Assembly: GCA_024408655.1 (NCBI GenBank) | Contig: JAKSUV010000006.1 | Span: 1-52,581, forward strand | Length of the DNA: 52,581 nt | Direction: 5' to 3' | Source of the DNA: Bacilli bacterium | GTDB lineage: Bacteria > Bacillota_I > Bacilli_A > RFN20 > CAG-826 | Shown here: positions 1 to 52,581 of the stretch, piece by piece | Numbering within the stretch: position 1 is the first letter of the stretch | How the letters are laid out: the number at the start of each line of letters is the position of its first letter | Translations under genes and position numbers: made by a program | The notes under the pieces: generated by a model | Seen by the model: the letters and a program-made list of their open reading frames with translations, nothing else | Told to the model about the DNA's origin: nothing | Databases searched by the model: none

Positions 1-2083
1 CTAATTCTTTATTAGAATTGTTAACAGTTACTTGAACGGTTACATCTTTAATATCTTTAATTTCTCTTATCGTCGCTTCAACTTCGCCAAGTTCAACGCG
101 GTTACCGCGAATCTTAACTTGAGAATCTGCTCGGCCAATAAATCCTAAAGAACCATCTGGTAAATATCTAACAATATCACCAGTCTTATACATCCTTTCA
201 TATCCTCTCTCTTTAGAGAACGGGTTATCAAAGAATGCATTTTTATTTTCTTTATCGCGATTTAAATATCCTTTTGCAAGTTGATAACCAGATAAATAAA
301 GTTCACCGATTGCGCCAAATGGAACGAGACGATGTTCTTTATCTAGGATATAACCTCGTACATTATTGATGAATCCACCAACGGAAGAAGCGTCTAGTTT
401 ATTTTTCGGCATAATACTAGAAACAACCATCGATTCAGTTGGGCCATAAACGTCATAGGCATTGATATTACTTGGGAAATTAAATTCACCTAATTTTTCA
501 CCTGCGACTAAGAGAACCTTTAATGATGATTTTAATTTTAAAGAAATGAATATCTTTCCAACCTGTGTTGATAAGAAGGTATGTGTAGCCTTTACTTTAA
601 TGAAATGATTATTTAATTTAGTTAAATCTAAGCGACTCTCGTTAGGAACAATATCAAGATTAGCGCCAACCATTAAAGGCGAATAGAAGGCAATTACATG
701 CATATCAAAGGTATAAACGGTATATAAGCTATATATATCTTCATTAGATAAGTTAGTCTCATATGTATACCAACTAGCAAAGTTAAGAATAGCTCTCCTA
801 GTTATTAATGTTCCTTTAGGAATCCCTGTTGTCCCTGAAGTATATAAAATTACTGCAGTATCATCTTCATTAGAGTCAATCTTAAGAGGTTTAAGCATTC
901 CAATAGAAGTAATGTTACTAACGTTGATAGTTGGAATATTAGTAAGCTTCTTAACACGGTTAATGGTTTCATTCGTGACTAACACTACTTTTGCGTTGGA
1001 GTCTTTAAGCATGAATCTTATACGGTCATCCGGATAACTGTCATCAATTGGAACATACGTAGAACCATGAGAGAGAACGCTTAAGGCCGTTAATAGGCAA
1101 TAGTGACTACGATGAGTAAGGATTGCGATATTACTACCTTTAGGAATGTTCTTTAGTTTATTAGTGAGATTATTAATCCATTTCGCACCTTGAGAATAAG
1201 TGTATTTAGTGTCTAGATAACTTACTAAAGTATTATTAGGATATTTCTTTAAAGAATTATTAAAGGCTTCAAGGATGTCGTGATATTTAAGTTTAGTTTC
1301 AGTGTGATTGATTTTATCAATGACTTTAATATCTTCGTCTAAGGTATAGTTAATATCTTTTAGATTATCTTTAATTAAGATTTCGTTAAGAATTCGTTCA
1401 TAGACTAAAAGCATCTTTTTAGTAGTCTTAGAAGAATATTTCTTGCTTGAGGTAGCGTTTAAATAATATGTCCCGTTGTTTTCTCTTAATTCTATGAGCA
1501 AATCGCTAATTAAATCATTACGTTGTTCTTTTTCATAAAGTTTCATCGCTTTATTTTCGCTAATTAGCGTTGGGAAATATTGGAACGAAACATTGTTATT
1601 AACATTATATTTATTCTTCAGTAATCTAAATGGATAGAAGTTATAGTTAATGGTTTGGTAAATCTTCTCTTTGCTCTTCTTGATAAAGTTAATAACTGAA
1701 TCGTTCTCGCAATTAATGATAATTGGAAGAGCATTAACAAACATACCAATGGACTCTGAGGCGTTAAGTCGGTCACGTCCATGTTCAATCATCGTAAAGT
1801 AAGAATTAGAAGCGTTGGTGAAGCGCGATAAGGTGTAGGCGAATACACTTGTAAATAAGACGTTCTTAGTAATCTTATGTTTCTTAATAAATTCGTTAAG
1901 TTTATTTTGATCTACTTTTAATTTAAGAGAATTAAAACTCGGTTGATTAACCCCGATATCTTCTATTGGTTCAATAATATTTTTACTATCGACGAATTCC
2001 TTTTCGTAGAAAGCTTCGGCTTCTTGATAGAGTTTGGTTTTCTTAATCTTAGAGGAGAAACTACTCGCTTTAAGTTTTTGCAT
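1..2083 (-). CDS. Partial NRPS: truncated condensation domain plus adenylation domain
   Basis: The gene runs off the left edge, so its C-terminus is missing. I translated it from the reverse complement and found no stop. Residues 1 to about 230 match the second half of a condensation domain (motif IGMFVNALP), but the first half with the catalytic HHxxxDG motif is absent. An adenylation domain follows with its core motifs in order: YTSGTTGIPKG (A3), YGPTES (A5), GELYLSGYQLAKGY (A6), YKTGD (A7) and GRADSQVKIRGNRVELGEVE (A8). The A4 region reads FDMHVIAF, giving Asp at the substrate amine-binding position. The domain would activate an amino acid as its adenylate; the substrate is not predictable here, and a carrier domain may lie outside the window. 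The start ATG overlaps the stop of the upstream small ORF (TAATG), so the two are translationally coupled. Confidence 0.85.
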   Translation of the reverse strand, partial: MQKLKASSFSSKIKKTKLYQEAEAFYEKEFVDSKNIIEPIEDIGVNQPSFNSLKLKVDQNKLNEFIKKHKITKNVLFTSVFAYTLSRFTNASNSYFTMIEHGRDRLNASESIGMFVNALPIIINCENDSVINFIKKSKEKIYQTINYNFYPFRLLKNKYNVNNNVSFQYFPTLISENKAMKLYEKEQRNDLISDLLIELRENNGTYYLNATSSKKYSSKTTKKMLLVYERILNEILIKDNLKDINYTLDEDIKVIDKINHTETKLKYHDILEAFNNSLKKYPNNTLVSYLDTKYTYSQGAKWINNLTNKLKNIPKGSNIAILTHRSHYCLLTALSVLSHGSTYVPIDDSYPDDRIRFMLKDSNAKVVLVTNETINRVKKLTNIPTINVSNITSIGMLKPLKIDSNEDDTAVILYTSGTTGIPKGTLITRRAILNFASWYTYETNLSNEDIYSLYTVYTFDMHVIAFYSPLMVGANLDIVPNESRLDLTKLNNHFIKVKATHTFLSTQVGKIFISLKLKSSLKVLLVAGEKLGEFNFPSNINAYDVYGPTESMVVSSIMPKNKLDASSVGGFINNVRGYILDKEHRLVPFGAIGELYLSGYQLAKGYLNRDKENKNAFFDNPFSKERGYERMYKTGDIVRYLPDGSLGFIGRADSQVKIRGNRVELGEVEATIREIKDIKDVTVQVTVNNSNKEL

Positions 2084-2379
2084 TAGAAATCAATTCCTTC
2101 CATTCGACCGTTTAAATGCGTATTAATTTCTTCGTTCAATAGGTTCATTTGATTGAGTGCGCTTTTAACGGTAATCATCTCAATTTCATCATCTTTTTGA
2201 ACTAGTCCAATTGAAGCACAATCGTTCTTCTTGATATTTAATGATTGAAATTTATACGCGATAGAATATGGATAGTTAGATAATTCCTGCCGAATAAAAA
2301 AACCGTTTTCATCAGCAATCGCAATATTATTGGGTTGTTTTTTATAATTTCTATATATAGGTAAGAAAATCTTATTCAT
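2083..2379 (-). CDS. Small protein resembling the N-terminus of an adenylation domain
   Basis: This 98-residue ORF has the opening pattern of NRPS adenylation domains: PNNIAIAD, an arginine/leucine stretch where tY.eL normally lies, a helix with AYKF, and LNIKKNDCASIGL matching the Gi.kgD.V.i step. It ends before any ATP-binding motif, so it cannot adenylate by itself. It directly precedes the C-A gene and its stop codon overlaps that gene's start. It may be a relic of an upstream module whose middle was deleted, together with the first half of the next condensation domain, or a retained helper protein. The homology call rests on pattern only. Upstream lies an AGGA close to the start. Confidence 0.55.
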   Translation of the reverse strand: MNKIFLPIYRNYKKQPNNIAIADENGFFIRQELSNYPYSIAYKFQSLNIKKNDCASIGLVQKDDEIEMITVKSALNQMNLLNEEINTHLNGRMEGIDF

Positions 2380-2408
2380 CTAGAAATAATCCTAGTTTAT
2401 TCTTAAAT

Positions 2409-2427
2409 ATACATATGGAATATGTAT
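2409..2427. repeat. Perfect 8-bp inverted repeat upstream of the NRPS genes
   Basis: ATACATAT and ATATGTAT flank a GGA spacer, 30 bases upstream of the small NRPS-associated ORF, inside an AT-rich stretch with several TATAnT-like hexamers. The position fits a repressor operator over the NRPS promoter. AT-rich palindromes also arise by chance, so the functional call is weak. Confidence 0.3.
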
Positions 2428-2595
2428 AAATATACATACAATATTTATAATACTAATCTTTACTTAAAAAAACAACGGTTATTTAACCTATATAACAAAA
2501 TAGATATCCACCCCTCACCAACGTCAAGTTTGATTTGCTTTGCAATTGTTTTCTACGCACACTAAAATATTTTTTCATCTTTGTTGTGCTAAACA

Positions 2596-2618
2596 TAAAA
2601 AAAGAGGCAAGCCTCTTT
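2596..2618 (-). terminator. Rho-independent terminator after tRNA-Ser(GCT)
   Basis: The 8-bp stem AAAGAGGC / GCCTCTTT has a 2-base loop and is followed on the minus strand by a run of Ts. It would end the tRNA-Ser transcript and possibly the proS message that precedes it. Confidence 0.8.
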
Positions 2619-2628
2619 CCTTATTATC

Positions 2629-2719
2629 TGGCGGAGTAGAAGGGATTTGAACCCTTGCACCGGTTGCCCGATCTAAAGGATTAGCAATCCTTCCCCTTCA
2701 GCCTCTTGGGTACTACTCC
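2629..2719 (-). tRNA. tRNA-Ser(GCT)
   Basis: The 91-base class II tRNA has the acceptor stem GGAGTAG / CTACTCC, discriminator G, encoded CCA, a long variable arm and a TTCAAAT T-loop. The anticodon loop TTGCTAA gives anticodon GCT, reading AGC/AGU serine codons. It lies 47 bases downstream of proS and is followed by a terminator. Confidence 0.95.
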
Positions 2720-2766
2720 GTAGTGCCTTAATATATTAGCACAAACTTAACAAAGAAAACGAATAA

Positions 2767-4191
2767 TTAATACGCTTTTGCAAATAAGGCAACCTTCTTA
2801 GCCTTCTTTCCGCATATAGGACAAACGCCATCAGCTTTTTCATCAAACGGTAAGCAACGTAAGGTCGCGGTGGTAAGTTCTTTAATCTTGTTTTCGCAAG
2901 CTTCATCTTCGCACCACATCATCTTCGCGTAACCGCCCTGATCCACCACTTTCTTTAATTCATCAATTGAATTAACTGGGGTAATGTTCTTATTTAAATG
3001 ATCAAGGGCTTTTTGATACATTTCTTTATGAATATCTTGTAATAAAGTGGTGACTGATTCTTCGAGTTCACCATCGTTAATCGTAAGCTTTTTCCCATCG
3101 TTACGTTTCGCGATAACAAGGCGCCCATGTTCTAAATCACGCGGTCCCACTTCTACCCGAAGAGGCACGCCTTTCATTTCCCATTCGGCGAACTTCCAAC
3201 CCGGTGTTTGATCAGAATCATCTAACTTCACCCGTAAATCTAGTTTCTTTAAACGCGATAAAAGCTCTTCACCTTTATGTTTAATATTTTCTTTTTGACC
3301 TTGGATTGGTACGATTACAACTTGAATCGGCGCTACCCAGGGCGGTAAAACTAAACCATTATCATCGCCGTGCACCATAATAATCGCTCCAATTAAACGA
3401 GTGGAGACGCCCCAACTTGTTTGGTGGGGATATTTCATCTTGTTATCTTTATCAAGATAACGAACATTAAACGCTTCACTAAAGCCTTGGCCAAAATAAT
3501 GCGTTGTGCCACATTGGAGGGCTTTCCCGTCGTGCATGAGGGCTTCGATACTATAGGTTGCTACCGCGCCCGCAAACTTCTCTTTCTCGCTTTTTTTACC
3601 AGTCGTAAAAGGAATCGCTAGAATCTCTTCGCCCATCTTTTTATAAAGCGCTAAGATATCAAGCGTTTCTTTCATCGCTTCTTCTTTACTCGCGTGCATC
3701 GTGTGACCTTCTTGCCAGAGGAATTCGCTACCTCTTAAGAAAGGCCGAGTCGTTTTTTCCCAACGGACAACACTGCACCACTGGTTATATTTTTTTGGTA
3801 AGTCGCGGTAACTAGAAATAATTTTGGCGTAAAAATCAGTAAACACGCATTCACTCGTCGGCCGAATGATTAATTTATCTTGGATTTCTTCTTTCCCACC
3901 AATCGTCGCGATAAGCGTTTCGGGCGCAAAGCCTTTCACGTGATCTTTTTCTTTCTTAAAAAGTGACTCGGGAATCACTAAAGGCATATACACATTTTCG
4001 TGACCACTCACTTTAAAATAGTAATTAAGATAGTGCTGAATTTCTTCCCAGATGGCGTAGCTATACGGACGATAAATAATAAAGCCTTTTGTCGAACTAT
4101 AATCCATCAGTTCGGCTTTCTTACAGACATCAGTGTACCATTGGGCAAAATCAACATCCCGACTCGTAATCTTTTCGTTCTTCTTTTCCAT
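2767..4191 (-). CDS. proS: Prolyl-tRNA synthetase, archaeal/eukaryotic-like type
   Basis: This class II aminoacyl-tRNA synthetase charges tRNA-Pro. At 474 residues it matches the short type lacking the bacterial editing insertion. Class II motifs are visible: RPTSECV and the WCSVVRWEKTTRPFLRGSEF region (motif 2), followed by WQEGHTMH. The C-terminus carries the cysteine pairs CEDEAC and CPICGKKAK typical of the zinc-like C-terminal domain of this type, and ends in the characteristic aromatic residue (KAY). It follows the degenerate GGDEF/EAL gene by 9 bases on the same strand, so the two are probably cotranscribed. An AGG precedes the ATG. Confidence 0.95.
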   Translation of the reverse strand: MEKKNEKITSRDVDFAQWYTDVCKKAELMDYSSTKGFIIYRPYSYAIWEEIQHYLNYYFKVSGHENVYMPLVIPESLFKKEKDHVKGFAPETLIATIGGKEEIQDKLIIRPTSECVFTDFYAKIISSYRDLPKKYNQWCSVVRWEKTTRPFLRGSEFLWQEGHTMHASKEEAMKETLDILALYKKMGEEILAIPFTTGKKSEKEKFAGAVATYSIEALMHDGKALQCGTTHYFGQGFSEAFNVRYLDKDNKMKYPHQTSWGVSTRLIGAIIMVHGDDNGLVLPPWVAPIQVVIVPIQGQKENIKHKGEELLSRLKKLDLRVKLDDSDQTPGWKFAEWEMKGVPLRVEVGPRDLEHGRLVIAKRNDGKKLTINDGELEESVTTLLQDIHKEMYQKALDHLNKNITPVNSIDELKKVVDQGGYAKMMWCEDEACENKIKELTTATLRCLPFDEKADGVCPICGKKAKKVALFAKAY

Positions 4192-4200
4192 ACCTAATAT

Positions 4201-5892
4201 TTATTCTAACATCTTACGCATTTTAAGCATATTTTTTGTCGTCGGAACTACTAAATCTTTATTAACCGGAGCAACGGCTTCGCCCGCTAAATAAGAAATC
4301 CCACTCCGAATGACAATCTCCGCTAAGCTCCAACTATCAGCTTTGGTGACAATAATCGGTTTATTGTAACGTAAGAGTTTTTCCACAATCGCACGATACC
4401 CAATTAACGCTGGTGAATTACCACGCTTTTTGTTATCTTCACGGTCAATCGTGAGATTCACAATAAAATATTCAAATTCCGCGTACACCTTTTGATCAAG
4501 GAGAATGGACTTATCTGTGAGTTTTAAACATGGGAAGAAACCCCGGAATTTGAGCGCCCGGATAATTTCAAAGAAATTTTGCTCGTGCTTTAAATAATAG
4601 TCAATATCGTATTCATCAAAGCACGGCGCAATCTTAAAAGCGACTTTATGACGAATCGAACGCATAAAGGAAATTGTATCCATGAACTTCGAGTTCATAA
4701 ACAAAATTTTGTTGTTATCCGCACTAATACTTCCATAGCGCGTTACCACATCATGAGTCATTATATTAACAAGCTTTTTTTGTTCCTCTTCGCTCGTAGA
4801 ACGGTTATAAACATCAATCATTTTTGTTTTGCTGTTTTTCACCCACGAACTAGATAAAAACCCCAACACTCGTTCTTTTCGCACATCGTAAATGCTTTGG
4901 AAACCATAAGAAATTTGTTTATTTTTAATGATTTGTTCAATTTCGCTTAAACGATGAGTAGTGGCTTTCGCCTCGACTAATTCTTTACTATAAGTAACCG
5001 TTAAAACATTTTTATTAATGGCCATCTCGCTCATTTCTTGGGCCATCGCAATGAGTCGATCCGCTTTGTAAGGATATTCATTCACGTGGACAACACCAAC
5101 GTGAATAAGAACCCGGTCCGATAAACTATTTAGTTCAAGAAAACGACGCAAAGCATTTAAAATCCGGTTTACTAATTTATCGGAAGCATTATTGCTCTTA
5201 CTCTTTAAATCCACTAACGTAAATTCACTATCTTTATTGGCGTAAAGATAACGTTGTTGTGAATTAGCGCACACCAAAGTAACCTCTTTTAATTGTTGAT
5301 CAAGTAGATAGTCAAGTGAGTTACGAATGTTATTTTTACTCACAACCGAGAAAGTAAAATTAATCGCGGTTCCGTGCCGGAAACGAATAAATTTTAAGAA
5401 TTGATTAATTTCGGGCAAAGCCGATTCGCCCATAAAATAACCCGCTTTACTTTTCCGGTTTAAATACCGGAATAAATAACTATCAATATGTAAAATTTGC
5501 TCACTCTTATTAATCTCAATCATTTTTAAAACCGTAAAGACATAGTGGTTCGTGCGATCAATCTTCACATGGGTTGGTAAATAGGTTTCTTCAAAGTTCT
5601 TCTTCCGAAACGCACTACTTATCCACGCGGACAATTTAGTGCGGTCAGTTTTACTAAATTGACTTAAGAATTCATTAAGCGTCATCACGCGTAATTGACG
5701 GATTTTATTCCGGTCAAAATAACGCACTTGTTCGTGCATGACATCAATCGTAAACGAGCGGACAGAATTCCCCGCCCACATAATGGAACGATAAAACCGT
5801 TGATGAAAATAAATCGTGCAAAACCAAGCAATCCCAATAAGGAGCGCTAACGAGGGAACTGAAACAAGAAACGCAATTTCGTAAGTACCCAT
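4201..5892 (-). CDS. Membrane-anchored protein with degenerate GGDEF and EAL domains
   Basis: The 563-residue protein has one N-terminal membrane segment (about residues 7-28), a cytoplasmic region, a GGDEF-like part (IGVVHVNEYPYKADRLI, then a helix ending AINKN) and an EAL-like part starting at QISYGFQSIYDV, with EALLRW replaced by a non-acidic stretch (GFLSSSW). The usual DDFG is replaced by LTDKS. The late EAL topology is recognisable (PIIVTKADSWSLAEIVIRSGISYLAGEAVAPV). No catalytic GGDEF or EAL residues are evident, so it is probably a non-enzymatic scaffold or sensor. It has a -10 TATAAT at 5905-5910 and an AAGGA site, and shares a divergent promoter region with tRNA-Ser(CGA). Confidence 0.65.
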   Translation of the reverse strand: MGTYEIAFLVSVPSLALLIGIAWFCTIYFHQRFYRSIMWAGNSVRSFTIDVMHEQVRYFDRNKIRQLRVMTLNEFLSQFSKTDRTKLSAWISSAFRKKNFEETYLPTHVKIDRTNHYVFTVLKMIEINKSEQILHIDSYLFRYLNRKSKAGYFMGESALPEINQFLKFIRFRHGTAINFTFSVVSKNNIRNSLDYLLDQQLKEVTLVCANSQQRYLYANKDSEFTLVDLKSKSNNASDKLVNRILNALRRFLELNSLSDRVLIHVGVVHVNEYPYKADRLIAMAQEMSEMAINKNVLTVTYSKELVEAKATTHRLSEIEQIIKNKQISYGFQSIYDVRKERVLGFLSSSWVKNSKTKMIDVYNRSTSEEEQKKLVNIMTHDVVTRYGSISADNNKILFMNSKFMDTISFMRSIRHKVAFKIAPCFDEYDIDYYLKHEQNFFEIIRALKFRGFFPCLKLTDKSILLDQKVYAEFEYFIVNLTIDREDNKKRGNSPALIGYRAIVEKLLRYNKPIIVTKADSWSLAEIVIRSGISYLAGEAVAPVNKDLVVPTTKNMLKMRKMLE

Positions 5893-5929
5893 AGAGTCCT
5901 TATTATTATACTATGTATAAGAATGTTTA

Positions 5930-5938
5930 TGCTATAAT
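5930..5938 (+). promoter_or_regulatory. Extended -10 promoter of tRNA-Ser(CGA)
   Basis: TGC-TATAAT forms an extended -10 box 10 bases before the tRNA. No clear -35 is seen. The divergent -10 of the GGDEF/EAL-like gene lies at 5905-5910 on the other strand. Confidence 0.6.
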
Positions 5939-5948
5939 CTATTGCGCT

Positions 5949-6039
5949 GGAGACGTACCCAAGCGGCTGAAGGGGTTAGTTTCGAAAACTAATAGGAGGT
6001 GCAAGCCTCGCCAGAGTTCAAATCTCTGCGTCTCCGCCA
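5949..6039 (+). tRNA. tRNA-Ser(CGA)
   Basis: The 91-base class II tRNA has the acceptor stem GGAGACG / CGTCTCC, encoded CCA, and an anticodon stem TTAGT/ACTAA with loop TTCGAAA, giving anticodon CGA for UCG codons. No terminator follows: the next gene starts 14 bases after the CCA, so the tRNA and mRNA are probably cotranscribed. Confidence 0.95.
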
Positions 6040-6053
6040 AGAGGATACTATTT

Positions 6054-7124
6054 ATGAAAAAAATCTTAATCATGACTTCGGAAAGAACCGGAACTGGCCA
6101 TAAATCGGCCGCGAAAGCCCTCGCCAATCGTTTGCGGAGTTATCAATATGATGTTAAAGTCGTCGACGCTTTTACACTCGGTGGTCGTCCGGGTATGTGG
6201 CTAGAAAATAGCTACGAACGTTTAGTGAATCACTTCCCGGCGGGTTGGTGGTTTACGTTCTCTTTCTCCCAAGTCTTCCCCGATATCATCCATAATTATA
6301 TTTATCATATCTTCAAAAAAGATATGCTTAAACTTATCCAAGAATATCAGCCAGACTTAATCCTTTCGGTACACGTTATGTATACGAAGGCGATTAGTAA
6401 ACTCCTAAGAAAGAATAATCTTAAGATTCCTTTTATGGTTAATGTTATTGATCTAGTTGACCCAGCCAAACCGTGGTTTGATAAAAATGCGGATATTTCT
6501 TTCTTACCAACCGAAAAAGTCAAACAACAATTCTTAGCCAAAGGTTTTAAAGAATCGCAACTCGTCGTTTCCGGTTTCCCAATTCGCGAAGACGCAAACA
6601 TTAGTAAGAAACCAAAAGATTATACGGATAAACCAAATATTCTAATTGTGAACCCATCCATTCGTTTAAGACGGAGTTTACAAATCATTAATGGCGTAAG
6701 TGAACTTAACGCGAATGTCACGGTTGTTTGCGGTCTAGACCACGCCTTATACACTAAATTAAAAGCCAACAATAATCCCCGCTATAAACTTTATGAATTT
6801 GTGACGAATATGAACGAACTCCTCGCGGACGCGCATTTATTAATTTGTAAAGCCGGACCTAATATGATCTTAGAAGGTGCCCGGAGCGGAACGCCGATTT
6901 TAATTACCGACCATATTCCTGGCCAAGAAGCCAAAAACTACCAATACATTGAAGATTTAGGTATCGGCACTCGCTCAAGTAAACCGAAAAAAGTTAAAGA
7001 CCACGTTGAACGTTTAATTAAGACCGGCGAATTAAAAACCCTTTTAGAAAAAGTGCGGACAACCAAAGCCTGCGTCGATGGTGTCGCAATTATTAGTGAT
7101 AAAATTCGCGAAGTTTTAAAATAA
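6054..7124 (+). CDS. Diacylglycerol glycosyltransferase-like protein (UgtP/MGDG synthase family)
   Basis: The protein has 356 residues. An N-terminal Rossmann part begins KKILIMTSERTGTGHKSAA, the signature of the MGDG synthase/UgtP group that adds hexoses to diacylglycerol at the inner membrane face. The C-terminal GT-B half contains the donor-binding pattern LLICKAGPNMILEGARSGTPILITDHIPGQE. The product would be a membrane glycolipid and possibly a lipoteichoic acid anchor. The start at 6054 has GAGG upstream; an extension to 5913 would run through the tRNA and is not real. It ends one base before the stop of the convergent winged-helix gene with no terminator between. Confidence 0.85.
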   Translation: MKKILIMTSERTGTGHKSAAKALANRLRSYQYDVKVVDAFTLGGRPGMWLENSYERLVNHFPAGWWFTFSFSQVFPDIIHNYIYHIFKKDMLKLIQEYQPDLILSVHVMYTKAISKLLRKNNLKIPFMVNVIDLVDPAKPWFDKNADISFLPTEKVKQQFLAKGFKESQLVVSGFPIREDANISKKPKDYTDKPNILIVNPSIRLRRSLQIINGVSELNANVTVVCGLDHALYTKLKANNNPRYKLYEFVTNMNELLADAHLLICKAGPNMILEGARSGTPILITDHIPGQEAKNYQYIEDLGIGTRSSKPKKVKDHVERLIKTGELKTLLEKVRTTKACVDGVAIISDKIREVLK

Positions 7125-7125
7125 A

Positions 7126-7542
7126 TTAACGCCGCTTTTTCCGGAGTTTTTGTTCGTTAATAATAATCTTTTTTAGTTCGATTAAATCTTTGTCGGTAAG
7201 TTCAATACTCCGGTCCATCAGACCGCCCGCGACTACGTATTTACTAAAGACAAAATCATTCACACTTTTATATTTTGTTTCCACTAATTTCATTGGTTTT
7301 TTACTCACCGCACGTTTATTCGTGTGCGCTTGCACAAACTCGGTTAATTGACCTTGGATGGCTCTTAAATCATAGCTTGGATCCATGTTAATTAACGGAT
7401 CAAACGCCGATAAATCACGCGCAATAATATCCGCGTAAACACCAATATCATTCGCTAAAAGATCACAAGTTAAATATTTTTGTTTATTAGCTTTAATGGC
7501 TTTTAGATAACGCTTCGCGTCTTCAACTTTAATTTCGCTCAT
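7126..7542 (-). CDS. Small Rex-like winged-helix protein
   Basis: The protein has 138 residues. The N-terminal 55 residues resemble the DNA-binding domain of the redox repressor Rex: RYLKAIKANKQKYLTCDLLA, then IIARDLSAFDPL, then a SYDLRAI strand, matching helix-turn-helix followed by iRkDLs.fG and Yd...L. The NAD-binding Rossmann domain of Rex is missing; the rest is short, lysine-rich and helical. It may be a small regulator, but its target is unknown. The start at 7542 is fixed by TATAAT exactly 6 bases upstream; the longer ORF to 7638 would read through tRNA-Gln. Confidence 0.6.
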   Translation of the reverse strand: MSEIKVEDAKRYLKAIKANKQKYLTCDLLANDIGVYADIIARDLSAFDPLINMDPSYDLRAIQGQLTEFVQAHTNKRAVSKKPMKLVETKYKSVNDFVFSKYVVAGGLMDRSIELTDKDLIELKKIIINEQKLRKKRR

Positions 7543-7548
7543 ACTGCT

Positions 7549-7554
7549 ATTATA
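7549..7554 (-). promoter_or_regulatory. Leaderless -10 box of the winged-helix gene
   Basis: TATAAT-AGCAGT-ATG: with the usual 6-7 bases from -10 to the transcription start, transcription would begin at the A of the start codon. The box lies between the 3' end of tRNA-Gln (7563) and the gene. Confidence 0.65.
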
Positions 7555-7562
7555 CACTAAAT

Positions 7563-7637
7563 TGGTTGGGGTGACTGGGTTCGAACCAGTGCATAAAGGA
7601 TTCAGAGTCCCACGCCTTACCACTTGGCTACACCCCA
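7563..7637 (-). tRNA. tRNA-Gln(CTG)
   Basis: The 75-base tRNA has the acceptor TGGGGTG / CACCCCA, encoded CCA, anticodon loop CTCTGAA (anticodon CTG) and T-loop TTCGAAC. Its -10 TATAAT is at 7648-7653. No terminator separates it from the winged-helix gene downstream. Confidence 0.95.
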
Positions 7638-7682
7638 AGATATTTATATTATAAACTTGTTTTTACTACGCGAAACATTTAT

Positions 7683-7688
7683 TATTAT
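7683..7688 (+). promoter_or_regulatory. Leaderless -10 box of the first MATE gene
   Basis: TATTAT-AAATGT-ATG, a 5/6 match to TATAAT at the same 6-base distance seen at other unit-opening genes in this window. Confidence 0.5.
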
Positions 7689-7694
7689 AAATGT

Positions 7695-9098
7695 ATGATT
7701 AAAGTTTTTAAAGATGGTGATTTTAAAAAGCGAATCGTAAAATTTATGATTCCGTTTTTAATTCAAGAACTCATTTTGGTTTTCACTTCCCTTATTGGCA
7801 TTTTAATGATTGAAACGGAACCAGATGTGACCGAAGAGATGATTAGTGGTATGACGAACGCCTTCCAGATCTTCTTTATCTTTAATATGTCAATTGTGGC
7901 ACTAACTTTCATTGGGAACCTTTTTATTTCACAACATTATGGTCGTGGTCACCTCGATAAAATCGAGGAAGATATGTATGTTCTATTAAAGTTTGCTTTA
8001 ATTGTCGCAATCATTTTCACCACTATCTCCGCTGCCATTCCTGAACAAATCATGTGGATTTTCGCCCGCGCTTCGACCGAGGGTGGTCCCGAAATTGTTA
8101 AAAGTGGCGCTGAATATTTAAGATTCTTCTCCATCTCTTATATCCCCACCGCCATTACGATGATTTATTATTGCGTTATGAAGAACGTGAAAATGGAAAA
8201 ATTCGTCGTCATCAATTCTGCTTATTGCTTAGTCCTTGATATCTTATTAAACGCGATTCTAGTTTGGGGCACTCCTCATCTTGGTGTGACAGGCGTCGCG
8301 CTAGCGCTAGTGATTGCGCGTATCGTTGAATGCATTTCCGCTATTTTAATTGAAAATATTCGCGGTTATATTCATTTCCACTTTAAAGGTTTCATTAAAC
8401 TTAACCTCCCGTTAATTAAAGAATTCTCTCGTTATATCGTTTTAATCTTCTTCGCTAAGTTTATTTGGGCTACTTTCTACGCCGCGATTAGCGTAGTGGT
8501 TGGTCGGACTGGCGATGTCGAATTTATTTTCTCGCACTCCCTCATGGTCCAAATGAAGAACATTATTATTACGATTTCCACTAGTGCGGCCGCGGCCGTT
8601 GGTATTATCATCGGTCGTGAATTAGGTGCTAACCGTTTAACTAAGGCGAAAGAACATGGACAAGACGCGCTTCGCTTCGCCATCTTTATTGGTATTCTCC
8701 AAATGGTGGCCTTTATCGTTACATTCGGTATCGCTTATTTCACTAACTTAGATAAATTACAAGGAAATGAAAACACTCAACAATTAATTTATCTAGCTAT
8801 TCTATACGCCATCTATCTCACTCAATTAATCCCGCAAGCCATCAATTCAGTGCTTGGCAATGGGCTATTTAGTGCTGGTGGCGATATCAAGATTGTTTCA
8901 CTACTTGATAGCTTTACTGGTGTGGTTTTACTCGTTCCTGCCATTCTTTTAGTCGAATTAGCCAACGTGAACCCAATTTTAATCTTCACCATTGTGATTA
9001 TTGAAGAGTCAGTGAAGGCGCCAATTTATATCCACCACTATAAGAAAGGCCTCTGGATTAAGAACATTGCTGGTAAAGGTGGCTTCGTCTTTAACTAA
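7695..9098 (+). CDS. MATE family efflux transporter
   Basis: This 467-residue protein of about 12 membrane segments has the two-lobed MATE layout: an N-terminal KRIVKFMIPFLIQELI helix, repeated glycine and proline-rich helices, GVTGVALALVIARIVE closing the first lobe, and AAAAVGIIIGRELGAN plus LFSAGGDIK in the second. The family exports cationic drugs or metabolites using H+ or Na+; the substrate is not predictable. The downstream TrmH gene starts inside its last codons, so the two are coupled. There is no Shine-Dalgarno site, and the start is set by the -10 at 7683. Confidence 0.9.
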   Translation: MIKVFKDGDFKKRIVKFMIPFLIQELILVFTSLIGILMIETEPDVTEEMISGMTNAFQIFFIFNMSIVALTFIGNLFISQHYGRGHLDKIEEDMYVLLKFALIVAIIFTTISAAIPEQIMWIFARASTEGGPEIVKSGAEYLRFFSISYIPTAITMIYYCVMKNVKMEKFVVINSAYCLVLDILLNAILVWGTPHLGVTGVALALVIARIVECISAILIENIRGYIHFHFKGFIKLNLPLIKEFSRYIVLIFFAKFIWATFYAAISVVVGRTGDVEFIFSHSLMVQMKNIIITISTSAAAAVGIIIGRELGANRLTKAKEHGQDALRFAIFIGILQMVAFIVTFGIAYFTNLDKLQGNENTQQLIYLAILYAIYLTQLIPQAINSVLGNGLFSAGGDIKIVSLLDSFTGVVLLVPAILLVELANVNPILIFTIVIIEESVKAPIYIHHYKKGLWIKNIAGKGGFVFN

Positions 9099-9624
9099 TT
9101 CATTATTCGCCGTTGGCGAATTCTCGGTTAAAAGTTTATTAGCTCATCATTTTTCTAGTGCAAAAAAGATTTATGTAACGAGTAAACAAGAAGCTAAAAA
9201 ATACCAAGACTATCATTTACCAATTACCATTGATCCACGTTATATTGCGCGTCTAGTGAAAAAAGGCGATATTTACGCCATCGCGGAATTCACTCCTTAT
9301 TTAATGAGACTCACTAAGGGTGTTCATCTATTAATTCATAATTTAAACGACGCGGGTGAAATCGGAACTATCATTCGGACCGCGTTATGCTTTGATATTA
9401 AAAATATCGCACTCATTAATTCATCGGTTAATTTATTTAGCCGTCAACTAGTTCGTGCGAGCGCTGGCGCGTTCTTTATGGCGAATATTGTTATATATCC
9501 AAGCAAAGCTTCGTATTTAAAAGCCTATCCAAATAGCGAAATGATTGAATTTAAAAATAAAAACGCTCCGTTATCGTTAGAAGTCGGAGCGAAATTATAT
9601 GAGCGTTACGCCGCGTCAATGTGA
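9079..9624 (+). CDS. TrmH/SpoU family RNA 2'-O-methyltransferase
   Basis: The protein has about 181 residues. The SPOUT motifs are visible: HNLNDAGEIGTIIRTA (motif 1 with the catalytic Arg), NLFSRQLVRASAGAFFMA (motif 2) and LSLEVGAKLYE (motif 3). It would transfer a methyl group from S-adenosylmethionine to a ribose 2'-OH in rRNA or tRNA; the exact target is unknown. The start is uncertain: GTG at 9079 is used here, with TTG at 9067 also in frame. Both overlap the MATE gene end. The 3' end overlaps the convergent small ORF at 9606-9743. The stop codon is UGA. Confidence 0.85.
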   Translation: MASSLTNSLFAVGEFSVKSLLAHHFSSAKKIYVTSKQEAKKYQDYHLPITIDPRYIARLVKKGDIYAIAEFTPYLMRLTKGVHLLIHNLNDAGEIGTIIRTALCFDIKNIALINSSVNLFSRQLVRASAGAFFMANIVIYPSKASYLKAYPNSEMIEFKNKNAPLSLEVGAKLYERYAASM

Positions 9625-9743
9625 TAATCACTTACCCGGCGTTTTTTCTCATAGTTAATTTTCTTTTCTCTTAACATTGCCCGGTCGTCACGAGAAAGAT
9701 AGGGACGAATTTTCTTGGGCGGATTCTTCTTTACTTCATTCAT
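9606..9743 (-). CDS. Small basic protein coupled to galT
   Basis: A 45-residue, strongly basic protein (start MNEVKKNPPKKIRPYLSRDD, end HIDAA). The start codon overlaps the galT stop in the classic ATGA arrangement at 9740-9743, which argues that it is translated as the last gene of galM-galT. Its tail overlaps the 3' end of the convergent TrmH gene. There is no membrane segment or recognised domain; the lysine/arginine content suggests nucleic acid or ribosome contact, which is inference only. Confidence 0.6.
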   Translation of the reverse strand: MNEVKKNPPKKIRPYLSRDDRAMLREKKINYEKKRRVSDYHIDAA

Positions 9744-11209
9744 AATGCGAGCGATTTAATAAAGCGACGAAGATGGTTCGTTCCTTCTTGGTCTTTTTTA
9801 AAGACCGAAGTGTTATCTAAGATGGCTTGACCAGTTAAATTAATATAATCTTTCATCCGCATCTTCGGATGTTTCTTTAAAGCGTCAATATATGGCTTAA
9901 AGAGTTTTAAATCTGGGTATTGTTTAAGATAAGCCTTTTCGCTTAACCCCGCTTTCGCAACTTTCTCCACCACGGTCATCTGTCGTAATAAACGCGCGGG
10001 TAAGATAAAGCGACCGCACGCTTCAATGACCCCGATTCCTTCTTGCTTAACGCCAAAGTATTCGGGATGAACATGGTAGATACCATCTGGATATTTTTCG
10101 CTCACGGAATTACAACGTAAGATTAGCACCATTTCGTAATGGTCTTTATTTATCCGTAAAATTGGTGTCACCGTATTGTGGCCAGGTTTAATGGCTAAAG
10201 CAGTATCCTTATAATTTCGCCACTTTTTAAGAATTAAACTTGCAGCGTCAATAATCTCGTTTGGATTTTTACTCGATAACTTAAGCGCCGTGTTATAAAA
10301 ATCTAGGACACTAATTTTGGTGTGAGGGTAATGATGTTGTTTAATAAGATATAAATCTTTCGCCTTTTGTAATGGGAAAACATAGTTACCGCCTTGGAAG
10401 TGTTCGTGGTTAAGAATTGAACCACCGACAATGGGTAAATCCGAATTACTCACAATCGTATAATGTGGGATAACTTTTAAGAAGGCAAAGAGAATCTTAA
10501 AAATCCGCGGAGAAATCTCCATCGGTTCGTGTTTTTGATCAACTAAAATCATGTGTTCTTTAAAGTAACCATAGGGTGAATATTGCATGAACCAATCTTC
10601 CCCAGCGAGTTTCATTGGGATCATCCGAATATTTTGTCGAGGCGCTCTTTTTGCGTTACCCGCAAAGCCGAGGTTTTCTAAACACAATACGCACTTGGGA
10701 TAATTATTCTCTTTTTTTACTTGTAATAATTTAGCGATATCCTTGTTATTTTTTTCGGGCTTTGATAAGTTAATCGAAATTTCTAGGCTTGGCGCGTGCG
10801 GGTAAGTCGCCACCCACTCCACATTTTTCTTAATCGCTTTTTGGTGAATGTAATAATTATTAACGCCAAGATTATATAAATAAGTCGTAGCTAATTTTGG
10901 ATCTTGTTTTAATAACGAATTAAAGACTTTTACGACTTCACTTGGTCGCGGGGAAATAATATCAAATAATTCCGCAATATTTTGTTCCACCTGATAATCA
11001 GGTAATTTCATTTTTTGGTAGTAAGACGTGAAGTAAGCCACAAAGCCATCAACATCACTCATTTTTTCGGGTGTTAAAACTTCGCCCGCGGGATAGACAT
11101 TAAAATGCGCGTATAGTTTATTCTTCGCGTAAATCGCATCAAGCGGATGAAGACCTAACTTCTTTTCCCCGTAAAGAATAAACGCTTCAATGACTTGTAA
11201 GAGTTTCAT
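9740..11209 (-). CDS. galT: UDP-glucose-hexose-1-phosphate uridylyltransferase, class II
   Basis: The 489-residue enzyme exchanges UMP between UDP-glucose and galactose-1-phosphate in the Leloir pathway. The length and the motif GGSILNHEHFQGG fit the Firmicutes class II GalT, which differs from the E. coli type; the HEH histidines carry the covalent UMP in this family. Other family patterns are YPKCVLCLENLGFAGN and ILRCNSVSEKYPDGIYHVHP. Its ATG overlaps the stop of galM (TAATG) and its UGA stop overlaps the small ORF, so three genes form one tight operon. Confidence 0.95.
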   Translation of the reverse strand: MKLLQVIEAFILYGEKKLGLHPLDAIYAKNKLYAHFNVYPAGEVLTPEKMSDVDGFVAYFTSYYQKMKLPDYQVEQNIAELFDIISPRPSEVVKVFNSLLKQDPKLATTYLYNLGVNNYYIHQKAIKKNVEWVATYPHAPSLEISINLSKPEKNNKDIAKLLQVKKENNYPKCVLCLENLGFAGNAKRAPRQNIRMIPMKLAGEDWFMQYSPYGYFKEHMILVDQKHEPMEISPRIFKILFAFLKVIPHYTIVSNSDLPIVGGSILNHEHFQGGNYVFPLQKAKDLYLIKQHHYPHTKISVLDFYNTALKLSSKNPNEIIDAASLILKKWRNYKDTALAIKPGHNTVTPILRINKDHYEMVLILRCNSVSEKYPDGIYHVHPEYFGVKQEGIGVIEACGRFILPARLLRQMTVVEKVAKAGLSEKAYLKQYPDLKLFKPYIDALKKHPKMRMKDYINLTGQAILDNTSVFKKDQEGTNHLRRFIKSLAL

Positions 11210-12195
11210 TAATTATCCTCCTCTAGGACAAAAGCGATTGAGTGTTCATAAGGATGTTCAGGATCAGTGATAATATCATTATAGGATAAAAAATGCATTT
11301 GGGGTTCAAGCGCAATCCCACCATACACCACGTCTTCACCATACTGTTTCATGATTTGGTTATACTTTGGATAATTATTGGTAAAAATATTCGCCACATT
11401 CATATCCGTTTTGACACTTAATTTAATATGATTGTGGCGTACAATCACTTGGGAGCGATCACTACTAGGAAAAACAAATGAATGGTCAAGACCATTCGCG
11501 ACGGGTTCCGATTGAGCGATATCAAGAATTCCTTGACCAATAATTTTAGGCTTTGAAAAATCCATTAAATCGGTGAGATTTACATCCCGCACATTTAATA
11601 AATGTTTATCGCCGAGCACCCGCTTTTTGGCGTGAACATAAAGTTCGTGGTCAAGAATGTCTTTGCCAGTTAGGCGCCAATAGATATGAGTGGATAAATT
11701 AATCGGTGTCGCGCGGTCAACCGTCACTAAATAGTGAATTAAAAACGCGTCTTTCTTTTTACTCACGTGATAACTTACCCGGAACACCGCGTTCCCGGGA
11801 TAGCCACCTTCTCCCGCTGGACTTTTATAAATAAAAATAATCTTAATTTCGTTATTATTTTCGCTTACTTCGTAGGCAAAATCTTTAAACGATAAACCGT
11901 CTTTACCACCGTGCAAAGTATTACCATGATCGTTTTTATCTAGTTGATAATTTTGACCGTTCAGTGATAAAACACCATCTTTAATGCGCCCACATGTCCG
12001 ACCTAGAGTTTTTCCATAGTAACCAGGAGAATGCAAAAACTCATCAAGACTTTCGGGGTGATAAGTCACATAATTATGTTTATATTTCACGGCGTAGACA
12101 CTCGCACCATAGCAACAAAACGTAATTTCAAGATTCCGTTCGTTATTAACAACTAAGAACTGATGATTATTGTGAACAAAAATCTTCGCAATCAT
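11209..12195 (-). CDS. galM: Aldose 1-epimerase (galactose mutarotase)
   Basis: The 328-residue protein interconverts alpha and beta anomers of galactose, feeding GalK. The family motifs are NGLDHSFVF (active-site Asp region), the histidines in GNTLHGG and STHIYWRL, and a C-terminal GGIALEPQMH with the catalytic glutamate. It is the first gene of the galM-galT-small ORF operon. The -10 TATAAT lies about 24 bases upstream, followed by a short leader with TAAGG, and a 25-bp inverted repeat sits just above the promoter. Confidence 0.93.
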   Translation of the reverse strand: MIAKIFVHNNHQFLVVNNERNLEITFCCYGASVYAVKYKHNYVTYHPESLDEFLHSPGYYGKTLGRTCGRIKDGVLSLNGQNYQLDKNDHGNTLHGGKDGLSFKDFAYEVSENNNEIKIIFIYKSPAGEGGYPGNAVFRVSYHVSKKKDAFLIHYLVTVDRATPINLSTHIYWRLTGKDILDHELYVHAKKRVLGDKHLLNVRDVNLTDLMDFSKPKIIGQGILDIAQSEPVANGLDHSFVFPSSDRSQVIVRHNHIKLSVKTDMNVANIFTNNYPKYNQIMKQYGEDVVYGGIALEPQMHFLSYNDIITDPEHPYEHSIAFVLEEDN

Positions 12196-12222
12196 GGACT
12201 AACCTTATATTTATTATAATCA

Positions 12223-12247
12223 AATCTTTATCGTTACGATAAGGATT
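12223..12247. promoter_or_regulatory. Candidate operator upstream of galM
   Basis: The 11-bp arms AATCTTTATCG / CGATAAGGATT pair with one mismatch around a TTA spacer, immediately upstream of the galM -10 on the minus strand, where a -35 would lie. The position suggests a binding site for a galactose regulator. A plus-strand terminator reading is less likely because no plus-strand gene precedes it. Confidence 0.4.
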
Positions 12248-12253
12248 TTTCGT

Positions 12254-12282
12254 AAAAGAAAAAAGATAGGTGTAACCTATCT
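12254..12282 (-). terminator. Terminator after tRNA-His
   Basis: AGATAGG / CCTATCT forms a 7-bp stem with a 5-base loop, followed on the minus strand by a T-rich tail. Confidence 0.75.
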
Positions 12283-12288
12283 AAATCT

Positions 12289-12365
12289 TGGGGCGGATGA
12301 TGGGAATCGAACCCACGAATGACCGGTTCACAGCCGGTTGTGTTAACCCCTTCACCACATCCGCC
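12289..12365 (-). tRNA. tRNA-His(GTG)
   Basis: The 77-base tRNA has anticodon loop CTGTGAA (GTG), an extra 5' G that pairs with C73 as usual for bacterial tRNA-His, and an encoded CCA. A -10 TATAAT lies at 12383-12388. The DJ-1 gene ends 40 bases upstream without a terminator. Confidence 0.95.
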
Positions 12366-12404
12366 ATTAAAGGTGCCTATATATTATAAGCACAAATCAA
12401 CATT

Positions 12405-12950
12405 TTATAAACTTTTTATGCCACTTAAGACATGTTGGTAAGTTTCTTCATCCACTAACTCATGAAGAATCATTAAGGCAAAATCCACCGAATAGGCCAT
12501 GCTTTTGCCAGTAATAATCTGTTCATTCGTCCTGGTGGCCGGTTCATTGGTATAATGACCGTTAATCCCTTGTTCAAAGCCTTTAAAGCAAGTAAAGTTT
12601 TTGTTATCTAAATAACCAAGTTTCCCTAAAATTGATGGGGCGGCGCAAATCGCGTAGACGCCTTTTTTTGTTTCGTAAAAATATTTAATCGCATTAATCG
12701 CTAAAGATGAACTTGCGATATTATTCGTACCCTTTAAACCGCCGGGTAAAATGATAAATTGATATTCATCAAGTTTAGCGTCTTTTAGTAAAATATCGGT
12801 TTTGATTTTTAGATTATGACTCGTGGTCACATCAAGAGTGTCAGTGAGGGAGGCACTAATAACTTCAACTTTTCCGCGTAATAAAATATCGCGGGTCGTA
12901 ATACCTTCGCTATCTTCAAAACCATCGGCAAATAAAATTAAACCTTTCAT
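12405..12950 (-). CDS. DJ-1/PfpI family protein
   Basis: The 181-residue protein of the DJ-1/ThiJ/PfpI superfamily has the nucleophile-elbow cysteine in YAICAAPSILGKLGYL and the strand LILFADGFEDSEGI carrying the conserved glutamate. Members act as chaperone-like, glyoxalase or deglycase proteins; which activity applies cannot be read here. It follows the small membrane protein gene by 6 bases, so the two are cotranscribed. Confidence 0.88.
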   Translation of the reverse strand: MKGLILFADGFEDSEGITTRDILLRGKVEVISASLTDTLDVTTSHNLKIKTDILLKDAKLDEYQFIILPGGLKGTNNIASSSLAINAIKYFYETKKGVYAICAAPSILGKLGYLDNKNFTCFKGFEQGINGHYTNEPATRTNEQIITGKSMAYSVDFALMILHELVDEETYQHVLSGIKSL

Positions 12951-12956
12951 AATTTA

Positions 12957-13481
12957 TTATTTGGTTTTCCCTTTTAAAACGATAAAAGCCACAATGGTAA
13001 AAATTAAACCTAGCCCAAAAATAATACAAGCAGCAATCAAATGGTGTAAATATTTTTTCTTCGTCTTATCTTTATGGTAAGCGAAAAAACTTAATAATCC
13101 ATAAACAAGAATAAGCACAAGCATTCCCACCGAAACATAAGGAAGGCTCGCAAATAAAATTTCGGCAGCTTTCGCGAGTCCTTTCCCAAAATCGTTAATG
13201 AGACCATTTAATTTATTCACAAAATTACGATAGCCTTCGTTTGCCCAAATAATGCCGGCGGTACACGCGGTTGGTACGAGCACCACTAATAGCCAAAATA
13301 CTAATAACGGAACAATGATTAAAGCGCTATTAAAACAGACCAAGAAATAAAGAAACAAAATCACGAGCGCAATAATCGATAAGATAAAAAAGACTTTATG
13401 CGTTTTTTCTAATTTTGTTTTCGGGGCTTTCGCGCGTTTATCCGCCGCCCGTTGTTCTTCACTTTTAAACTCAATTGCCAT
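12957..13481 (-). CDS. Small multi-pass membrane protein
   Basis: A 174-residue protein with a charged N-terminal tail, then two adjacent hydrophobic segments (about residues 33-85) and two more near the C-terminus (about 115-170). I recognise no family. The start at 13481 is preferred because TATAAT stands 7 bases upstream; the longer form to 13529 would include that promoter. It is the first gene of a two-gene unit with DJ-1. Confidence 0.6.
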   Translation of the reverse strand: MAIEFKSEEQRAADKRAKAPKTKLEKTHKVFFILSIIALVILFLYFLVCFNSALIIVPLLVFWLLVVLVPTACTAGIIWANEGYRNFVNKLNGLINDFGKGLAKAAEILFASLPYVSVGMLVLILVYGLLSFFAYHKDKTKKKYLHHLIAACIIFGLGLIFTIVAFIVLKGKTK

Positions 13482-13488
13482 GTTAAAC

Positions 13489-13494
13489 ATTATA
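13489..13494 (-). promoter_or_regulatory. Near-leaderless -10 box of the membrane protein gene
   Basis: TATAAT-GTTTAAC-ATG, with 7 bases between box and start codon. A second upstream in-frame ATG overlaps the box and cannot be the start of this transcript. Confidence 0.6.
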
Positions 13495-13541
13495 AGGAAA
13501 TTAGCGGCTATATCAAGCAATTTTATCAATAAATATTATGA

Positions 13542-13547
13542 TATAAT
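13542..13547 (+). promoter_or_regulatory. Leaderless -10 box of rarA
   Basis: TATAAT-ATCACC-ATG, with a consensus -10 exactly 6 bases before the start and no Shine-Dalgarno site. Confidence 0.7.
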
Positions 13548-13553
13548 ATCACC

Positions 13554-14789
13554 ATGGAAATTAATGAGCCATTTGCGAACTTCTATCGTCCAAAAAAACT
13601 TGAGGATGTGGTGGGTCAATCACATCTATTAAATAAGGACGCGGTTTTTTATCAAACCATCAACAGCAAAAAGATTCCGAATATGATCTTTTATGGTCCA
13701 CCCGGCATTGGCAAAACCACGGTTGCGGAGATTATCGCGCATAATACTGACATGAAGCTTTATAAGCTTAATGGCACCACCGCAAAACTTGATGATGTAA
13801 AAGCCATCACCGATGAACTTAACTCCCTTTTAACGAATAATAAGATTCTCTTATACTTAGACGAAATTCAATATTTTAATAAGAAACAACAACAAACCTT
13901 ATTAGACTTTATTGAGAATGGTTCGATTACTTTAATCGCTTCCACTACCGAGAACCCCATGTTTTATATTTACCCCGCCCTTTTATCACGTTGTATGGTG
14001 TTTGAATTTAAGGCCCTAAAAAAAGATGACATCAAGAAACGATTAACGGACATTAGTAAAGAATTAAAAATCAAAGTTAATGATGAAGCATTAGACTTCT
14101 TAAGTATCGCGAGTAATGGTGATATGCGAAAGGCCATTAACTATCTTGAATTCTTATACCAAAGTAAAGAAGCCATCACTTTAAAACGTTGCGAAGAAAT
14201 TGTGAACAAGGCCAGTATTAATTACGATAAAGCCGGTGATGTTCATTACGATACCTTAAGTGCGTTTCATAAATCTATTCGTGGAAGCGATGTTAACGCG
14301 GCTTTATTTTATTTAGCGAAGCTTCTTGATAACGGTGATTTAATTGCCGCTTGTCGAAGACTCCTATGTGTCGCAAATGAAGATATCGGTTTAGCAAATC
14401 CACCCGTTATCTCTTTAGTGAAAGACGCGGTTGATAGCGCTCTAATGTTAGGTTTACCCGAAGGACGCTTACCATTAAGTAATATCACAATTCTTTTAGC
14501 GAGTTCGCCGAAGAGTAACAGTGCGTTAAGTATTGACGCTGCGATCGCCGATGTCCGGGCGGGTAAAGGCGTTGGTTATCCACGGGCGATGCAAAATAAA
14601 CATTACGATGGAAAAGATGCGAAGGTAAAGGGACAAAACTATCAATACCCCCATGACTATAAAGATCACTACGTGGATCAACAATATTTGCCTGACGATC
14701 TTAAAGACGTACAGTACTATAAGCCCGGCGATAATAAAATTGAACAAAGCTACGCGGAATATTTAAAGAAGATTAAGCGTAATCATTAA
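13554..14789 (+). CDS. rarA: Replication-associated recombination protein RarA (MgsA)
   Basis: The 411-residue clamp-loader-like AAA+ ATPase acts at stalled replication forks. It has Walker A GPPGIGKTT, Walker B LYLDEIQYF, sensor-1 ASTTENP and the arginine finger region LLSRC. The C-terminal tetramerisation part contains the family signature RLLCVANEDIGLANP and RAGKGVGYPRAMQNKHYDG. The length is normal. The 3' end overlaps the convergent kinase gene by 17 bases. Confidence 0.95.
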   Translation: MEINEPFANFYRPKKLEDVVGQSHLLNKDAVFYQTINSKKIPNMIFYGPPGIGKTTVAEIIAHNTDMKLYKLNGTTAKLDDVKAITDELNSLLTNNKILLYLDEIQYFNKKQQQTLLDFIENGSITLIASTTENPMFYIYPALLSRCMVFEFKALKKDDIKKRLTDISKELKIKVNDEALDFLSIASNGDMRKAINYLEFLYQSKEAITLKRCEEIVNKASINYDKAGDVHYDTLSAFHKSIRGSDVNAALFYLAKLLDNGDLIAACRRLLCVANEDIGLANPPVISLVKDAVDSALMLGLPEGRLPLSNITILLASSPKSNSALSIDAAIADVRAGKGVGYPRAMQNKHYDGKDAKVKGQNYQYPHDYKDHYVDQQYLPDDLKDVQYYKPGDNKIEQSYAEYLKKIKRNH

Positions 14790-15243
14790 TTTCAATCACT
14801 TCGTGATACGCCTGACGCACTTCATCGGAAATATTTTCAAACTTCTCGTAAAGCTTTTTTAAATCCGCATCGGGTACCCAATGTTGACGGGGCCGTTGTT
14901 TATTAAAATAGGCTAATTCAGTTTTTTCTTTGTTCATAAAGACAAGGATGTATTTATCAAACATCGGGAAGTTCTTGATGTAATCAAGCCGAATTTGGTT
15001 CGTGTCGTTTAACGCGTCCACAATTAAAGTGATGTCGGGTGCTTTGGCAAGTTTCTTCATCCGACGGTAAAAAATCCGCCAGACTTTCTTTTGCTTCGTA
15101 AAATCTTGGTAAGAGTGAGTTACTTCAAACCGCACTTCATCGCTACTTAAAATAAACGTATTCTTATGCATATCCGCATATTTTTTCGCCCAAGTGGATT
15201 TTCCTGCCCCCGGTAAAGCTGACATCACAATCAACGTTTTCAT
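14773..15243 (-). CDS. P-loop kinase of the AAA_33/polynucleotide kinase-like group
   Basis: The 156-residue protein has Walker A SALPGAGKSTWAKKYA, a following ILSSDEVRFEV strand (Asp-Glu near the acceptor site), LIVDALNDTNQ as the second acidic motif, and a late RQHWVPDADLKKLYEKFE lid helix. This matches small nucleotide or nucleic-acid kinases related to T4 Pnk and zeta-toxin folds. The substrate is unknown. It is divergent from the methyltransferase gene across only 23 bases and convergent with rarA. Confidence 0.75.
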   Translation of the reverse strand: MKTLIVMSALPGAGKSTWAKKYADMHKNTFILSSDEVRFEVTHSYQDFTKQKKVWRIFYRRMKKLAKAPDITLIVDALNDTNQIRLDYIKNFPMFDKYILVFMNKEKTELAYFNKQRPRQHWVPDADLKKLYEKFENISDEVRQAYHEVIEINDYA

Positions 15244-15250
15244 GTAAATT

Positions 15251-15260
15251 AGTATACAAT
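15251..15260. promoter_or_regulatory. Overlapping divergent -10 boxes, both fused to start codons
   Basis: Plus strand: TACAAT at 15255-15260, then 6 bases and ATG. Minus strand: TATACT at 15256-15251, then 7 bases and ATG. The two boxes share two bases, and any -35 would lie inside the opposite coding sequence. Confidence 0.6.
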
Positions 15261-15266
15261 ATTTGT

Positions 15267-16235
15267 ATGCGATTTTTCTTAAATAAAACCGAGCAAGAAA
15301 AAATTAATCGGCTTTTAGAAACTTCTGACTATAACGATGAAGTCGCCACCTTCTTAAATCACAATGTGATTAACGAAGATTTTATTGATGAATTCACCAA
15401 AGTTTGTGAGATTAAAAAATTAGATATTAACGATTACTTATCGGATCACTACTACCAAAGTGTTCATAGTAATACAAAAAGTAAAGGCTACGAATTAAAG
15501 ATTGAACATTATCGTCCTTACCAATGCTTTTTATATGATGATATCGAAGTGGACGAAGATGACTATTTCTTAATCAAGAACCACGTTGGTTATTTCATAA
15601 GTGACTATCCTTATCTTACTATTCAAAAGGATCACGTTATCTGGATGAGCCTTATCCCACACGAGATTAACACGATGAAAAAGGCCGCGCACTCAGTGTC
15701 TAAACAACTCTATGTCTTAGGGCTAGGTCTAGGCTACTACCCGAGTTTATTGAGCGCGCAAGTGGATAAAATCACGATTATTGAAAAAGATCCGATGGTC
15801 ATTACCTTATTTAAACAAAATATCCTCCCTCAACTTGATCACAAAGAAAAATACGAAATTGTTGAAGCGGACGCTTATGAGTACGCGCACGCGCCTAATA
15901 TTAATGGTGATATATTTTGTGACCTTTGGCACAACGAACACGATGGACTTGAAGCCTATCTAAAACTGAAAAAAATCTTGAAAAATCATCCCAATGTCCA
16001 CTACTGGATTGAAGAGAGCTTAATCGCCGCTATTCGTCATCTTCTCATTAACCTTATCGAAGAGGAACTTTATCACGCGGGCGAATTTAATTACCAAAGT
16101 AAAAAGAGTCTAGAAGATCACATCATTAATCGACTCCACCACCATTTCTTAAACTACGAAGTTAAAACCTATAATGACATTAAAAAAATCCTCCAAACAA
16201 AGTATTTGAAGGATTTAGCTGGCGAACTTTATTAG
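15267..16235 (+). CDS. SAM-dependent methyltransferase-like protein
   Basis: The 322-residue protein has a Rossmann methyltransferase core in its second half: YVLGLGLGYYPSLLS (motif I), ITIIEKDPMVI (acidic end of strand 2) and the EADAYEY and GDIFCDLWH strands, resembling the spermidine-synthase-like group. The N-terminal 130 residues are acidic and not recognised. The target is unknown. The stop overlaps the galK stop by 3 bases on the other strand. Confidence 0.7.
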   Translation: MRFFLNKTEQEKINRLLETSDYNDEVATFLNHNVINEDFIDEFTKVCEIKKLDINDYLSDHYYQSVHSNTKSKGYELKIEHYRPYQCFLYDDIEVDEDDYFLIKNHVGYFISDYPYLTIQKDHVIWMSLIPHEINTMKKAAHSVSKQLYVLGLGLGYYPSLLSAQVDKITIIEKDPMVITLFKQNILPQLDHKEKYEIVEADAYEYAHAPNINGDIFCDLWHNEHDGLEAYLKLKKILKNHPNVHYWIEESLIAAIRHLLINLIEEELYHAGEFNYQSKKSLEDHIINRLHHHFLNYEVKTYNDIKKILQTKYLKDLAGELY

Positions 16236-17416
16236 AGTGCTTTCCACTCTAACGCGTGCGAAGAAATATCGATAAAATAAATATTTTTCTTACCGACAAG
16301 CTTGGTCATCTTTTTCACATAACCCGCTAATTCGTTTTTATTAATAATTACAAAACAAGCACCACCAAAACCACCACCGTGAATCCGGACGGCACCGTCT
16401 TTAATCCCTTGACGGCTCTTAGTGAAGACATCTAAAAGATTAGAATGAGTTTGTCCAGGTATTAAGATATTTTGTAAATAAGTTAAATTGCTATGACCAG
16501 ACTCATCAATACAAGCTTTAAATTCTTCAATATCACCACGAGTAAGAGCGGTATAAGAACGCCGCACTCTTAATAATTCATTCATATAGTGAATGGCGCG
16601 TTTATATTCCCGTTTATCTTTGTTTGGAGCTTTACCTGCGTCGCACAAGAAATTCGACCACTTCATAAAACGTAACGCTTTCACGTGGTATTTCTTTTCG
16701 ATTTTATGATAATCCGAAGGAATGGAGTTAAAGGCCGCACTTGCATTCGCATGGCTCGTCTTTGATTTCACTAGCACGATTTGGTAATTACCGAGTTTCG
16801 GTGCGAAACATTTAATCGTTGGCTTAGTCGCATTCTTAAAGTCTAATAATTCCATCCCGTTTGAGCAGGAGCCTAATTGATCTTGAAGACCTGACGCCTT
16901 ACCAAAATAAGTATTTTCCGCCCATTGGCTCGCTAACGCTAAAGTCACATTCGGAATTTTTTTATTGGCGTTATAAAACATCGCTAATGTTTTACTAATC
17001 ACCATGCTAAAGGCAGCGCTACTTGAAACGCCCACGCCACTTGGTAAAGTCGAATCCATGACTAAATTAAAGCCGCCTTTTTTATAACCGTGCTTCTCAA
17101 AATATTTAAAGACGCCTTTGGCTAAGCCTTTACTCGTTTCGTAGTCTTGCTTTTTATTTAAAGCAATTTGGTTCGTTTTAAATTCAATGACGGGATAACC
17201 AAGCGATTCAATATGGACAACATTATCATTGCGTTTGGCACATACGCCAACAATGCTCATGTTTTCAATCGAAGCGTTAATTAAATAACCATTCGCGTAG
17301 TCAACGTGATTACCAATAACTTCTAAGCGCCCACAAGATTTCACCACGTGGGTTGGTTTACTCTTAAACCGCTTTTGGTACTCTTGGCATAAATGTTTAA
17401 TTCGTTTTTGATCCAT
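16232..17416 (-). CDS. galK: Galactokinase
   Basis: The 394-residue GHMP kinase phosphorylates galactose at C1. It has the galactokinase signature GRLEVIGNHVDYANG, the ATP-binding STLPSGVGVSSSAAF and the C-terminal VRIHGGGFGGACFV. It supplies the substrate for GalT encoded 5 kb away. It follows engB by 3 bases, making it the last gene of a PTS-engB-galK unit. No galE is present in the window. Confidence 0.95.
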   Translation of the reverse strand: MDQKRIKHLCQEYQKRFKSKPTHVVKSCGRLEVIGNHVDYANGYLINASIENMSIVGVCAKRNDNVVHIESLGYPVIEFKTNQIALNKKQDYETSKGLAKGVFKYFEKHGYKKGGFNLVMDSTLPSGVGVSSSAAFSMVISKTLAMFYNANKKIPNVTLALASQWAENTYFGKASGLQDQLGSCSNGMELLDFKNATKPTIKCFAPKLGNYQIVLVKSKTSHANASAAFNSIPSDYHKIEKKYHVKALRFMKWSNFLCDAGKAPNKDKREYKRAIHYMNELLRVRRSYTALTRGDIEEFKACIDESGHSNLTYLQNILIPGQTHSNLLDVFTKSRQGIKDGAVRIHGGGFGGACFVIINKNELAGYVKKMTKLVGKKNIYFIDISSHALEWKAL

Positions 17417-17419
17417 ACT

Positions 17420-17998
17420 TTAATATTTTAACAAACTTTCAATCTTTGATTGTAGTTTCTTAATATTCTCCTTTTTTAAAGTAGAGGTAAATAAGCATTC
17501 GTTATCTTTCACAATCACAAAATGCTGATGAACATCTTTCATGATTTTAGCGCGCTCGCTTTGGTTTAATTTATCCGCTTTCGCTAAAACTAAAACAAAG
17601 GGTAAACGTAAATCAATGAGCGAATTATAAAAGACCTTATCATCATCGGTTAAGGTTCTCCGACTATCAACAATAAACACTACGCCCTTCACTACTTTCG
17701 CTTTAAATAAATCAGTCATCATTTGGTTAAAATCATGTTTTTTATTCGCGACAAACCCATAACCAGGAGCGTCGATTAAATAATATTTATCATCCAGTAA
17801 AAAATAATTTAGATATTTAGTAGCCCCAGGGGTTGAAGAAACTTTCGCTAAACCTTTATGTGAACATAAAGCGTTAATGAGCGATGACTTCCCAACATTT
17901 GATTTACCCACAAATAAAACTGCGGGTAAAGCGTTCGCGGGCATAAAGGAAACATCGGGTGCGCTTTTAACAAAGACCGTATTACGAAAATTAATCAT
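17420..17998 (-). CDS. engB: Ribosome biogenesis GTPase EngB (YsxC/YihA)
   Basis: The 192-residue GTPase assists large-subunit assembly. It has G1 GKSNVGKSSLINAL, the STPGATKYLNYF switch, G3 DAPGYGF and G4 AKADK. The start MINFRNTVF at 17998 overlaps the end of the PTS gene by 8 bases; the longer ORF to 18082 lies wholly in PTS coding sequence and is rejected. Confidence 0.95.
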   Translation of the reverse strand: MINFRNTVFVKSAPDVSFMPANALPAVLFVGKSNVGKSSLINALCSHKGLAKVSSTPGATKYLNYFLLDDKYYLIDAPGYGFVANKKHDFNQMMTDLFKAKVVKGVVFIVDSRRTLTDDDKVFYNSLIDLRLPFVLVLAKADKLNQSERAKIMKDVHQHFVIVKDNECLFTSTLKKENIKKLQSKIESLLKY

Positions 17999-19556
17999 GG
18001 GTCGCCTTGGTCTCGCTCTTAACTTTCTTTGGGTGTTTTGCCCGGTATTGATCATAAAGTTTTTTCGCAATGGAAGTTTCATAAACTTCGGTCTTCACTT
18101 TACCAGTCGCTGGATCAGTAGTTTCAATCGTATCTTTAAAACCAATTAAAGCCGCGAAGATAAAACCTAAAGCAATCGCAAGAATGAAACATAAAGCGTA
18201 TTGCCACTTCTTATTAATATCAACGCCACAAAGTAACGCCGCTTGAATACCCGTTGTCTCAGGAACGTTTGCCATAATGTTAAGCGAAGCAACCACTGCC
18301 CCCGCAATCGCCCCACCTAACCCAGCCGAAATAAATAACCGTTTGTGAGTAAAAGTCATACCCCAAATTAACGGTTCATCAATTCCTAAAATACCGATTG
18401 GCAAAGCGTGCTTAATCGTTTTCTTCAGTTTCTTATCACGGGTTTTCATCAAGACATAAATTGCCGCACCGACTTCCGCCGCGCCTGCCATTAATTGCAC
18501 TGGCACAATCGGGGCCCAACCAACGTTTGTGCCGTGTTGTTTCATATAATCATCAATGAGAGCTTGGCTAATCGGAATTAAACCATGATGAACGCCAAAA
18601 AGAACGAGAAATAAGTAGAACATTGGGACGAGTCCTAATAAGATTGGTACGTTTTTCACAATTGCTTCGACCGCAATTGCAATGCCTTGGCTAATGTAGC
18701 CGCCAAGCGGCATGAGTAAAAATAAGCCAGCCACGCTCATCACAATTAAAGTGATTAAAGGAGTTAAAAAAGAATCAAGCATATCCGGCATAAACTTCCG
18801 GATGAGTTTTTCAAAATACGCGGCGCTAATCGCGACCATTAAAACCGCAATGACTCCACCTAAACCGGCGTAGATTGTAAAAGGCCCAATCACTAGTGGC
18901 GTTTCCGCATCACCTAATAATGGACTTGATAAAATACCACCTAAACACGCTCCAAGAATGCCATCTCCACCAAATTCTTTACACGCGTTAAAACCAACGA
19001 TGACGCTTAAAATCGAGAAGACTGAACTAGAGACAACGTTAAGAATAATGCCAAAAGAAGTATCAGTGAAACCTTGAACATAAATTTTTATAATCTCTAA
19101 GATAGCCAGTAATAAACCACAAGCGATGAACGCTGGGATGATGGGGACAAAAATGCCCGCCACCTTCTTCATCACGGAATTAAAATTGCCATTAAGTTTC
19201 CCGCGGAAATTCTCTTTGTTCTTTAAATATTTCTTATCACTCTGTTCGGCAATCGCGTGAGCCGCCGCGGCTTCCGCTGACTCCTCTTGTTGCCGGTTAA
19301 AGATTTCCGCTTCTAAGCGTTGGTTCACCACGGATGTTAATTTAGCGGCGCGACCTGGACCAACAATCACTTGTACTTGGATGCCACTAGTGACAACGCC
19401 AATGACACCTTCAAGTTTTTGTAATTCGGGCACTTTGACTAAGTCAAAATTCCGGACGTTAATCCGTAAGCGTGTATAGCAGTTAAAAGCGACGATGATA
19501 TTACCACCGCCACCAACAAGTTCAATAACCTTTTTACTTAGTTCAGCATCACTCAT
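17991..19556 (-). CDS. PTS EIIBC component (glucose/sucrose/MurNAc superfamily)
   Basis: The 521-residue sugar permease has EIIB at residues 1-85 with the phosphorylated cysteine in FNCYTRLRI, then a linker and an EIIC domain of about 10 membrane segments with GVHHGLIPI and LGIDEPLIWG, where other members have the GITEPAIYG loop. No EIIA domain is fused, so an external EIIA is needed. The pattern fits sucrose, trehalose, beta-glucoside or N-acetylmuramic acid transporters; the sugar cannot be decided. An inverted repeat abuts its start codon. Confidence 0.85.
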   Translation of the reverse strand: MSDAELSKKVIELVGGGGNIIVAFNCYTRLRINVRNFDLVKVPELQKLEGVIGVVTSGIQVQVIVGPGRAAKLTSVVNQRLEAEIFNRQQEESAEAAAAHAIAEQSDKKYLKNKENFRGKLNGNFNSVMKKVAGIFVPIIPAFIACGLLLAILEIIKIYVQGFTDTSFGIILNVVSSSVFSILSVIVGFNACKEFGGDGILGACLGGILSSPLLGDAETPLVIGPFTIYAGLGGVIAVLMVAISAAYFEKLIRKFMPDMLDSFLTPLITLIVMSVAGLFLLMPLGGYISQGIAIAVEAIVKNVPILLGLVPMFYLFLVLFGVHHGLIPISQALIDDYMKQHGTNVGWAPIVPVQLMAGAAEVGAAIYVLMKTRDKKLKKTIKHALPIGILGIDEPLIWGMTFTHKRLFISAGLGGAIAGAVVASLNIMANVPETTGIQAALLCGVDINKKWQYALCFILAIALGFIFAALIGFKDTIETTDPATGKVKTEVYETSIAKKLYDQYRAKHPKKVKSETKATHD

Positions 19557-19574
19557 CTACAAAAAATATTGTAG
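19557..19574. promoter_or_regulatory. Inverted repeat at the PTS gene start
   Basis: CTACAA and TTGTAG flank 6 bases, ending directly against the ATG and covering a TACAAT -10-like box. The site could be an operator of a sugar-responsive repressor or a small hairpin over the start. Confidence 0.4.
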
Positions 19575-19597
19575 TCGGGTTTTTTAAAATAAGATAG

Positions 19598-21913
19598 TTA
19601 TTTTATTAAAGCGTGTTTCATTGCATCGTCGACACATTCCATGTAAACGATCTTGAGATTCTTCTTCACTTCATCAGGTAATTCACTAACATCACGAGCG
19701 TTACCTTTCGGGACAATAATCGTATGAATCCCTGAGCGAAGAGCGGCGAGTGATTTTTCGCGTAACCCACCAATTGGTAAGGCTGATCCACGTAAATTAA
19801 CTTCGCCTGTCATCGCTACATCGCAACTTACTTTCTTATTGCTAAAGCAAGAGATAATGGCAATCGTAATTGCAACACCAGCGCTTGGTCCGTCTTTGGG
19901 GATCGCGCCTTCGGGGAAGTGAATATGGACATCGTTATTTTGGAATAATTTAAAGTCAATGCCATAACGTTTGGCGTTCGCTTTGACGTAGTCAAGCGCG
20001 ATACTCGCGGATTCTTTCATCACGTCACCTAGTTTACCTGTTAAAACAAGATTACCTTTACCTGGGAAATAGTTCACTTCAATTGGTAGAGTAGAACCAC
20101 CGTATTGGGTGTAGGCTAAACCCGTGACCACGCCCACTTGATGTTTCTTTTCTTTGGCGAGTTCTTGGAAGAGTTCAACGCCAAGATAGGTTTTAACATC
20201 TTTGATTTCAATCGTTTTCTTTTGGGTCTTTTTCTTGCCACTATTAAAGATTTCAACAATCACTTTGCGAATAATCTTCGCAATCGCGCGTTCAAGGTTA
20301 CGGACACCCGCTTCCATCGTGTAATGGTTGATGATGTATTTAATCGCATCGTCTTTAAAGGTGACTTGATCTTCCTTCATGCCATTAGCTTTTAACTCTT
20401 TCTTCACTAAGAAGTGCTTGGCAATTTGGATTTTCTCCAGTTCAGTATAGGAACTAAGTTCAATAATTTCTAACCGGTCACGAAGCGGAGCGGGAACGTT
20501 TTCGATGTAGTTCGCTGTCGCGATAAATAAGACATCGCTTAAATCATATGGCTCTTCCACATAGTTATCGTTAAAGGCAAAGTTTTGTTCAGGATCAAGC
20601 ACTTCTAGAAGCGCACTCGCCGGATCGCCTTTAAAGGTTTGAGAAATCTTATCGACTTCGTCGAGTAAGAAAACTGGGTTCCGGACACCGCAACGTTTCA
20701 TGCCTGCAATAATACGACCAGGCATACTACCAACATAGGTCCGACGGTGACCACGGATTTCGGCTTCATCAGAAATGCCACCCAAACTCGCCTTAAAGAA
20801 TTTCCGGCCTAACGCCCGGGCAATCGATTTACCTAAAGAGGTTTTACCAACACCGGGTGCGCCATAGAAGCAAAGGATGGGGGCTTTTAAATTGCCCGTC
20901 ATTTTCTTCACCGCTAAATATTCAATAATCCGTTCTTTTACTTTGGTAAGACCATAGTGGTCTTCATCAAGAATTTTTTGCGCGTTCTTTAAATCGTCGT
21001 TATCTTCCGTTTTTTGATACCAAGGAATTTCCATTAAAGTATCAATATATTGTTTAATTAAAGATGATTCTAGACTCGCTTGAGGCATCATTTCGTAGCG
21101 ACGATATTCCGCTTTTACTTTCGCTTTAATATGTTCCGGATAAGGATTCTTTTCCAGACGCTCTAAAAGGCTTTGACCTTCTTCTTGGTTATCACCTAAT
21201 TCCTTATGGATTTGGCGGAGTTTTTCCCGCAATATATAATCCTTTTGGGATTTATCCATGGAGTCACGAACTTCTTTTTGAATCTTTTGGTCAATGTTAG
21301 CAATTTCTTTTTCTTTGTTAATGACTTTATAGATTTTCATTAACCGTTCGTTGACGTTATCGGTGGCTAAAATATCTTGCCGTTGATCAACGCTCATGGG
21401 AAGAGTAGAGGCTAAGATGTTACCAAATTCAATCGCATCCATTGGCTTAGATAAAGCCATAATTAGTTGCGGAGGAATGCTCATCCGTAGTTCCGGTGAA
21501 CGTTGTAGTTCACTAAGCATATCTTTCACTAACACCATTTCTTCGCGGTTATTACCCCGTTCATCATCAAGCGGAAGAGCGCTTGCCACATACATGCCGT
21601 TACTCATCTGCATATCAAGGATTTTGACCCGCTTTGTGCAGTTCACCTTAATGCGGTAAAAACGTTTTTGGTCTAAGAAAGAAACGATCCGACATAAGGA
21701 ACCGACTTGATAAACTTCGTCTTTCCCCGGCTTATCAGTCGTTGGATCTTTTTGCACCACGACTAAAAGTAAGGAATCCGCTTCCTTGCGACTCGCATCA
21801 ATCGCCTTCATCGAGAAATCCCGCGCGGCTTCAATCGAGCAAGGATTATACGGGAAGACCACGAGCCCTCTAGTAATTAATACCGGTAAAGTGATTTTGT
21901 CATTACTATCCAT
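19598..21913 (-). CDS. lon: ATP-dependent protease Lon
   Basis: The 771-residue LonA has an N-terminal substrate-binding domain, a coiled region, AAA+ with Walker A GAPGVGKTSLGKSIA and Walker B FLLDEVDKI, and a serine-lysine protease domain with the catalytic Ser in KDGPSAGVAI and Lys in GGLREKSLAALR. It degrades misfolded and regulatory proteins in the cytoplasm. It starts 12 bases after tig with an AAGGAA site, so trigger factor and Lon are made from one heat-shock-regulated message. An AT-only inverted repeat (19584-19604) overlaps its stop and may be a weak terminator. Confidence 0.97.
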   Translation of the reverse strand: MDSNDKITLPVLITRGLVVFPYNPCSIEAARDFSMKAIDASRKEADSLLLVVVQKDPTTDKPGKDEVYQVGSLCRIVSFLDQKRFYRIKVNCTKRVKILDMQMSNGMYVASALPLDDERGNNREEMVLVKDMLSELQRSPELRMSIPPQLIMALSKPMDAIEFGNILASTLPMSVDQRQDILATDNVNERLMKIYKVINKEKEIANIDQKIQKEVRDSMDKSQKDYILREKLRQIHKELGDNQEEGQSLLERLEKNPYPEHIKAKVKAEYRRYEMMPQASLESSLIKQYIDTLMEIPWYQKTEDNDDLKNAQKILDEDHYGLTKVKERIIEYLAVKKMTGNLKAPILCFYGAPGVGKTSLGKSIARALGRKFFKASLGGISDEAEIRGHRRTYVGSMPGRIIAGMKRCGVRNPVFLLDEVDKISQTFKGDPASALLEVLDPEQNFAFNDNYVEEPYDLSDVLFIATANYIENVPAPLRDRLEIIELSSYTELEKIQIAKHFLVKKELKANGMKEDQVTFKDDAIKYIINHYTMEAGVRNLERAIAKIIRKVIVEIFNSGKKKTQKKTIEIKDVKTYLGVELFQELAKEKKHQVGVVTGLAYTQYGGSTLPIEVNYFPGKGNLVLTGKLGDVMKESASIALDYVKANAKRYGIDFKLFQNNDVHIHFPEGAIPKDGPSAGVAITIAIISCFSNKKVSCDVAMTGEVNLRGSALPIGGLREKSLAALRSGIHTIIVPKGNARDVSELPDEVKKNLKIVYMECVDDAMKHALIK

Positions 21914-21925
21914 TCGCTTGTTCCT

Positions 21926-23200
21926 TTATTTATTTAACGCGACTAAACAATCGTGTAATTTCCGACTCTTAATTTGGTAAACCAAATTGTTTAAGTCTTT
22001 GCTTAAGATTTCTTCCACTTTCTTGACGTCCATCTTATACATATCGGCAATGTGTTTATATTCCGCATCGATATCGTTTTTATCAACGGTAATCTTTTCG
22101 ACTTTCATGATTTCGTTTAAAGTGAGCATCACGCGAATATTTTTCTCGGCCTGTTCTTTCATCTTTTTCGCCATTTCGTCTTCTTTTTGGCCGGTGATTT
22201 GTAAATATTGCTCCCACTTCATTCCGTTTTCTTCGACGCGCTTACGCATATTCTCTTTCATGCCTTTGGCTTCTTCGTCCACCACTTCTTGCGCGACATT
22301 AATCTTGCTAGAAGCAGTAATCTTATCGACTAACGTGTTATAGTAACTCTCGTCCGCTTGCATTTCTTTTTGCTTCGTTAATTGTTCTTTTTGTTTCGCT
22401 TTTAATTCCGCGACTGTAGTGACACCCTTCATATCAAGGCCCTTCACGGTCTCATCATTTAAAGCTGGGACTTTCTTTTCTTTCACTTCGTGAATCACAC
22501 ACTTAAAGACGGCTTTCTTCCCTTTTAATTCTTCAACATAATTTTCGGGGAAAGTGACATTGACATCTTTTTTATCATTCGCTTTAACACCAATTAATTG
22601 ATCTTCAAAGCCTGGGATAAATTGTCCGCTTCCTAACGTTAATTCGTAGTTACTCGCTTTGCCACCATCAAACGGCTTGTCATTTACAAAACCTTCAAAA
22701 TCAAGGATGACGACGTCACCTTTCTTGGCAGCGTCATTTTTTAACACTAATTCCGCGTTATTATCCAAGATGCCTTTGATTGAATTATCAATTTCTTGAT
22801 CAGTGACTTCTACTTTCTTCTTCTCGACTTTTAAACCTTTATATTGGCCAAGTACTACTTGTGGAGCCACTACCACGGTAAACTTTAAAGTTAATTCACT
22901 GGTCGAAAATTTATCAACGTTCACTTGGGGACGTAAAAATGGTTCTAATTTATTTTCTTCCATGGCTTTCGTAAAGGCGGTGGGTAAAACTAAATTAATT
23001 GCCTCATTAAGGATTTCGCCTTCGTTAACGTGTTTACGCGCAATATCCTCAGGGACGTGGCCTTTTCTAAAACCTTTCACTTGCACTTGAGCGTACGCTT
23101 TGTTGTGCGCTTTCTTTTGGGCTTCGACCCAATCTTTTTCGTCAACTTCGCAAGTGACTTCGTATTTGCTGTCCGCAATCTTTTTCACATTTGTTTTCAT
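21926..23200 (-). CDS. tig: Trigger factor (ribosome-bound chaperone, PPIase)
   Basis: The 424-residue protein has an N-terminal ribosome-binding domain with GFRKGHVP (the signature loop GFRxGxxP), a central FKBP-like PPIase domain (GDVVILDFEGFVNDKPFDGG) and a long helical C-terminal chaperone domain. The start MKTNVKK has AAGGAG 8 bases upstream; the longer ORF to 23233 is rejected. The leader is about 110 bases long, unlike the leaderless neighbours, and the promoter carries two CIRCE-like elements. Confidence 0.97.
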   Translation of the reverse strand: MKTNVKKIADSKYEVTCEVDEKDWVEAQKKAHNKAYAQVQVKGFRKGHVPEDIARKHVNEGEILNEAINLVLPTAFTKAMEENKLEPFLRPQVNVDKFSTSELTLKFTVVVAPQVVLGQYKGLKVEKKKVEVTDQEIDNSIKGILDNNAELVLKNDAAKKGDVVILDFEGFVNDKPFDGGKASNYELTLGSGQFIPGFEDQLIGVKANDKKDVNVTFPENYVEELKGKKAVFKCVIHEVKEKKVPALNDETVKGLDMKGVTTVAELKAKQKEQLTKQKEMQADESYYNTLVDKITASSKINVAQEVVDEEAKGMKENMRKRVEENGMKWEQYLQITGQKEDEMAKKMKEQAEKNIRVMLTLNEIMKVEKITVDKNDIDAEYKHIADMYKMDVKKVEEILSKDLNNLVYQIKSRKLHDCLVALNK

Positions 23201-23288
23201 GTTTATTCTCCTTATGTTTGACAAGTTATTCAACTATACATTATCTTTAACTTCTCTTCAAGTTATATACAATATAAGTCTAACTCAT

Positions 23289-23315
23289 TTGGCAGTCCTT
23301 ACTTAAGATTGCCAA
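23289..23315. promoter_or_regulatory. CIRCE-like element 2 (over the transcription start)
   Basis: TTGGCAGTC-N9-GATTGCCAA has the 9-9-9 architecture of HrcA operators, with one mismatch between the arms and two differences per arm from the consensus TTAGCACTC-N9-GAGTGCTAA. Confidence 0.6.
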
Positions 23316-23319
23316 TAAC

Positions 23320-23348
23320 ATTATATGGACTCTTGTTGGCACTGTCAA
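23320..23348 (-). promoter_or_regulatory. Consensus promoter of tig-lon
   Basis: TTGACA and TATAAT are separated by exactly 17 bases. The predicted start is near 23313, giving a leader of about 110 bases before tig. The -35 overlaps CIRCE-like element 1. Confidence 0.9.
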
Positions 23349-23362
23349 GTATAAAGTGCTAA
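23336..23362. promoter_or_regulatory. CIRCE element 1 (over the -35)
   Basis: TTGGCACTG-N9-AAGTGCTAA differs from the HrcA operator consensus at three positions and covers the -35 of tig-lon. It abuts the stop codon of the upstream TPR-like gene. Confidence 0.8.
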
Positions 23363-24283
23363 TTATTTATCTAAGGTCAAACGATATAGCTCAACTAATG
23401 CCATCACGTGGCCCGCATCTTCAGCGTTTTCTTCTAAAAAAGCGTTCACGTCTTGATCGACTTTTAAATATTGTTTACCCATGACGATAAAGGCTAAAGC
23501 AATATCTTTGGCTTTAATACTATGATATAAATCAATCGGATAAATTGAGAAGATATATTGGTTTAATAAATTAATCGCCACTTCTTGAACTGCGGGCTCT
23601 TTTTTAATTAAATCGTAAATATAAAGAATTGTCTGGCGGTAACTTTCGCCCGTATAAGGCGGCACCGCATTCGCTGGATTAATACTATAAACACTATCCA
23701 TTTTATTAATCGTGACATCGCGGTTAACTTTTTTACTAATAAGTAAAAGTAACGCCATCGTTTTAGCGTCATCACTCACATCACCCCGCTTTAATAAGGT
23801 GAGTAACGACATTAAATAAGGCGAAATATCTAATGGTTTTAAGCGATAAATCGTCGCAATGATCTTGGCTTCGTCTTGCGATTTAGTAAAAATCTCGTTG
23901 GCTTCTTCTTGGCTAACAAACGGTGTTTTAGTTTCACTCATCGTTTGGTAATTAGCGATTTTCTTAGGAATAACTCTTAAGAATTCTTCCACTTGTTGAC
24001 TAACATATGGCATGTCTTCGTAGCGTTTTAATTCATCCATCGCTTCTAAATACTTATGTTCATGAAGTAATAATTCAAAATGAATCTCCATGCATTTTAG
24101 CGGATCTTTCTTGTAAAGAACATCGTTATGTTCGTAAACAAGTTTTAGCGCTTCCGCGTAACGTCCTAACGCGATTAACGCGTTTAAACGGTACGTCACC
24201 GCATCTACGTCATTACTACCCGATGTTAAATTAACGATTAAATCGTATTGTTTCTTTTTAAAAAGGGTGGCTAAATTATCCAT
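23363..24283 (-). CDS. TPR-like hypothetical protein
   Basis: The 306-residue all-helical protein has pairs of helices with a TPR-like spacing in the first 130 residues (NALIALGRYAEALKLV, FELLLHEHKYLEAMDEL), then longer helices. It resembles uncharacterised TPR proteins of Mollicutes, a low-confidence comparison. The start at 24283 overlaps the preceding gene by 8 bases; the form to 24328 is unlikely. It is the last gene of the six-gene operon starting at 28113. Confidence 0.65.
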   Translation of the reverse strand: MDNLATLFKKKQYDLIVNLTSGSNDVDAVTYRLNALIALGRYAEALKLVYEHNDVLYKKDPLKCMEIHFELLLHEHKYLEAMDELKRYEDMPYVSQQVEEFLRVIPKKIANYQTMSETKTPFVSQEEANEIFTKSQDEAKIIATIYRLKPLDISPYLMSLLTLLKRGDVSDDAKTMALLLLISKKVNRDVTINKMDSVYSINPANAVPPYTGESYRQTILYIYDLIKKEPAVQEVAINLLNQYIFSIYPIDLYHSIKAKDIALAFIVMGKQYLKVDQDVNAFLEENAEDAGHVMALVELYRLTLDK

Positions 24284-24533
24284 GTAAACCTTTGGCTTGG
24301 CGTTCCATGTTTTCGATGACGATATCATAGACTTCGCCTTGACTCATCGCGTATTCAATGACCTTATACGGTTCATTGGTGTGGTAATGAATTTTAATTA
24401 ACGTCTCATCCCCTACCGCGAGTAAAGAATCGCCCTTGATGTTATTTTTAATATATTCATTAATTTTGTTTTCGTCTAAATTGGTCCCTTCAATGAGACA
24501 TTGGGTATCATATTTAAATTCTAATTCACTCAT
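24276..24533 (-). CDS. Stand-alone FakA/YloV C-terminal-like domain
   Basis: The 85-residue protein matches a segment of the C-terminal half of fatty-acid kinase FakA (YloV), the DAK1_2/DegV-like part: GDSLLAVGDETLIKIHYHTN followed by a helix and an IENMERQ end, the counterpart of vkvHvHt.P and ikNMreQ in YloV. The N-terminal DhaL kinase domain is absent. It may bind a FakB/DegV-like lipid carrier or regulate a full-length FakA elsewhere; this is inference. It has an AGGAG site that includes the stop of the upstream esterase gene. Confidence 0.7.
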   Translation of the reverse strand: MSELEFKYDTQCLIEGTNLDENKINEYIKNNIKGDSLLAVGDETLIKIHYHTNEPYKVIEYAMSQGEVYDIVIENMERQAKGLHG

Positions 24534-24542
24534 AATTTACTC

Positions 24543-25346
24543 CTAAAGATTTTGGATAAATTTCACCGCTAGATTCAACCACTCGCTTACTTCTTCGTTG
24601 ATATTCGCGGGATTGCCGCACGCGGTCGCTTCGTTGGCGAGGCTAAGACCATGAGGTCCATGCGGATAAATTATACATTGGTTTTTAATCTTTTTCTCGT
24701 TTAACGCTTTTTTAAGCCACAAGATATTGTGGTGATCTACACACTCATCGTCTTTCGTCGCCCACATAAAAACCGGTGGATAATTTTTATCAACATGCTC
24801 ATCCGCGCTTAATAAATGCATTAATTCCTCGTTATGCGCGGAAATGTTTTCAATACAATGATCATTATGCGATTTCACAAGGGAAATAACGGGATAGGCT
24901 AACACTAACGCATACGGTTTTAACAAAGAATAATCTTCCGGCTTATCCCAAAGTTTTTGATAGACGGTTGGATAGCTTGACGCTAAATGTCCACCCGCGG
25001 AAAAACCAACTAAAGAAACGGTATTGGGTTCTAGGTGAAATTCTTGCGCGCGGGTGTTAATATAATGCATCGCACACGCCGTCTCAATAAACGGGGTTGG
25101 GTAAAGCGCGAAACAACTATAGGATAAACTAAACGCGTTAAAGCCACGACTTAAAAAGGCAAACATCACCGGATCTTTTTCGCGGTAACTAACAAAGGAA
25201 TAACCGCCACCGGGTAAAACTAAAACACTTTTTCTTAAAGTATGCGGATATTCAAAACTTTCATCGTAAAGTAAACCATCAAGATAAACATCTTGACTTA
25301 AAATATCCGGATATTCATCCTTTAAATTAATGTGTAATTTAATCAT
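24543..25346 (-). CDS. Alpha/beta hydrolase (acetyl esterase/lipase type)
   Basis: The 267-residue cytoplasmic hydrolase of the BD-FAE/acetyl-xylan esterase group has the oxyanion motif LPGGGYSFVSYREKDP, nucleophile elbow GFSAGGHLA, acid ATKDDECVD and histidine HGPHGLSLA. It may remove acyl groups from sugars or other small esters. Its ATG overlaps the stop of the upstream membrane protein gene (TAATG). Confidence 0.85.
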   Translation of the reverse strand: MIKLHINLKDEYPDILSQDVYLDGLLYDESFEYPHTLRKSVLVLPGGGYSFVSYREKDPVMFAFLSRGFNAFSLSYSCFALYPTPFIETACAMHYINTRAQEFHLEPNTVSLVGFSAGGHLASSYPTVYQKLWDKPEDYSLLKPYALVLAYPVISLVKSHNDHCIENISAHNEELMHLLSADEHVDKNYPPVFMWATKDDECVDHHNILWLKKALNEKKIKNQCIIYPHGPHGLSLANEATACGNPANINEEVSEWLNLAVKFIQNL

Positions 25347-25780
25347 TATTCTTTCGCGGTATGTCTACCGATTTTCACTAATAAGACGCCGCCGACATAG
25401 GCTACCTGGAGAATAATATCCACGGGTAAGGTTGTTAAATAATCTTTCCAGTCGCCCGCTTTTACGTGGTTCACCACGTTCATAATAAAGAAGGCTAACA
25501 TAATAATCGCCGTAATCGTGGTCCAGAAGCCCGTCCGACCACTAATAGCAATTGCTAAGGCGCTTAAGCCAACCAGAATATAAAGAATCCGCCAACCGGC
25601 TTCCCAAACTTTGGCAAAGCCACTCCAATCACCTTGAATGAGTTTTTCAAAGATTTCTTTAAGACCACCGGAAAATTGCTGTTGAATCGTGGGAATAATG
25701 TCCACCAACTTGTAGATAGAATAACCAATAAAGGCAGCGGCCACTAGAAACATCACTAATTGACCAAGTTTTTTAATCAT
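25346..25780 (-). CDS. Four-helix small membrane protein
   Basis: A 144-residue protein with hydrophobic segments at about residues 5-25, 65-85, 88-108 and 118-137 and no recognised family. A strong AGGAGG site precedes it. It sits between the PAP2 and esterase genes in one operon. Confidence 0.65.
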   Translation of the reverse strand: MIKKLGQLVMFLVAAAFIGYSIYKLVDIIPTIQQQFSGGLKEIFEKLIQGDWSGFAKVWEAGWRILYILVGLSALAIAISGRTGFWTTITAIIMLAFFIMNVVNHVKAGDWKDYLTTLPVDIILQVAYVGGVLLVKIGRHTAKE

Positions 25781-25790
25781 AAATATCCTC

Positions 25791-26693
25791 CTATTCGAGT
25801 TTGCGCAAATAAATCTCGTTTGCGATAAAGTAGACCATTAACGCAAAGAGTCCTGCAAACATTGTATCACTTAAATAATGCGCCCCGCCATAGATTCGCG
25901 AAAAGGCACACAAAAGGAAATAAGCAAAACCAGCATAAAAGCAAACGCCTTGATAACGACGTAATTTTTGACTATTTATAAGAAGTGGTAAATACATCAA
26001 GATAAAAGCGGACGCCATCGCCACCGCCGAGTGACCACTTGGGAACGACTTATGTTCTTCCCCGCCAAGCAAAGGATTGGCTTTCGCCCACTCGCGCACG
26101 ATTTGAATTTCTTCGCTTGTTAAACTTGGATTCCACCACGGGCGATAATACTTTAGACCATCTTCCATTTGGCTCACCGCGGTAAAACGAATCCGCGGAG
26201 CAAGCATTTTCATTACTTCGATTGCGCCTGCGACAAAGGCTAAAGTAATCATGACAAAAATGATTTGTCTTAATAAATGTGGATGCGTAATCTTTTGGTA
26301 AGCAAAATAACCAAGAAGAAAACCTGGCACCGCGAGTAATAAACCAATAAGATACCACGCTGGATGATCAAGACAAAACGCGTGGTAACTAGTTAGATTA
26401 GAACCCACGAGCCACACACAAATAGCAAAGCAAAGCGCACTAAAAACTCCAAGAAGAATTCTTTGCCAAACGATTGGGTATTGCTTAAGCAAAAGTTTAA
26501 CGATGATGCCACTTGTCACCGCACTCATAAACGCTAAGGGGAAACAAGCAATAAACGCGAAAATCTTGGTGAAGAGATTTTGTAAATGATCAGTGGCTAA
26601 CGCTTGGGAAATTTCTAAATCAAGAAAAGTCCCAACTAAAAAGAGGGTGAAAACAATCATCGCTGCGGGAAGAAAATACCACCGTTTCTTCAT
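25791..26693 (-). CDS. PAP2 superfamily membrane phosphatase
   Basis: A 300-residue protein with about 7 membrane segments and the PAP2 triad motifs: KMLAPRIRF (first, imperfect), FPSGHSAVAMA and SRIYGGAHYLSD. Relatives dephosphorylate undecaprenyl pyrophosphate or phosphatidic acid at the membrane. It follows the APC transporter by 16 bases. Confidence 0.88.
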   Translation of the reverse strand: MKKRWYFLPAAMIVFTLFLVGTFLDLEISQALATDHLQNLFTKIFAFIACFPLAFMSAVTSGIIVKLLLKQYPIVWQRILLGVFSALCFAICVWLVGSNLTSYHAFCLDHPAWYLIGLLLAVPGFLLGYFAYQKITHPHLLRQIIFVMITLAFVAGAIEVMKMLAPRIRFTAVSQMEDGLKYYRPWWNPSLTSEEIQIVREWAKANPLLGGEEHKSFPSGHSAVAMASAFILMYLPLLINSQKLRRYQGVCFYAGFAYFLLCAFSRIYGGAHYLSDTMFAGLFALMVYFIANEIYLRKLE

Positions 26694-26709
26694 ACCTAAT
26701 TACTATAAA

Positions 26710-28113
26710 TTATTTTATCGCCTTTTTCTTATGTTTTTGATACCAAAGAATCTCACTTGGAATAAAGAATAAAATACTAATCACTAAAAGAATTAAGAAG
26801 CCATAAAGACTATCCGCGTTCTTATTCGCAATTAATTGATAAATACCGGTTCCGCAGGCCACAAAGAAAAGCGAACCAAGAATGGCGGCGACTGGCATCA
26901 CGTAACGCGAGAAAGCATTTTCGTCGTCAAATTTTCGGATCATATAAATATAAATCACAATGTAGGTCCCATACACCAAGGCACACACAATTTCGTCCAT
27001 TGAATCAAGATAAGCGAAGAAAGAAATATGGTTATGCGCTAAAAACCAAAGACCCATAAAGAAAAGTGATAAAACAAACGAGATTAAATACGGCATATAG
27101 GTAAAATCATCACCTTTAATTTTAGCGATTTTCTTAGGTATAAAGCCTTGTCCCCGCATCGCCATCGCGAGAATCCCGCGACTTGTCGCAATCGCGGTTG
27201 CATTTAAATTACCTAAACAAGAAATGCAAATAATCGCCGCCACAACCCGTTGGGCACTACCATTGCTTAATAACCAGGCAAAGGCTTGCTCTGTCGCCGT
27301 CTCGCCAGCTTCAATCATTTTATCGTTTTTTAAAATCGCCGCTAAACTAATAAAAAACAAAATATACAAAATAACCACCGCAATGGTTCCGCCCACTAAC
27401 GCGCGTGGTAGGTTTTTCTTACTGTCTTTCATTTCGGCGTTAAGCGCCGTCGCACAAATCCAGCCGTTATAGGCAAACGAGGTAATCTTCACCGCTTCAC
27501 CGAAATTAACCACCGCGGAGGCGGGACTATCTTTAAACGGATCGATGAAACTATGACCGGGACCAAGACTAGGAATAACACCACCAAAGACGCCAATAAT
27601 AACAATAAAAGCGATTGGCACTAACTTAATCCAGAGACTTGAGATTTGGAAATAGTTAGCAATCTTGGGTGATAAATAGTTAAAGAAAGTGAAGAAAAGC
27701 ATGAACGCAAAGCCAACGACATAGACTTGCCAACTCGCTTGAGTAATGGTCGCGTCAAAGATTTGTAAAAAATACATTGAAGCCAGTAAGGCAATATTCG
27801 CCGTGGTTAACGGGAAATAAATCACGCCCGAAAAATACGCAATCCGGTATGCAAAACTTTCGTTACTCGCGTATTCGACATAGTCGACTAATCCATTAAA
27901 CTTCGTTATTTTACTCGCGTATTTCGCGAAACAAAAGCCACTCGCGACCATAATAATCCCGCCCGTGAGCCACGCGCCCACTGCGGCCCACATATTGCCA
28001 CCACAGACCGCGAGGACACTTGAAGACTTAATAAAAATACCGGCGCCAATGACGGTTCCTACCACCATCGCAATTCCGGTCCAAATACCGTATTTTTGTT
28101 TGACTTTTTGCAT
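26710..28113 (-). CDS. APC family amino acid permease
   Basis: The 467-residue, 12-helix transporter has the APC signature in helix 1, GTVIGAGIFIKSSSV, and a helix-6 region ITSFAYNGWICATALNAEMKD typical of SteT/LAT-like amino acid exchangers. The start at 28113 lies only 9 bases after the CCA of tRNA-Gly with no Shine-Dalgarno site and no separate promoter, so it is probably read from the tRNA transcript; the longer ORF enters the tRNA. It heads the six-gene operon. Confidence 0.9.
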   Translation of the reverse strand: MQKVKQKYGIWTGIAMVVGTVIGAGIFIKSSSVLAVCGGNMWAAVGAWLTGGIIMVASGFCFAKYASKITKFNGLVDYVEYASNESFAYRIAYFSGVIYFPLTTANIALLASMYFLQIFDATITQASWQVYVVGFAFMLFFTFFNYLSPKIANYFQISSLWIKLVPIAFIVIIGVFGGVIPSLGPGHSFIDPFKDSPASAVVNFGEAVKITSFAYNGWICATALNAEMKDSKKNLPRALVGGTIAVVILYILFFISLAAILKNDKMIEAGETATEQAFAWLLSNGSAQRVVAAIICISCLGNLNATAIATSRGILAMAMRGQGFIPKKIAKIKGDDFTYMPYLISFVLSLFFMGLWFLAHNHISFFAYLDSMDEIVCALVYGTYIVIYIYMIRKFDDENAFSRYVMPVAAILGSLFFVACGTGIYQLIANKNADSLYGFLILLVISILFFIPSEILWYQKHKKKAIK

Positions 28114-28122
28114 ATAAGCGTT

Positions 28123-28196
28123 TGGAGCAAGCGACGGGAATCGAACCCGCATAGTTAGCTTGGGAAGCTAATGTTCTGCCACTGAACTACGCTTGC
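28123..28196 (-). tRNA. tRNA-Gly(CCC)
   Basis: The 74-base tRNA has acceptor GCAAGCG / CGCTTGC, discriminator T, encoded CCA and anticodon loop TTCCCAA (CCC, reading GGG). Its -10 TATAAT is at 28207-28212. It runs directly into the APC permease gene. Confidence 0.95.
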
Positions 28197-28228
28197 AAGT
28201 AGTAGTATTATACCCCAATAAAAGAAAA

Positions 28229-28252
28229 AATTGATAACTTGCATTATCAATT
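28229..28252. terminator. Bidirectional-looking terminator after tRNA-Val
   Basis: The 9-bp stem AATTGATAA / TTATCAATT with a 6-base loop is flanked by A-runs on the left and T-runs on the right. It ends the minus-strand tRNA-Val transcript. Confidence 0.75.
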
Positions 28253-28260
28253 CTTTTTTC

Positions 28261-28336
28261 TGGTGGGTGCTAAGGGGATCGAACCCATGACCTTCTGTAC
28301 GTCAAACAGATGCTCTCCCAGCTGAGCTAAACACCC
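28261..28336 (-). tRNA. tRNA-Val(GAC)
   Basis: The 76-base tRNA has anticodon loop TTGACGT (GAC), an encoded CCA, acceptor GGGTGTT / AGCACCC with one G-U pair, and a -10-like TATACT at 28354-28359. Confidence 0.95.
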
Positions 28337-28535
28337 AACAACGGTTAAGTAGTAGTATAAAGAAAGCCTCGAAAAATTACAAATAATATTTTTACAATTC
28401 ACTCTACGCGGCCAATTCATTTTTTGATCGTTTTCCCATAGTTTTTGTCTTGAAGTAGTTAAAGAATGTTTTTAATATTAAAAAAATAGTATTTTTTATT
28501 GTCAAATTAAGTTATCATATTAACGTTGTATTTTT

Positions 28536-30515
28536 ATGATTGAAGATTTGCAAGCTAAGAAAAAAGACCTGCGGATTATGAACCGCTTGTTTAGAAACGT
28601 GGCATTAGTCTCAATCTTTAGTGCGCTCATTGGTGCATTAACTTCCTTCACCGATGGTATTTGCGCTTCGTGGGTGCCCCATGTCGGTGATATTATTAGC
28701 GGCGCCTTGGCCGTTGTTCAACCAACTCTCATTTTTACTGGTATTTTTACTACCCTATTTGAAATCGGCATTCAAATCCTTTGTTCACGCCGCTTAGCTA
28801 AAGGTGATAAAAAAGGCGCGAACCAGATTTTCTCAATGGGCATTGTGTTAGCCGTTGCTGTTGCTATTATTTTAGCGCTTATTTTCATCTTTGCCGCTGA
28901 TCCAATTACCGCTATATGCGGTGCGACAGAGGAGAACCATAAATGGGCGATTCAATATATGCAGGGTGTTTTCATTTGCGCTCCATTAATGTGCTTATAT
29001 AACGTCTTAATGCCAATTGTGAACCTTGAAGGCGATAAGCGCATGAACTATTTATCCACGATTGCGATCTTTGTCGTAAATGTTGGCGGTGACGTGATTG
29101 GTGTTCAATTATTCCCTGATTACGCCGCTTTAGCTCTTGGTGTTGCGACTTCGCTTTCTTTCGCGTTTGGTTCCCTTGTTTTATGCACCCACTTCTGGAT
29201 TAAAAAGAAAGGGTCAGTTTTCCATTTCTCATTTAAAAACTTTACTTTAAAGCCAATTGGTGAATTCTTATTAACCGCCGGTCCTAACTGTGCGAAAGTC
29301 GTCTTTATCTTTGGCCGGAATATGATTATCAACATTGTTTTACATGGTTATGGTGACCTCGCCTTTATTGCTTATAGTGCGACTAACCATATTACTCCAT
29401 TTATTGAATGTATTACCTCAGGTCTAATTGCCGCCTGCTTAATGCTTAGTAGTATTTTCTATGGCGAAGAAGATCGTGATTCACTTAATGACTTATTAAA
29501 GATACTATTTAGATGGATTTTTGGCATCGTTCTCCCCTTAGCCGTTTTCTATTTCTTTATGGCACCAGTGTTTGCGACGTTATACGGCGTTGGTATCCAA
29601 CCACGTAACCCTGTTGCCTTTAACGAAGCGGTTCTTGCGATGCGCTGTGACTCCATAACCATTCCGTTTGTAGCACTGAACGCACCGTTCTTAGCAATTT
29701 TCCAAGGTACACGGCGGACTCAATATGCCTACATCGTTACCGCGCTCCAAAGCTTTGTTTTGCCAAGTACTTTATTATTAGCCCTTGGCCAAACTATTCC
29801 AGTTGACCATAGTGTCACTTGCTGGCCAATTTGGGTTGGCATCACGGCTGGTTTTGTTTCTTACTCGATTATCCACTTCTCGTATTGTTGGATTCGTGCT
29901 CGCCATATCGGCTTTGATGTGGATACGCTATTTATGCTACCAAAAGAATTTGGTTGCACGGCTGAACAACAAACCCACATTACTATTACCAATGTTGCAG
30001 AAGCCTCGATGGTTAGTCAACAAGTTGTTGATTTCTGCCATAAGCAAGGCGTGGATGAACGCCGGACCAGTCACTTAGCGGCCTGTGCGGAAGAATTTGC
30101 GATGATGATGGTCATGAGCGGATTCATTCGCGACACTAATAAACGCCAAGCCAAGATTAAAAAGATTTCCGAACGCATCCAACGCGTGAGTGATCGTACC
30201 GCGAAACAAAAGGCGGAAAAACAAAAGACGACTCTCCGTGAACGGATGGGTAATCGCCGTCTTGATTCTTTACGCGAACGGCTCCAACAAATCCGTCATC
30301 ACACTTGCGAAATGCGAGTGGTCTATAAAGACGATGAACTAATTCTCCGGATACGTGATGACTGTCCGAAATTCAAAATCGGTGAAAAAACCGACCGGAT
30401 TGCGCAAAGTGGTGATTCCACTAAGAACATGGCGATTCGGATTATTATGGGCTTAGCCAAAGACGTTGAATACGTCAATATGCTTAAAGTTAATAACTTG
30501 ATTATTAAAGTTTAA
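28536..30515 (+). CDS. MATE transporter fused to an RsbW-like ATPase domain
   Basis: The 659-residue protein has a MATE membrane domain at residues 1 to about 460 (GALTSFTDGICASWV in helix 1; LFEIGIQILCSRRLAKGDKK; NLEGDKRMN). Residues from about 480 to the end resemble an anti-sigma/RsbW-type HATPase: ACAEEFAMMMV at the N-box position, ELILRIRDDCPKF at the D.G box and NMAIRIIMGL then VNNLIIKV at the end. A basic helical insert of about 55 residues (532-586) splits the domain. The N-box asparagine is replaced by Met and the glycines of both G boxes are missing, so ATP use is doubtful. It may be a sensor or regulated exporter. Confidence 0.8.
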   Translation: MIEDLQAKKKDLRIMNRLFRNVALVSIFSALIGALTSFTDGICASWVPHVGDIISGALAVVQPTLIFTGIFTTLFEIGIQILCSRRLAKGDKKGANQIFSMGIVLAVAVAIILALIFIFAADPITAICGATEENHKWAIQYMQGVFICAPLMCLYNVLMPIVNLEGDKRMNYLSTIAIFVVNVGGDVIGVQLFPDYAALALGVATSLSFAFGSLVLCTHFWIKKKGSVFHFSFKNFTLKPIGEFLLTAGPNCAKVVFIFGRNMIINIVLHGYGDLAFIAYSATNHITPFIECITSGLIAACLMLSSIFYGEEDRDSLNDLLKILFRWIFGIVLPLAVFYFFMAPVFATLYGVGIQPRNPVAFNEAVLAMRCDSITIPFVALNAPFLAIFQGTRRTQYAYIVTALQSFVLPSTLLLALGQTIPVDHSVTCWPIWVGITAGFVSYSIIHFSYCWIRARHIGFDVDTLFMLPKEFGCTAEQQTHITITNVAEASMVSQQVVDFCHKQGVDERRTSHLAACAEEFAMMMVMSGFIRDTNKRQAKIKKISERIQRVSDRTAKQKAEKQKTTLRERMGNRRLDSLRERLQQIRHHTCEMRVVYKDDELILRIRDDCPKFKIGEKTDRIAQSGDSTKNMAIRIIMGLAKDVEYVNMLKVNNLIIKV

Positions 30516-30525
30516 TTTTAATTGA

Positions 30526-31137
30526 TTAATTACTTAGTAGCGGTAACCGTGAATTCAATTTGGTAATCAACGATTCTTTCGCCAGCGTTTTCTTCAACAA
30601 AGCGACCGGTAAAATAGCGGTTAACGTTTGGCCTTTAACTTCAAACCCGTTGTCAACAACAAGTTCTTCTATCCTTTTATCAGTTCCTTCACCACTTATA
30701 TGGTGATATGCCTCTAAATTGTCATAGCCTTGAATATAGTTACCAAGGAAATGATAGCCGGTGCTTGTTTTAGCATATTCAAAAGCCATATCCATAGTGG
30801 ATGAACTGGTTTCACGAAGATTAACTGGATAAACCGTTATTTTTTCATCAGTAGTGGTATAAGCCTCAACTCCCATTTCGTTACTAAGACAAACGGTATG
30901 ATTAGGAGTATCTTGACCATCCATGTATTTAGTGAGTTTTGTATAAATCGCAGTCTTAATCGTAGAAAGATCAGTAAACCCAGAACTTCCATAACTCTTT
31001 TCATCACCAACGGTGAACTTATGGGTAATTTTACCTGTTTCTTGAACTTTATAGTTACCAGCTACACTACCTCCACCACACGCAAATAGTGTGGGAGCGG
31101 CCACTAGAAGTGGGATCATAATTTTTGTTTTGTTCAT
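30526..31137 (-). CDS. Hypothetical lipoprotein
   Basis: The 203-residue protein has a signal peptide ending in the lipobox TLFAC, followed by a glycine-rich linker, and is likely anchored on the outer membrane face. The rest is a mixed beta-type domain with no recognised motif. It starts 26 bases after the kinase-GtrA gene with an AAGGAG site, so it is the fourth gene of that operon. Confidence 0.7.
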   Translation of the reverse strand: MNKTKIMIPLLVAAPTLFACGGGSVAGNYKVQETGKITHKFTVGDEKSYGSSGFTDLSTIKTAIYTKLTKYMDGQDTPNHTVCLSNEMGVEAYTTTDEKITVYPVNLRETSSSTMDMAFEYAKTSTGYHFLGNYIQGYDNLEAYHHISGEGTDKRIEELVVDNGFEVKGQTLTAILPVALLKKTLAKESLITKLNSRLPLLSN

Positions 31138-31163
31138 AAATAATCTCCTTATAAAATAACTAA

Positions 31164-33266
31164 CTATTTTTTATTATTGTTCTTGTTACTATCGATTGAA
31201 TTTCTAAAGACAACATAACGTTGCCATAAGAATTCTAAGGCAAAGTTAAGGAGCATGCAAATAATCGTGGCGAGTAATTCTGGCATTGCCCAACCACATA
31301 AATCGTTTAAGCACGGGATGACAAGCACACTTTCGCTTAACACAATGCCGTTGACTAAGAAAGCTTGTAAGAACAAGGAAGCCGGTGCAAAGAAGACGTA
31401 GAAGAGGAAGGCTAGTGCCATACTCTTAGGGACGTTTGTTGCGCTCTTAAAGGTAAACTTGCGGTTAAAGGTGAAGTTCCAAATCACCGAGATAACAAGT
31501 GGGATGATATAGGAGACCGAGGCCATAAACTCGAGTCCAGGTTTTTTAGGATCCCAAATACTAATCATGATCCAGTTCGTGCAGAATTGAATCGCGCCCG
31601 CCGAGAAAGAGAAGAGAATAAATTTAAGTAGCCGCATTCTTTCGGCATGGGCTTTACTCTTATCTTTCGCACTCTTATCGTGGAGTTCAATGTAATTTTT
31701 CTTATTCGCCTTATGGAGTTTCTTAAAGACAAAGTAATTTGGATTAAAGAGTTTGTGACGTTCCATATCGGGTTCATAAGTCTTGACGACTGGAATATAT
31801 TTCTTCACACTACTTAAGTTTGGAATATAACCAAGTCCAACGCCAGCGACTGCAGCCGCGCCGACCGCGCCCACGTTTTGCGGAGCCGCTACTGTTTCGA
31901 CTTTCTTACCTAAGATATTAGCGAGCATCTGACAAGAAATCGGTGAGATTGCTCCACCGCCGACAAAACGGACAGCATCAGCAATCTTAATTTTCTTTTC
32001 TTCGCATTCCGCCATCCAACGGATGTGGTAATAAATACCTTCAAGAACTGCCCGAATCATATCGGTCTTCCCGTTTTCTAGTTTTACGCCAAAGAAGGTG
32101 CCGGCCGCTTTTGGATTTTCAAACGGACAACGGTTACCATGGAGCCAAGGCGTAAAGATGACACCATTTGCTCCGGGTGGTACTTTCTTCACCTTTTCGT
32201 TTAAATAAACGAAGAGGGCTTTACTCTTATCTTCGTAAGTTTTATATTCCCGGTGCGCATGGAGATAAAGCACGATTTCATCCCGTGCCATATGATCACG
32301 CACCCACTCTAAGCATTTACCCGCTGTTTCCATTTCAGCAAAGTAATTGTATTTATTATCTTCAGCGCCTTGAATTGCCGCAATCATCGAATTAGCGTCA
32401 ACCATCCGTTTATTAACAACCGTTGATACCCAACCAGAAGTGCCGCAATAAATATGCGTATCGCCAACTTCCGTCGCACCCGCGCCAACACCAATTAGAC
32501 TTGCATCACTACCGCCACCAAAGACTTTAATCCCTTTGACAAGACCTAACTCTTTCGCCGCTTTTTCGGTCAAAGTACCAACACAAGCGGTTGAAGAAAC
32601 AACCTTGGGTAAATGGTCCATATTAACATTAAAGAGTTTACAAAGCCGTTCACTCCAGCACATTTTCTTGGGCCGGTTATCAAATAAGAAAGTGCTATAA
32701 GCATCATCATAAGTGGAAACAAAATTACCGGTTGTCCGGGTAATTAAATATTCTTTCACGTCGAGCCACTTATAAACTTTCTTAAAGATGTGTGGTTCAT
32801 GGGCTTCCACCCATTTATATTTCCATAATGGGTCTTTCACCGAACTAGAAACGGCACCAGTAATGGCGACACTTACTAAGAGTTTATGGAGGTTAGCGCC
32901 CGCAATTTGTAAGCCATAAGAAATACCTTTCTTGAGTTCTTCGCCCGAACGTTGGTCCATGTATGACATCGCCCGGCGGAGGTGATGACCGTTTTTATCA
33001 ACGAGCACTAAGCCTTGCGCTTGGGAACAGAAAGAGATACCTTCAATATCTTTCGCTTTGACTTTCGCTTCGGCTAAGACCTTTTTCGTGGTATGTTCCA
33101 TGCCTCGCCACCAGTCGTTAGGATCTTGCTCCGCCCCACCATTAGCTAAGGTATAAAGGGGATAAGATTCACTTGCCCCCGCGATAAGATTAATCTTTTT
33201 ATCAATTGTAAAAAGACAGGTTTTGACACCCGTAGTGCCAATGTCATAAGCTAGAATGTATTTCAT
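31164..33266 (-). CDS. FGGY carbohydrate kinase fused to a GtrA membrane domain
   Basis: The 700-residue protein has a xylulokinase-like FGGY kinase at residues 1 to about 510: YDIGTTGVKTCLF (phosphate 1), GISFCSQAQGLVLVD, YMDQRSGEEL, GGGSDASLIGVGAG, FTPWLHGNRCP and RFVGGGAISPISCQMLANI. A charged linker (about 511-544) leads to a GtrA domain (545-690) of four helices with the paired signatures NFTFNRKFTF and NFALEFLWQRYVVF. The kinase phosphorylates a sugar or polyol; GtrA proteins are linked to moving polyprenyl-phosphate sugars across the membrane. It has an AAGGAGG site and follows the aldolase gene by 10 bases. Confidence 0.88.
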   Translation of the reverse strand: MKYILAYDIGTTGVKTCLFTIDKKINLIAGASESYPLYTLANGGAEQDPNDWWRGMEHTTKKVLAEAKVKAKDIEGISFCSQAQGLVLVDKNGHHLRRAMSYMDQRSGEELKKGISYGLQIAGANLHKLLVSVAITGAVSSSVKDPLWKYKWVEAHEPHIFKKVYKWLDVKEYLITRTTGNFVSTYDDAYSTFLFDNRPKKMCWSERLCKLFNVNMDHLPKVVSSTACVGTLTEKAAKELGLVKGIKVFGGGSDASLIGVGAGATEVGDTHIYCGTSGWVSTVVNKRMVDANSMIAAIQGAEDNKYNYFAEMETAGKCLEWVRDHMARDEIVLYLHAHREYKTYEDKSKALFVYLNEKVKKVPPGANGVIFTPWLHGNRCPFENPKAAGTFFGVKLENGKTDMIRAVLEGIYYHIRWMAECEEKKIKIADAVRFVGGGAISPISCQMLANILGKKVETVAAPQNVGAVGAAAVAGVGLGYIPNLSSVKKYIPVVKTYEPDMERHKLFNPNYFVFKKLHKANKKNYIELHDKSAKDKSKAHAERMRLLKFILFSFSAGAIQFCTNWIMISIWDPKKPGLEFMASVSYIIPLVISVIWNFTFNRKFTFKSATNVPKSMALAFLFYVFFAPASLFLQAFLVNGIVLSESVLVIPCLNDLCGWAMPELLATIICMLLNFALEFLWQRYVVFRNSIDSNKNNNKK

Positions 33267-33276
33267 AAACTCCTCC

Positions 33277-34050
33277 TTAATGTTGATCCTTGAGTTTTGA
33301 ATATTTCTTTTTATAGATAAAATGTTGAAGCGTCACATCAAGCCACCGCATCGGCCGTAACACACTTTGATAACGCGCCGCTAAAGTGTTCTTTAATTTA
33401 ATTAACTTTACCGCTTCTATATCTTCCTCCACCGCTTCACTGCCATGACCAAACATTTGGGCGTAATCATCTAGATACGGAAGACTTTCATCGTGCGCAC
33501 TTTTTACTTCAGCGACTTCTTCATATAGACGCTGAGCATAATTTTCTAATTTAAGTGCATCATTAAAGGCAGACTCATAATCACGATCAAAAGCAATTGC
33601 GCCGTGCCGCGCCATTAATAAAACATTAGTGGCAGGCGAACGTTTAAGCACCTCAACGATATTCTTAACTAACTTCTTTGTCGATGGAAGTGCATAACGT
33701 GCGACGGGAGCGAAGGGTTTATCAATTTCATCCACACTCACCGCGGTCGCATAGTTTTGGTGAGTATGTAAAATAAAATTCACATCCGGCCGGTTTTGAT
33801 AAATCGCCGCGTGGACCTTCTTTTCTCCACTCGGCTTCACATTACCTTCATAAGAGCAATCAGCGATTTTTACTACCACTAAATTATCGCGGTTCACTTG
33901 ATCATAAGGGATCCCGCTTGGGGTAATCACAAATTCTTCGTCACTAATCCGCGCCGAAATATTTCCCCAGGTTCTCGCCACTAGTTTCTTTTCAACTAAG
34001 GCTAAGCCTGCTTTAATGATTAAGTCTTTGGCTTCAGTAATCGTATACAT
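33277..34050 (-). CDS. Class II aldolase (fuculose/ribulose-phosphate family)
   Basis: The 257-residue protein has zinc ligands in LHTHQNYATAV and the later ARHGAIAFD, a phosphate-binding region ARTWGNISAR and TPSGIPYD, and a glutamate in PSGEKKVHAAIY. Relatives split or epimerise sugar phosphates such as fuculose-1-phosphate or ribulose-5-phosphate. Its ATG overlaps the aminotransferase stop (TAATG) and it precedes the FGGY kinase-GtrA, so the three would handle one sugar or polyol phosphate. Confidence 0.88.
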   Translation of the reverse strand: MYTITEAKDLIIKAGLALVEKKLVARTWGNISARISDEEFVITPSGIPYDQVNRDNLVVVKIADCSYEGNVKPSGEKKVHAAIYQNRPDVNFILHTHQNYATAVSVDEIDKPFAPVARYALPSTKKLVKNIVEVLKRSPATNVLLMARHGAIAFDRDYESAFNDALKLENYAQRLYEEVAEVKSAHDESLPYLDDYAQMFGHGSEAVEEDIEAVKLIKLKNTLAARYQSVLRPMRWLDVTLQHFIYKKKYSKLKDQH

Positions 34051-35546
34051 TATTTTTGCTCAGGAAATTCGACTTGACCGCAGTTTTTAAACACCCGTTC
34101 AAAGCGATCTAAAACATCATCAATCATCTTTTCATCATAGGCGGCTGAAGTATATAAACGGCTACCGGCTAAGGTGACAATCCCTTCGGCCATATACGCC
34201 GCACCCATATGTTCCATTTCTTTTTGGCGTTGACTCGTTTCTTTTAAAACGTGTGGTAACGTCCAAAGCTTTTTCCAGTTAATCGCAAAGTGCATGGTAC
34301 CAACACTATCAAGGTGACAGACACTACCAATATTAAACGCCACAAACGGGAGATTATATTTCTTAATTAAGGCTTGTAAACCTTTAGTTAAACGGTCACC
34401 CATCCGACCCGCGACTTCACACGCGTTCCGTTTTTGAATTTCGCAAATCGTGTAATAACCCGCGACACAACTAAGTGGAGTGGCGGCCATCGTACCACCA
34501 CAAAGGGCTTTCTTAATCTTCTTACCCGAAGAATCTAGACCAGCGCCTAAATGGGCCATACAATCCGCGTGACCACCAACGCCACCGGCGCCCGGATAGC
34601 CACCAGCAATGATTTTACCAAAGATCGTTAAATCAGGATTAATCCCGTAATAGGCTTGGGCACCGCCTAAGCCAATCCGGAAGCCGCTCACGACTTCATC
34701 ACACACAAGTAACGCACCATATTTATGCGCTAAACGTTCACAACCTTGAACAAACTCTTTTGTCACTGGGCGAGTACCCGATTCTGGACCAATGGGTTCA
34801 ATATAAACGGCTGCGGTCCCACCTTTAAAACAGTTCTTCCGTAATTTTCTTTCTAGGTCTTTTAAATCACCCGGGAAGAATTCATCGGTGTGTTTAAAGA
34901 CAAACTTAGGAATCCCTTCACTTTTAATCCATTTGGTGCCTGGAATTCGCATACCATACGCCATTTGATCAGACCAGCCGTGATAAGCTCCACCCATTTT
35001 TAAGACGTTTTTATGTTTAGTCTTTAAACGAGCGATTCTTAAAGCGCACATACACGCTTCGGTTCCTGAACCAAGCATCCGGAAGCGCTCAACGCTCGGG
35101 ACACATTCTTTAATCTTTTGGGCGAGTTTATATTCGTATTCGTGGAATAAACCCGTACTTGGTCCGCAGGTATTTAATAATTCAATGACTTTAGAACGAA
35201 CAAAATCATCGTTACTACCTAAGATCGTTGGACCACCCGCTTGGAGTAAATCATAATATTCGTTACCATCGATATCGTAGAGTTTAGCGCCTTTGGCTTT
35301 GGTAATCACAATGGGGAAAGGATAGTTAAAGGCAAGGTTATGTTGGACACCGCCCGGAATCACTTCCTTGGCTTTAGTAATCATCGCCTTTGATTTTTTA
35401 CATTTAGTTTCGAAATAATTTTCAACATAATTTTTTAACGCTTCGGGTTTTACCGAATACATTGGTTTCTTAATTAATTCATCGAGTTCTTTAATGACTT
35501 GATTAGCGTCAAGATATTGATCGATGGCAAATCCGTTATAGGCCAT
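34050..35546 (-). CDS. Class III PLP aminotransferase (glutamate-1-semialdehyde aminomutase-like)
   Basis: The 498-residue protein has GSTEAC-type LGSGTEACMCALRIAR, NVLKMGGAYHGWSD, VCDEVVSGFRIGLGGAQ and the PLP lysine in TIFGKIIAGGYPGAGGVGG, a close match to GSA aminotransferases. No heme-pathway genes are near; the aldolase and kinase partners suggest amination of a sugar-derived aldehyde or ketone. The start at 35546 is chosen over an ORF extension to 35738, which runs into gdhA. TTG 15 bases upstream is an alternative start. Confidence 0.87.
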   Translation of the reverse strand: MAYNGFAIDQYLDANQVIKELDELIKKPMYSVKPEALKNYVENYFETKCKKSKAMITKAKEVIPGGVQHNLAFNYPFPIVITKAKGAKLYDIDGNEYYDLLQAGGPTILGSNDDFVRSKVIELLNTCGPSTGLFHEYEYKLAQKIKECVPSVERFRMLGSGTEACMCALRIARLKTKHKNVLKMGGAYHGWSDQMAYGMRIPGTKWIKSEGIPKFVFKHTDEFFPGDLKDLERKLRKNCFKGGTAAVYIEPIGPESGTRPVTKEFVQGCERLAHKYGALLVCDEVVSGFRIGLGGAQAYYGINPDLTIFGKIIAGGYPGAGGVGGHADCMAHLGAGLDSSGKKIKKALCGGTMAATPLSCVAGYYTICEIQKRNACEVAGRMGDRLTKGLQALIKKYNLPFVAFNIGSVCHLDSVGTMHFAINWKKLWTLPHVLKETSQRQKEMEHMGAAYMAEGIVTLAGSRLYTSAAYDEKMIDDVLDRFERVFKNCGQVEFPEQK

Positions 35547-35554
35547 AAAAATAT

Positions 35555-35579
35555 CTACCAAAAAAGTGGTAGCCTCCTT
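35555..35579 (-). promoter_or_regulatory. Shine-Dalgarno separated from the start by a hairpin
   Basis: AAGGAGG is followed at once by a 6-bp hairpin (CTACCA / TGGTAG, 6-base loop), then 8 bases and the ATG. The linear distance of 26 bases is too long, but folding would bring the site to a normal spacing. The -10 candidates TATAAT lie at 35584-35594. Confidence 0.5.
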
Positions 35580-35638
35580 ATACATTATATTATATATAAA
35601 GAAGTGAAAATTTTCATAAATTCTTTGTGAAAAAAGTA

Positions 35639-35659
35639 TATAATATAAACTACAAGGAG
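35639..35659 (+). promoter_or_regulatory. gdhA promoter and ribosome binding site
   Basis: TATAAT is at 35639-35644 and AAGGAG at 35654-35659, 7 bases before the ATG. No clear -35 is visible. Unlike many unit-opening genes here, this one has a real leader. Confidence 0.7.
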
Positions 35660-35666
35660 ATACTAT

Positions 35667-37016
35667 ATGAACAAGTATGTAAAATCGGTCATCGAGAACG
35701 TGAAAAAGAAACACGCGAACGAACCGGAATTTTGTCAAACGGTGGAAGAGGTTTTATCATCAATTTCGCCCATCGTTGACAAGCACCCAGAATACGAAAA
35801 GGTGGACCTTCTTAATCGGTTAGTTGAACCCGAAAGAATGTTTACTTTCCGTGTCGCCTGGATGGATGACAAAGGCCAATGGCACACCAACACTGGCTAT
35901 CGTTGTCAATTTAACGGAGCGATTGGCCCATATAAAGGTGGTCTTCGTTTCCAACCTAATGTCTACCCCGGCATTATTAAGTTCTTAGGGTTTGAACAAA
36001 TCTTTAAGAACTCCTTAACTGGCTTACCAATCGGTGGCGGTAAAGGTGGCGCGGACTTTGATCCCGCTGGCAAGAGCGATGCGGAAATCATGAGATTCTG
36101 CCAAGCTTACATGCAAGAACTTTATAAATACATCGGACCCGATGTGGACGTTCCCGCTGGTGATATGGGCGTCGGTGGTCGCGAAATTGGCTACCTCTTC
36201 GGTGAGTGGCGGAAACTTAAGAGCACCTGGCAAAACGGTGTCTTAACGGGTAAAGGCTTCCCTTATGGCGGTTCGCTTAACCGTCCAGAAGCAACTGGTT
36301 ATGGCGCGGTTTATTATTTACAAGAAGTGCTTAAACACGATAAGAAAAATATCAAAGGTACTACCATTGCCATTTCGGGCTTTGGTAACGTCGCTTGGGG
36401 CATTTGTAAGAAAGCCAAAGAACTCGGTGCGAAAGTGGTTACCCTTTCTGGACCGGATGGCTACATCTATGATCCTAACGGCGTAAGCACCGATGAAAAA
36501 GTTAATTACTTACTCACGATGCGTGCTTCTGGCCGCAATAAAGTAAAAGACTATGCGGACAAGTTTAAAGGCGTGAAGTTCTATCCGAACCAAAAGCCTT
36601 GGGGCGTCAAAGCCGATGTCATTATGCCAGCGGCAATGCAAAACGACGTGAAGATGGAAAGTGCGAAGCTAATCGTGAAAAATAAGATTAAGTATTATGT
36701 CGAAGTGGCCAACATGCCAACGACTAATGACGCGCTTCAATATTTAATGAAGAGTGGCTTAACGGTTGCGCCAAGTAAAGCGGTGAACGCTGGCGGCGTC
36801 TCAGTTTCAGCGCTTGAAATGAGCCAAAACAGTGAACGCTTAATCTGGACCGCCGAAGAAGTTGATAAACAACTCCATCACATCATGGTGAACATTTATA
36901 ATAACTCGGTCGCCGCTGCGAAAAAGTATGGCTTTGGCTATAACCTTGTTGCCGGTGCGAACCTCGCTGGTTTCCAGAAAGTCGCGGATGCGATGATGGC
37001 GCAAGGCGTGTTTTAA
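35667..37016 (+). CDS. gdhA: NADP-type glutamate dehydrogenase
   Basis: The 449-residue hexameric type makes glutamate from 2-oxoglutarate and ammonia. It has the substrate site YKGGLRFQPNV, the catalytic lysine region GLPIGGGKGGADFDP, CDVPAGD-like PDVDVPAGDMGVGGREIGY and the nucleotide loop ISGFGNVAWG. The length is typical. It is monocistronic with its own terminator and is divergent from the aminotransferase operon, sharing a 120-bp control region. Confidence 0.97.
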   Translation: MNKYVKSVIENVKKKHANEPEFCQTVEEVLSSISPIVDKHPEYEKVDLLNRLVEPERMFTFRVAWMDDKGQWHTNTGYRCQFNGAIGPYKGGLRFQPNVYPGIIKFLGFEQIFKNSLTGLPIGGGKGGADFDPAGKSDAEIMRFCQAYMQELYKYIGPDVDVPAGDMGVGGREIGYLFGEWRKLKSTWQNGVLTGKGFPYGGSLNRPEATGYGAVYYLQEVLKHDKKNIKGTTIAISGFGNVAWGICKKAKELGAKVVTLSGPDGYIYDPNGVSTDEKVNYLLTMRASGRNKVKDYADKFKGVKFYPNQKPWGVKADVIMPAAMQNDVKMESAKLIVKNKIKYYVEVANMPTTNDALQYLMKSGLTVAPSKAVNAGGVSVSALEMSQNSERLIWTAEEVDKQLHHIMVNIYNNSVAAAKKYGFGYNLVAGANLAGFQKVADAMMAQGVF

Positions 37017-37035
37017 TCGTAAGATTAATCAAACA

Positions 37036-37062
37036 AAAGGCGCTCCAACGAGCGCCTTTTTT
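37036..37062 (+). terminator. Terminator of gdhA
   Basis: The 9-bp stem AAAGGCGCT / AGCGCCTTT with a 6-base loop is followed by a T-run. Confidence 0.9.
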
Positions 37063-37080
37063 ATTGCCTATTTATCTAAA

Positions 37081-38232
37081 TTAATAATCGACGTCGGCCC
37101 CTATGCTAACTCTCTTGTATAAATCATCATCAGATAATTTATAGCGATTGTTAATCGCAATATTATTTATAACTCCAGCTGATGCGCTTGATCCAGATAT
37201 CACAGCATTCTTCAAAACCGCGTTATGTTGGCCATCAGGAATGTCGTCGTGAAAGCCGCAGGATAAATTTGTAAATATACTCGTAAAATTGCCGCCATTA
37301 TTATCAATCATCGTGTGCGGAGTTTTGTGAGGGTTATACCACCAGGCGAAACAATCGTTAAAAACCGATCTTTTGCCTTCACCGATGGAAAACGCCGTTA
37401 CAAAATTATCACTATAACAATAATCTAAATAGTTTTGGTTATTAATTTCAAAACCATAGGTTTTTAGATAATCAGTGTCGGAAATATTCCCATTACAGAG
37501 CGGATGAATGTTTCTTAACATATTACCACCGCCATTAATTTTTACGCCGTGCTGAGTGTGGCCAATTCGTGAATTAGTAATCGTGTTATCAAAGCCATCA
37601 ATTACAATGCCATACGAATCCACTGTTTCGTTACAAATGATGTCAACGTTAGTGACATCAGCGTCACTTGAACCACTATTAACGCCTTTGGCGATTTTTA
37701 AACCAACTTCCACATTTTTCATTGATACGTTTTTAACTTTGCTCTCGCGGCCACCGGCAATTTCTACACCACCGGCAATGCCATTACCATCAACAACACC
37801 ACCATCCATTCCGTAGATACTTCCAATTTTCGTCACGTCGTTGATACGGTCTAATCCGCCTAATGACACCATATATAAATATTGATCTTGCCATTCTTCC
37901 CAATCTTGCTCTTCGCCTTCGCGCTTGGCTTGATAGTTATCACTCGCTCTTAAAACGGCGTAATTATCAAGTTTTAAATCGACTGATTTATCCGGATCAC
38001 CAGGTGTCGCAATTTGTTTGTTTAACAAATAAATCCCGTTTCTAAAATGTAAAGTGGAATGTGGATTATCATTAATTAATTTTTGAAGGATATCACTACA
38101 CGGAGTTTGTCCAGATGTATCCACATAATCGGAAACTTCGATGTAGGGGCTTCCGCTTGGTGTTTTACCATTACAAGCAACGACCAAAAGCATTGCCGCG
38201 CTTAACGGTAATAAAAATAATTTGTTTTTCAT
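37081..38232 (-). CDS. Lipoprotein with a right-handed beta-helix
   Basis: The 383-residue protein has a signal peptide with lipobox LVVAC. From about residue 125 it shows repeating short strands with stacked Asn/Gly (DGGVVDGNGIAGGVEIAGG, NTITNSRIGHTQHGVKINGG) typical of pectate-lyase-like beta-helices, which bind or cut polysaccharides. No catalytic residues are certain. It is preceded by a GAGGT site about 10 bases before the ATG and a -10-like TATGAT. Confidence 0.75.
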   Translation of the reverse strand: MKNKLFLLPLSAAMLLVVACNGKTPSGSPYIEVSDYVDTSGQTPCSDILQKLINDNPHSTLHFRNGIYLLNKQIATPGDPDKSVDLKLDNYAVLRASDNYQAKREGEEQDWEEWQDQYLYMVSLGGLDRINDVTKIGSIYGMDGGVVDGNGIAGGVEIAGGRESKVKNVSMKNVEVGLKIAKGVNSGSSDADVTNVDIICNETVDSYGIVIDGFDNTITNSRIGHTQHGVKINGGGNMLRNIHPLCNGNISDTDYLKTYGFEINNQNYLDYCYSDNFVTAFSIGEGKRSVFNDCFAWWYNPHKTPHTMIDNNGGNFTSIFTNLSCGFHDDIPDGQHNAVLKNAVISGSSASAGVINNIAINNRYKLSDDDLYKRVSIGADVDY

Positions 38233-38272
38233 AATTAATACCTCACTAGCCTAATCATAACATAATGAGGTC

Positions 38273-38842
38273 TTAATTTTTATTATTCCAAGGAATCACT
38301 TGATATTTCTTATTAACTAAGAAAGCGTTTTTCGCCGCTAAGAGTAAAGGCGTGTCTCTTAATGAATCGGTATAGAAGTTATCAATCGTCGCGTTCGGAT
38401 AAAATTTCTTAAACCGACGAAGTTTCTCCCCTTCCACATTAATCGGGCCAATAAATTGACGGGCCTTAACATCAAATTCGCTTAAGATGTAATGCTTAAT
38501 ATTTAAGGCAATGAGCATTGGTTCAAGTAAGAAACGCGGAGTGGCGCTAATAATGACATCATCCGGTTTTTGTTGTTTTTTATACCAAGGTAAGATTTTC
38601 TTTTTCCGTTTCTTCCAGAATTTTAAAACGGTTTGATCAATGTCTTTAATTGGTTTTAAGACTAAATAAAGACGATGCCGCCACTCGGCTTCGCTAATCT
38701 TTTTGTGATGATATAAAATGTTGGCTTTGGCGAAGTAAAAAAGATGCAATAAATTACTCGGATAATGCCACAAAGCGTAACGAAAAAAATCCTCTTCGGT
38801 GTCATCCCTACAAATCGTTTTATCGAAGTCATAAACATTCAT
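38273..38842 (-). CDS. HAD superfamily phosphatase (HAD-IB type)
   Basis: The 189-residue protein has nucleophile motif DFDKT, motif II ISATP and a motif III aspartate pair in NFYTDSLRDTPLL, following the phosphoserine phosphatase-like subclass. The substrate is unknown. The TATAAT at 38852-38857 stands 9 bases before the ATG, giving a leader of only 2-3 bases. Confidence 0.85.
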   Translation of the reverse strand: MNVYDFDKTICRDDTEEDFFRYALWHYPSNLLHLFYFAKANILYHHKKISEAEWRHRLYLVLKPIKDIDQTVLKFWKKRKKKILPWYKKQQKPDDVIISATPRFLLEPMLIALNIKHYILSEFDVKARQFIGPINVEGEKLRRFKKFYPNATIDNFYTDSLRDTPLLLAAKNAFLVNKKYQVIPWNNKN

Positions 38843-38900
38843 AGCGTTATTATTATAACTTGAATATAAGCCCTTTTCCCATTAAAATTATAGGTGAATT

Positions 38901-40271
38901 ATGACCAAAGTTGCCTTAAACGATCATTTTACTTTTAAGAAAATTCTCCGTTTTGTTTACGCGCCAATTTTGATGCAGATTTTTATCTCTTTATATTCCG
39001 TTGTTGACGGAATCTGCGTCTCTAATCTAGCGAGTATTGATGCTTTCGCGGGTGTAAACTTAATCTTCCCAGTGACAATGGTCATTGGTGGGATTGGTTT
39101 TATGTTTGGTGCAGGCGGCGCCGCTTTAACTAGTAAATACCTAGGAAAAAAAGAACCCAAACGGGCCAACCAAGTATTTACCAACGTTTTCTTAATCGCG
39201 ATTGTGCTTGGTATTATTCTTTCAATCGCCGGTTTCTTCCTCGTGGAACCATTAGCGAAATGGCTCGGGAGCCTTGATAAGAGCGTCACCGAAGATAGCA
39301 AGATGGTTGAAGAAGCAATTAATTATGGGCGGATTTTAATGCTTGGCCAAGCCGCCTTTATTACCCAAAACTTCTTTCAAAGTTTCTTCATTGTTGAAGA
39401 AAAACCGACGCTTGGTTTTATTTTTACTCTCATTGCGGGTTGCACTAATATTCTCTTCGATGTGATTTTTATTGGCCCTTTAAAGATGAGCGCTCAAGGC
39501 GCGGCAATTGCCACTGTCATGGGTTATTTCGTTGGTGGTTTAGGCCCCATTGCTTACTTCTTATTAAAACGCAAAGGTATCATCTTCTTAGTAACACCCG
39601 AAATTAACTTCCGTTATATCAGACGGAGCGCTCTTAACGGAATTAGTGATTTTGTTAACTATGCGGCGATGACCGCGACCGGCATTGTCTTTAACGCTCA
39701 ACTCTTAATTTATAGCGGACAAACCGGGGTCGAAGCCTATGGCATTATTATGTACGTCATTCTCGTCTTCTGGGCGGTCTTTATTGGTTATTCAATTACG
39801 ATGGCGCCAGTTGCTGGCTATAATTACGGTGCCGAAAATTACGCTGAATTAAAAAATGTATTAAAGAAAAGTTTAATTATTATCTCCGCTTCCTCGTTTT
39901 TAATGTTTGCGCTTGGAATGGCATTAGCTAAACCCATCTCGATGATTTTTGCCGCGGGTGATTCAGATCTCATTGAACTGGGCACTAACGCGATGCGCAT
40001 TTGGTCAATCTCTTTCTTATTCTGTGGTTTCTCCTTCTATATTAGTTCCTTCTTCGTTGGTCTAAATAATAGCCTTGCCTCTTCCGTTGTTTCATTAAGT
40101 CGTAACCTAGTTTTATTACTCGTCTTTGTTGAAACACTGCCTCTTTGTATGGGTGATGATGGCATTTGGTGGAGCGCGGCTTTTACCGAAGGAATTACCG
40201 CCGTAATGGCCTTTGTCTTCTTATTTATTTACCGGAAGCGTTATAAATATTTTGGCGAAAATAAACAATAA
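38901..40271 (+). CDS. MATE family efflux transporter
   Basis: A 456-residue, 12-helix MATE protein with SLYSVVDGICVSNLASIDAFAG in the first helices, GAGGAALTSKYLGKKEPKRA, then VAGYNYGAENYAELK opening the second lobe. It is the third MATE protein in the window. A weak -10-like TATAGG lies 6 bases before the start. It converges with the lipoprotein gene at 40298 across a 26-base gap. Confidence 0.92.
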   Translation: MTKVALNDHFTFKKILRFVYAPILMQIFISLYSVVDGICVSNLASIDAFAGVNLIFPVTMVIGGIGFMFGAGGAALTSKYLGKKEPKRANQVFTNVFLIAIVLGIILSIAGFFLVEPLAKWLGSLDKSVTEDSKMVEEAINYGRILMLGQAAFITQNFFQSFFIVEEKPTLGFIFTLIAGCTNILFDVIFIGPLKMSAQGAAIATVMGYFVGGLGPIAYFLLKRKGIIFLVTPEINFRYIRRSALNGISDFVNYAAMTATGIVFNAQLLIYSGQTGVEAYGIIMYVILVFWAVFIGYSITMAPVAGYNYGAENYAELKNVLKKSLIIISASSFLMFALGMALAKPISMIFAAGDSDLIELGTNAMRIWSISFLFCGFSFYISSFFVGLNNSLASSVVSLSRNLVLLLVFVETLPLCMGDDGIWWSAAFTEGITAVMAFVFLFIYRKRYKYFGENKQ

Positions 40272-40297
40272 AAAAGCGCTCAGATTTCAAACCTTAA

Positions 40298-42727
40298 TTA
40301 AATACAGAAAGCAGGAGCGAAGGCGTAATCAGTGTATACGAGTTCGTATTCAAATTCTCCGCTACCGTTTACAAATTCTGAAAATCTATGAGCATCTTCA
40401 TAAGTGCGCGGGGAACGAGTCCAATATGCAGTACAAAGTGCACCAGAAGCAGTTGTTTTTACTCTTTTTGATTGTGGGTTAGTCATATAGTATTCGTACG
40501 TTACACCTTCTTCCCTAGTATCTTCAACGGAATCTTGACTCATTTCATGGCAAGAAAGCGGGAATAATCTAGTGGGCAAGTAGTTATGGGGGTCCCAATC
40601 ATCATCCAAGGAAACCTGTTTACTGACCTCTTTCATAACAGACTGTAAGTCAATAGGCAATTGTCCTATGATGGATATTAACAAATTATTTAATATTGAA
40701 CCGGGGAAATTAGTATTCCAATCTTCATCCCAAAAAGTTTTAAGCGGATTGCCGTCAGTGTTGGTCATCACATCCGCAAATTCAACCGTCAATGCGGCTT
40801 TTCCTTTTCCATTAGAAAGATCATCGTGATTAATGCCAATAATTCGTAAAGTATGTGCAAGATTATTAAATTGAATCTCTCTAGTTTCTCCTACTTTAAA
40901 CCAATCATTAATGTATTCGTCCGGTAAAGAAGTTAGTTCGGCTAATTGAGCCCACGAAGCATTAGCAAATACGCTATACTCTGGATCAAAAACGTGAACG
41001 AAAACGGAAGAAATATTATTTCCTTGAAAATTAGTAAACATAAATTCTTCAGTTGCTTGGCTATACTTGATTGTATCAGGATATGCAGCGTTAAATTGTT
41101 CCAGCGTATACCAAGTGGTTGCGCCATCATTAGTTCTAGTCCTAATTGCGATATTTTCATCAGTAACCCATTGGAATTTTTCACCAGTTATTCGGATGTG
41201 AAGATCTTCATCTGATAATTGAACGCCTCGCATATAATCAGATTGAAAATTGAAAGTAATGCCGTATCCATTAAGTTCATAAAAATACCCATTAACGATT
41301 CTTGCGGTAGCGTCAATCTTTAAATCACCTTTTACGTATTTACCAAAAACCGTAACCGTTCCTCTTAGATGATATGTATCTTCAGCAGCAAATTCAATTT
41401 TATATGCACTGACACCTAATCGATGATAGGTTTCGCCTATTTTAACGCTAATATTAATTTGTTCGCATTGATCAGGCGCATAATAGTAGTAGGTATCATT
41501 TGTTGATGACTGATTGATTGCTTCAAGAATAAAAGTGAAATCTTCTCCGCGTCTAGGAGGAAAATTCACCATAGAAATTAAATGATCCTCACCTGGCGTA
41601 ATAGAACTAGTATCAACCTGGTACTCTGGTTGATAGTTATTAACTGTAATTTGTGCATCACCATCTTGCTGAAGTTCTTTGTGTAATATTCTAATTACAC
41701 CTTGGACCGACGAAGTTCTTTCATAGGTAAAACTTAAATTATTGCCGGCTTTATTTTTCACCGTAAAAGATTGTTCATCCATTGGCATCAAATATTTTGA
41801 AGTGTCAGATATTATGACGTAAACATCAGTTGTAACATTCAAGCGGTTTTCTTTTACTTTTACAATTTTCAAAGCGGAACCTTCAGCTAGTTGAATGTCA
41901 TAATCATAAATTGGAAACACCATATCCTTAGTCGAATCATCAATGACATAGTCGTTAGGAATAACAACCCTATCCTCAGGTTTTTTGGCGTCAAATGACC
42001 ACCCACTAAATATGTAATTAGCACGCTTAGCTATAACAGTTGGAGCGACTTCGCCCCAAACAGTGCCACATTCGATGGTTTGCGTTCCTTCACCTTTGAT
42101 AATTTCTCCTTCTTCTGGATTAAAAGTAATAGTCTTAGTTTTTTTATTAACGGTGATAGTAATAGAAAAATCTTCATTGGCTTTTGGAGTAATAACTAAT
42201 TCATTATTGATGCATTCGCAATCACCACATTCCGGATCAGAAACAACGGGTGAAGCAGCATAATATTGAGTAATGGTATACGGGACATGAATTTCTTTGT
42301 AATCATCGTACTTAAAATTGACCGCTTTTTTATCGGGAGAAATAAATTGTTCGCTGGCTTTATCGACAATAATTTTAATAGTCGACACGAATGACATTCC
42401 TACTACTTCGGCATTGATAGTGATATTTTTATTTTCTTGGGGAGTAATAGTAATAGTGTGCTCTTCAATATCAAAATCACATATTGTCGAACCAATATTA
42501 GATTCAACATTAACAACAGCATAGGATTCATCGATTTCGTAGACTGCGACAATCGGCGTAAAATGATCTTCTCTAAAAGTAAAAGTTGGCTGTTTGGATC
42601 TAAAATGCTGGGATTCTAGAATTGTTACAGTGTATTCTTTAGGACTCGGTGGATCAACTTCGCCATTATTACAACTCGCTAAGAGCGATATAGTCATTAA
42701 AGGTATAACAAATAATAGTTTTTTCAT
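40298..42727 (-). CDS. Large lipoprotein with a C-terminal DUF6273-like module
   Basis: The 809-residue protein has a signal peptide with lipobox LLASC. Repeated beta modules follow: an N-terminal pair of about 90 residues with FTPI and ITPQENKNITI-type strands, then an InlB-like segment (ANYIFSGWSF). The last 200 residues (about 610-809) form a module resembling DUF6273: LRIIGINHDDLSNGKGKAAL, NFPGSILNNLL, RLFPLSCHEM, AYWTRSP and the end APAFCI. The fold is expected to be C-type-lectin/formylglycine-enzyme-like and to bind a surface or host ligand; this is inference. Confidence 0.75.
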   Translation of the reverse strand: MKKLLFVIPLMTISLLASCNNGEVDPPSPKEYTVTILESQHFRSKQPTFTFREDHFTPIVAVYEIDESYAVVNVESNIGSTICDFDIEEHTITITPQENKNITINAEVVGMSFVSTIKIIVDKASEQFISPDKKAVNFKYDDYKEIHVPYTITQYYAASPVVSDPECGDCECINNELVITPKANEDFSITITVNKKTKTITFNPEEGEIIKGEGTQTIECGTVWGEVAPTVIAKRANYIFSGWSFDAKKPEDRVVIPNDYVIDDSTKDMVFPIYDYDIQLAEGSALKIVKVKENRLNVTTDVYVIISDTSKYLMPMDEQSFTVKNKAGNNLSFTYERTSSVQGVIRILHKELQQDGDAQITVNNYQPEYQVDTSSITPGEDHLISMVNFPPRRGEDFTFILEAINQSSTNDTYYYYAPDQCEQINISVKIGETYHRLGVSAYKIEFAAEDTYHLRGTVTVFGKYVKGDLKIDATARIVNGYFYELNGYGITFNFQSDYMRGVQLSDEDLHIRITGEKFQWVTDENIAIRTRTNDGATTWYTLEQFNAAYPDTIKYSQATEEFMFTNFQGNNISSVFVHVFDPEYSVFANASWAQLAELTSLPDEYINDWFKVGETREIQFNNLAHTLRIIGINHDDLSNGKGKAALTVEFADVMTNTDGNPLKTFWDEDWNTNFPGSILNNLLISIIGQLPIDLQSVMKEVSKQVSLDDDWDPHNYLPTRLFPLSCHEMSQDSVEDTREEGVTYEYYMTNPQSKRVKTTASGALCTAYWTRSPRTYEDAHRFSEFVNGSGEFEYELVYTDYAFAPAFCI

Positions 42728-42733
42728 AATTTA

Positions 42734-42739
42734 ATTATA
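42734..42739 (-). promoter_or_regulatory. Leaderless -10 box of the 809-residue lipoprotein
   Basis: TATAAT-TAAATT-ATG, with the box exactly 6 bases before the start codon. Confidence 0.65.
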
Positions 42740-42779
42740 TATTAAAAATCTCACGCAAGTAGGAAAGAATATATTAACT

Positions 42780-42816
42780 GGTGCCGACTAATAGAAGATA
42801 ACACATTTAAAAAAGC
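42780..42816 (-). repeat. Intergenic lipoprotein-island element, copy a
   Basis: On the minus strand this copy keeps AAATGTG, then TTAGTCGGCACCA. The left half of the stem has decayed. It lies between two lipoprotein genes, about 55 bases upstream of a leaderless start. Confidence 0.5.
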
Positions 42817-42841
42817 GATGATTTTAAATAATTAATGATAA

Positions 42842-44746
42842 TTAAATGCAAAAAGCAGGGGCAATCGCGTTACTGGCAAAGGAAATGTTACCGCTGGAGA
42901 GATTACCTATTTCGGCACAATACCATGCGCTATCTTTAGTATAAAGAATATTATCAATACTAGGTGAGCGAAGCCAATATTTAACAGCCCGGCTATTTAG
43001 GTCTTTTTTGATTCGACGTTCGTTAGCTTCCTGTTCCGTTTCTTCTGGGTGGTTGTAATAGGCATAAAGCGTTCCTTCGCCTTTAGGAGTCTTTTCTTCA
43101 TCCGGGACATCGGTTATTTCATCATGCGCTAGCGGAAAGAGCTGAGTGGTGTAGGGAAATTCAGTGGAATAACTTTTATCTAAACCAACATATTTATTGA
43201 CCGTTTTTATTACACTGACTAAACCGCTATCTATTTTCGATAACACCGAGTATTCATCATAATTTAAGAGATAATTGAGAGTAGAGTGAGGAAAATTGTA
43301 ATTAGTGGACCTATCTTCGCCTTTTACTTCCCAAGGCGTGATTTCGGCATCGCCATCACTATCACTAATGACATTAACAAACTCAAAAGTAATTCCAACC
43401 GAATTATTGTATACATCAAGGTCGTGATTAAAATCAATAATTCTCACTTGATGGTCTAAATCATTAACTTTAACGGTTTTTTCTTCACCAATATAGAAAA
43501 GATAAGGCGCTAATCCAGAAGAGGAAATACTATTAATAGTAGTTGTGCTTGGATCATCGCTAGACCATGGTAATTCTCCAAGTAATTGGTAATCATTAGC
43601 ACGAGCGATAATTGTTATGTGGTTTTCGATATGATCGGGTTTTATTGTTAATACGCCTTCGTTATAAGAACAATATTCACCAATCTTTTCAAACGTTTCA
43701 GCGGGGCTAACCCATTGAACTAATTCATCACCATCACAGTTATCAAATTGGATATAGATATTTTCAGCTGAAGGTAAAGCATAATCATCAGTCGGTACGA
43801 AGGTAAGTGATAAATCGCCGTCTTCTTTCTTGACTGGCTGTTCACAAGTAATTTCTTCAAAACCAAGAGTGAATGGCACATCATAAATATATTCGCCTGC
43901 CACATTTGCCTCACCAGTAATTTCGATATTACCAGTAACCTTATTCGCCTCAATTGTCACTCTTGCTTTGGTTTTATCTTCTTTAATATAGTCAACTTTA
44001 TAACCATCATATATGCAAGGTGAACCGCCAACGGAAATTTGGATTCTTGAAGGAGCAATATATTTAGTATCATTAGTAACATTTATCGCTTCCATTTCAA
44101 AAGTAAAAAGCTGGTTACCAACAATTTCAACATTGGTTAATGGTTCTCCGTCTTTCGTGAATTTTAGATGATCTCCGTTAGTAGCGTTTGCGGTATATTT
44201 ATTTATTGTTACATCCCATTTTACTTTTAAAAGGATATCGTGATCGACTACTGTTTCAGCAAAATTAAATTTTTCATCCTGCATTTCGCCATCAATTACT
44301 TCATACCAACCTAACCAAGTATAAGAGTATGCGACATCGGATTGACGATAAATTCGACCTGGGTTAGTAACACGTGCTTCTTCACTATATTCAATAAATT
44401 GTGGATTAACCTTAGTGCCGCCGTCTGAATCAAATGTGACCGTGTATGTGCGTTTATTTTCCTTCCATTTAGCTTTTAAAGTAAAGTCGCTAGTGACTGG
44501 TGTATTAAAGTCATACTTTTTCCCGTTTAATTGCCATTCATCAAATTGGAAAGTGTATTCCGTTGACGACGGTTTAGTGGGTTTAGTGGGTTCGTAGATA
44601 GTCTCCCCGTGATAAACCGTTTGTGAGGCAACCGGAGTGCCATTATCGGAATCAAAAGTGACAGTGTGTTGCTTAGGCGCCTCATTACAACTCGCTAAAA
44701 GAGAAATAGTTGCGAGCGGGATAATCATCAAGATAGTCTTTTTCAT
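42842..44746 (-). CDS. Lipoprotein with InlB-like repeats and a DUF6273-like module
   Basis: The 634-residue protein has lipobox LLASC, then two InlB B-repeat-like units (HTVTFDSDNGTPVASQTV and YTVTFDSDGGTKVNPQ, each ending in a W-containing strand), several beta modules, and a C-terminal module with VRIIDFNHDLD, TQLFPLAHDEI, KYWLRSPS and the end APAFCI. It starts 15 bases after the GH43 gene and is probably cotranscribed with it. Confidence 0.78.
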   Translation of the reverse strand: MKKTILMIIPLATISLLASCNEAPKQHTVTFDSDNGTPVASQTVYHGETIYEPTKPTKPSSTEYTFQFDEWQLNGKKYDFNTPVTSDFTLKAKWKENKRTYTVTFDSDGGTKVNPQFIEYSEEARVTNPGRIYRQSDVAYSYTWLGWYEVIDGEMQDEKFNFAETVVDHDILLKVKWDVTINKYTANATNGDHLKFTKDGEPLTNVEIVGNQLFTFEMEAINVTNDTKYIAPSRIQISVGGSPCIYDGYKVDYIKEDKTKARVTIEANKVTGNIEITGEANVAGEYIYDVPFTLGFEEITCEQPVKKEDGDLSLTFVPTDDYALPSAENIYIQFDNCDGDELVQWVSPAETFEKIGEYCSYNEGVLTIKPDHIENHITIIARANDYQLLGELPWSSDDPSTTTINSISSSGLAPYLFYIGEEKTVKVNDLDHQVRIIDFNHDLDVYNNSVGITFEFVNVISDSDGDAEITPWEVKGEDRSTNYNFPHSTLNYLLNYDEYSVLSKIDSGLVSVIKTVNKYVGLDKSYSTEFPYTTQLFPLAHDEITDVPDEEKTPKGEGTLYAYYNHPEETEQEANERRIKKDLNSRAVKYWLRSPSIDNILYTKDSAWYCAEIGNLSSGNISFASNAIAPAFCI

Positions 44747-44761
44747 AACATTATTTACTCT

Positions 44762-47212
44762 TTATACCGGGGTATGATTATATAAATCCCACACTAATGT
44801 GCCATACGCTTCTTTAATTGGAACAATGCAAGCACGAGGATTTTCAAAACTAGTAGAATTATTGTTATGAAAACAAAGATACAAATTACCATCAGGATCG
44901 TCAAAAATCATTGCGTGCCCTCCGTCAGAGGCGCCTTCACAAATGTCTTTTGCATAAAGAAGCCGTTCTTGTTGCTCCCAACAATATGGATTTGTAAGTT
45001 CTTTATCACCATATTTATTACAAACTATGCCAACACAATATTTATCGTAAGGATCAAAGGATGACGCAATCATCACTAAGCTACCATCTTTAAGTTTACG
45101 GATAAATTGGCCTTCAAAAACGCCTTCGTATTGCTTTCGCCAAGGCACATAGGTGTCCCCATCAACCAACTTCACGCTCTCCATTTCACGGATTTGTGAT
45201 AAAGGCTCAATTCCTGGGTCAGTCTTAAATGGGACAATAGTCAATCCGTTACAAGTCCTATCATCGCGGCCATAACAATGTATCAAATACGGTTGTTCTT
45301 TGCCATCTTCCATCTTCTTAACATATAAGGTGCCATCGATGCCGCCGCACTGACTACCAACAATTTTGTGACTCACAATGTGTCCAGGACCGGGGCCGTT
45401 GTCAGGATTTGTAGAAATCATCTCAAAACCCTCAGTTAAAGATTTGCTTTTAAAGATGACTGTGCCCTGATTACTAGATTTGTCTACATAAGTAGTAAAC
45501 AAATAATAATTATCCCCATATTTATGTAACTCGGGAGCCCAACGATATGTATCTATAAACGGATATTGTGACTCATCAACAATATCTTCATTTAATAATT
45601 TCCAGCCACTTTTGAAGGTATCTTTGGCGCCGTACACTGACCATTTATCGCCATCAAAGCTTCCGCATGTACCATACATATAATAATTAGTCCCATCACG
45701 ATAAATAAACGGATCGCGAATTTTGCGACCATCAGGTAAAAAATCAACAATGTAATCTTCTTTTTTACAAGCACCTCTAACCTCAAGGCCAGTTGGAACG
45801 TCAATTCCGTCTTCATATAAGAAATCAGTCAAAAGACGATCAACCGCACAAATTCTTGCAAAATTTGTTCGATAAGCAAATATTATTTTATTATTAGCCA
45901 CTTTGATAATGTAATCGTCATTATCGCGTAACTCCTTGGCTAACTCTTGCGATTCAGAGCGATGATCAGTTAGAATAATTTCTCTATCGGTAGAAGGTGC
46001 ATGCTCGTTAACAATAGTTAGATTTTTTTCACCATGATATCTTCTAGCATCATTAATTTGGCGAGCACCATGATAGCAAACTCTAGCATCTTCCCCTTCA
46101 TAAACAATTTGATAATCGTTAGTGATGTGCAAAATATTCACGGTCGCTGTGGATGTAGCGGTAAATGAAACATCAGTATCTGGCATTTCAAAAGTGAGCA
46201 TTCCAGTTTCAGAATCATAAGTATATTCGCTTAAACCACTAATATTACTTAGTTCTGGCATGCCGTATATATGAGTAGTATCTTTATCGGGGATAAATTT
46301 TAATTTTACTTTTGATCCGACGATATACCCTTCTTGTTTTGGATCTTCGTAGAAATGACAATTAGATAATGTGCCGGTAACAGTGTGTTTAACTAAAGAA
46401 TCAGCGGTAGCACTAACCTCAACATCAGTAGTTACTTCGCTAATCGTAATGGTTTTAGTTTCATCATCATAAGTGGCATTTTTACCTGTAACCTCAACTT
46501 TTTGATCATTCAAGAAATAACCATAATCAACATTAACCGAGAATTTTACATTTTTATCACCTTTTTTAATTTCTTTGGCTAGGATTCTTGAATTACCGTC
46601 AATATTACAATTTGTGCCAGTAAAACTAAATTTTAAAAGAGTATAAGCCTTTGCGGTAATATTTACTGGTCCCACTACTTCAGAAATAATGATTTTTTGA
46701 GAAGCGGGATTGTAATCGACATTTTCGCCCTCTATCTTTAAATCGTCTTTTCCTAAAGCATAACCGGAATCAACGCTAATTGAAAATTCAACATTTTTAT
46801 CGCCTTTTTTAAGTGGCTTATCAGTAATATCGCGAATTCCGCCAATGTTACAATTTTCGCCATGGAAAGTGAAGCTTGGTTTAGTGGTCGCATCCGCGGT
46901 GACAATAACATCACCGACTACTTCACTAATGGTAATCTTGTGAGTTACTTCATCATAAGTAGTGTTTTTACCAGTAATCTCTACATCACTTTGAATTAAG
47001 ACAAAGTCGTATTCAGGGTTAATAGTAAAAGTAAGATTTTTATCACCTTCATATATCTTAGTTTCGTATTTGTCTTCGTATTCAATATTGCAGTTTGTGC
47101 CTTCAAAGGTAAATTGATAGGCGGTTGGTTGATCTGTATGCGGGGTAGGGCCGCAACCATACATAAATAAAAAAGACGATACTAAAGGAACAATAACTAA
47201 ATTTTTTTTCAT
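44762..47212 (-). CDS. GH43-like glycoside hydrolase lipoprotein with tandem repeats
   Basis: The 816-residue protein has lipobox MYGC. Residues about 30-270 hold three tandem repeats of about 80 residues (pattern F.G.NCNI, then KGDKN, then Y....TITISEV) plus a fourth diverged unit. From about residue 490 a five-bladed propeller matches GH43: RDPFIYRDGTNYYMYGT with the catalytic base Asp, WAPELHKYGDNYYLFTTY, the pKa-modulating Asp in GGIDGTLYVKK, the acid Glu in FEGQFIRKLKDGS and GHAMIFDDPDGNLYLCFH. It would cut arabinan or xylan-type glycans outside the cell; the substrate is not certain. Confidence 0.85.
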   Translation of the reverse strand: MKKNLVIVPLVSSFLFMYGCGPTPHTDQPTAYQFTFEGTNCNIEYEDKYETKIYEGDKNLTFTINPEYDFVLIQSDVEITGKNTTYDEVTHKITISEVVGDVIVTADATTKPSFTFHGENCNIGGIRDITDKPLKKGDKNVEFSISVDSGYALGKDDLKIEGENVDYNPASQKIIISEVVGPVNITAKAYTLLKFSFTGTNCNIDGNSRILAKEIKKGDKNVKFSVNVDYGYFLNDQKVEVTGKNATYDDETKTITISEVTTDVEVSATADSLVKHTVTGTLSNCHFYEDPKQEGYIVGSKVKLKFIPDKDTTHIYGMPELSNISGLSEYTYDSETGMLTFEMPDTDVSFTATSTATVNILHITNDYQIVYEGEDARVCYHGARQINDARRYHGEKNLTIVNEHAPSTDREIILTDHRSESQELAKELRDNDDYIIKVANNKIIFAYRTNFARICAVDRLLTDFLYEDGIDVPTGLEVRGACKKEDYIVDFLPDGRKIRDPFIYRDGTNYYMYGTCGSFDGDKWSVYGAKDTFKSGWKLLNEDIVDESQYPFIDTYRWAPELHKYGDNYYLFTTYVDKSSNQGTVIFKSKSLTEGFEMISTNPDNGPGPGHIVSHKIVGSQCGGIDGTLYVKKMEDGKEQPYLIHCYGRDDRTCNGLTIVPFKTDPGIEPLSQIREMESVKLVDGDTYVPWRKQYEGVFEGQFIRKLKDGSLVMIASSFDPYDKYCVGIVCNKYGDKELTNPYCWEQQERLLYAKDICEGASDGGHAMIFDDPDGNLYLCFHNNNSTSFENPRACIVPIKEAYGTLVWDLYNHTPV

Positions 47213-47218
47213 ATGATT

Positions 47219-47224
47219 ATTATA
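47219..47224 (-). promoter_or_regulatory. Leaderless -10 box of the GH43 lipoprotein
   Basis: TATAAT-AATCAT-ATG, with 6-base spacing and no Shine-Dalgarno site. Confidence 0.65.
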
Positions 47225-47242
47225 CATTATTTATTCATAAAT

Positions 47243-47263
47243 AAAAATCCCACTTTTGTGGGA
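47243..47263 (-). terminator. Terminator between lipoprotein genes
   Basis: The 6-bp stem TCCCAC / GTGGGA with a TTTT loop is followed on the minus strand by a T-run. It ends the 773-residue lipoprotein transcript just before the GH43 promoter. Confidence 0.8.
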
Positions 47264-47279
47264 AGCGATACAGAAACTA

Positions 47280-47310
47280 ATCTAGATTAACGGAAAGACA
47301 CCGCGTTTAT
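47280..47310 (-). repeat. Intergenic lipoprotein-island element, copy b
   Basis: On the minus strand: GCGGTGTCTTTCCGTTAATC, matching the left half and loop of copy d. The right arm is lost. Confidence 0.5.
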
Positions 47311-47354
47311 ATTTTTTAATAATAACTAATAATTACGCAAATAATCAAAGGTGA

Positions 47355-49676
47355 TTAAATGCAGAAAGCGGGGGCAACGGCACGGCTTCTATCAACTATA
47401 ACATTACTCCATGTTCCATCACCTTTTATGAAAAGAGCACAATCATGGTATGACGGCGAATGGGATCTAGTCCAATATGCACAAGGAGCGGTTGCACCAA
47501 TAAGGTATTTTTTCCTGTCAGGATTCTTTTTATAATATTCATATGGTTCGCCTTCGTGCTTCCAATCACTATCCTCCAGGTTATATTCTTTAGCTGAAAT
47601 AGCAAAGATTTCTACGTCCTCGTAAACATCATCATAATATTTACCATATTCATCTTCACTATATACAATAGAAGGTTTTGAAACTTTTTTGCAATAAAAC
47701 CGCAATTCATATGGTAGGCGCGTTGAAAAGCTGTCTTTAAGGAAATTGTCCAGCGGGCCGTTAACATAGCAACCATGTTCTTTGATATCGTTTGAATATT
47801 GAACAAGAAATGGACTAATTGAATAATCCTCAGTAAGTAACTCGACAGTTTCAATCGTCAATCCAGCTTTTCCGTTTCCGTCAGAAAGATTATCGTGAGA
47901 AAAACCGATAATCCGGAAAGTATATCTTTCATCTTCAACATGTCTTAATTCGCCAAGAGTAAAAAATTTTCTAATTTGTTCGGTCGGTAACGATGCCAAT
48001 TCGGAAATTGTATCCCAACTTGCGTTTTGAAAAATGCTATAGCTAGGAAGAAAGACATAGAAGGCAATCGTTTGAATACAATCCGCATTCGGACTAATAA
48101 CAATTTTGTGCTCAGTTTGATTATAAGTAACGAAATTATTATATGGTGAAGGCAAAACATCGCAAGTATACCAGTCCGTGCCATTCATTCTTATTAAGAT
48201 GTTACTAGCAGCAACGCTATCTACCCCGTCCCCAGATAAGATAATTTCTGTTGTCTCACTGTAGTCTATATATTTACCAGCAATACTACAAGTGACGCCA
48301 TATCCGTTAGCTAGGAGATGGTAACCCCCGCTAGTCACCGCATCCGCGGTAATATGAACATCGCCTTTAACAAATCTTCCTAATATTGTTACTTTGGCTT
48401 TAGTAAAATCTTGACCATCGCTTATATCTTCAATTGTGTATGCTTTCGTACTAATTATTGGTGATTCATTAATCGTTATACCAATATTTTGAGGAACGGT
48501 ATAGATTTCGTTTTGTGAATTATTAGCGGTAAGAGTAAAAACAAAATCGTCCCCTCGTTTCGGATTATTTTCTTTTTCAAGAGTCAAATTACTTAAAGTC
48601 TCTTCGCATTCATATTCAGGTCTATAATCAGATACCCAAACTTCAATAATATCAGACGTAACACGAGATAACGAAGCGTTTATATGAATTTGACTGGCGC
48701 CTCTTTTATAATCATACGTATACTCAATTTGATCAGGACCGCATAGTTCAATGTCTTTCTTTTCCGGTATTCCATAATGTTCAATGTCCGCAAATCTAAA
48801 ATATAAATCAATTTCATTGTTATTAGGATATGTTTGTTTTTCAAGTTCAATCGAACGATTATTATGTAGCTCAATGTTATGATAATAAATCGCATTAACG
48901 CTATCTGGTGTATTTTCATTAATAACATAATTATCATCGATAATTTCGTCATATATCCAGCGATTAAAAGACCAACCCGCAAATGTGCGTTCACCTAGTT
49001 TAGCGACTTGTGTGGATGCATCAACGCATTCCCCCCAAGTTTTCCCGTAAGGCATTAAAATTTCATCTTGAGCATCTTCGCTTAATGCGCCTCCATTAGG
49101 CAAAAATTTAACAACTTTATATCTTTCGGTAACAGTAGGAACAACGTTGATATTATTATCGCATTTAGGAGTAACAATAATTTTATTATTTTTCACTTTG
49201 ACATCAGCCGAATCCGGTTTTTCTACACTAGCAGTAATAGCGCAATATTTATCAATGGTGAACGGAAAAGAAATTTGATTACGACTTCCTTTAGCGAAAG
49301 GAATTGATTTTATATCCATTTGCATATGCGGCGGAACATTGATAATCGTAACATATGAAACTTGATCTAAACTTGTAACTGAGACAGTAACGCTAAAATT
49401 AGCGTTCTTTTGTGGAGTAATGATTAATTCTTCCTTTAGATAATCAAAAGTGCACTCATTCCCTTCAACATTACAAATTGTTTTAGTCACAACAAATCCA
49501 CTATCAGTGGTATAGGGCACTGTTATTGGAGTAAAATCATCTTCTGCAAAAGAAAGAGCGGAAACAGTAGGCTTAAAATGCTCGGTTGCATTAATGGTAA
49601 TAGTATATTTCTTTGGCCCACAACTTGCTAAAAAAGAAGCAAACATTAGTGGCATAACAAATGCAAATTTATTCAC
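47355..49676 (-). CDS. Large lipoprotein with a C-terminal DUF6273-like module
   Basis: The 773-residue protein starts at GTG 49676, chosen because TATAAT lies exactly 6 bases upstream and the following sequence makes a good signal peptide with lipobox FLASC. The modules parallel the 809-residue protein: FTPITVPYTTDSGF, IITPQKNANFSVTV, an InlB-like segment (ERTFAGWSF), and a C-terminal module with FRIIGFSHDNLSDGNGKAGL, YWTRSHSP and the end APAFCI. It is probably a surface-anchored ligand-binding protein. Confidence 0.75.
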   Translation of the reverse strand: MNKFAFVMPLMFASFLASCGPKKYTITINATEHFKPTVSALSFAEDDFTPITVPYTTDSGFVVTKTICNVEGNECTFDYLKEELIITPQKNANFSVTVSVTSLDQVSYVTIINVPPHMQMDIKSIPFAKGSRNQISFPFTIDKYCAITASVEKPDSADVKVKNNKIIVTPKCDNNINVVPTVTERYKVVKFLPNGGALSEDAQDEILMPYGKTWGECVDASTQVAKLGERTFAGWSFNRWIYDEIIDDNYVINENTPDSVNAIYYHNIELHNNRSIELEKQTYPNNNEIDLYFRFADIEHYGIPEKKDIELCGPDQIEYTYDYKRGASQIHINASLSRVTSDIIEVWVSDYRPEYECEETLSNLTLEKENNPKRGDDFVFTLTANNSQNEIYTVPQNIGITINESPIISTKAYTIEDISDGQDFTKAKVTILGRFVKGDVHITADAVTSGGYHLLANGYGVTCSIAGKYIDYSETTEIILSGDGVDSVAASNILIRMNGTDWYTCDVLPSPYNNFVTYNQTEHKIVISPNADCIQTIAFYVFLPSYSIFQNASWDTISELASLPTEQIRKFFTLGELRHVEDERYTFRIIGFSHDNLSDGNGKAGLTIETVELLTEDYSISPFLVQYSNDIKEHGCYVNGPLDNFLKDSFSTRLPYELRFYCKKVSKPSIVYSEDEYGKYYDDVYEDVEIFAISAKEYNLEDSDWKHEGEPYEYYKKNPDRKKYLIGATAPCAYWTRSHSPSYHDCALFIKGDGTWSNVIVDRSRAVAPAFCI

Positions 49677-49682
49677 CGCATT

Positions 49683-49688
49683 ATTATA
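49683..49688 (-). promoter_or_regulatory. Leaderless -10 box with a GTG start
   Basis: TATAAT-AATGCG-GTG, the same 6-base arrangement with a GTG start codon. Confidence 0.6.
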
Positions 49689-49730
49689 ACATAAATGTAA
49701 CAAAAAAAGCGACTAATTCCTCTTTTTTAT

Positions 49731-49770
49731 GTGTGGTGCCAACTAACGGGAAAAGCCTTGCTTTTATAAA
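49731..49770 (-). repeat. Intergenic lipoprotein-island element, copy c
   Basis: On the minus strand: TTTATAAAAGCAAGG, then CCCGTTAGTTGGCACCACACAT, close to copy d. It merges with the 3' end of the fic remnant. Confidence 0.55.
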
Positions 49771-49806
49771 GACAATAATCCCAATAATGTTGAATAAAAT
49801 GTCCGT

Positions 49807-50180
49807 AAATTTCTTTTCTTGCTCAAAATCATATTGAAGCGCTCTTTCTAAATCTCGATAATCGCCATAAGTCACTGAATCCCCATCTAGAACCCACTCT
49901 TTCTTTTTAAAATTGTAACTTCTGATTTGCCCGGGTCGTTTTAATATTCCATCAAACAAAGTTCGGTGAATAGTTAGAAGTTGCCCAACACTAAAAGTAA
50001 AGGAATCTTCAAAGATAATTTTCGCAATTCGAACAGAAATCTTATCCGCTTCTTCAGTTCGATCGCTTCGATTAGATTTAATTTTATAGTATGAATTAAC
50101 AATAATATCTAATTCATTAAGAGAAATCTCGCCTTCAATATATCGATTAGCGGCATTACTAACGAAGTTAGTTTTTTCAT
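49807..50180 (-). pseudogene. Fic family remnant, frameshifted after the start and lacking the core
   Basis: Translation from AACTTC onward gives NAANRYIEGEISLNELD, then RTEEADKISVRIAKIIFED, GQLLTIHRTLFDGILKRPG and KKEWVLDGDSVTYGD, closely following the N-terminal half of Fic AMP-transferases. Similarity stops after EQEKKF, before the HxFx(D/E)GN catalytic motif. The start ATG (50180, TATAAT 6 bases upstream) is followed by six As; seven would put it in frame. It is therefore both frameshifted and truncated. Confidence 0.75.
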
Positions 50181-50186
50181 AACCAC

Positions 50187-50192
50187 ATTATA
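50187..50192 (-). promoter_or_regulatory. Leaderless -10 box of the fic remnant
   Basis: TATAAT-GTGGTT-ATG; an intact promoter remains in front of the broken gene. Confidence 0.6.
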
Positions 50193-50239
50193 CCACTAGT
50201 GAAAAGATCGATAATTTTGTTTGAATGCGAGTGGGTTAA

Positions 50240-52441
50240 TTAAATGCAAAACGCAACCGTATAACCAAATTTATTATAAACATAATCTCGCGTTGCTTCA
50301 GTGCCAGAGTCTTTTATATAGTAAGCTTGGTGATAATCGTCGCCTTGTAAAATTGAACGGCTCCAATAACCAACTGGAAAAGGCGCAATACCGCTACCGA
50401 CCACTTTGCAGGTTTTCTTAATTCGTTTATCCGCAGGACAATCTGCGTAATAGGGGTAAACAGATCCTTCAGCATCCCAATAAAAGGCAGAGGTTAAATT
50501 TAATTCAGCTAGAGAAAGCGGGAATATTTTTGTATCACAACTTTGCATTTCTCTAGTATCATCCCAATTCCACACTAAAACGGGTTTACTTACTTGCTTG
50601 ATGCAAGATTGTAAATCCAATGGGAACATCGGAAAGAAAACATTTTGAAGATAATTATCATAAATGCCTCCACGGTAATCTTCTCCGACTCTTTCATCAA
50701 ACCTCTCGAAATAAGCATCACCGTTATTCTTTGTAATCACTTGCGCAAATTCGATAGTCATACTAGCCGTACCAGTTTTAGAAGTTAATTCATCGTGATT
50801 AAAGCCGATAATCCTAGCATCGTATGTAATATCAGCAACTTTAACTTTCTTGGTGTCACCAACACGGAAGAATGTCTCATGCCAACCATTTTCAGCAAAC
50901 TTATTGATTGTTGTCCAACTTAGTTTACTAAAGAATTCAAAACCCGGAACAGAAACATATATCCCGACATAATTATAAGGATAAGTTCCGGTTGATAAAG
51001 TAACCGTATTAGCTCCGCTATCGGTTATCGTAAAGTTTTTATATTGATCAGGACAATCAGTATCACTTAGACGATAAAGATTTCTATCTAAATCTTCGAT
51101 AATAACCCGTTCACGAGTAATAGTACTAGTACTCACTTCGTCACCACTAATAGAAAACGTTTTACCGATTTCTTGAATTGAAGCGCCGAACATATATCCA
51201 TCTTGGTCATAATCACCTTCAACTTGCGCGCCACAAACTAAGATATCCCATTCAAAATAATTTGCCTCAGTCGCCACGCCAGCGATTGAGAAATCATCGG
51301 TAATGTATCTAGCGTAAATTGTGACCTTAGCATTTTGACGATACGGGTCGGTGGAACAATCAATTTGATAAGCTTCCTTGGGTAATAATGTTCCATCGCT
51401 AAGCTTAATAGATAGCGAATGAGGAATAGTGTGTGTGCTAGTATTTGGCTCCCCTTTAATTTTTAAAGTAAAAACAAGGTTATGTCCACGTTCTACCAAG
51501 GCTGGTTTTGGCAGATCAGGACTTTCCATAAATAAACCAAAATCAATTGATGTAATTTCAAAATAATATAGATAATCAGTTGCTTTTATTATATAAGTTT
51601 TTGTTCTTACCGGTTGAACATCACTAATAGTAATTTTGGCGCTAAAATCAGTTAAACGTTGGTATGTAAAACTAGGTTCCGAGCCATCGCTAGCGAGGAT
51701 TTTAAAATATTGATCATCAGGAGGGATACGGTATTTATTTTGTCGTTCCTCTTTAACCGTCAAGTCTATCTCAACACTATCTGGCAAATAACGGCATTCC
51801 TTAATTTCTAATGTACTAGCGTCACTGTTATATAAACTTACGGTACGTTGACTTGATATAAGTTTTATTTGCGAATCAGTACTGTCATCGTTAGGAGTAA
51901 TTACTAAATTAAACCCCTCACTTCCCTCACTATATATGTATTCGAGCGTGTGCGAAGGGTTAACGACAGTACTATCGATAGTAAATCCATTAGTAATCGT
52001 ATAAGGAACGGTAATTGGAGAAAAATCACCTTTACGATAACTAACTTGTTCCTGGATTTGGATATTATTATCGCCAACTAATGTGACAGTACAAATTCTT
52101 TCTTTTTCGGTTGTGCTAGCGGTAATGACAATATCATCCGTTAAAGTAATATTAAGTTTTGCGTCCTTCGAATTGTAATTATAGTTAGTAAAAGATTTAC
52201 CGGCGGCATTAACAATCTGAACTTCGTTATCAGTTGGGTTAGCGTGCCCTCTTACGGGTAGAAAAGTAAAATTAAGTTCTGTTCCTTCTTGATATTTCCC
52301 TTCGGTAAACTTTTTCCCATCAGCGGTGTTTAAAATACAATCAGTGCCAGAAAATTTAACGGTATGTAAAGGTTTTTCGCCACAGCTTGTTAAAAGCGAT
52401 AACGGCATTAATGACATTAATAATAAACATATTTTTTTCAT
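50240..52441 (-). CDS. Large lipoprotein with a C-terminal DUF6273-like module
   Basis: The 733-residue protein starts at MKKICLLL (52441), with TATAAT 6 bases upstream; the ORF extension to 52531 would cover the promoter and terminator. It has lipobox LLTSC, beta modules including FSPITVPYTITNGFTI, and a C-terminal module with ARIIGFNHDELTSKTG, TKIFPLSLAEL, GYWSRS and the end TVAFCI. It is a paralogue of the lipoproteins at 40298, 42842 and 47355. Confidence 0.75.
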   Translation of the reverse strand: MKKICLLLMSLMPLSLLTSCGEKPLHTVKFSGTDCILNTADGKKFTEGKYQEGTELNFTFLPVRGHANPTDNEVQIVNAAGKSFTNYNYNSKDAKLNITLTDDIVITASTTEKERICTVTLVGDNNIQIQEQVSYRKGDFSPITVPYTITNGFTIDSTVVNPSHTLEYIYSEGSEGFNLVITPNDDSTDSQIKLISSQRTVSLYNSDASTLEIKECRYLPDSVEIDLTVKEERQNKYRIPPDDQYFKILASDGSEPSFTYQRLTDFSAKITISDVQPVRTKTYIIKATDYLYYFEITSIDFGLFMESPDLPKPALVERGHNLVFTLKIKGEPNTSTHTIPHSLSIKLSDGTLLPKEAYQIDCSTDPYRQNAKVTIYARYITDDFSIAGVATEANYFEWDILVCGAQVEGDYDQDGYMFGASIQEIGKTFSISGDEVSTSTITRERVIIEDLDRNLYRLSDTDCPDQYKNFTITDSGANTVTLSTGTYPYNYVGIYVSVPGFEFFSKLSWTTINKFAENGWHETFFRVGDTKKVKVADITYDARIIGFNHDELTSKTGTASMTIEFAQVITKNNGDAYFERFDERVGEDYRGGIYDNYLQNVFFPMFPLDLQSCIKQVSKPVLVWNWDDTREMQSCDTKIFPLSLAELNLTSAFYWDAEGSVYPYYADCPADKRIKKTCKVVGSGIAPFPVGYWSRSILQGDDYHQAYYIKDSGTEATRDYVYNKFGYTVAFCI

Positions 52442-52447
52442 TGCATT

Positions 52448-52453
52448 ATTATA
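52448..52453 (-). promoter_or_regulatory. Leaderless -10 box of the 733-residue lipoprotein
   Basis: TATAAT-AATGCA-ATG, almost identical to the box at 49683, as expected for duplicated genes. Confidence 0.65.
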
Positions 52454-52465
52454 ACATGAATATAA

Positions 52466-52490
52466 CAAAAAAAGAGCGATAAATCGCTCT
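52466..52490 (-). terminator. Terminator upstream of the 733-residue lipoprotein
   Basis: AGAGCGA / TCGCTCT forms a 7-bp stem followed on the minus strand by a T-run. It would end the transcript of the gene lying beyond the right edge. Confidence 0.8.
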
Positions 52491-52496
52491 ATTTTT

Positions 52497-52540
52497 ATGT
52501 GTTGGTGCCGACTAACGGAAAGGCACCACATTTATAAAAA
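52497..52540 (-). repeat. Intergenic lipoprotein-island element, copy d (best preserved)
   Basis: On the minus strand: AAATGTGGTGCC, then TTTCCGTTAGTC, then GGCACCAACACAT. GGTGCC and GGCACC form a perfect 6-bp stem around a 12-base loop whose sequence recurs in copies a-c. Confidence 0.6.
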
Positions 52541-52581
52541 ACTGTAATTTTTAATAATAATTAATAAATATCTATAAATTT

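Follow-up and report, generated by a model that had tools for sequence, protein, structure and literature searches.

Eleven start codons in a stretch of DNA from a Bacilli bacterium lie directly behind a hexamer that resembles a bacterial -10 box. At the gene for a RarA-like AAA ATPase (CDS 13554-14789, forward strand), for instance, a perfect TATAAT (13542-13547) is followed by six bases and the ATG, the whole element spanning 13542..13556. This raises the question of whether the hexamers are promoter elements from which messages without a leader are made, and whether the arrangement is general in this organism. The window, that is, the whole stretch of 52,581 nucleotides that was analysed (G000:C7:1-52581, 38% GC), belongs to a draft genome of 913,481 bases in 10 contigs, 67% complete; the 16S gene was not found in the contigs of this incomplete assembly. 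A preliminary description of the window had predicted leaderless mRNAs from these starts.

A -10-like hexamer stands directly before the start codons

All 11 starts carry a -10-like hexamer 6 or 7 bases before the codon, as had been described. Exact TATAAT with a six-base spacer (n=7) precedes 13554(+) and, on the reverse strand, the ATG at 7542 (7540..7554; CDS 7126-7542), that of a DUF6273 protein at 42727 (42725..42739), that of a GH43-domain protein at 47212 (47210..47224), the GTG of a further DUF6273 protein at 49676 (49674..49688), the ATG of a 23-codon frame at 50180 (50178..50192) and that of another DUF6273 protein at 52441 (52439..52453). At the same spacing, TATTAT precedes the ATG of a MATE-like transporter at 7695(+) (7683..7697), which is the weakest site, and TACAAT (15255-15260) precedes the ATG of CDS 15267-16235(+) (15255..15269). 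A seven-base spacer separates the ATG at 13481(-) (CDS 12957-13481; 13479..13494) from TATAAT (13494-13489) and the ATG of a P-loop kinase-like protein at 15243(-) (CDS 14773-15243; 15241..15256) from TATACT (15256-15251). The hexamers named in the preliminary description were right for ten starts but did not include the TATACT form of 15243(-), and its list of sites, all 11 of which exist, omitted a HAD-like protein at 38842(-), where TATAAT (38857-38852; 38840..38857) lies nine bases before the ATG. Judged by eye, none of the 11 starts has a Shine-Dalgarno site, in agreement with the same description.

The window contains seven copies of exact TATAATN6ATG, where 1.27 would be expected, and 0 of 100 shuffles reached 7; one of the seven, at 47531(+), sits within an opposite-strand gene. 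With one mismatch allowed, the raw count was at chance level (31 versus 33.1 expected), so that the significance rests on position at gene starts. Three of the 11 starts (42727, 49676 and 52441) belong to DUF6273 paralogues; the GTG of 49676 aligns by eye with the ATG of 52441, and the upstream sequence common to the two, also judged by eye, makes these sites non-independent.

The positional peak is genome-wide and in frame

We then analysed an own-genome sample of 20 stretches plus the window (434,405 bases, 331 genes), with gene starts taken from a simple custom caller (coding score, ATG preferred) and not from curated annotation. After 26 genes at stretch ends had been dropped, there remained 305 classed genes, 137 first and 168 internal. 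The whole genome holds 32 exact TATAATN6ATG sites, 7 of them in the window where 1.8 were expected by length (p 0.003), which shows that the window is enriched relative to its genome. Outside the window, exact TATAAT at spacers 6-9 was found in 17/117 first genes versus 2.2 expected from a background of spacers 15-73 (p 2e-10), and in 5/150 internal genes versus 0.5 expected. The genome-wide positional peak that had been proposed as a test is therefore present, and so is the predicted concentration in first genes (21/137 first versus 5/168 internal genes, window included). The peak is not the sharp one at 6 that had been anticipated: the first genes of the own sample gave 0, 7, 7, 2, 5 and 0 boxes at spacers 5 to 10, a spacing of 6-9. 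A Clostridia control gave 2/555 first genes at spacers 5-9, for a background of 2.37 per position.

The reading frame was used as a test that does not depend on the chosen start codon. Of the ATGs that lie 6-9 bases behind TATAAT near gene starts, 33/37 in the own sample (26/30 when the window is left out) and 37/38 in a sample of the genus were in frame, versus only 5/9 and 5/11, respectively, at control spacers of 12-15. At spacers 18-27 the genus and family samples again showed some in-frame excess, which is what promoters with leaders should produce.

Fused boxes and Shine-Dalgarno sites exclude each other

Pooling the first genes of the own, genus, g17 and g24 samples (n=449), we found TATAAT at spacers 5-9 in 61 genes versus 8.1 expected, and of the three hexamers most enriched at these spacers it was the only one not resembling a Shine-Dalgarno site. 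A Shine-Dalgarno site was detected in 1/61 of the genes with a fused box and in 134/388 of the other first genes (p 2e-9), indicating that the two signals exclude each other and extending beyond the window the absence claimed for its starts. When the own sample was split four ways, counting as fused a box with at most one mismatch and TA...T kept, the 137 first genes comprised 32 with a fused box only, 40 with a Shine-Dalgarno site only, 1 with both and 64 with neither. About 10 of the 33 fused first genes are the share expected by chance; corrected for this, the fused class makes up 13-17% of the first genes and about 7-11% of the 305 classed genes of the own genome, and in the genus sample its share of first genes is 17-25%. 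Shine-Dalgarno sites stand before 41/137 own first genes (30%), and the suggestion that the fused arrangement is the dominant mode has to be rejected.

Promoter identity rests on the -10 box

The hexamers are close to the TATAAT consensus, as for a sigma-70 type promoter, but the other elements of such promoters were not enriched. At 15-19 bases above the box, at least 4/6 matches to the -35 hexamer were present in 17/63 cases versus 12/63 and 17/63 at control offsets, a small sample, and the TGn extension accompanied 9/63 fused versus 7/66 far boxes. A base profile of 40 promoters (8 of 48 were dropped as near-duplicates) likewise revealed no strong upstream element. Thus, promoter identity rests on the -10 box; promoters with only this element occur in other bacteria.

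By a simple terminator search of the own and genus samples, 12/48 fused genes versus 10/238 other first genes had a hairpin and T run no more than 80 bases away (p 2e-5). Median upstream gaps were 72 and 67 bases for fused and 110 and 115 bases for other genes, and these shorter gaps account at least in part for the excess of terminators. At L008:7359, L016:2416, L014:6640 and L139:11346, the hairpin and T run are followed directly by the -10 box and start codon; in these two samples, a terminator directly before the box makes for very short gene borders.

The box is kept in orthologues while flanking DNA diverges

Upstream regions were compared with those of three genomes of the same genus (G001, G003 and G004), BLAST hits starting after query residue 12 being dropped. 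The relatives keep the box while the flanking DNA diverges. TATAAT with a six-base spacer before the RarA-like gene is kept in all three. At 13481, TATAAT stands 6 or 7 bases before the codon in 3/3 relatives while the remaining upstream DNA has changed, and the proteins of two of them are only 42-45% identical. For 38842 the box is kept in 2/2, the upstream sequence being identical in G003 and TACAAT lying nine bases before the codon in G001. The box of 7695 is present in G003 and missing from the distant G004 homologue (35% identical). No orthologue of 42727, 47212, 49676 or 52441 was found among the same-genus loci searched. The gene at 35667 provides a contrast: its distant TATAAT and its Shine-Dalgarno site are kept in three relatives.

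Further afield in the family and order, RarA orthologues such as those of L024, L026, L111, L118, L119, L124 and L128 have TATAAT 6 or 7 bases before the ATG, and others, for example in L107, L108, L110 and L112, do not. The nearest named relatives of the protein come from rumen assemblies labelled Bacilli (68% identity) and from uncultured Erysipelotrichaceae (60-61%); the organism presumably belongs to one of the orders of uncultured Bacilli with small genomes. In one family member (G031:C2:57171-58398), the RarA match is split into two pieces that overlap, and an internal stop interrupts one of them.

A 23-bp divergent gap is a candidate two-way promoter

The divergent start codons of 15243(-) and 15267(+) are separated by 23 bp (15244-15266), within which the TATACT of one strand and the TACAAT of the opposite strand share two bases (15255-15256). 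These overlapping boxes (15251-15260) are kept in G001, G003 and G004. In G003 the gap is as in the window, including TATACT with its seven-base spacer; in G001 and G004 it measures 24 bp and reads TATAAT in both directions through ATTATAAT, with TATAAT seven bases before the codon of the 15243 orthologue. A second 23-bp gap of like kind was found in L136, and by eye these short gaps of the window, G001, G003, G004 and L136 contain no Shine-Dalgarno site. Judging from its sequence, the gap in the window is a candidate for holding the promoters of both genes.

The palindromic ATTATAAT between two ATGs is infrequent overall. It was absent from the own, family, g17 and g24 samples and occurred once each in the order and Clostridia samples; the genus sample has four, three of them at short divergent gaps, and two of these three represent one gene pair found in two genomes. 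Divergent gaps of 0-45 bp made up 11/65 in the own and genus samples versus 6/115 in the Clostridia control (p 0.015), an excess that is weak, as G003 and G000 are almost one species. Pseudo-symmetric -10 boxes are described for bidirectional promoters in E. coli (PMC12825309). The gap at 15244-15266 is like the promoters outlined there in having a -10 box in each direction, and differs from them in that here a coding frame starts 6-9 bases from the box both ways. The 23-24 bp pair offers a compact natural test of a minimal two-way promoter with translation starts.

The excess extends over the family

Whole genomes were searched for TATAAT-N(6-9)-ATG, with TATAAT-N(12-15)-ATG as a shifted-spacer control. 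The 116 genomes of the family gave 13,804 versus 10,832 sites, and 104 of them showed an excess. By genus, the ratio reached 3.46 in g24, 2.71 in g17, 2.08 in g52 and 1.41 in the own genus; it was below 1 in g2, g4, g6, g19 and g50. A class sample of 296 genomes comprised 253 from other orders, 7 from the same order and 36 from the own family. An excess at 6-9 was seen in 82 of the 253; f22 had a ratio of 1.24 (19 genomes, mostly 0.7-0.9 Mb), f25 one of 1.12 (28 genomes, one genus at 1.91), f3 of the same order no clear excess (1.01), and the remaining families with at least 10 genomes 0.88-0.95. In this class sample the excess is thus strong in the own family, in most of its genera, and weaker in f22 and f25. 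We guess that f22 is mycoplasma-like and that f25 represents lactic acid bacteria, which would match a published survey discussed below.

AT-richness does not explain the signal, which is strongest in genera of high GC: exact TATAAT at spacers 5-9 was found in 7/96 first genes of g17 stretches (53% GC; background 0.20 per position) and in 6/67 of g24 stretches (60% GC; background 0.03 per position). A family sample with one stretch per genome showed little excess (7/152 versus 3.9) and an order sample none (4/147 versus 3.2); both pooled genomes of differing composition, which weakens gene calls.

Probable leaderless or near-leaderless messages

Taking together the observed positional peak, frame, Shine-Dalgarno exclusion, conservation and family spread, we consider it very probable that the boxes belong to vegetative-sigma promoters whose mRNAs are leaderless or nearly so; promoter function, sigma use, transcript 5' ends and the route to the ribosome are what we infer from these patterns. 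As transcription normally begins some 6-8 bases past the -10 box, a spacer of 6-9 bases allows for a leader of 0 to about 3 bases. With the -10 box of the vegetative sigma factor placed 6-9 bases before the start codon, RNA polymerase would start transcribing at the codon itself or no more than about 3 bases away, and a message that starts at the codon has no room for a Shine-Dalgarno site. Such leaderless mRNAs would probably depend on 70S ribosomes that recognise the 5' AUG. The genome would use this mode beside ordinary Shine-Dalgarno starts, mostly at first genes of transcription units, and the fused promoters would often lie right behind the terminator of the previous gene or in very short divergent gaps.

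A refinement, plausible though we do not favour it, accepts the boxes as true -10 elements but gives the transcripts leaders of often 1-5 bases, so that many messages would be near-leaderless and not strictly leaderless. The spread of spacings over 6-9, where a fixed 6 might have been seen, speaks for it, spacers of 8 and 9 leaving 1-3 leader bases; functionally it is almost the same as the preferred reading, and no Shine-Dalgarno site fits into such leaders. The gene at 7542 could instead be read from a tRNA promoter and released by cleavage of the tRNA 3' end: it lies 20 bases behind tRNA-Gln on the same strand (7563-7637), its box being 8 bases behind the tRNA, and this arrangement is kept in G001 and G004. 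We regard this as unlikely, for TATAAT with its six-base spacer is kept in 2/2 of these relatives (protein 70% identical) while the distance to the tRNA changes, and the proposal covers only 1/11 sites. Still less probable is that the hexamer acts as an unstructured or A/T-rich aid to ribosome binding on leadered mRNAs from a promoter further upstream. Non-canonical initiation signals are known in other groups, as noted in the StartLink work (PMC9581028), and the boxes show no -35 enrichment, but the signal is specifically TATAAT and is seen also among genera with 53-60% GC, in which AT-rich sequence is rare, and in the 23-24 bp divergent gap TATAAT replaces TATACT and TACAAT in both directions. 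Chance in an AT-rich genome, picked out because this window was the one read, is hardly credible and is refuted for the whole set by the count outside the window (p 2e-10), the frame test and the orthologues, even though the window exceeds its genome share, one-mismatch counts are at chance and 3/11 sites are paralogues; individual sites, 7695 for one, may nonetheless be due to chance.

Consequences for gene starts in the window

The preliminary description held that the fused boxes correct gene starts, which proved right for some of them. An upstream ATG at 13490 overlaps the -10 box of 13481 and is unlikely to be the true start, and a longer in-frame start at 47227 would place TATAAT within the GH43-domain gene that starts at 47212. 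Gene finders seeking only Shine-Dalgarno sites will misplace starts such as these two. The ATG at 50180(-) opens only 23 codons, the long open frame there lying in another frame. This open frame of 164 residues (49690-50181, reverse strand) has no in-frame start codon at its front, a weak similarity to the Fic family (NCBIfam E 0.0018, far under the cut-off) and no Pfam match at 0.001; with the ATG out of frame, the gene looks broken, which is probable, or the assembly is in error. Two further features were noted: between 40298 and 52441 on the reverse strand, four DUF6273 proteins and the GH43-domain protein stand in a row, a local expansion, and ARAGORN places a second tRNA-Ser at 5949-6039(+), inside the front of ORF 5913-7124; this tRNA is absent from the Rfam matches at gathering score.

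Relation to known leaderless systems and significance

Leaderless genes in Firmicutes are already on record. The survey of Zheng et al. (2011; PMC3160421), which by its description relied on the same upstream signal as used here, reports them in 56/209 Firmicutes genomes (mean 4.2%, range 2.4-16.6%), chiefly in Lactobacillales and Mycoplasma, with a mean of 18.3% for five Mycoplasma genomes and averages of 19.2% for Actinobacteria and 39.4% for Deinococcus-Thermus. Leaderless transcription is predicted by StartLink in 21.6% of bacterial species, for up to 40% of transcripts (PMC9581028). M. pneumoniae is reported to have 16% leaderless-like transcripts, translated as well as leadered genes, and Shine-Dalgarno sites in 8.1% of genes (PMC10568206).

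As in the genes counted as leaderless by the survey (PMC3160421), the starts described here have a TA-like -10 signal about 10 bases upstream, no Shine-Dalgarno site and an in-frame start. They are like those reported for Mycoplasma (PMC3160421, PMC10568206) in the small genome, the consensus TATAAT near the start and the lack of a Shine-Dalgarno site there, whereas such sites are still common in the present genome (41/137 first genes). They also resemble the Lactococcus-Streptococcus and Oenococcus-Leuconostoc groups as given in PMC3160421, in that a minority of genes carry TATAAT some 10 bases ahead of the start and Shine-Dalgarno genes exist alongside them; Lactococcus, in that account, has a very strong TG before the box, unlike the boxes here (TGn in 9/63, not enriched). 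The geometry is the same as described for Actinobacteria and Deinococcus-Thermus, but the frequency is lower here and the box is exact TATAAT instead of the loose TAnnnT, a form that the survey itself links to GC (PMC3160421). Our literature search on leaderless genes in Bacilli, RF39 and uncultivated genomes found no paper on the present family. Starting protein synthesis in this way is known, though from a minority of genes, and the clade would be a new one for it.

A large uncultured family would join the few low-GC groups with many leaderless genes, and because relatives without the excess are close by, gain or loss of leaderless initiation can be traced within one family. We tentatively propose that in this whole uncultured family of Bacilli many gene borders may have contracted to a terminator, a -10 box and a start codon. 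The promoters would lack a -35 element and be fused to the codon, and at some loci one -10 element read both ways would serve a pair of leaderless genes inside 23-24 bp. On this view, leaderless initiation would be a normal, streamlined way of expressing genes in the family, having arisen or expanded independently of that in Mycoplasma and the lactic acid bacteria.

Follow-up and report, generated by a model that had tools for sequence, protein, structure and literature searches.

The contig analysed here (52,581 nucleotides from a Bacilli bacterium of the gut, hereafter the window) carries an ORF in which a sugar kinase of the FGGY family continues into a GtrA-type membrane domain. Is this ORF a genuine gene fusion and, if so, what does it reveal about the role of GtrA beside a sugar kinase? 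GtrA proteins are almost reflexively classed as lipid-sugar flippases; to our knowledge, direct flipping of lipid-linked sugars by these proteins has not been demonstrated. The window belongs to a metagenome assembly of 913 kb that is 66.6% complete, in which the fused domain was the only GtrA copy found.

The ORF starts with ATG, preceded by a ribosome-binding site (AAGGAGGA), and runs uninterrupted for 700 codons (Table 1). Pfam assigned residues 3-257 to FGGY_N (1e-45), residues 272-477 to FGGY_C (2.6e-26) and residues 548-687 to GtrA_DPMS_TM (PF04138; 3.2e-7), the last match spanning positions 1-117 of the 117-position profile and scoring 31.0 bits (Pfam cut-off, 26.1). The preliminary description, drawn from the sequence alone, had proposed a complete FGGY kinase and a complete, four-helix GtrA domain in a single uninterrupted frame, and both proposals were borne out. 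The kinase half is an FGGY carbohydrate kinase, as (i) both domains score above their cut-offs, (ii) the catalytic Asp and the ATP-site glycines are present, the motifs DxGTT, GG(S/G)D and GGG being near invariant in 90 relatives (DxGTT and GG(S/G)D in about 90/90), and (iii) its confidently modelled structure had the xylulose kinase of E. coli as its best PDB match (2ITM, E 6e-37). The other half belongs to the GtrA family PF04138, with a full-length domain above the cut-off and four long helices in an AlphaFold model of this half alone with 30 relatives (mean pLDDT 76). The NCBIfam model gtrA_1 (NF037976; cut-off, 50 bits) left the domain of the window unmatched and gave 12.8 and 14.8 bits to two separate relatives. 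In Foldseek, the sole high-probability PDB matches of the GtrA half were the dolichyl-phosphate-mannose synthases 5MLZ, 9EP0 and 5MM1 (probability 1.00, TM 0.54), whose transmembrane domain falls under the same Pfam model; as their E-value is only 0.04, these matches agree with the Pfam assignment and do not prove it. The linker between the two halves was modelled as helical at low confidence, with pLDDT below 50 for residues 525-539.

Table 1. Features of the window discussed in the text
Feature	Position	Strand	Basis
MATE transporter with C-terminal soluble extension of about 200 aa	28536..30515	+	
Lipoprotein-like protein, 203 aa	30526..31137	-	
Fusion ORF	31164..33266	-	
GtrA half, residues 547-700 and stop, four predicted transmembrane helices	31164..31628	-	Pfam, AlphaFold, Foldseek
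Linker, residues 531-546 (16 residues)	31629..31676	-	Alignment of fused and separate relatives; model
FGGY kinase half, residues 1-530, xylulokinase-like	31677..33266	-	Pfam, intact motifs, PDB fold match
Class II aldolase, same operon	33277..34050	-	Pfam Aldolase_II 2.8e-38; conserved catalytic residues
Class III (GSA-aminotransferase-like) aminotransferase, first operon gene	34050..35546	-	Pfam Aminotran_3 6.9e-45
Four proteins with C-terminal DUF6273, 634-809 aa	40298..44746 and 47355..52531	-	
GH43 protein	44762..47227		

The lipoprotein-like protein encoded after the fusion ORF has no family match, and a different lipoprotein-like gene occupies this place in the 99% relative (L033/L039). 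The MATE gene is convergent with the fusion ORF; a MATE gene adjoins the fused kinase in the three related species too, and in Mogibacterium-like genomes lone kinases adjoin weak MATE-like matches of about 580 aa. The DUF6273 proteins, one of which carries Listeria-Bacteroides repeats, enclose the GH43 protein, and this group is possibly a paralogue array of surface proteins.

Although the window stems from an incomplete metagenome, the chance that the ORF is an assembly or frameshift artefact is negligible: independent assemblies from three further horse-faeces species carry the same fusion at 99% (G134), 77% (L040) and 71% identity (G186/L034/L041), and a second fusion, separate in the kinase tree, in an Erysipelotrichaceae genome (L054) likewise speaks against an assembly error. 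In the bootstrapped maximum-likelihood tree of 80 kinases, the window and the three relatives formed one fully supported clade, sister to L064, in which the kinase and GtrA genes are separate and overlapping. L054, the fifth fused row, was placed among unfused relatives, and none of the bootstrap trees united the fused rows. As the fused rows are split in this tree, two separate origins of the fusion are most likely, with L054 as the less certain case. The ORF is thus a genuine but derived and rare gene fusion, a late merger rather than an ancestral arrangement. Relatives were absent from viral contigs, and a viral origin was rejected.

Could the fusion be a near-neutral read-through of neighbouring genes, with no functional coupling of their products? 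Unfused kinase and GtrA genes usually lie 3-50 bp apart or overlap, so that the loss of a stop joins them easily. Nevertheless, the fusion has been maintained across species that are 71% identical. Between the window and L034, residues 526-546 differ by seven synonymous and five amino-acid changes, a pattern like that of the rest of the protein; these changes are consistent with a translated linker, and the synonymous ones count against mere read-through. Met544 is the sole candidate internal start for a separate GtrA in the window, where no clear Shine-Dalgarno sequence precedes it, and L040 has an Ile codon (ATA) in place of this Met. A separate GtrA made from an internal start is therefore unsupported in both, but possible in L054, which retains a GGAG-like site upstream of its internal ATG, as read-through would have it. 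On balance, we consider read-through without coupling improbable.

In the window, the aldolase gene overlaps the stop of the aminotransferase gene, whose start was chosen from a 498-aa homologue, and 10 bp separate it from the kinase. This operon is one version of a conserved cassette that comprises a class III aminotransferase, a class II aldolase, often a TetR regulator, an FGGY kinase and GtrA. GtrA was also present in 58 of the 64 core loci, namely those with kinase, aminotransferase and aldolase, and missing nearby in the other six. The order aminotransferase-aldolase-kinase-GtrA on one strand was found in 50/58 four-gene loci, and kinase and GtrA are separate genes in 54/58, with spacings mostly between -25 and +50 bp. 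A TetR gene occurs in 40 core loci, usually between aldolase and kinase. In several loci, an aldehyde dehydrogenase gene separates kinase from GtrA or adjoins the kinase, and three aldehyde-dehydrogenase-bearing cassettes (L181, L182 and L184) lack GtrA. Carriers include a plasmid of Butyrivibrio fibrisolvens and the cultured anaerobes Fusibacter paucivorans and Sedimentibacter hydroxybenzoicus. Beyond the cassette members, no genuine gene family appeared in more than eight loci; two larger neighbour clusters consisted of reverse-strand ORFs overlying cassette genes, and the recurring families recognised by eye were mostly housekeeping genes (dnaX, recR, hisS, murC) common to closely related genomes. 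In the open-licence PMC literature, we found no paper that links GtrA to FGGY, and none that reports the fusion or the cassette. The cassette, found in many gut Firmicutes, is apparently undescribed so far.

Co-occurrence was assessed across 291 genomes of Clostridia. Seven of them carry the kinase subfamily, and the aminotransferase subfamily was detected in all seven plus one distant case (hypergeometric p about 2e-13); the seven include the seed genome, without which p is about 9e-12. Cassette-type GtrA occurred in 33/291 genomes, only two of which have the kinase, so its association is not significant (p 0.18): it was not found in five of the seven unbiased kinase genomes, and it stands alone, without the cassette, in 31 genomes, where its neighbours were varied and uninformative. 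Among 16 genomes picked by hand from the loci, the aminotransferase was present in 15 and the GtrA subfamily in 14, although many of these genomes have the genes scattered and most have the kinase away from the cassette; the selection favours relatives of the query. The link between kinase and aminotransferase is firm, and GtrA is an accessory that is frequent but dispensable. The genome of the window was the only one among 392 sampled genomes of its phylum to carry the aminotransferase, which suggests that the cassette was likely acquired from Clostridia.

What chemistry might the cassette perform? The aldolase belongs to the FucA-type class II aldolases: its catalytic Glu76 and the zinc ligands His95, His97 and His149 are conserved in 76-77 of 77 relatives. 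Most relatives' aldolases bear a second, degenerate aldolase domain, and that of the window is shortened. The aminotransferase retains the PLP-binding Lys311, a Lys in 78/78 relatives. In glutamate-1-semialdehyde (GSA) aminomutase, the Arg of the motif NSPVRAF binds the substrate carboxylate. The aminotransferase has QHNL-AF instead, without this Arg, and its substrate thus probably differs from that of GSA aminomutase, judging from this motif. No cassette protein reached a curated specificity cut-off: the scores were 305.6 bits for XylB (TIGR01312 equivalog; cut-off, 380.25), 75.9 bits for L-fuculose-1-phosphate aldolase (TIGR01086; cut-off, 400) and 243 bits for glutamate-1-semialdehyde aminomutase (hemL; cut-off, 527). 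Consequently, the chemistry of the pathway is assigned at the superfamily level. For the kinase, identity as a xylulokinase, fuculokinase, ribulokinase or gluconokinase was rejected, as none of the curated cut-offs was reached.

Some relatives have additional metabolic genes nearby, which are too narrowly shared to fix the substrate. In one genome (G179), genes for both subunits of an aconitase X-like enzyme, a family named by eye, lie upstream of the aminotransferase (L036 1-1026, L037 4353-6092), and related copies share a contig with a lone GtrA of the cassette subfamily in another (G101). In L185 (1-5423), the neighbours of a distant aminotransferase (47%) are a RuBisCO-like protein, a transporter-like gene and a sugar-binding regulator, which may point to a related pathway for sugars. 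At three loci (L137, L139 and L161), a split transketolase and an SCP2-like protein accompany a further class III aminotransferase; depending on the genome, this group adjoins either cassette-type GtrA or the aminotransferase/aldolase pair of the cassette.

From these sequences we infer a reaction type, direction, substrate class and GtrA role as follows. The stop between neighbouring kinase and GtrA genes was lost, and the kinase, held at the inner face of the membrane by its GtrA tail, would phosphorylate a ketose-like compound. The aldolase would then cleave the ketose phosphate into dihydroxyacetone phosphate (DHAP) and an aldehyde, or build it in the reverse direction; the aminotransferase would replace the carbonyl group of some compound in the pathway by an amine, and the aldehyde dehydrogenase would participate in some genomes. 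The GtrA part would serve as a tether and may also assist the substrate or product in crossing the membrane. To this reading as a whole, a membrane-tethered kinase born of stop loss that feeds a ketose-phosphate aldolase linked to a transaminase, we give about an even chance.

The preliminary description had gone further on one point. Its membrane-tethered kinase stands, with a C-terminal GtrA domain and fused homologues, but the suggested coupling of phosphorylation to the building of a surface glycan is unsupported, as no recurrent glycosyltransferase, nucleotidyltransferase or polyprenyl-phosphate-sugar synthase (GtrB) was found in the 64 core loci, where the partners are an aminotransferase, an aldolase, TetR and sometimes an aldehyde dehydrogenase. 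It is rather unlikely that, through the fusion, phosphorylation of a sugar is coupled to a lipid-linked sugar that GtrA would flip to serve teichoic acid or surface-glycan synthesis. Such a role would suit the nearest solved fold of the GtrA half, the membrane domain of dolichyl-phosphate-mannose synthase. It would also suit the characterised members of the family, which act in undecaprenyl-phosphate-sugar export, for example GtcA of Listeria, in which Arg95 in TM3 and Asn132 in TM4 are both essential (PMC7389260). An Asn in TM4, at the position of Asn132, is invariant in our aligned subfamily (an alignment without GtcA itself), but all aligned members have Phe at the position of Arg95. Since other GtrA proteins lack this Arg too, the Phe does not decide the flippase role. 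Overall, the gene content of the cassette is more suggestive of small-molecule metabolism than of the construction of surface sugars.

Within small-molecule metabolism, two alternatives to the proposed pathway both appear doubtful, if somewhat less so than a glycan role. GtrA could be a permease or importer of a small molecule that the fused kinase traps by vectorial phosphorylation. It occupies the gene place expected of a permease beside a sugar kinase, kinase and GtrA are the very pair that fused, twice, and no other transporter family is common to the cassette loci, albeit differing families could escape notice. On the other hand, GtrA is missing from some cassettes and stands alone elsewhere, and we know of no GtrA protein that acts as a permease of free sugars. 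Alternatively, the pathway could run in the biosynthetic direction, with DHAP and an aldehyde as starting materials for an amino-ketose or aminopolyol, and with GtrA exporting the product or anchoring the assembly at the membrane. Class II aldolases work in both directions, an aminotransferase together with a membrane protein suits the making and export of a product, and self-contained modules typically have a TetR regulator. Nevertheless, a kinase beside an aldolase usually marks a catabolic pathway, and the aldehyde dehydrogenase in several cassettes suits the disposal of an aldehyde.

More tentatively, the cassette may be a hitherto undescribed pathway of four parts that gut Clostridia would carry commonly and Bacilli rarely. 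GtrA would then be the membrane partner of the soluble kinase in small-molecule metabolism, as a transporter or docking platform, rather than a lipid-sugar flippase, and the fusion would expose this partnership. Operon structure and two fusions connect GtrA here with a sugar kinase, an aldolase and an aminotransferase, and the system offers a concrete test case for an alternative GtrA role. The findings point to an uncharacterised metabolic cassette in many gut Firmicutes, a more interesting object than the rare, derived fusion.

Four known systems invite comparison. The kinase half shares the fold, domain order, catalytic Asp and ATP-site glycines with xylulokinase (XylB), but its sugar-site motif is SQ(M/A)QG in place of GQMHG, and the fusion kinase bears a GtrA tail. 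Small gene clusters that pair a kinase with a class II aldolase are described as salvage systems, for example for 5-deoxyribose (PMC6079011); compared with that system, the cassette has no isomerase gene, adds an aminotransferase and GtrA, and has the second, degenerate domain in most of its aldolases. With GtcA and GtrA of teichoic acid and O-antigen glucosylation, the GtrA half has in common PF04138, the four helices, NF..NR..(T/V)F and the invariant Asn; unlike them, the subfamily shows the signatures SAG, FYxxFxP and MxxNxxxE, and its cassette loci lack GtrB or GT-C partner genes. Finally, in dolichyl-phosphate-mannose synthases of the 5MLZ/5MM1/9EP0 type, a GtrA-type membrane domain likewise forms the C-terminal part, behind a soluble enzyme; in those proteins the soluble domain is a glycosyltransferase with dolichyl phosphate as its substrate, and here it is an ATP-dependent sugar kinase.
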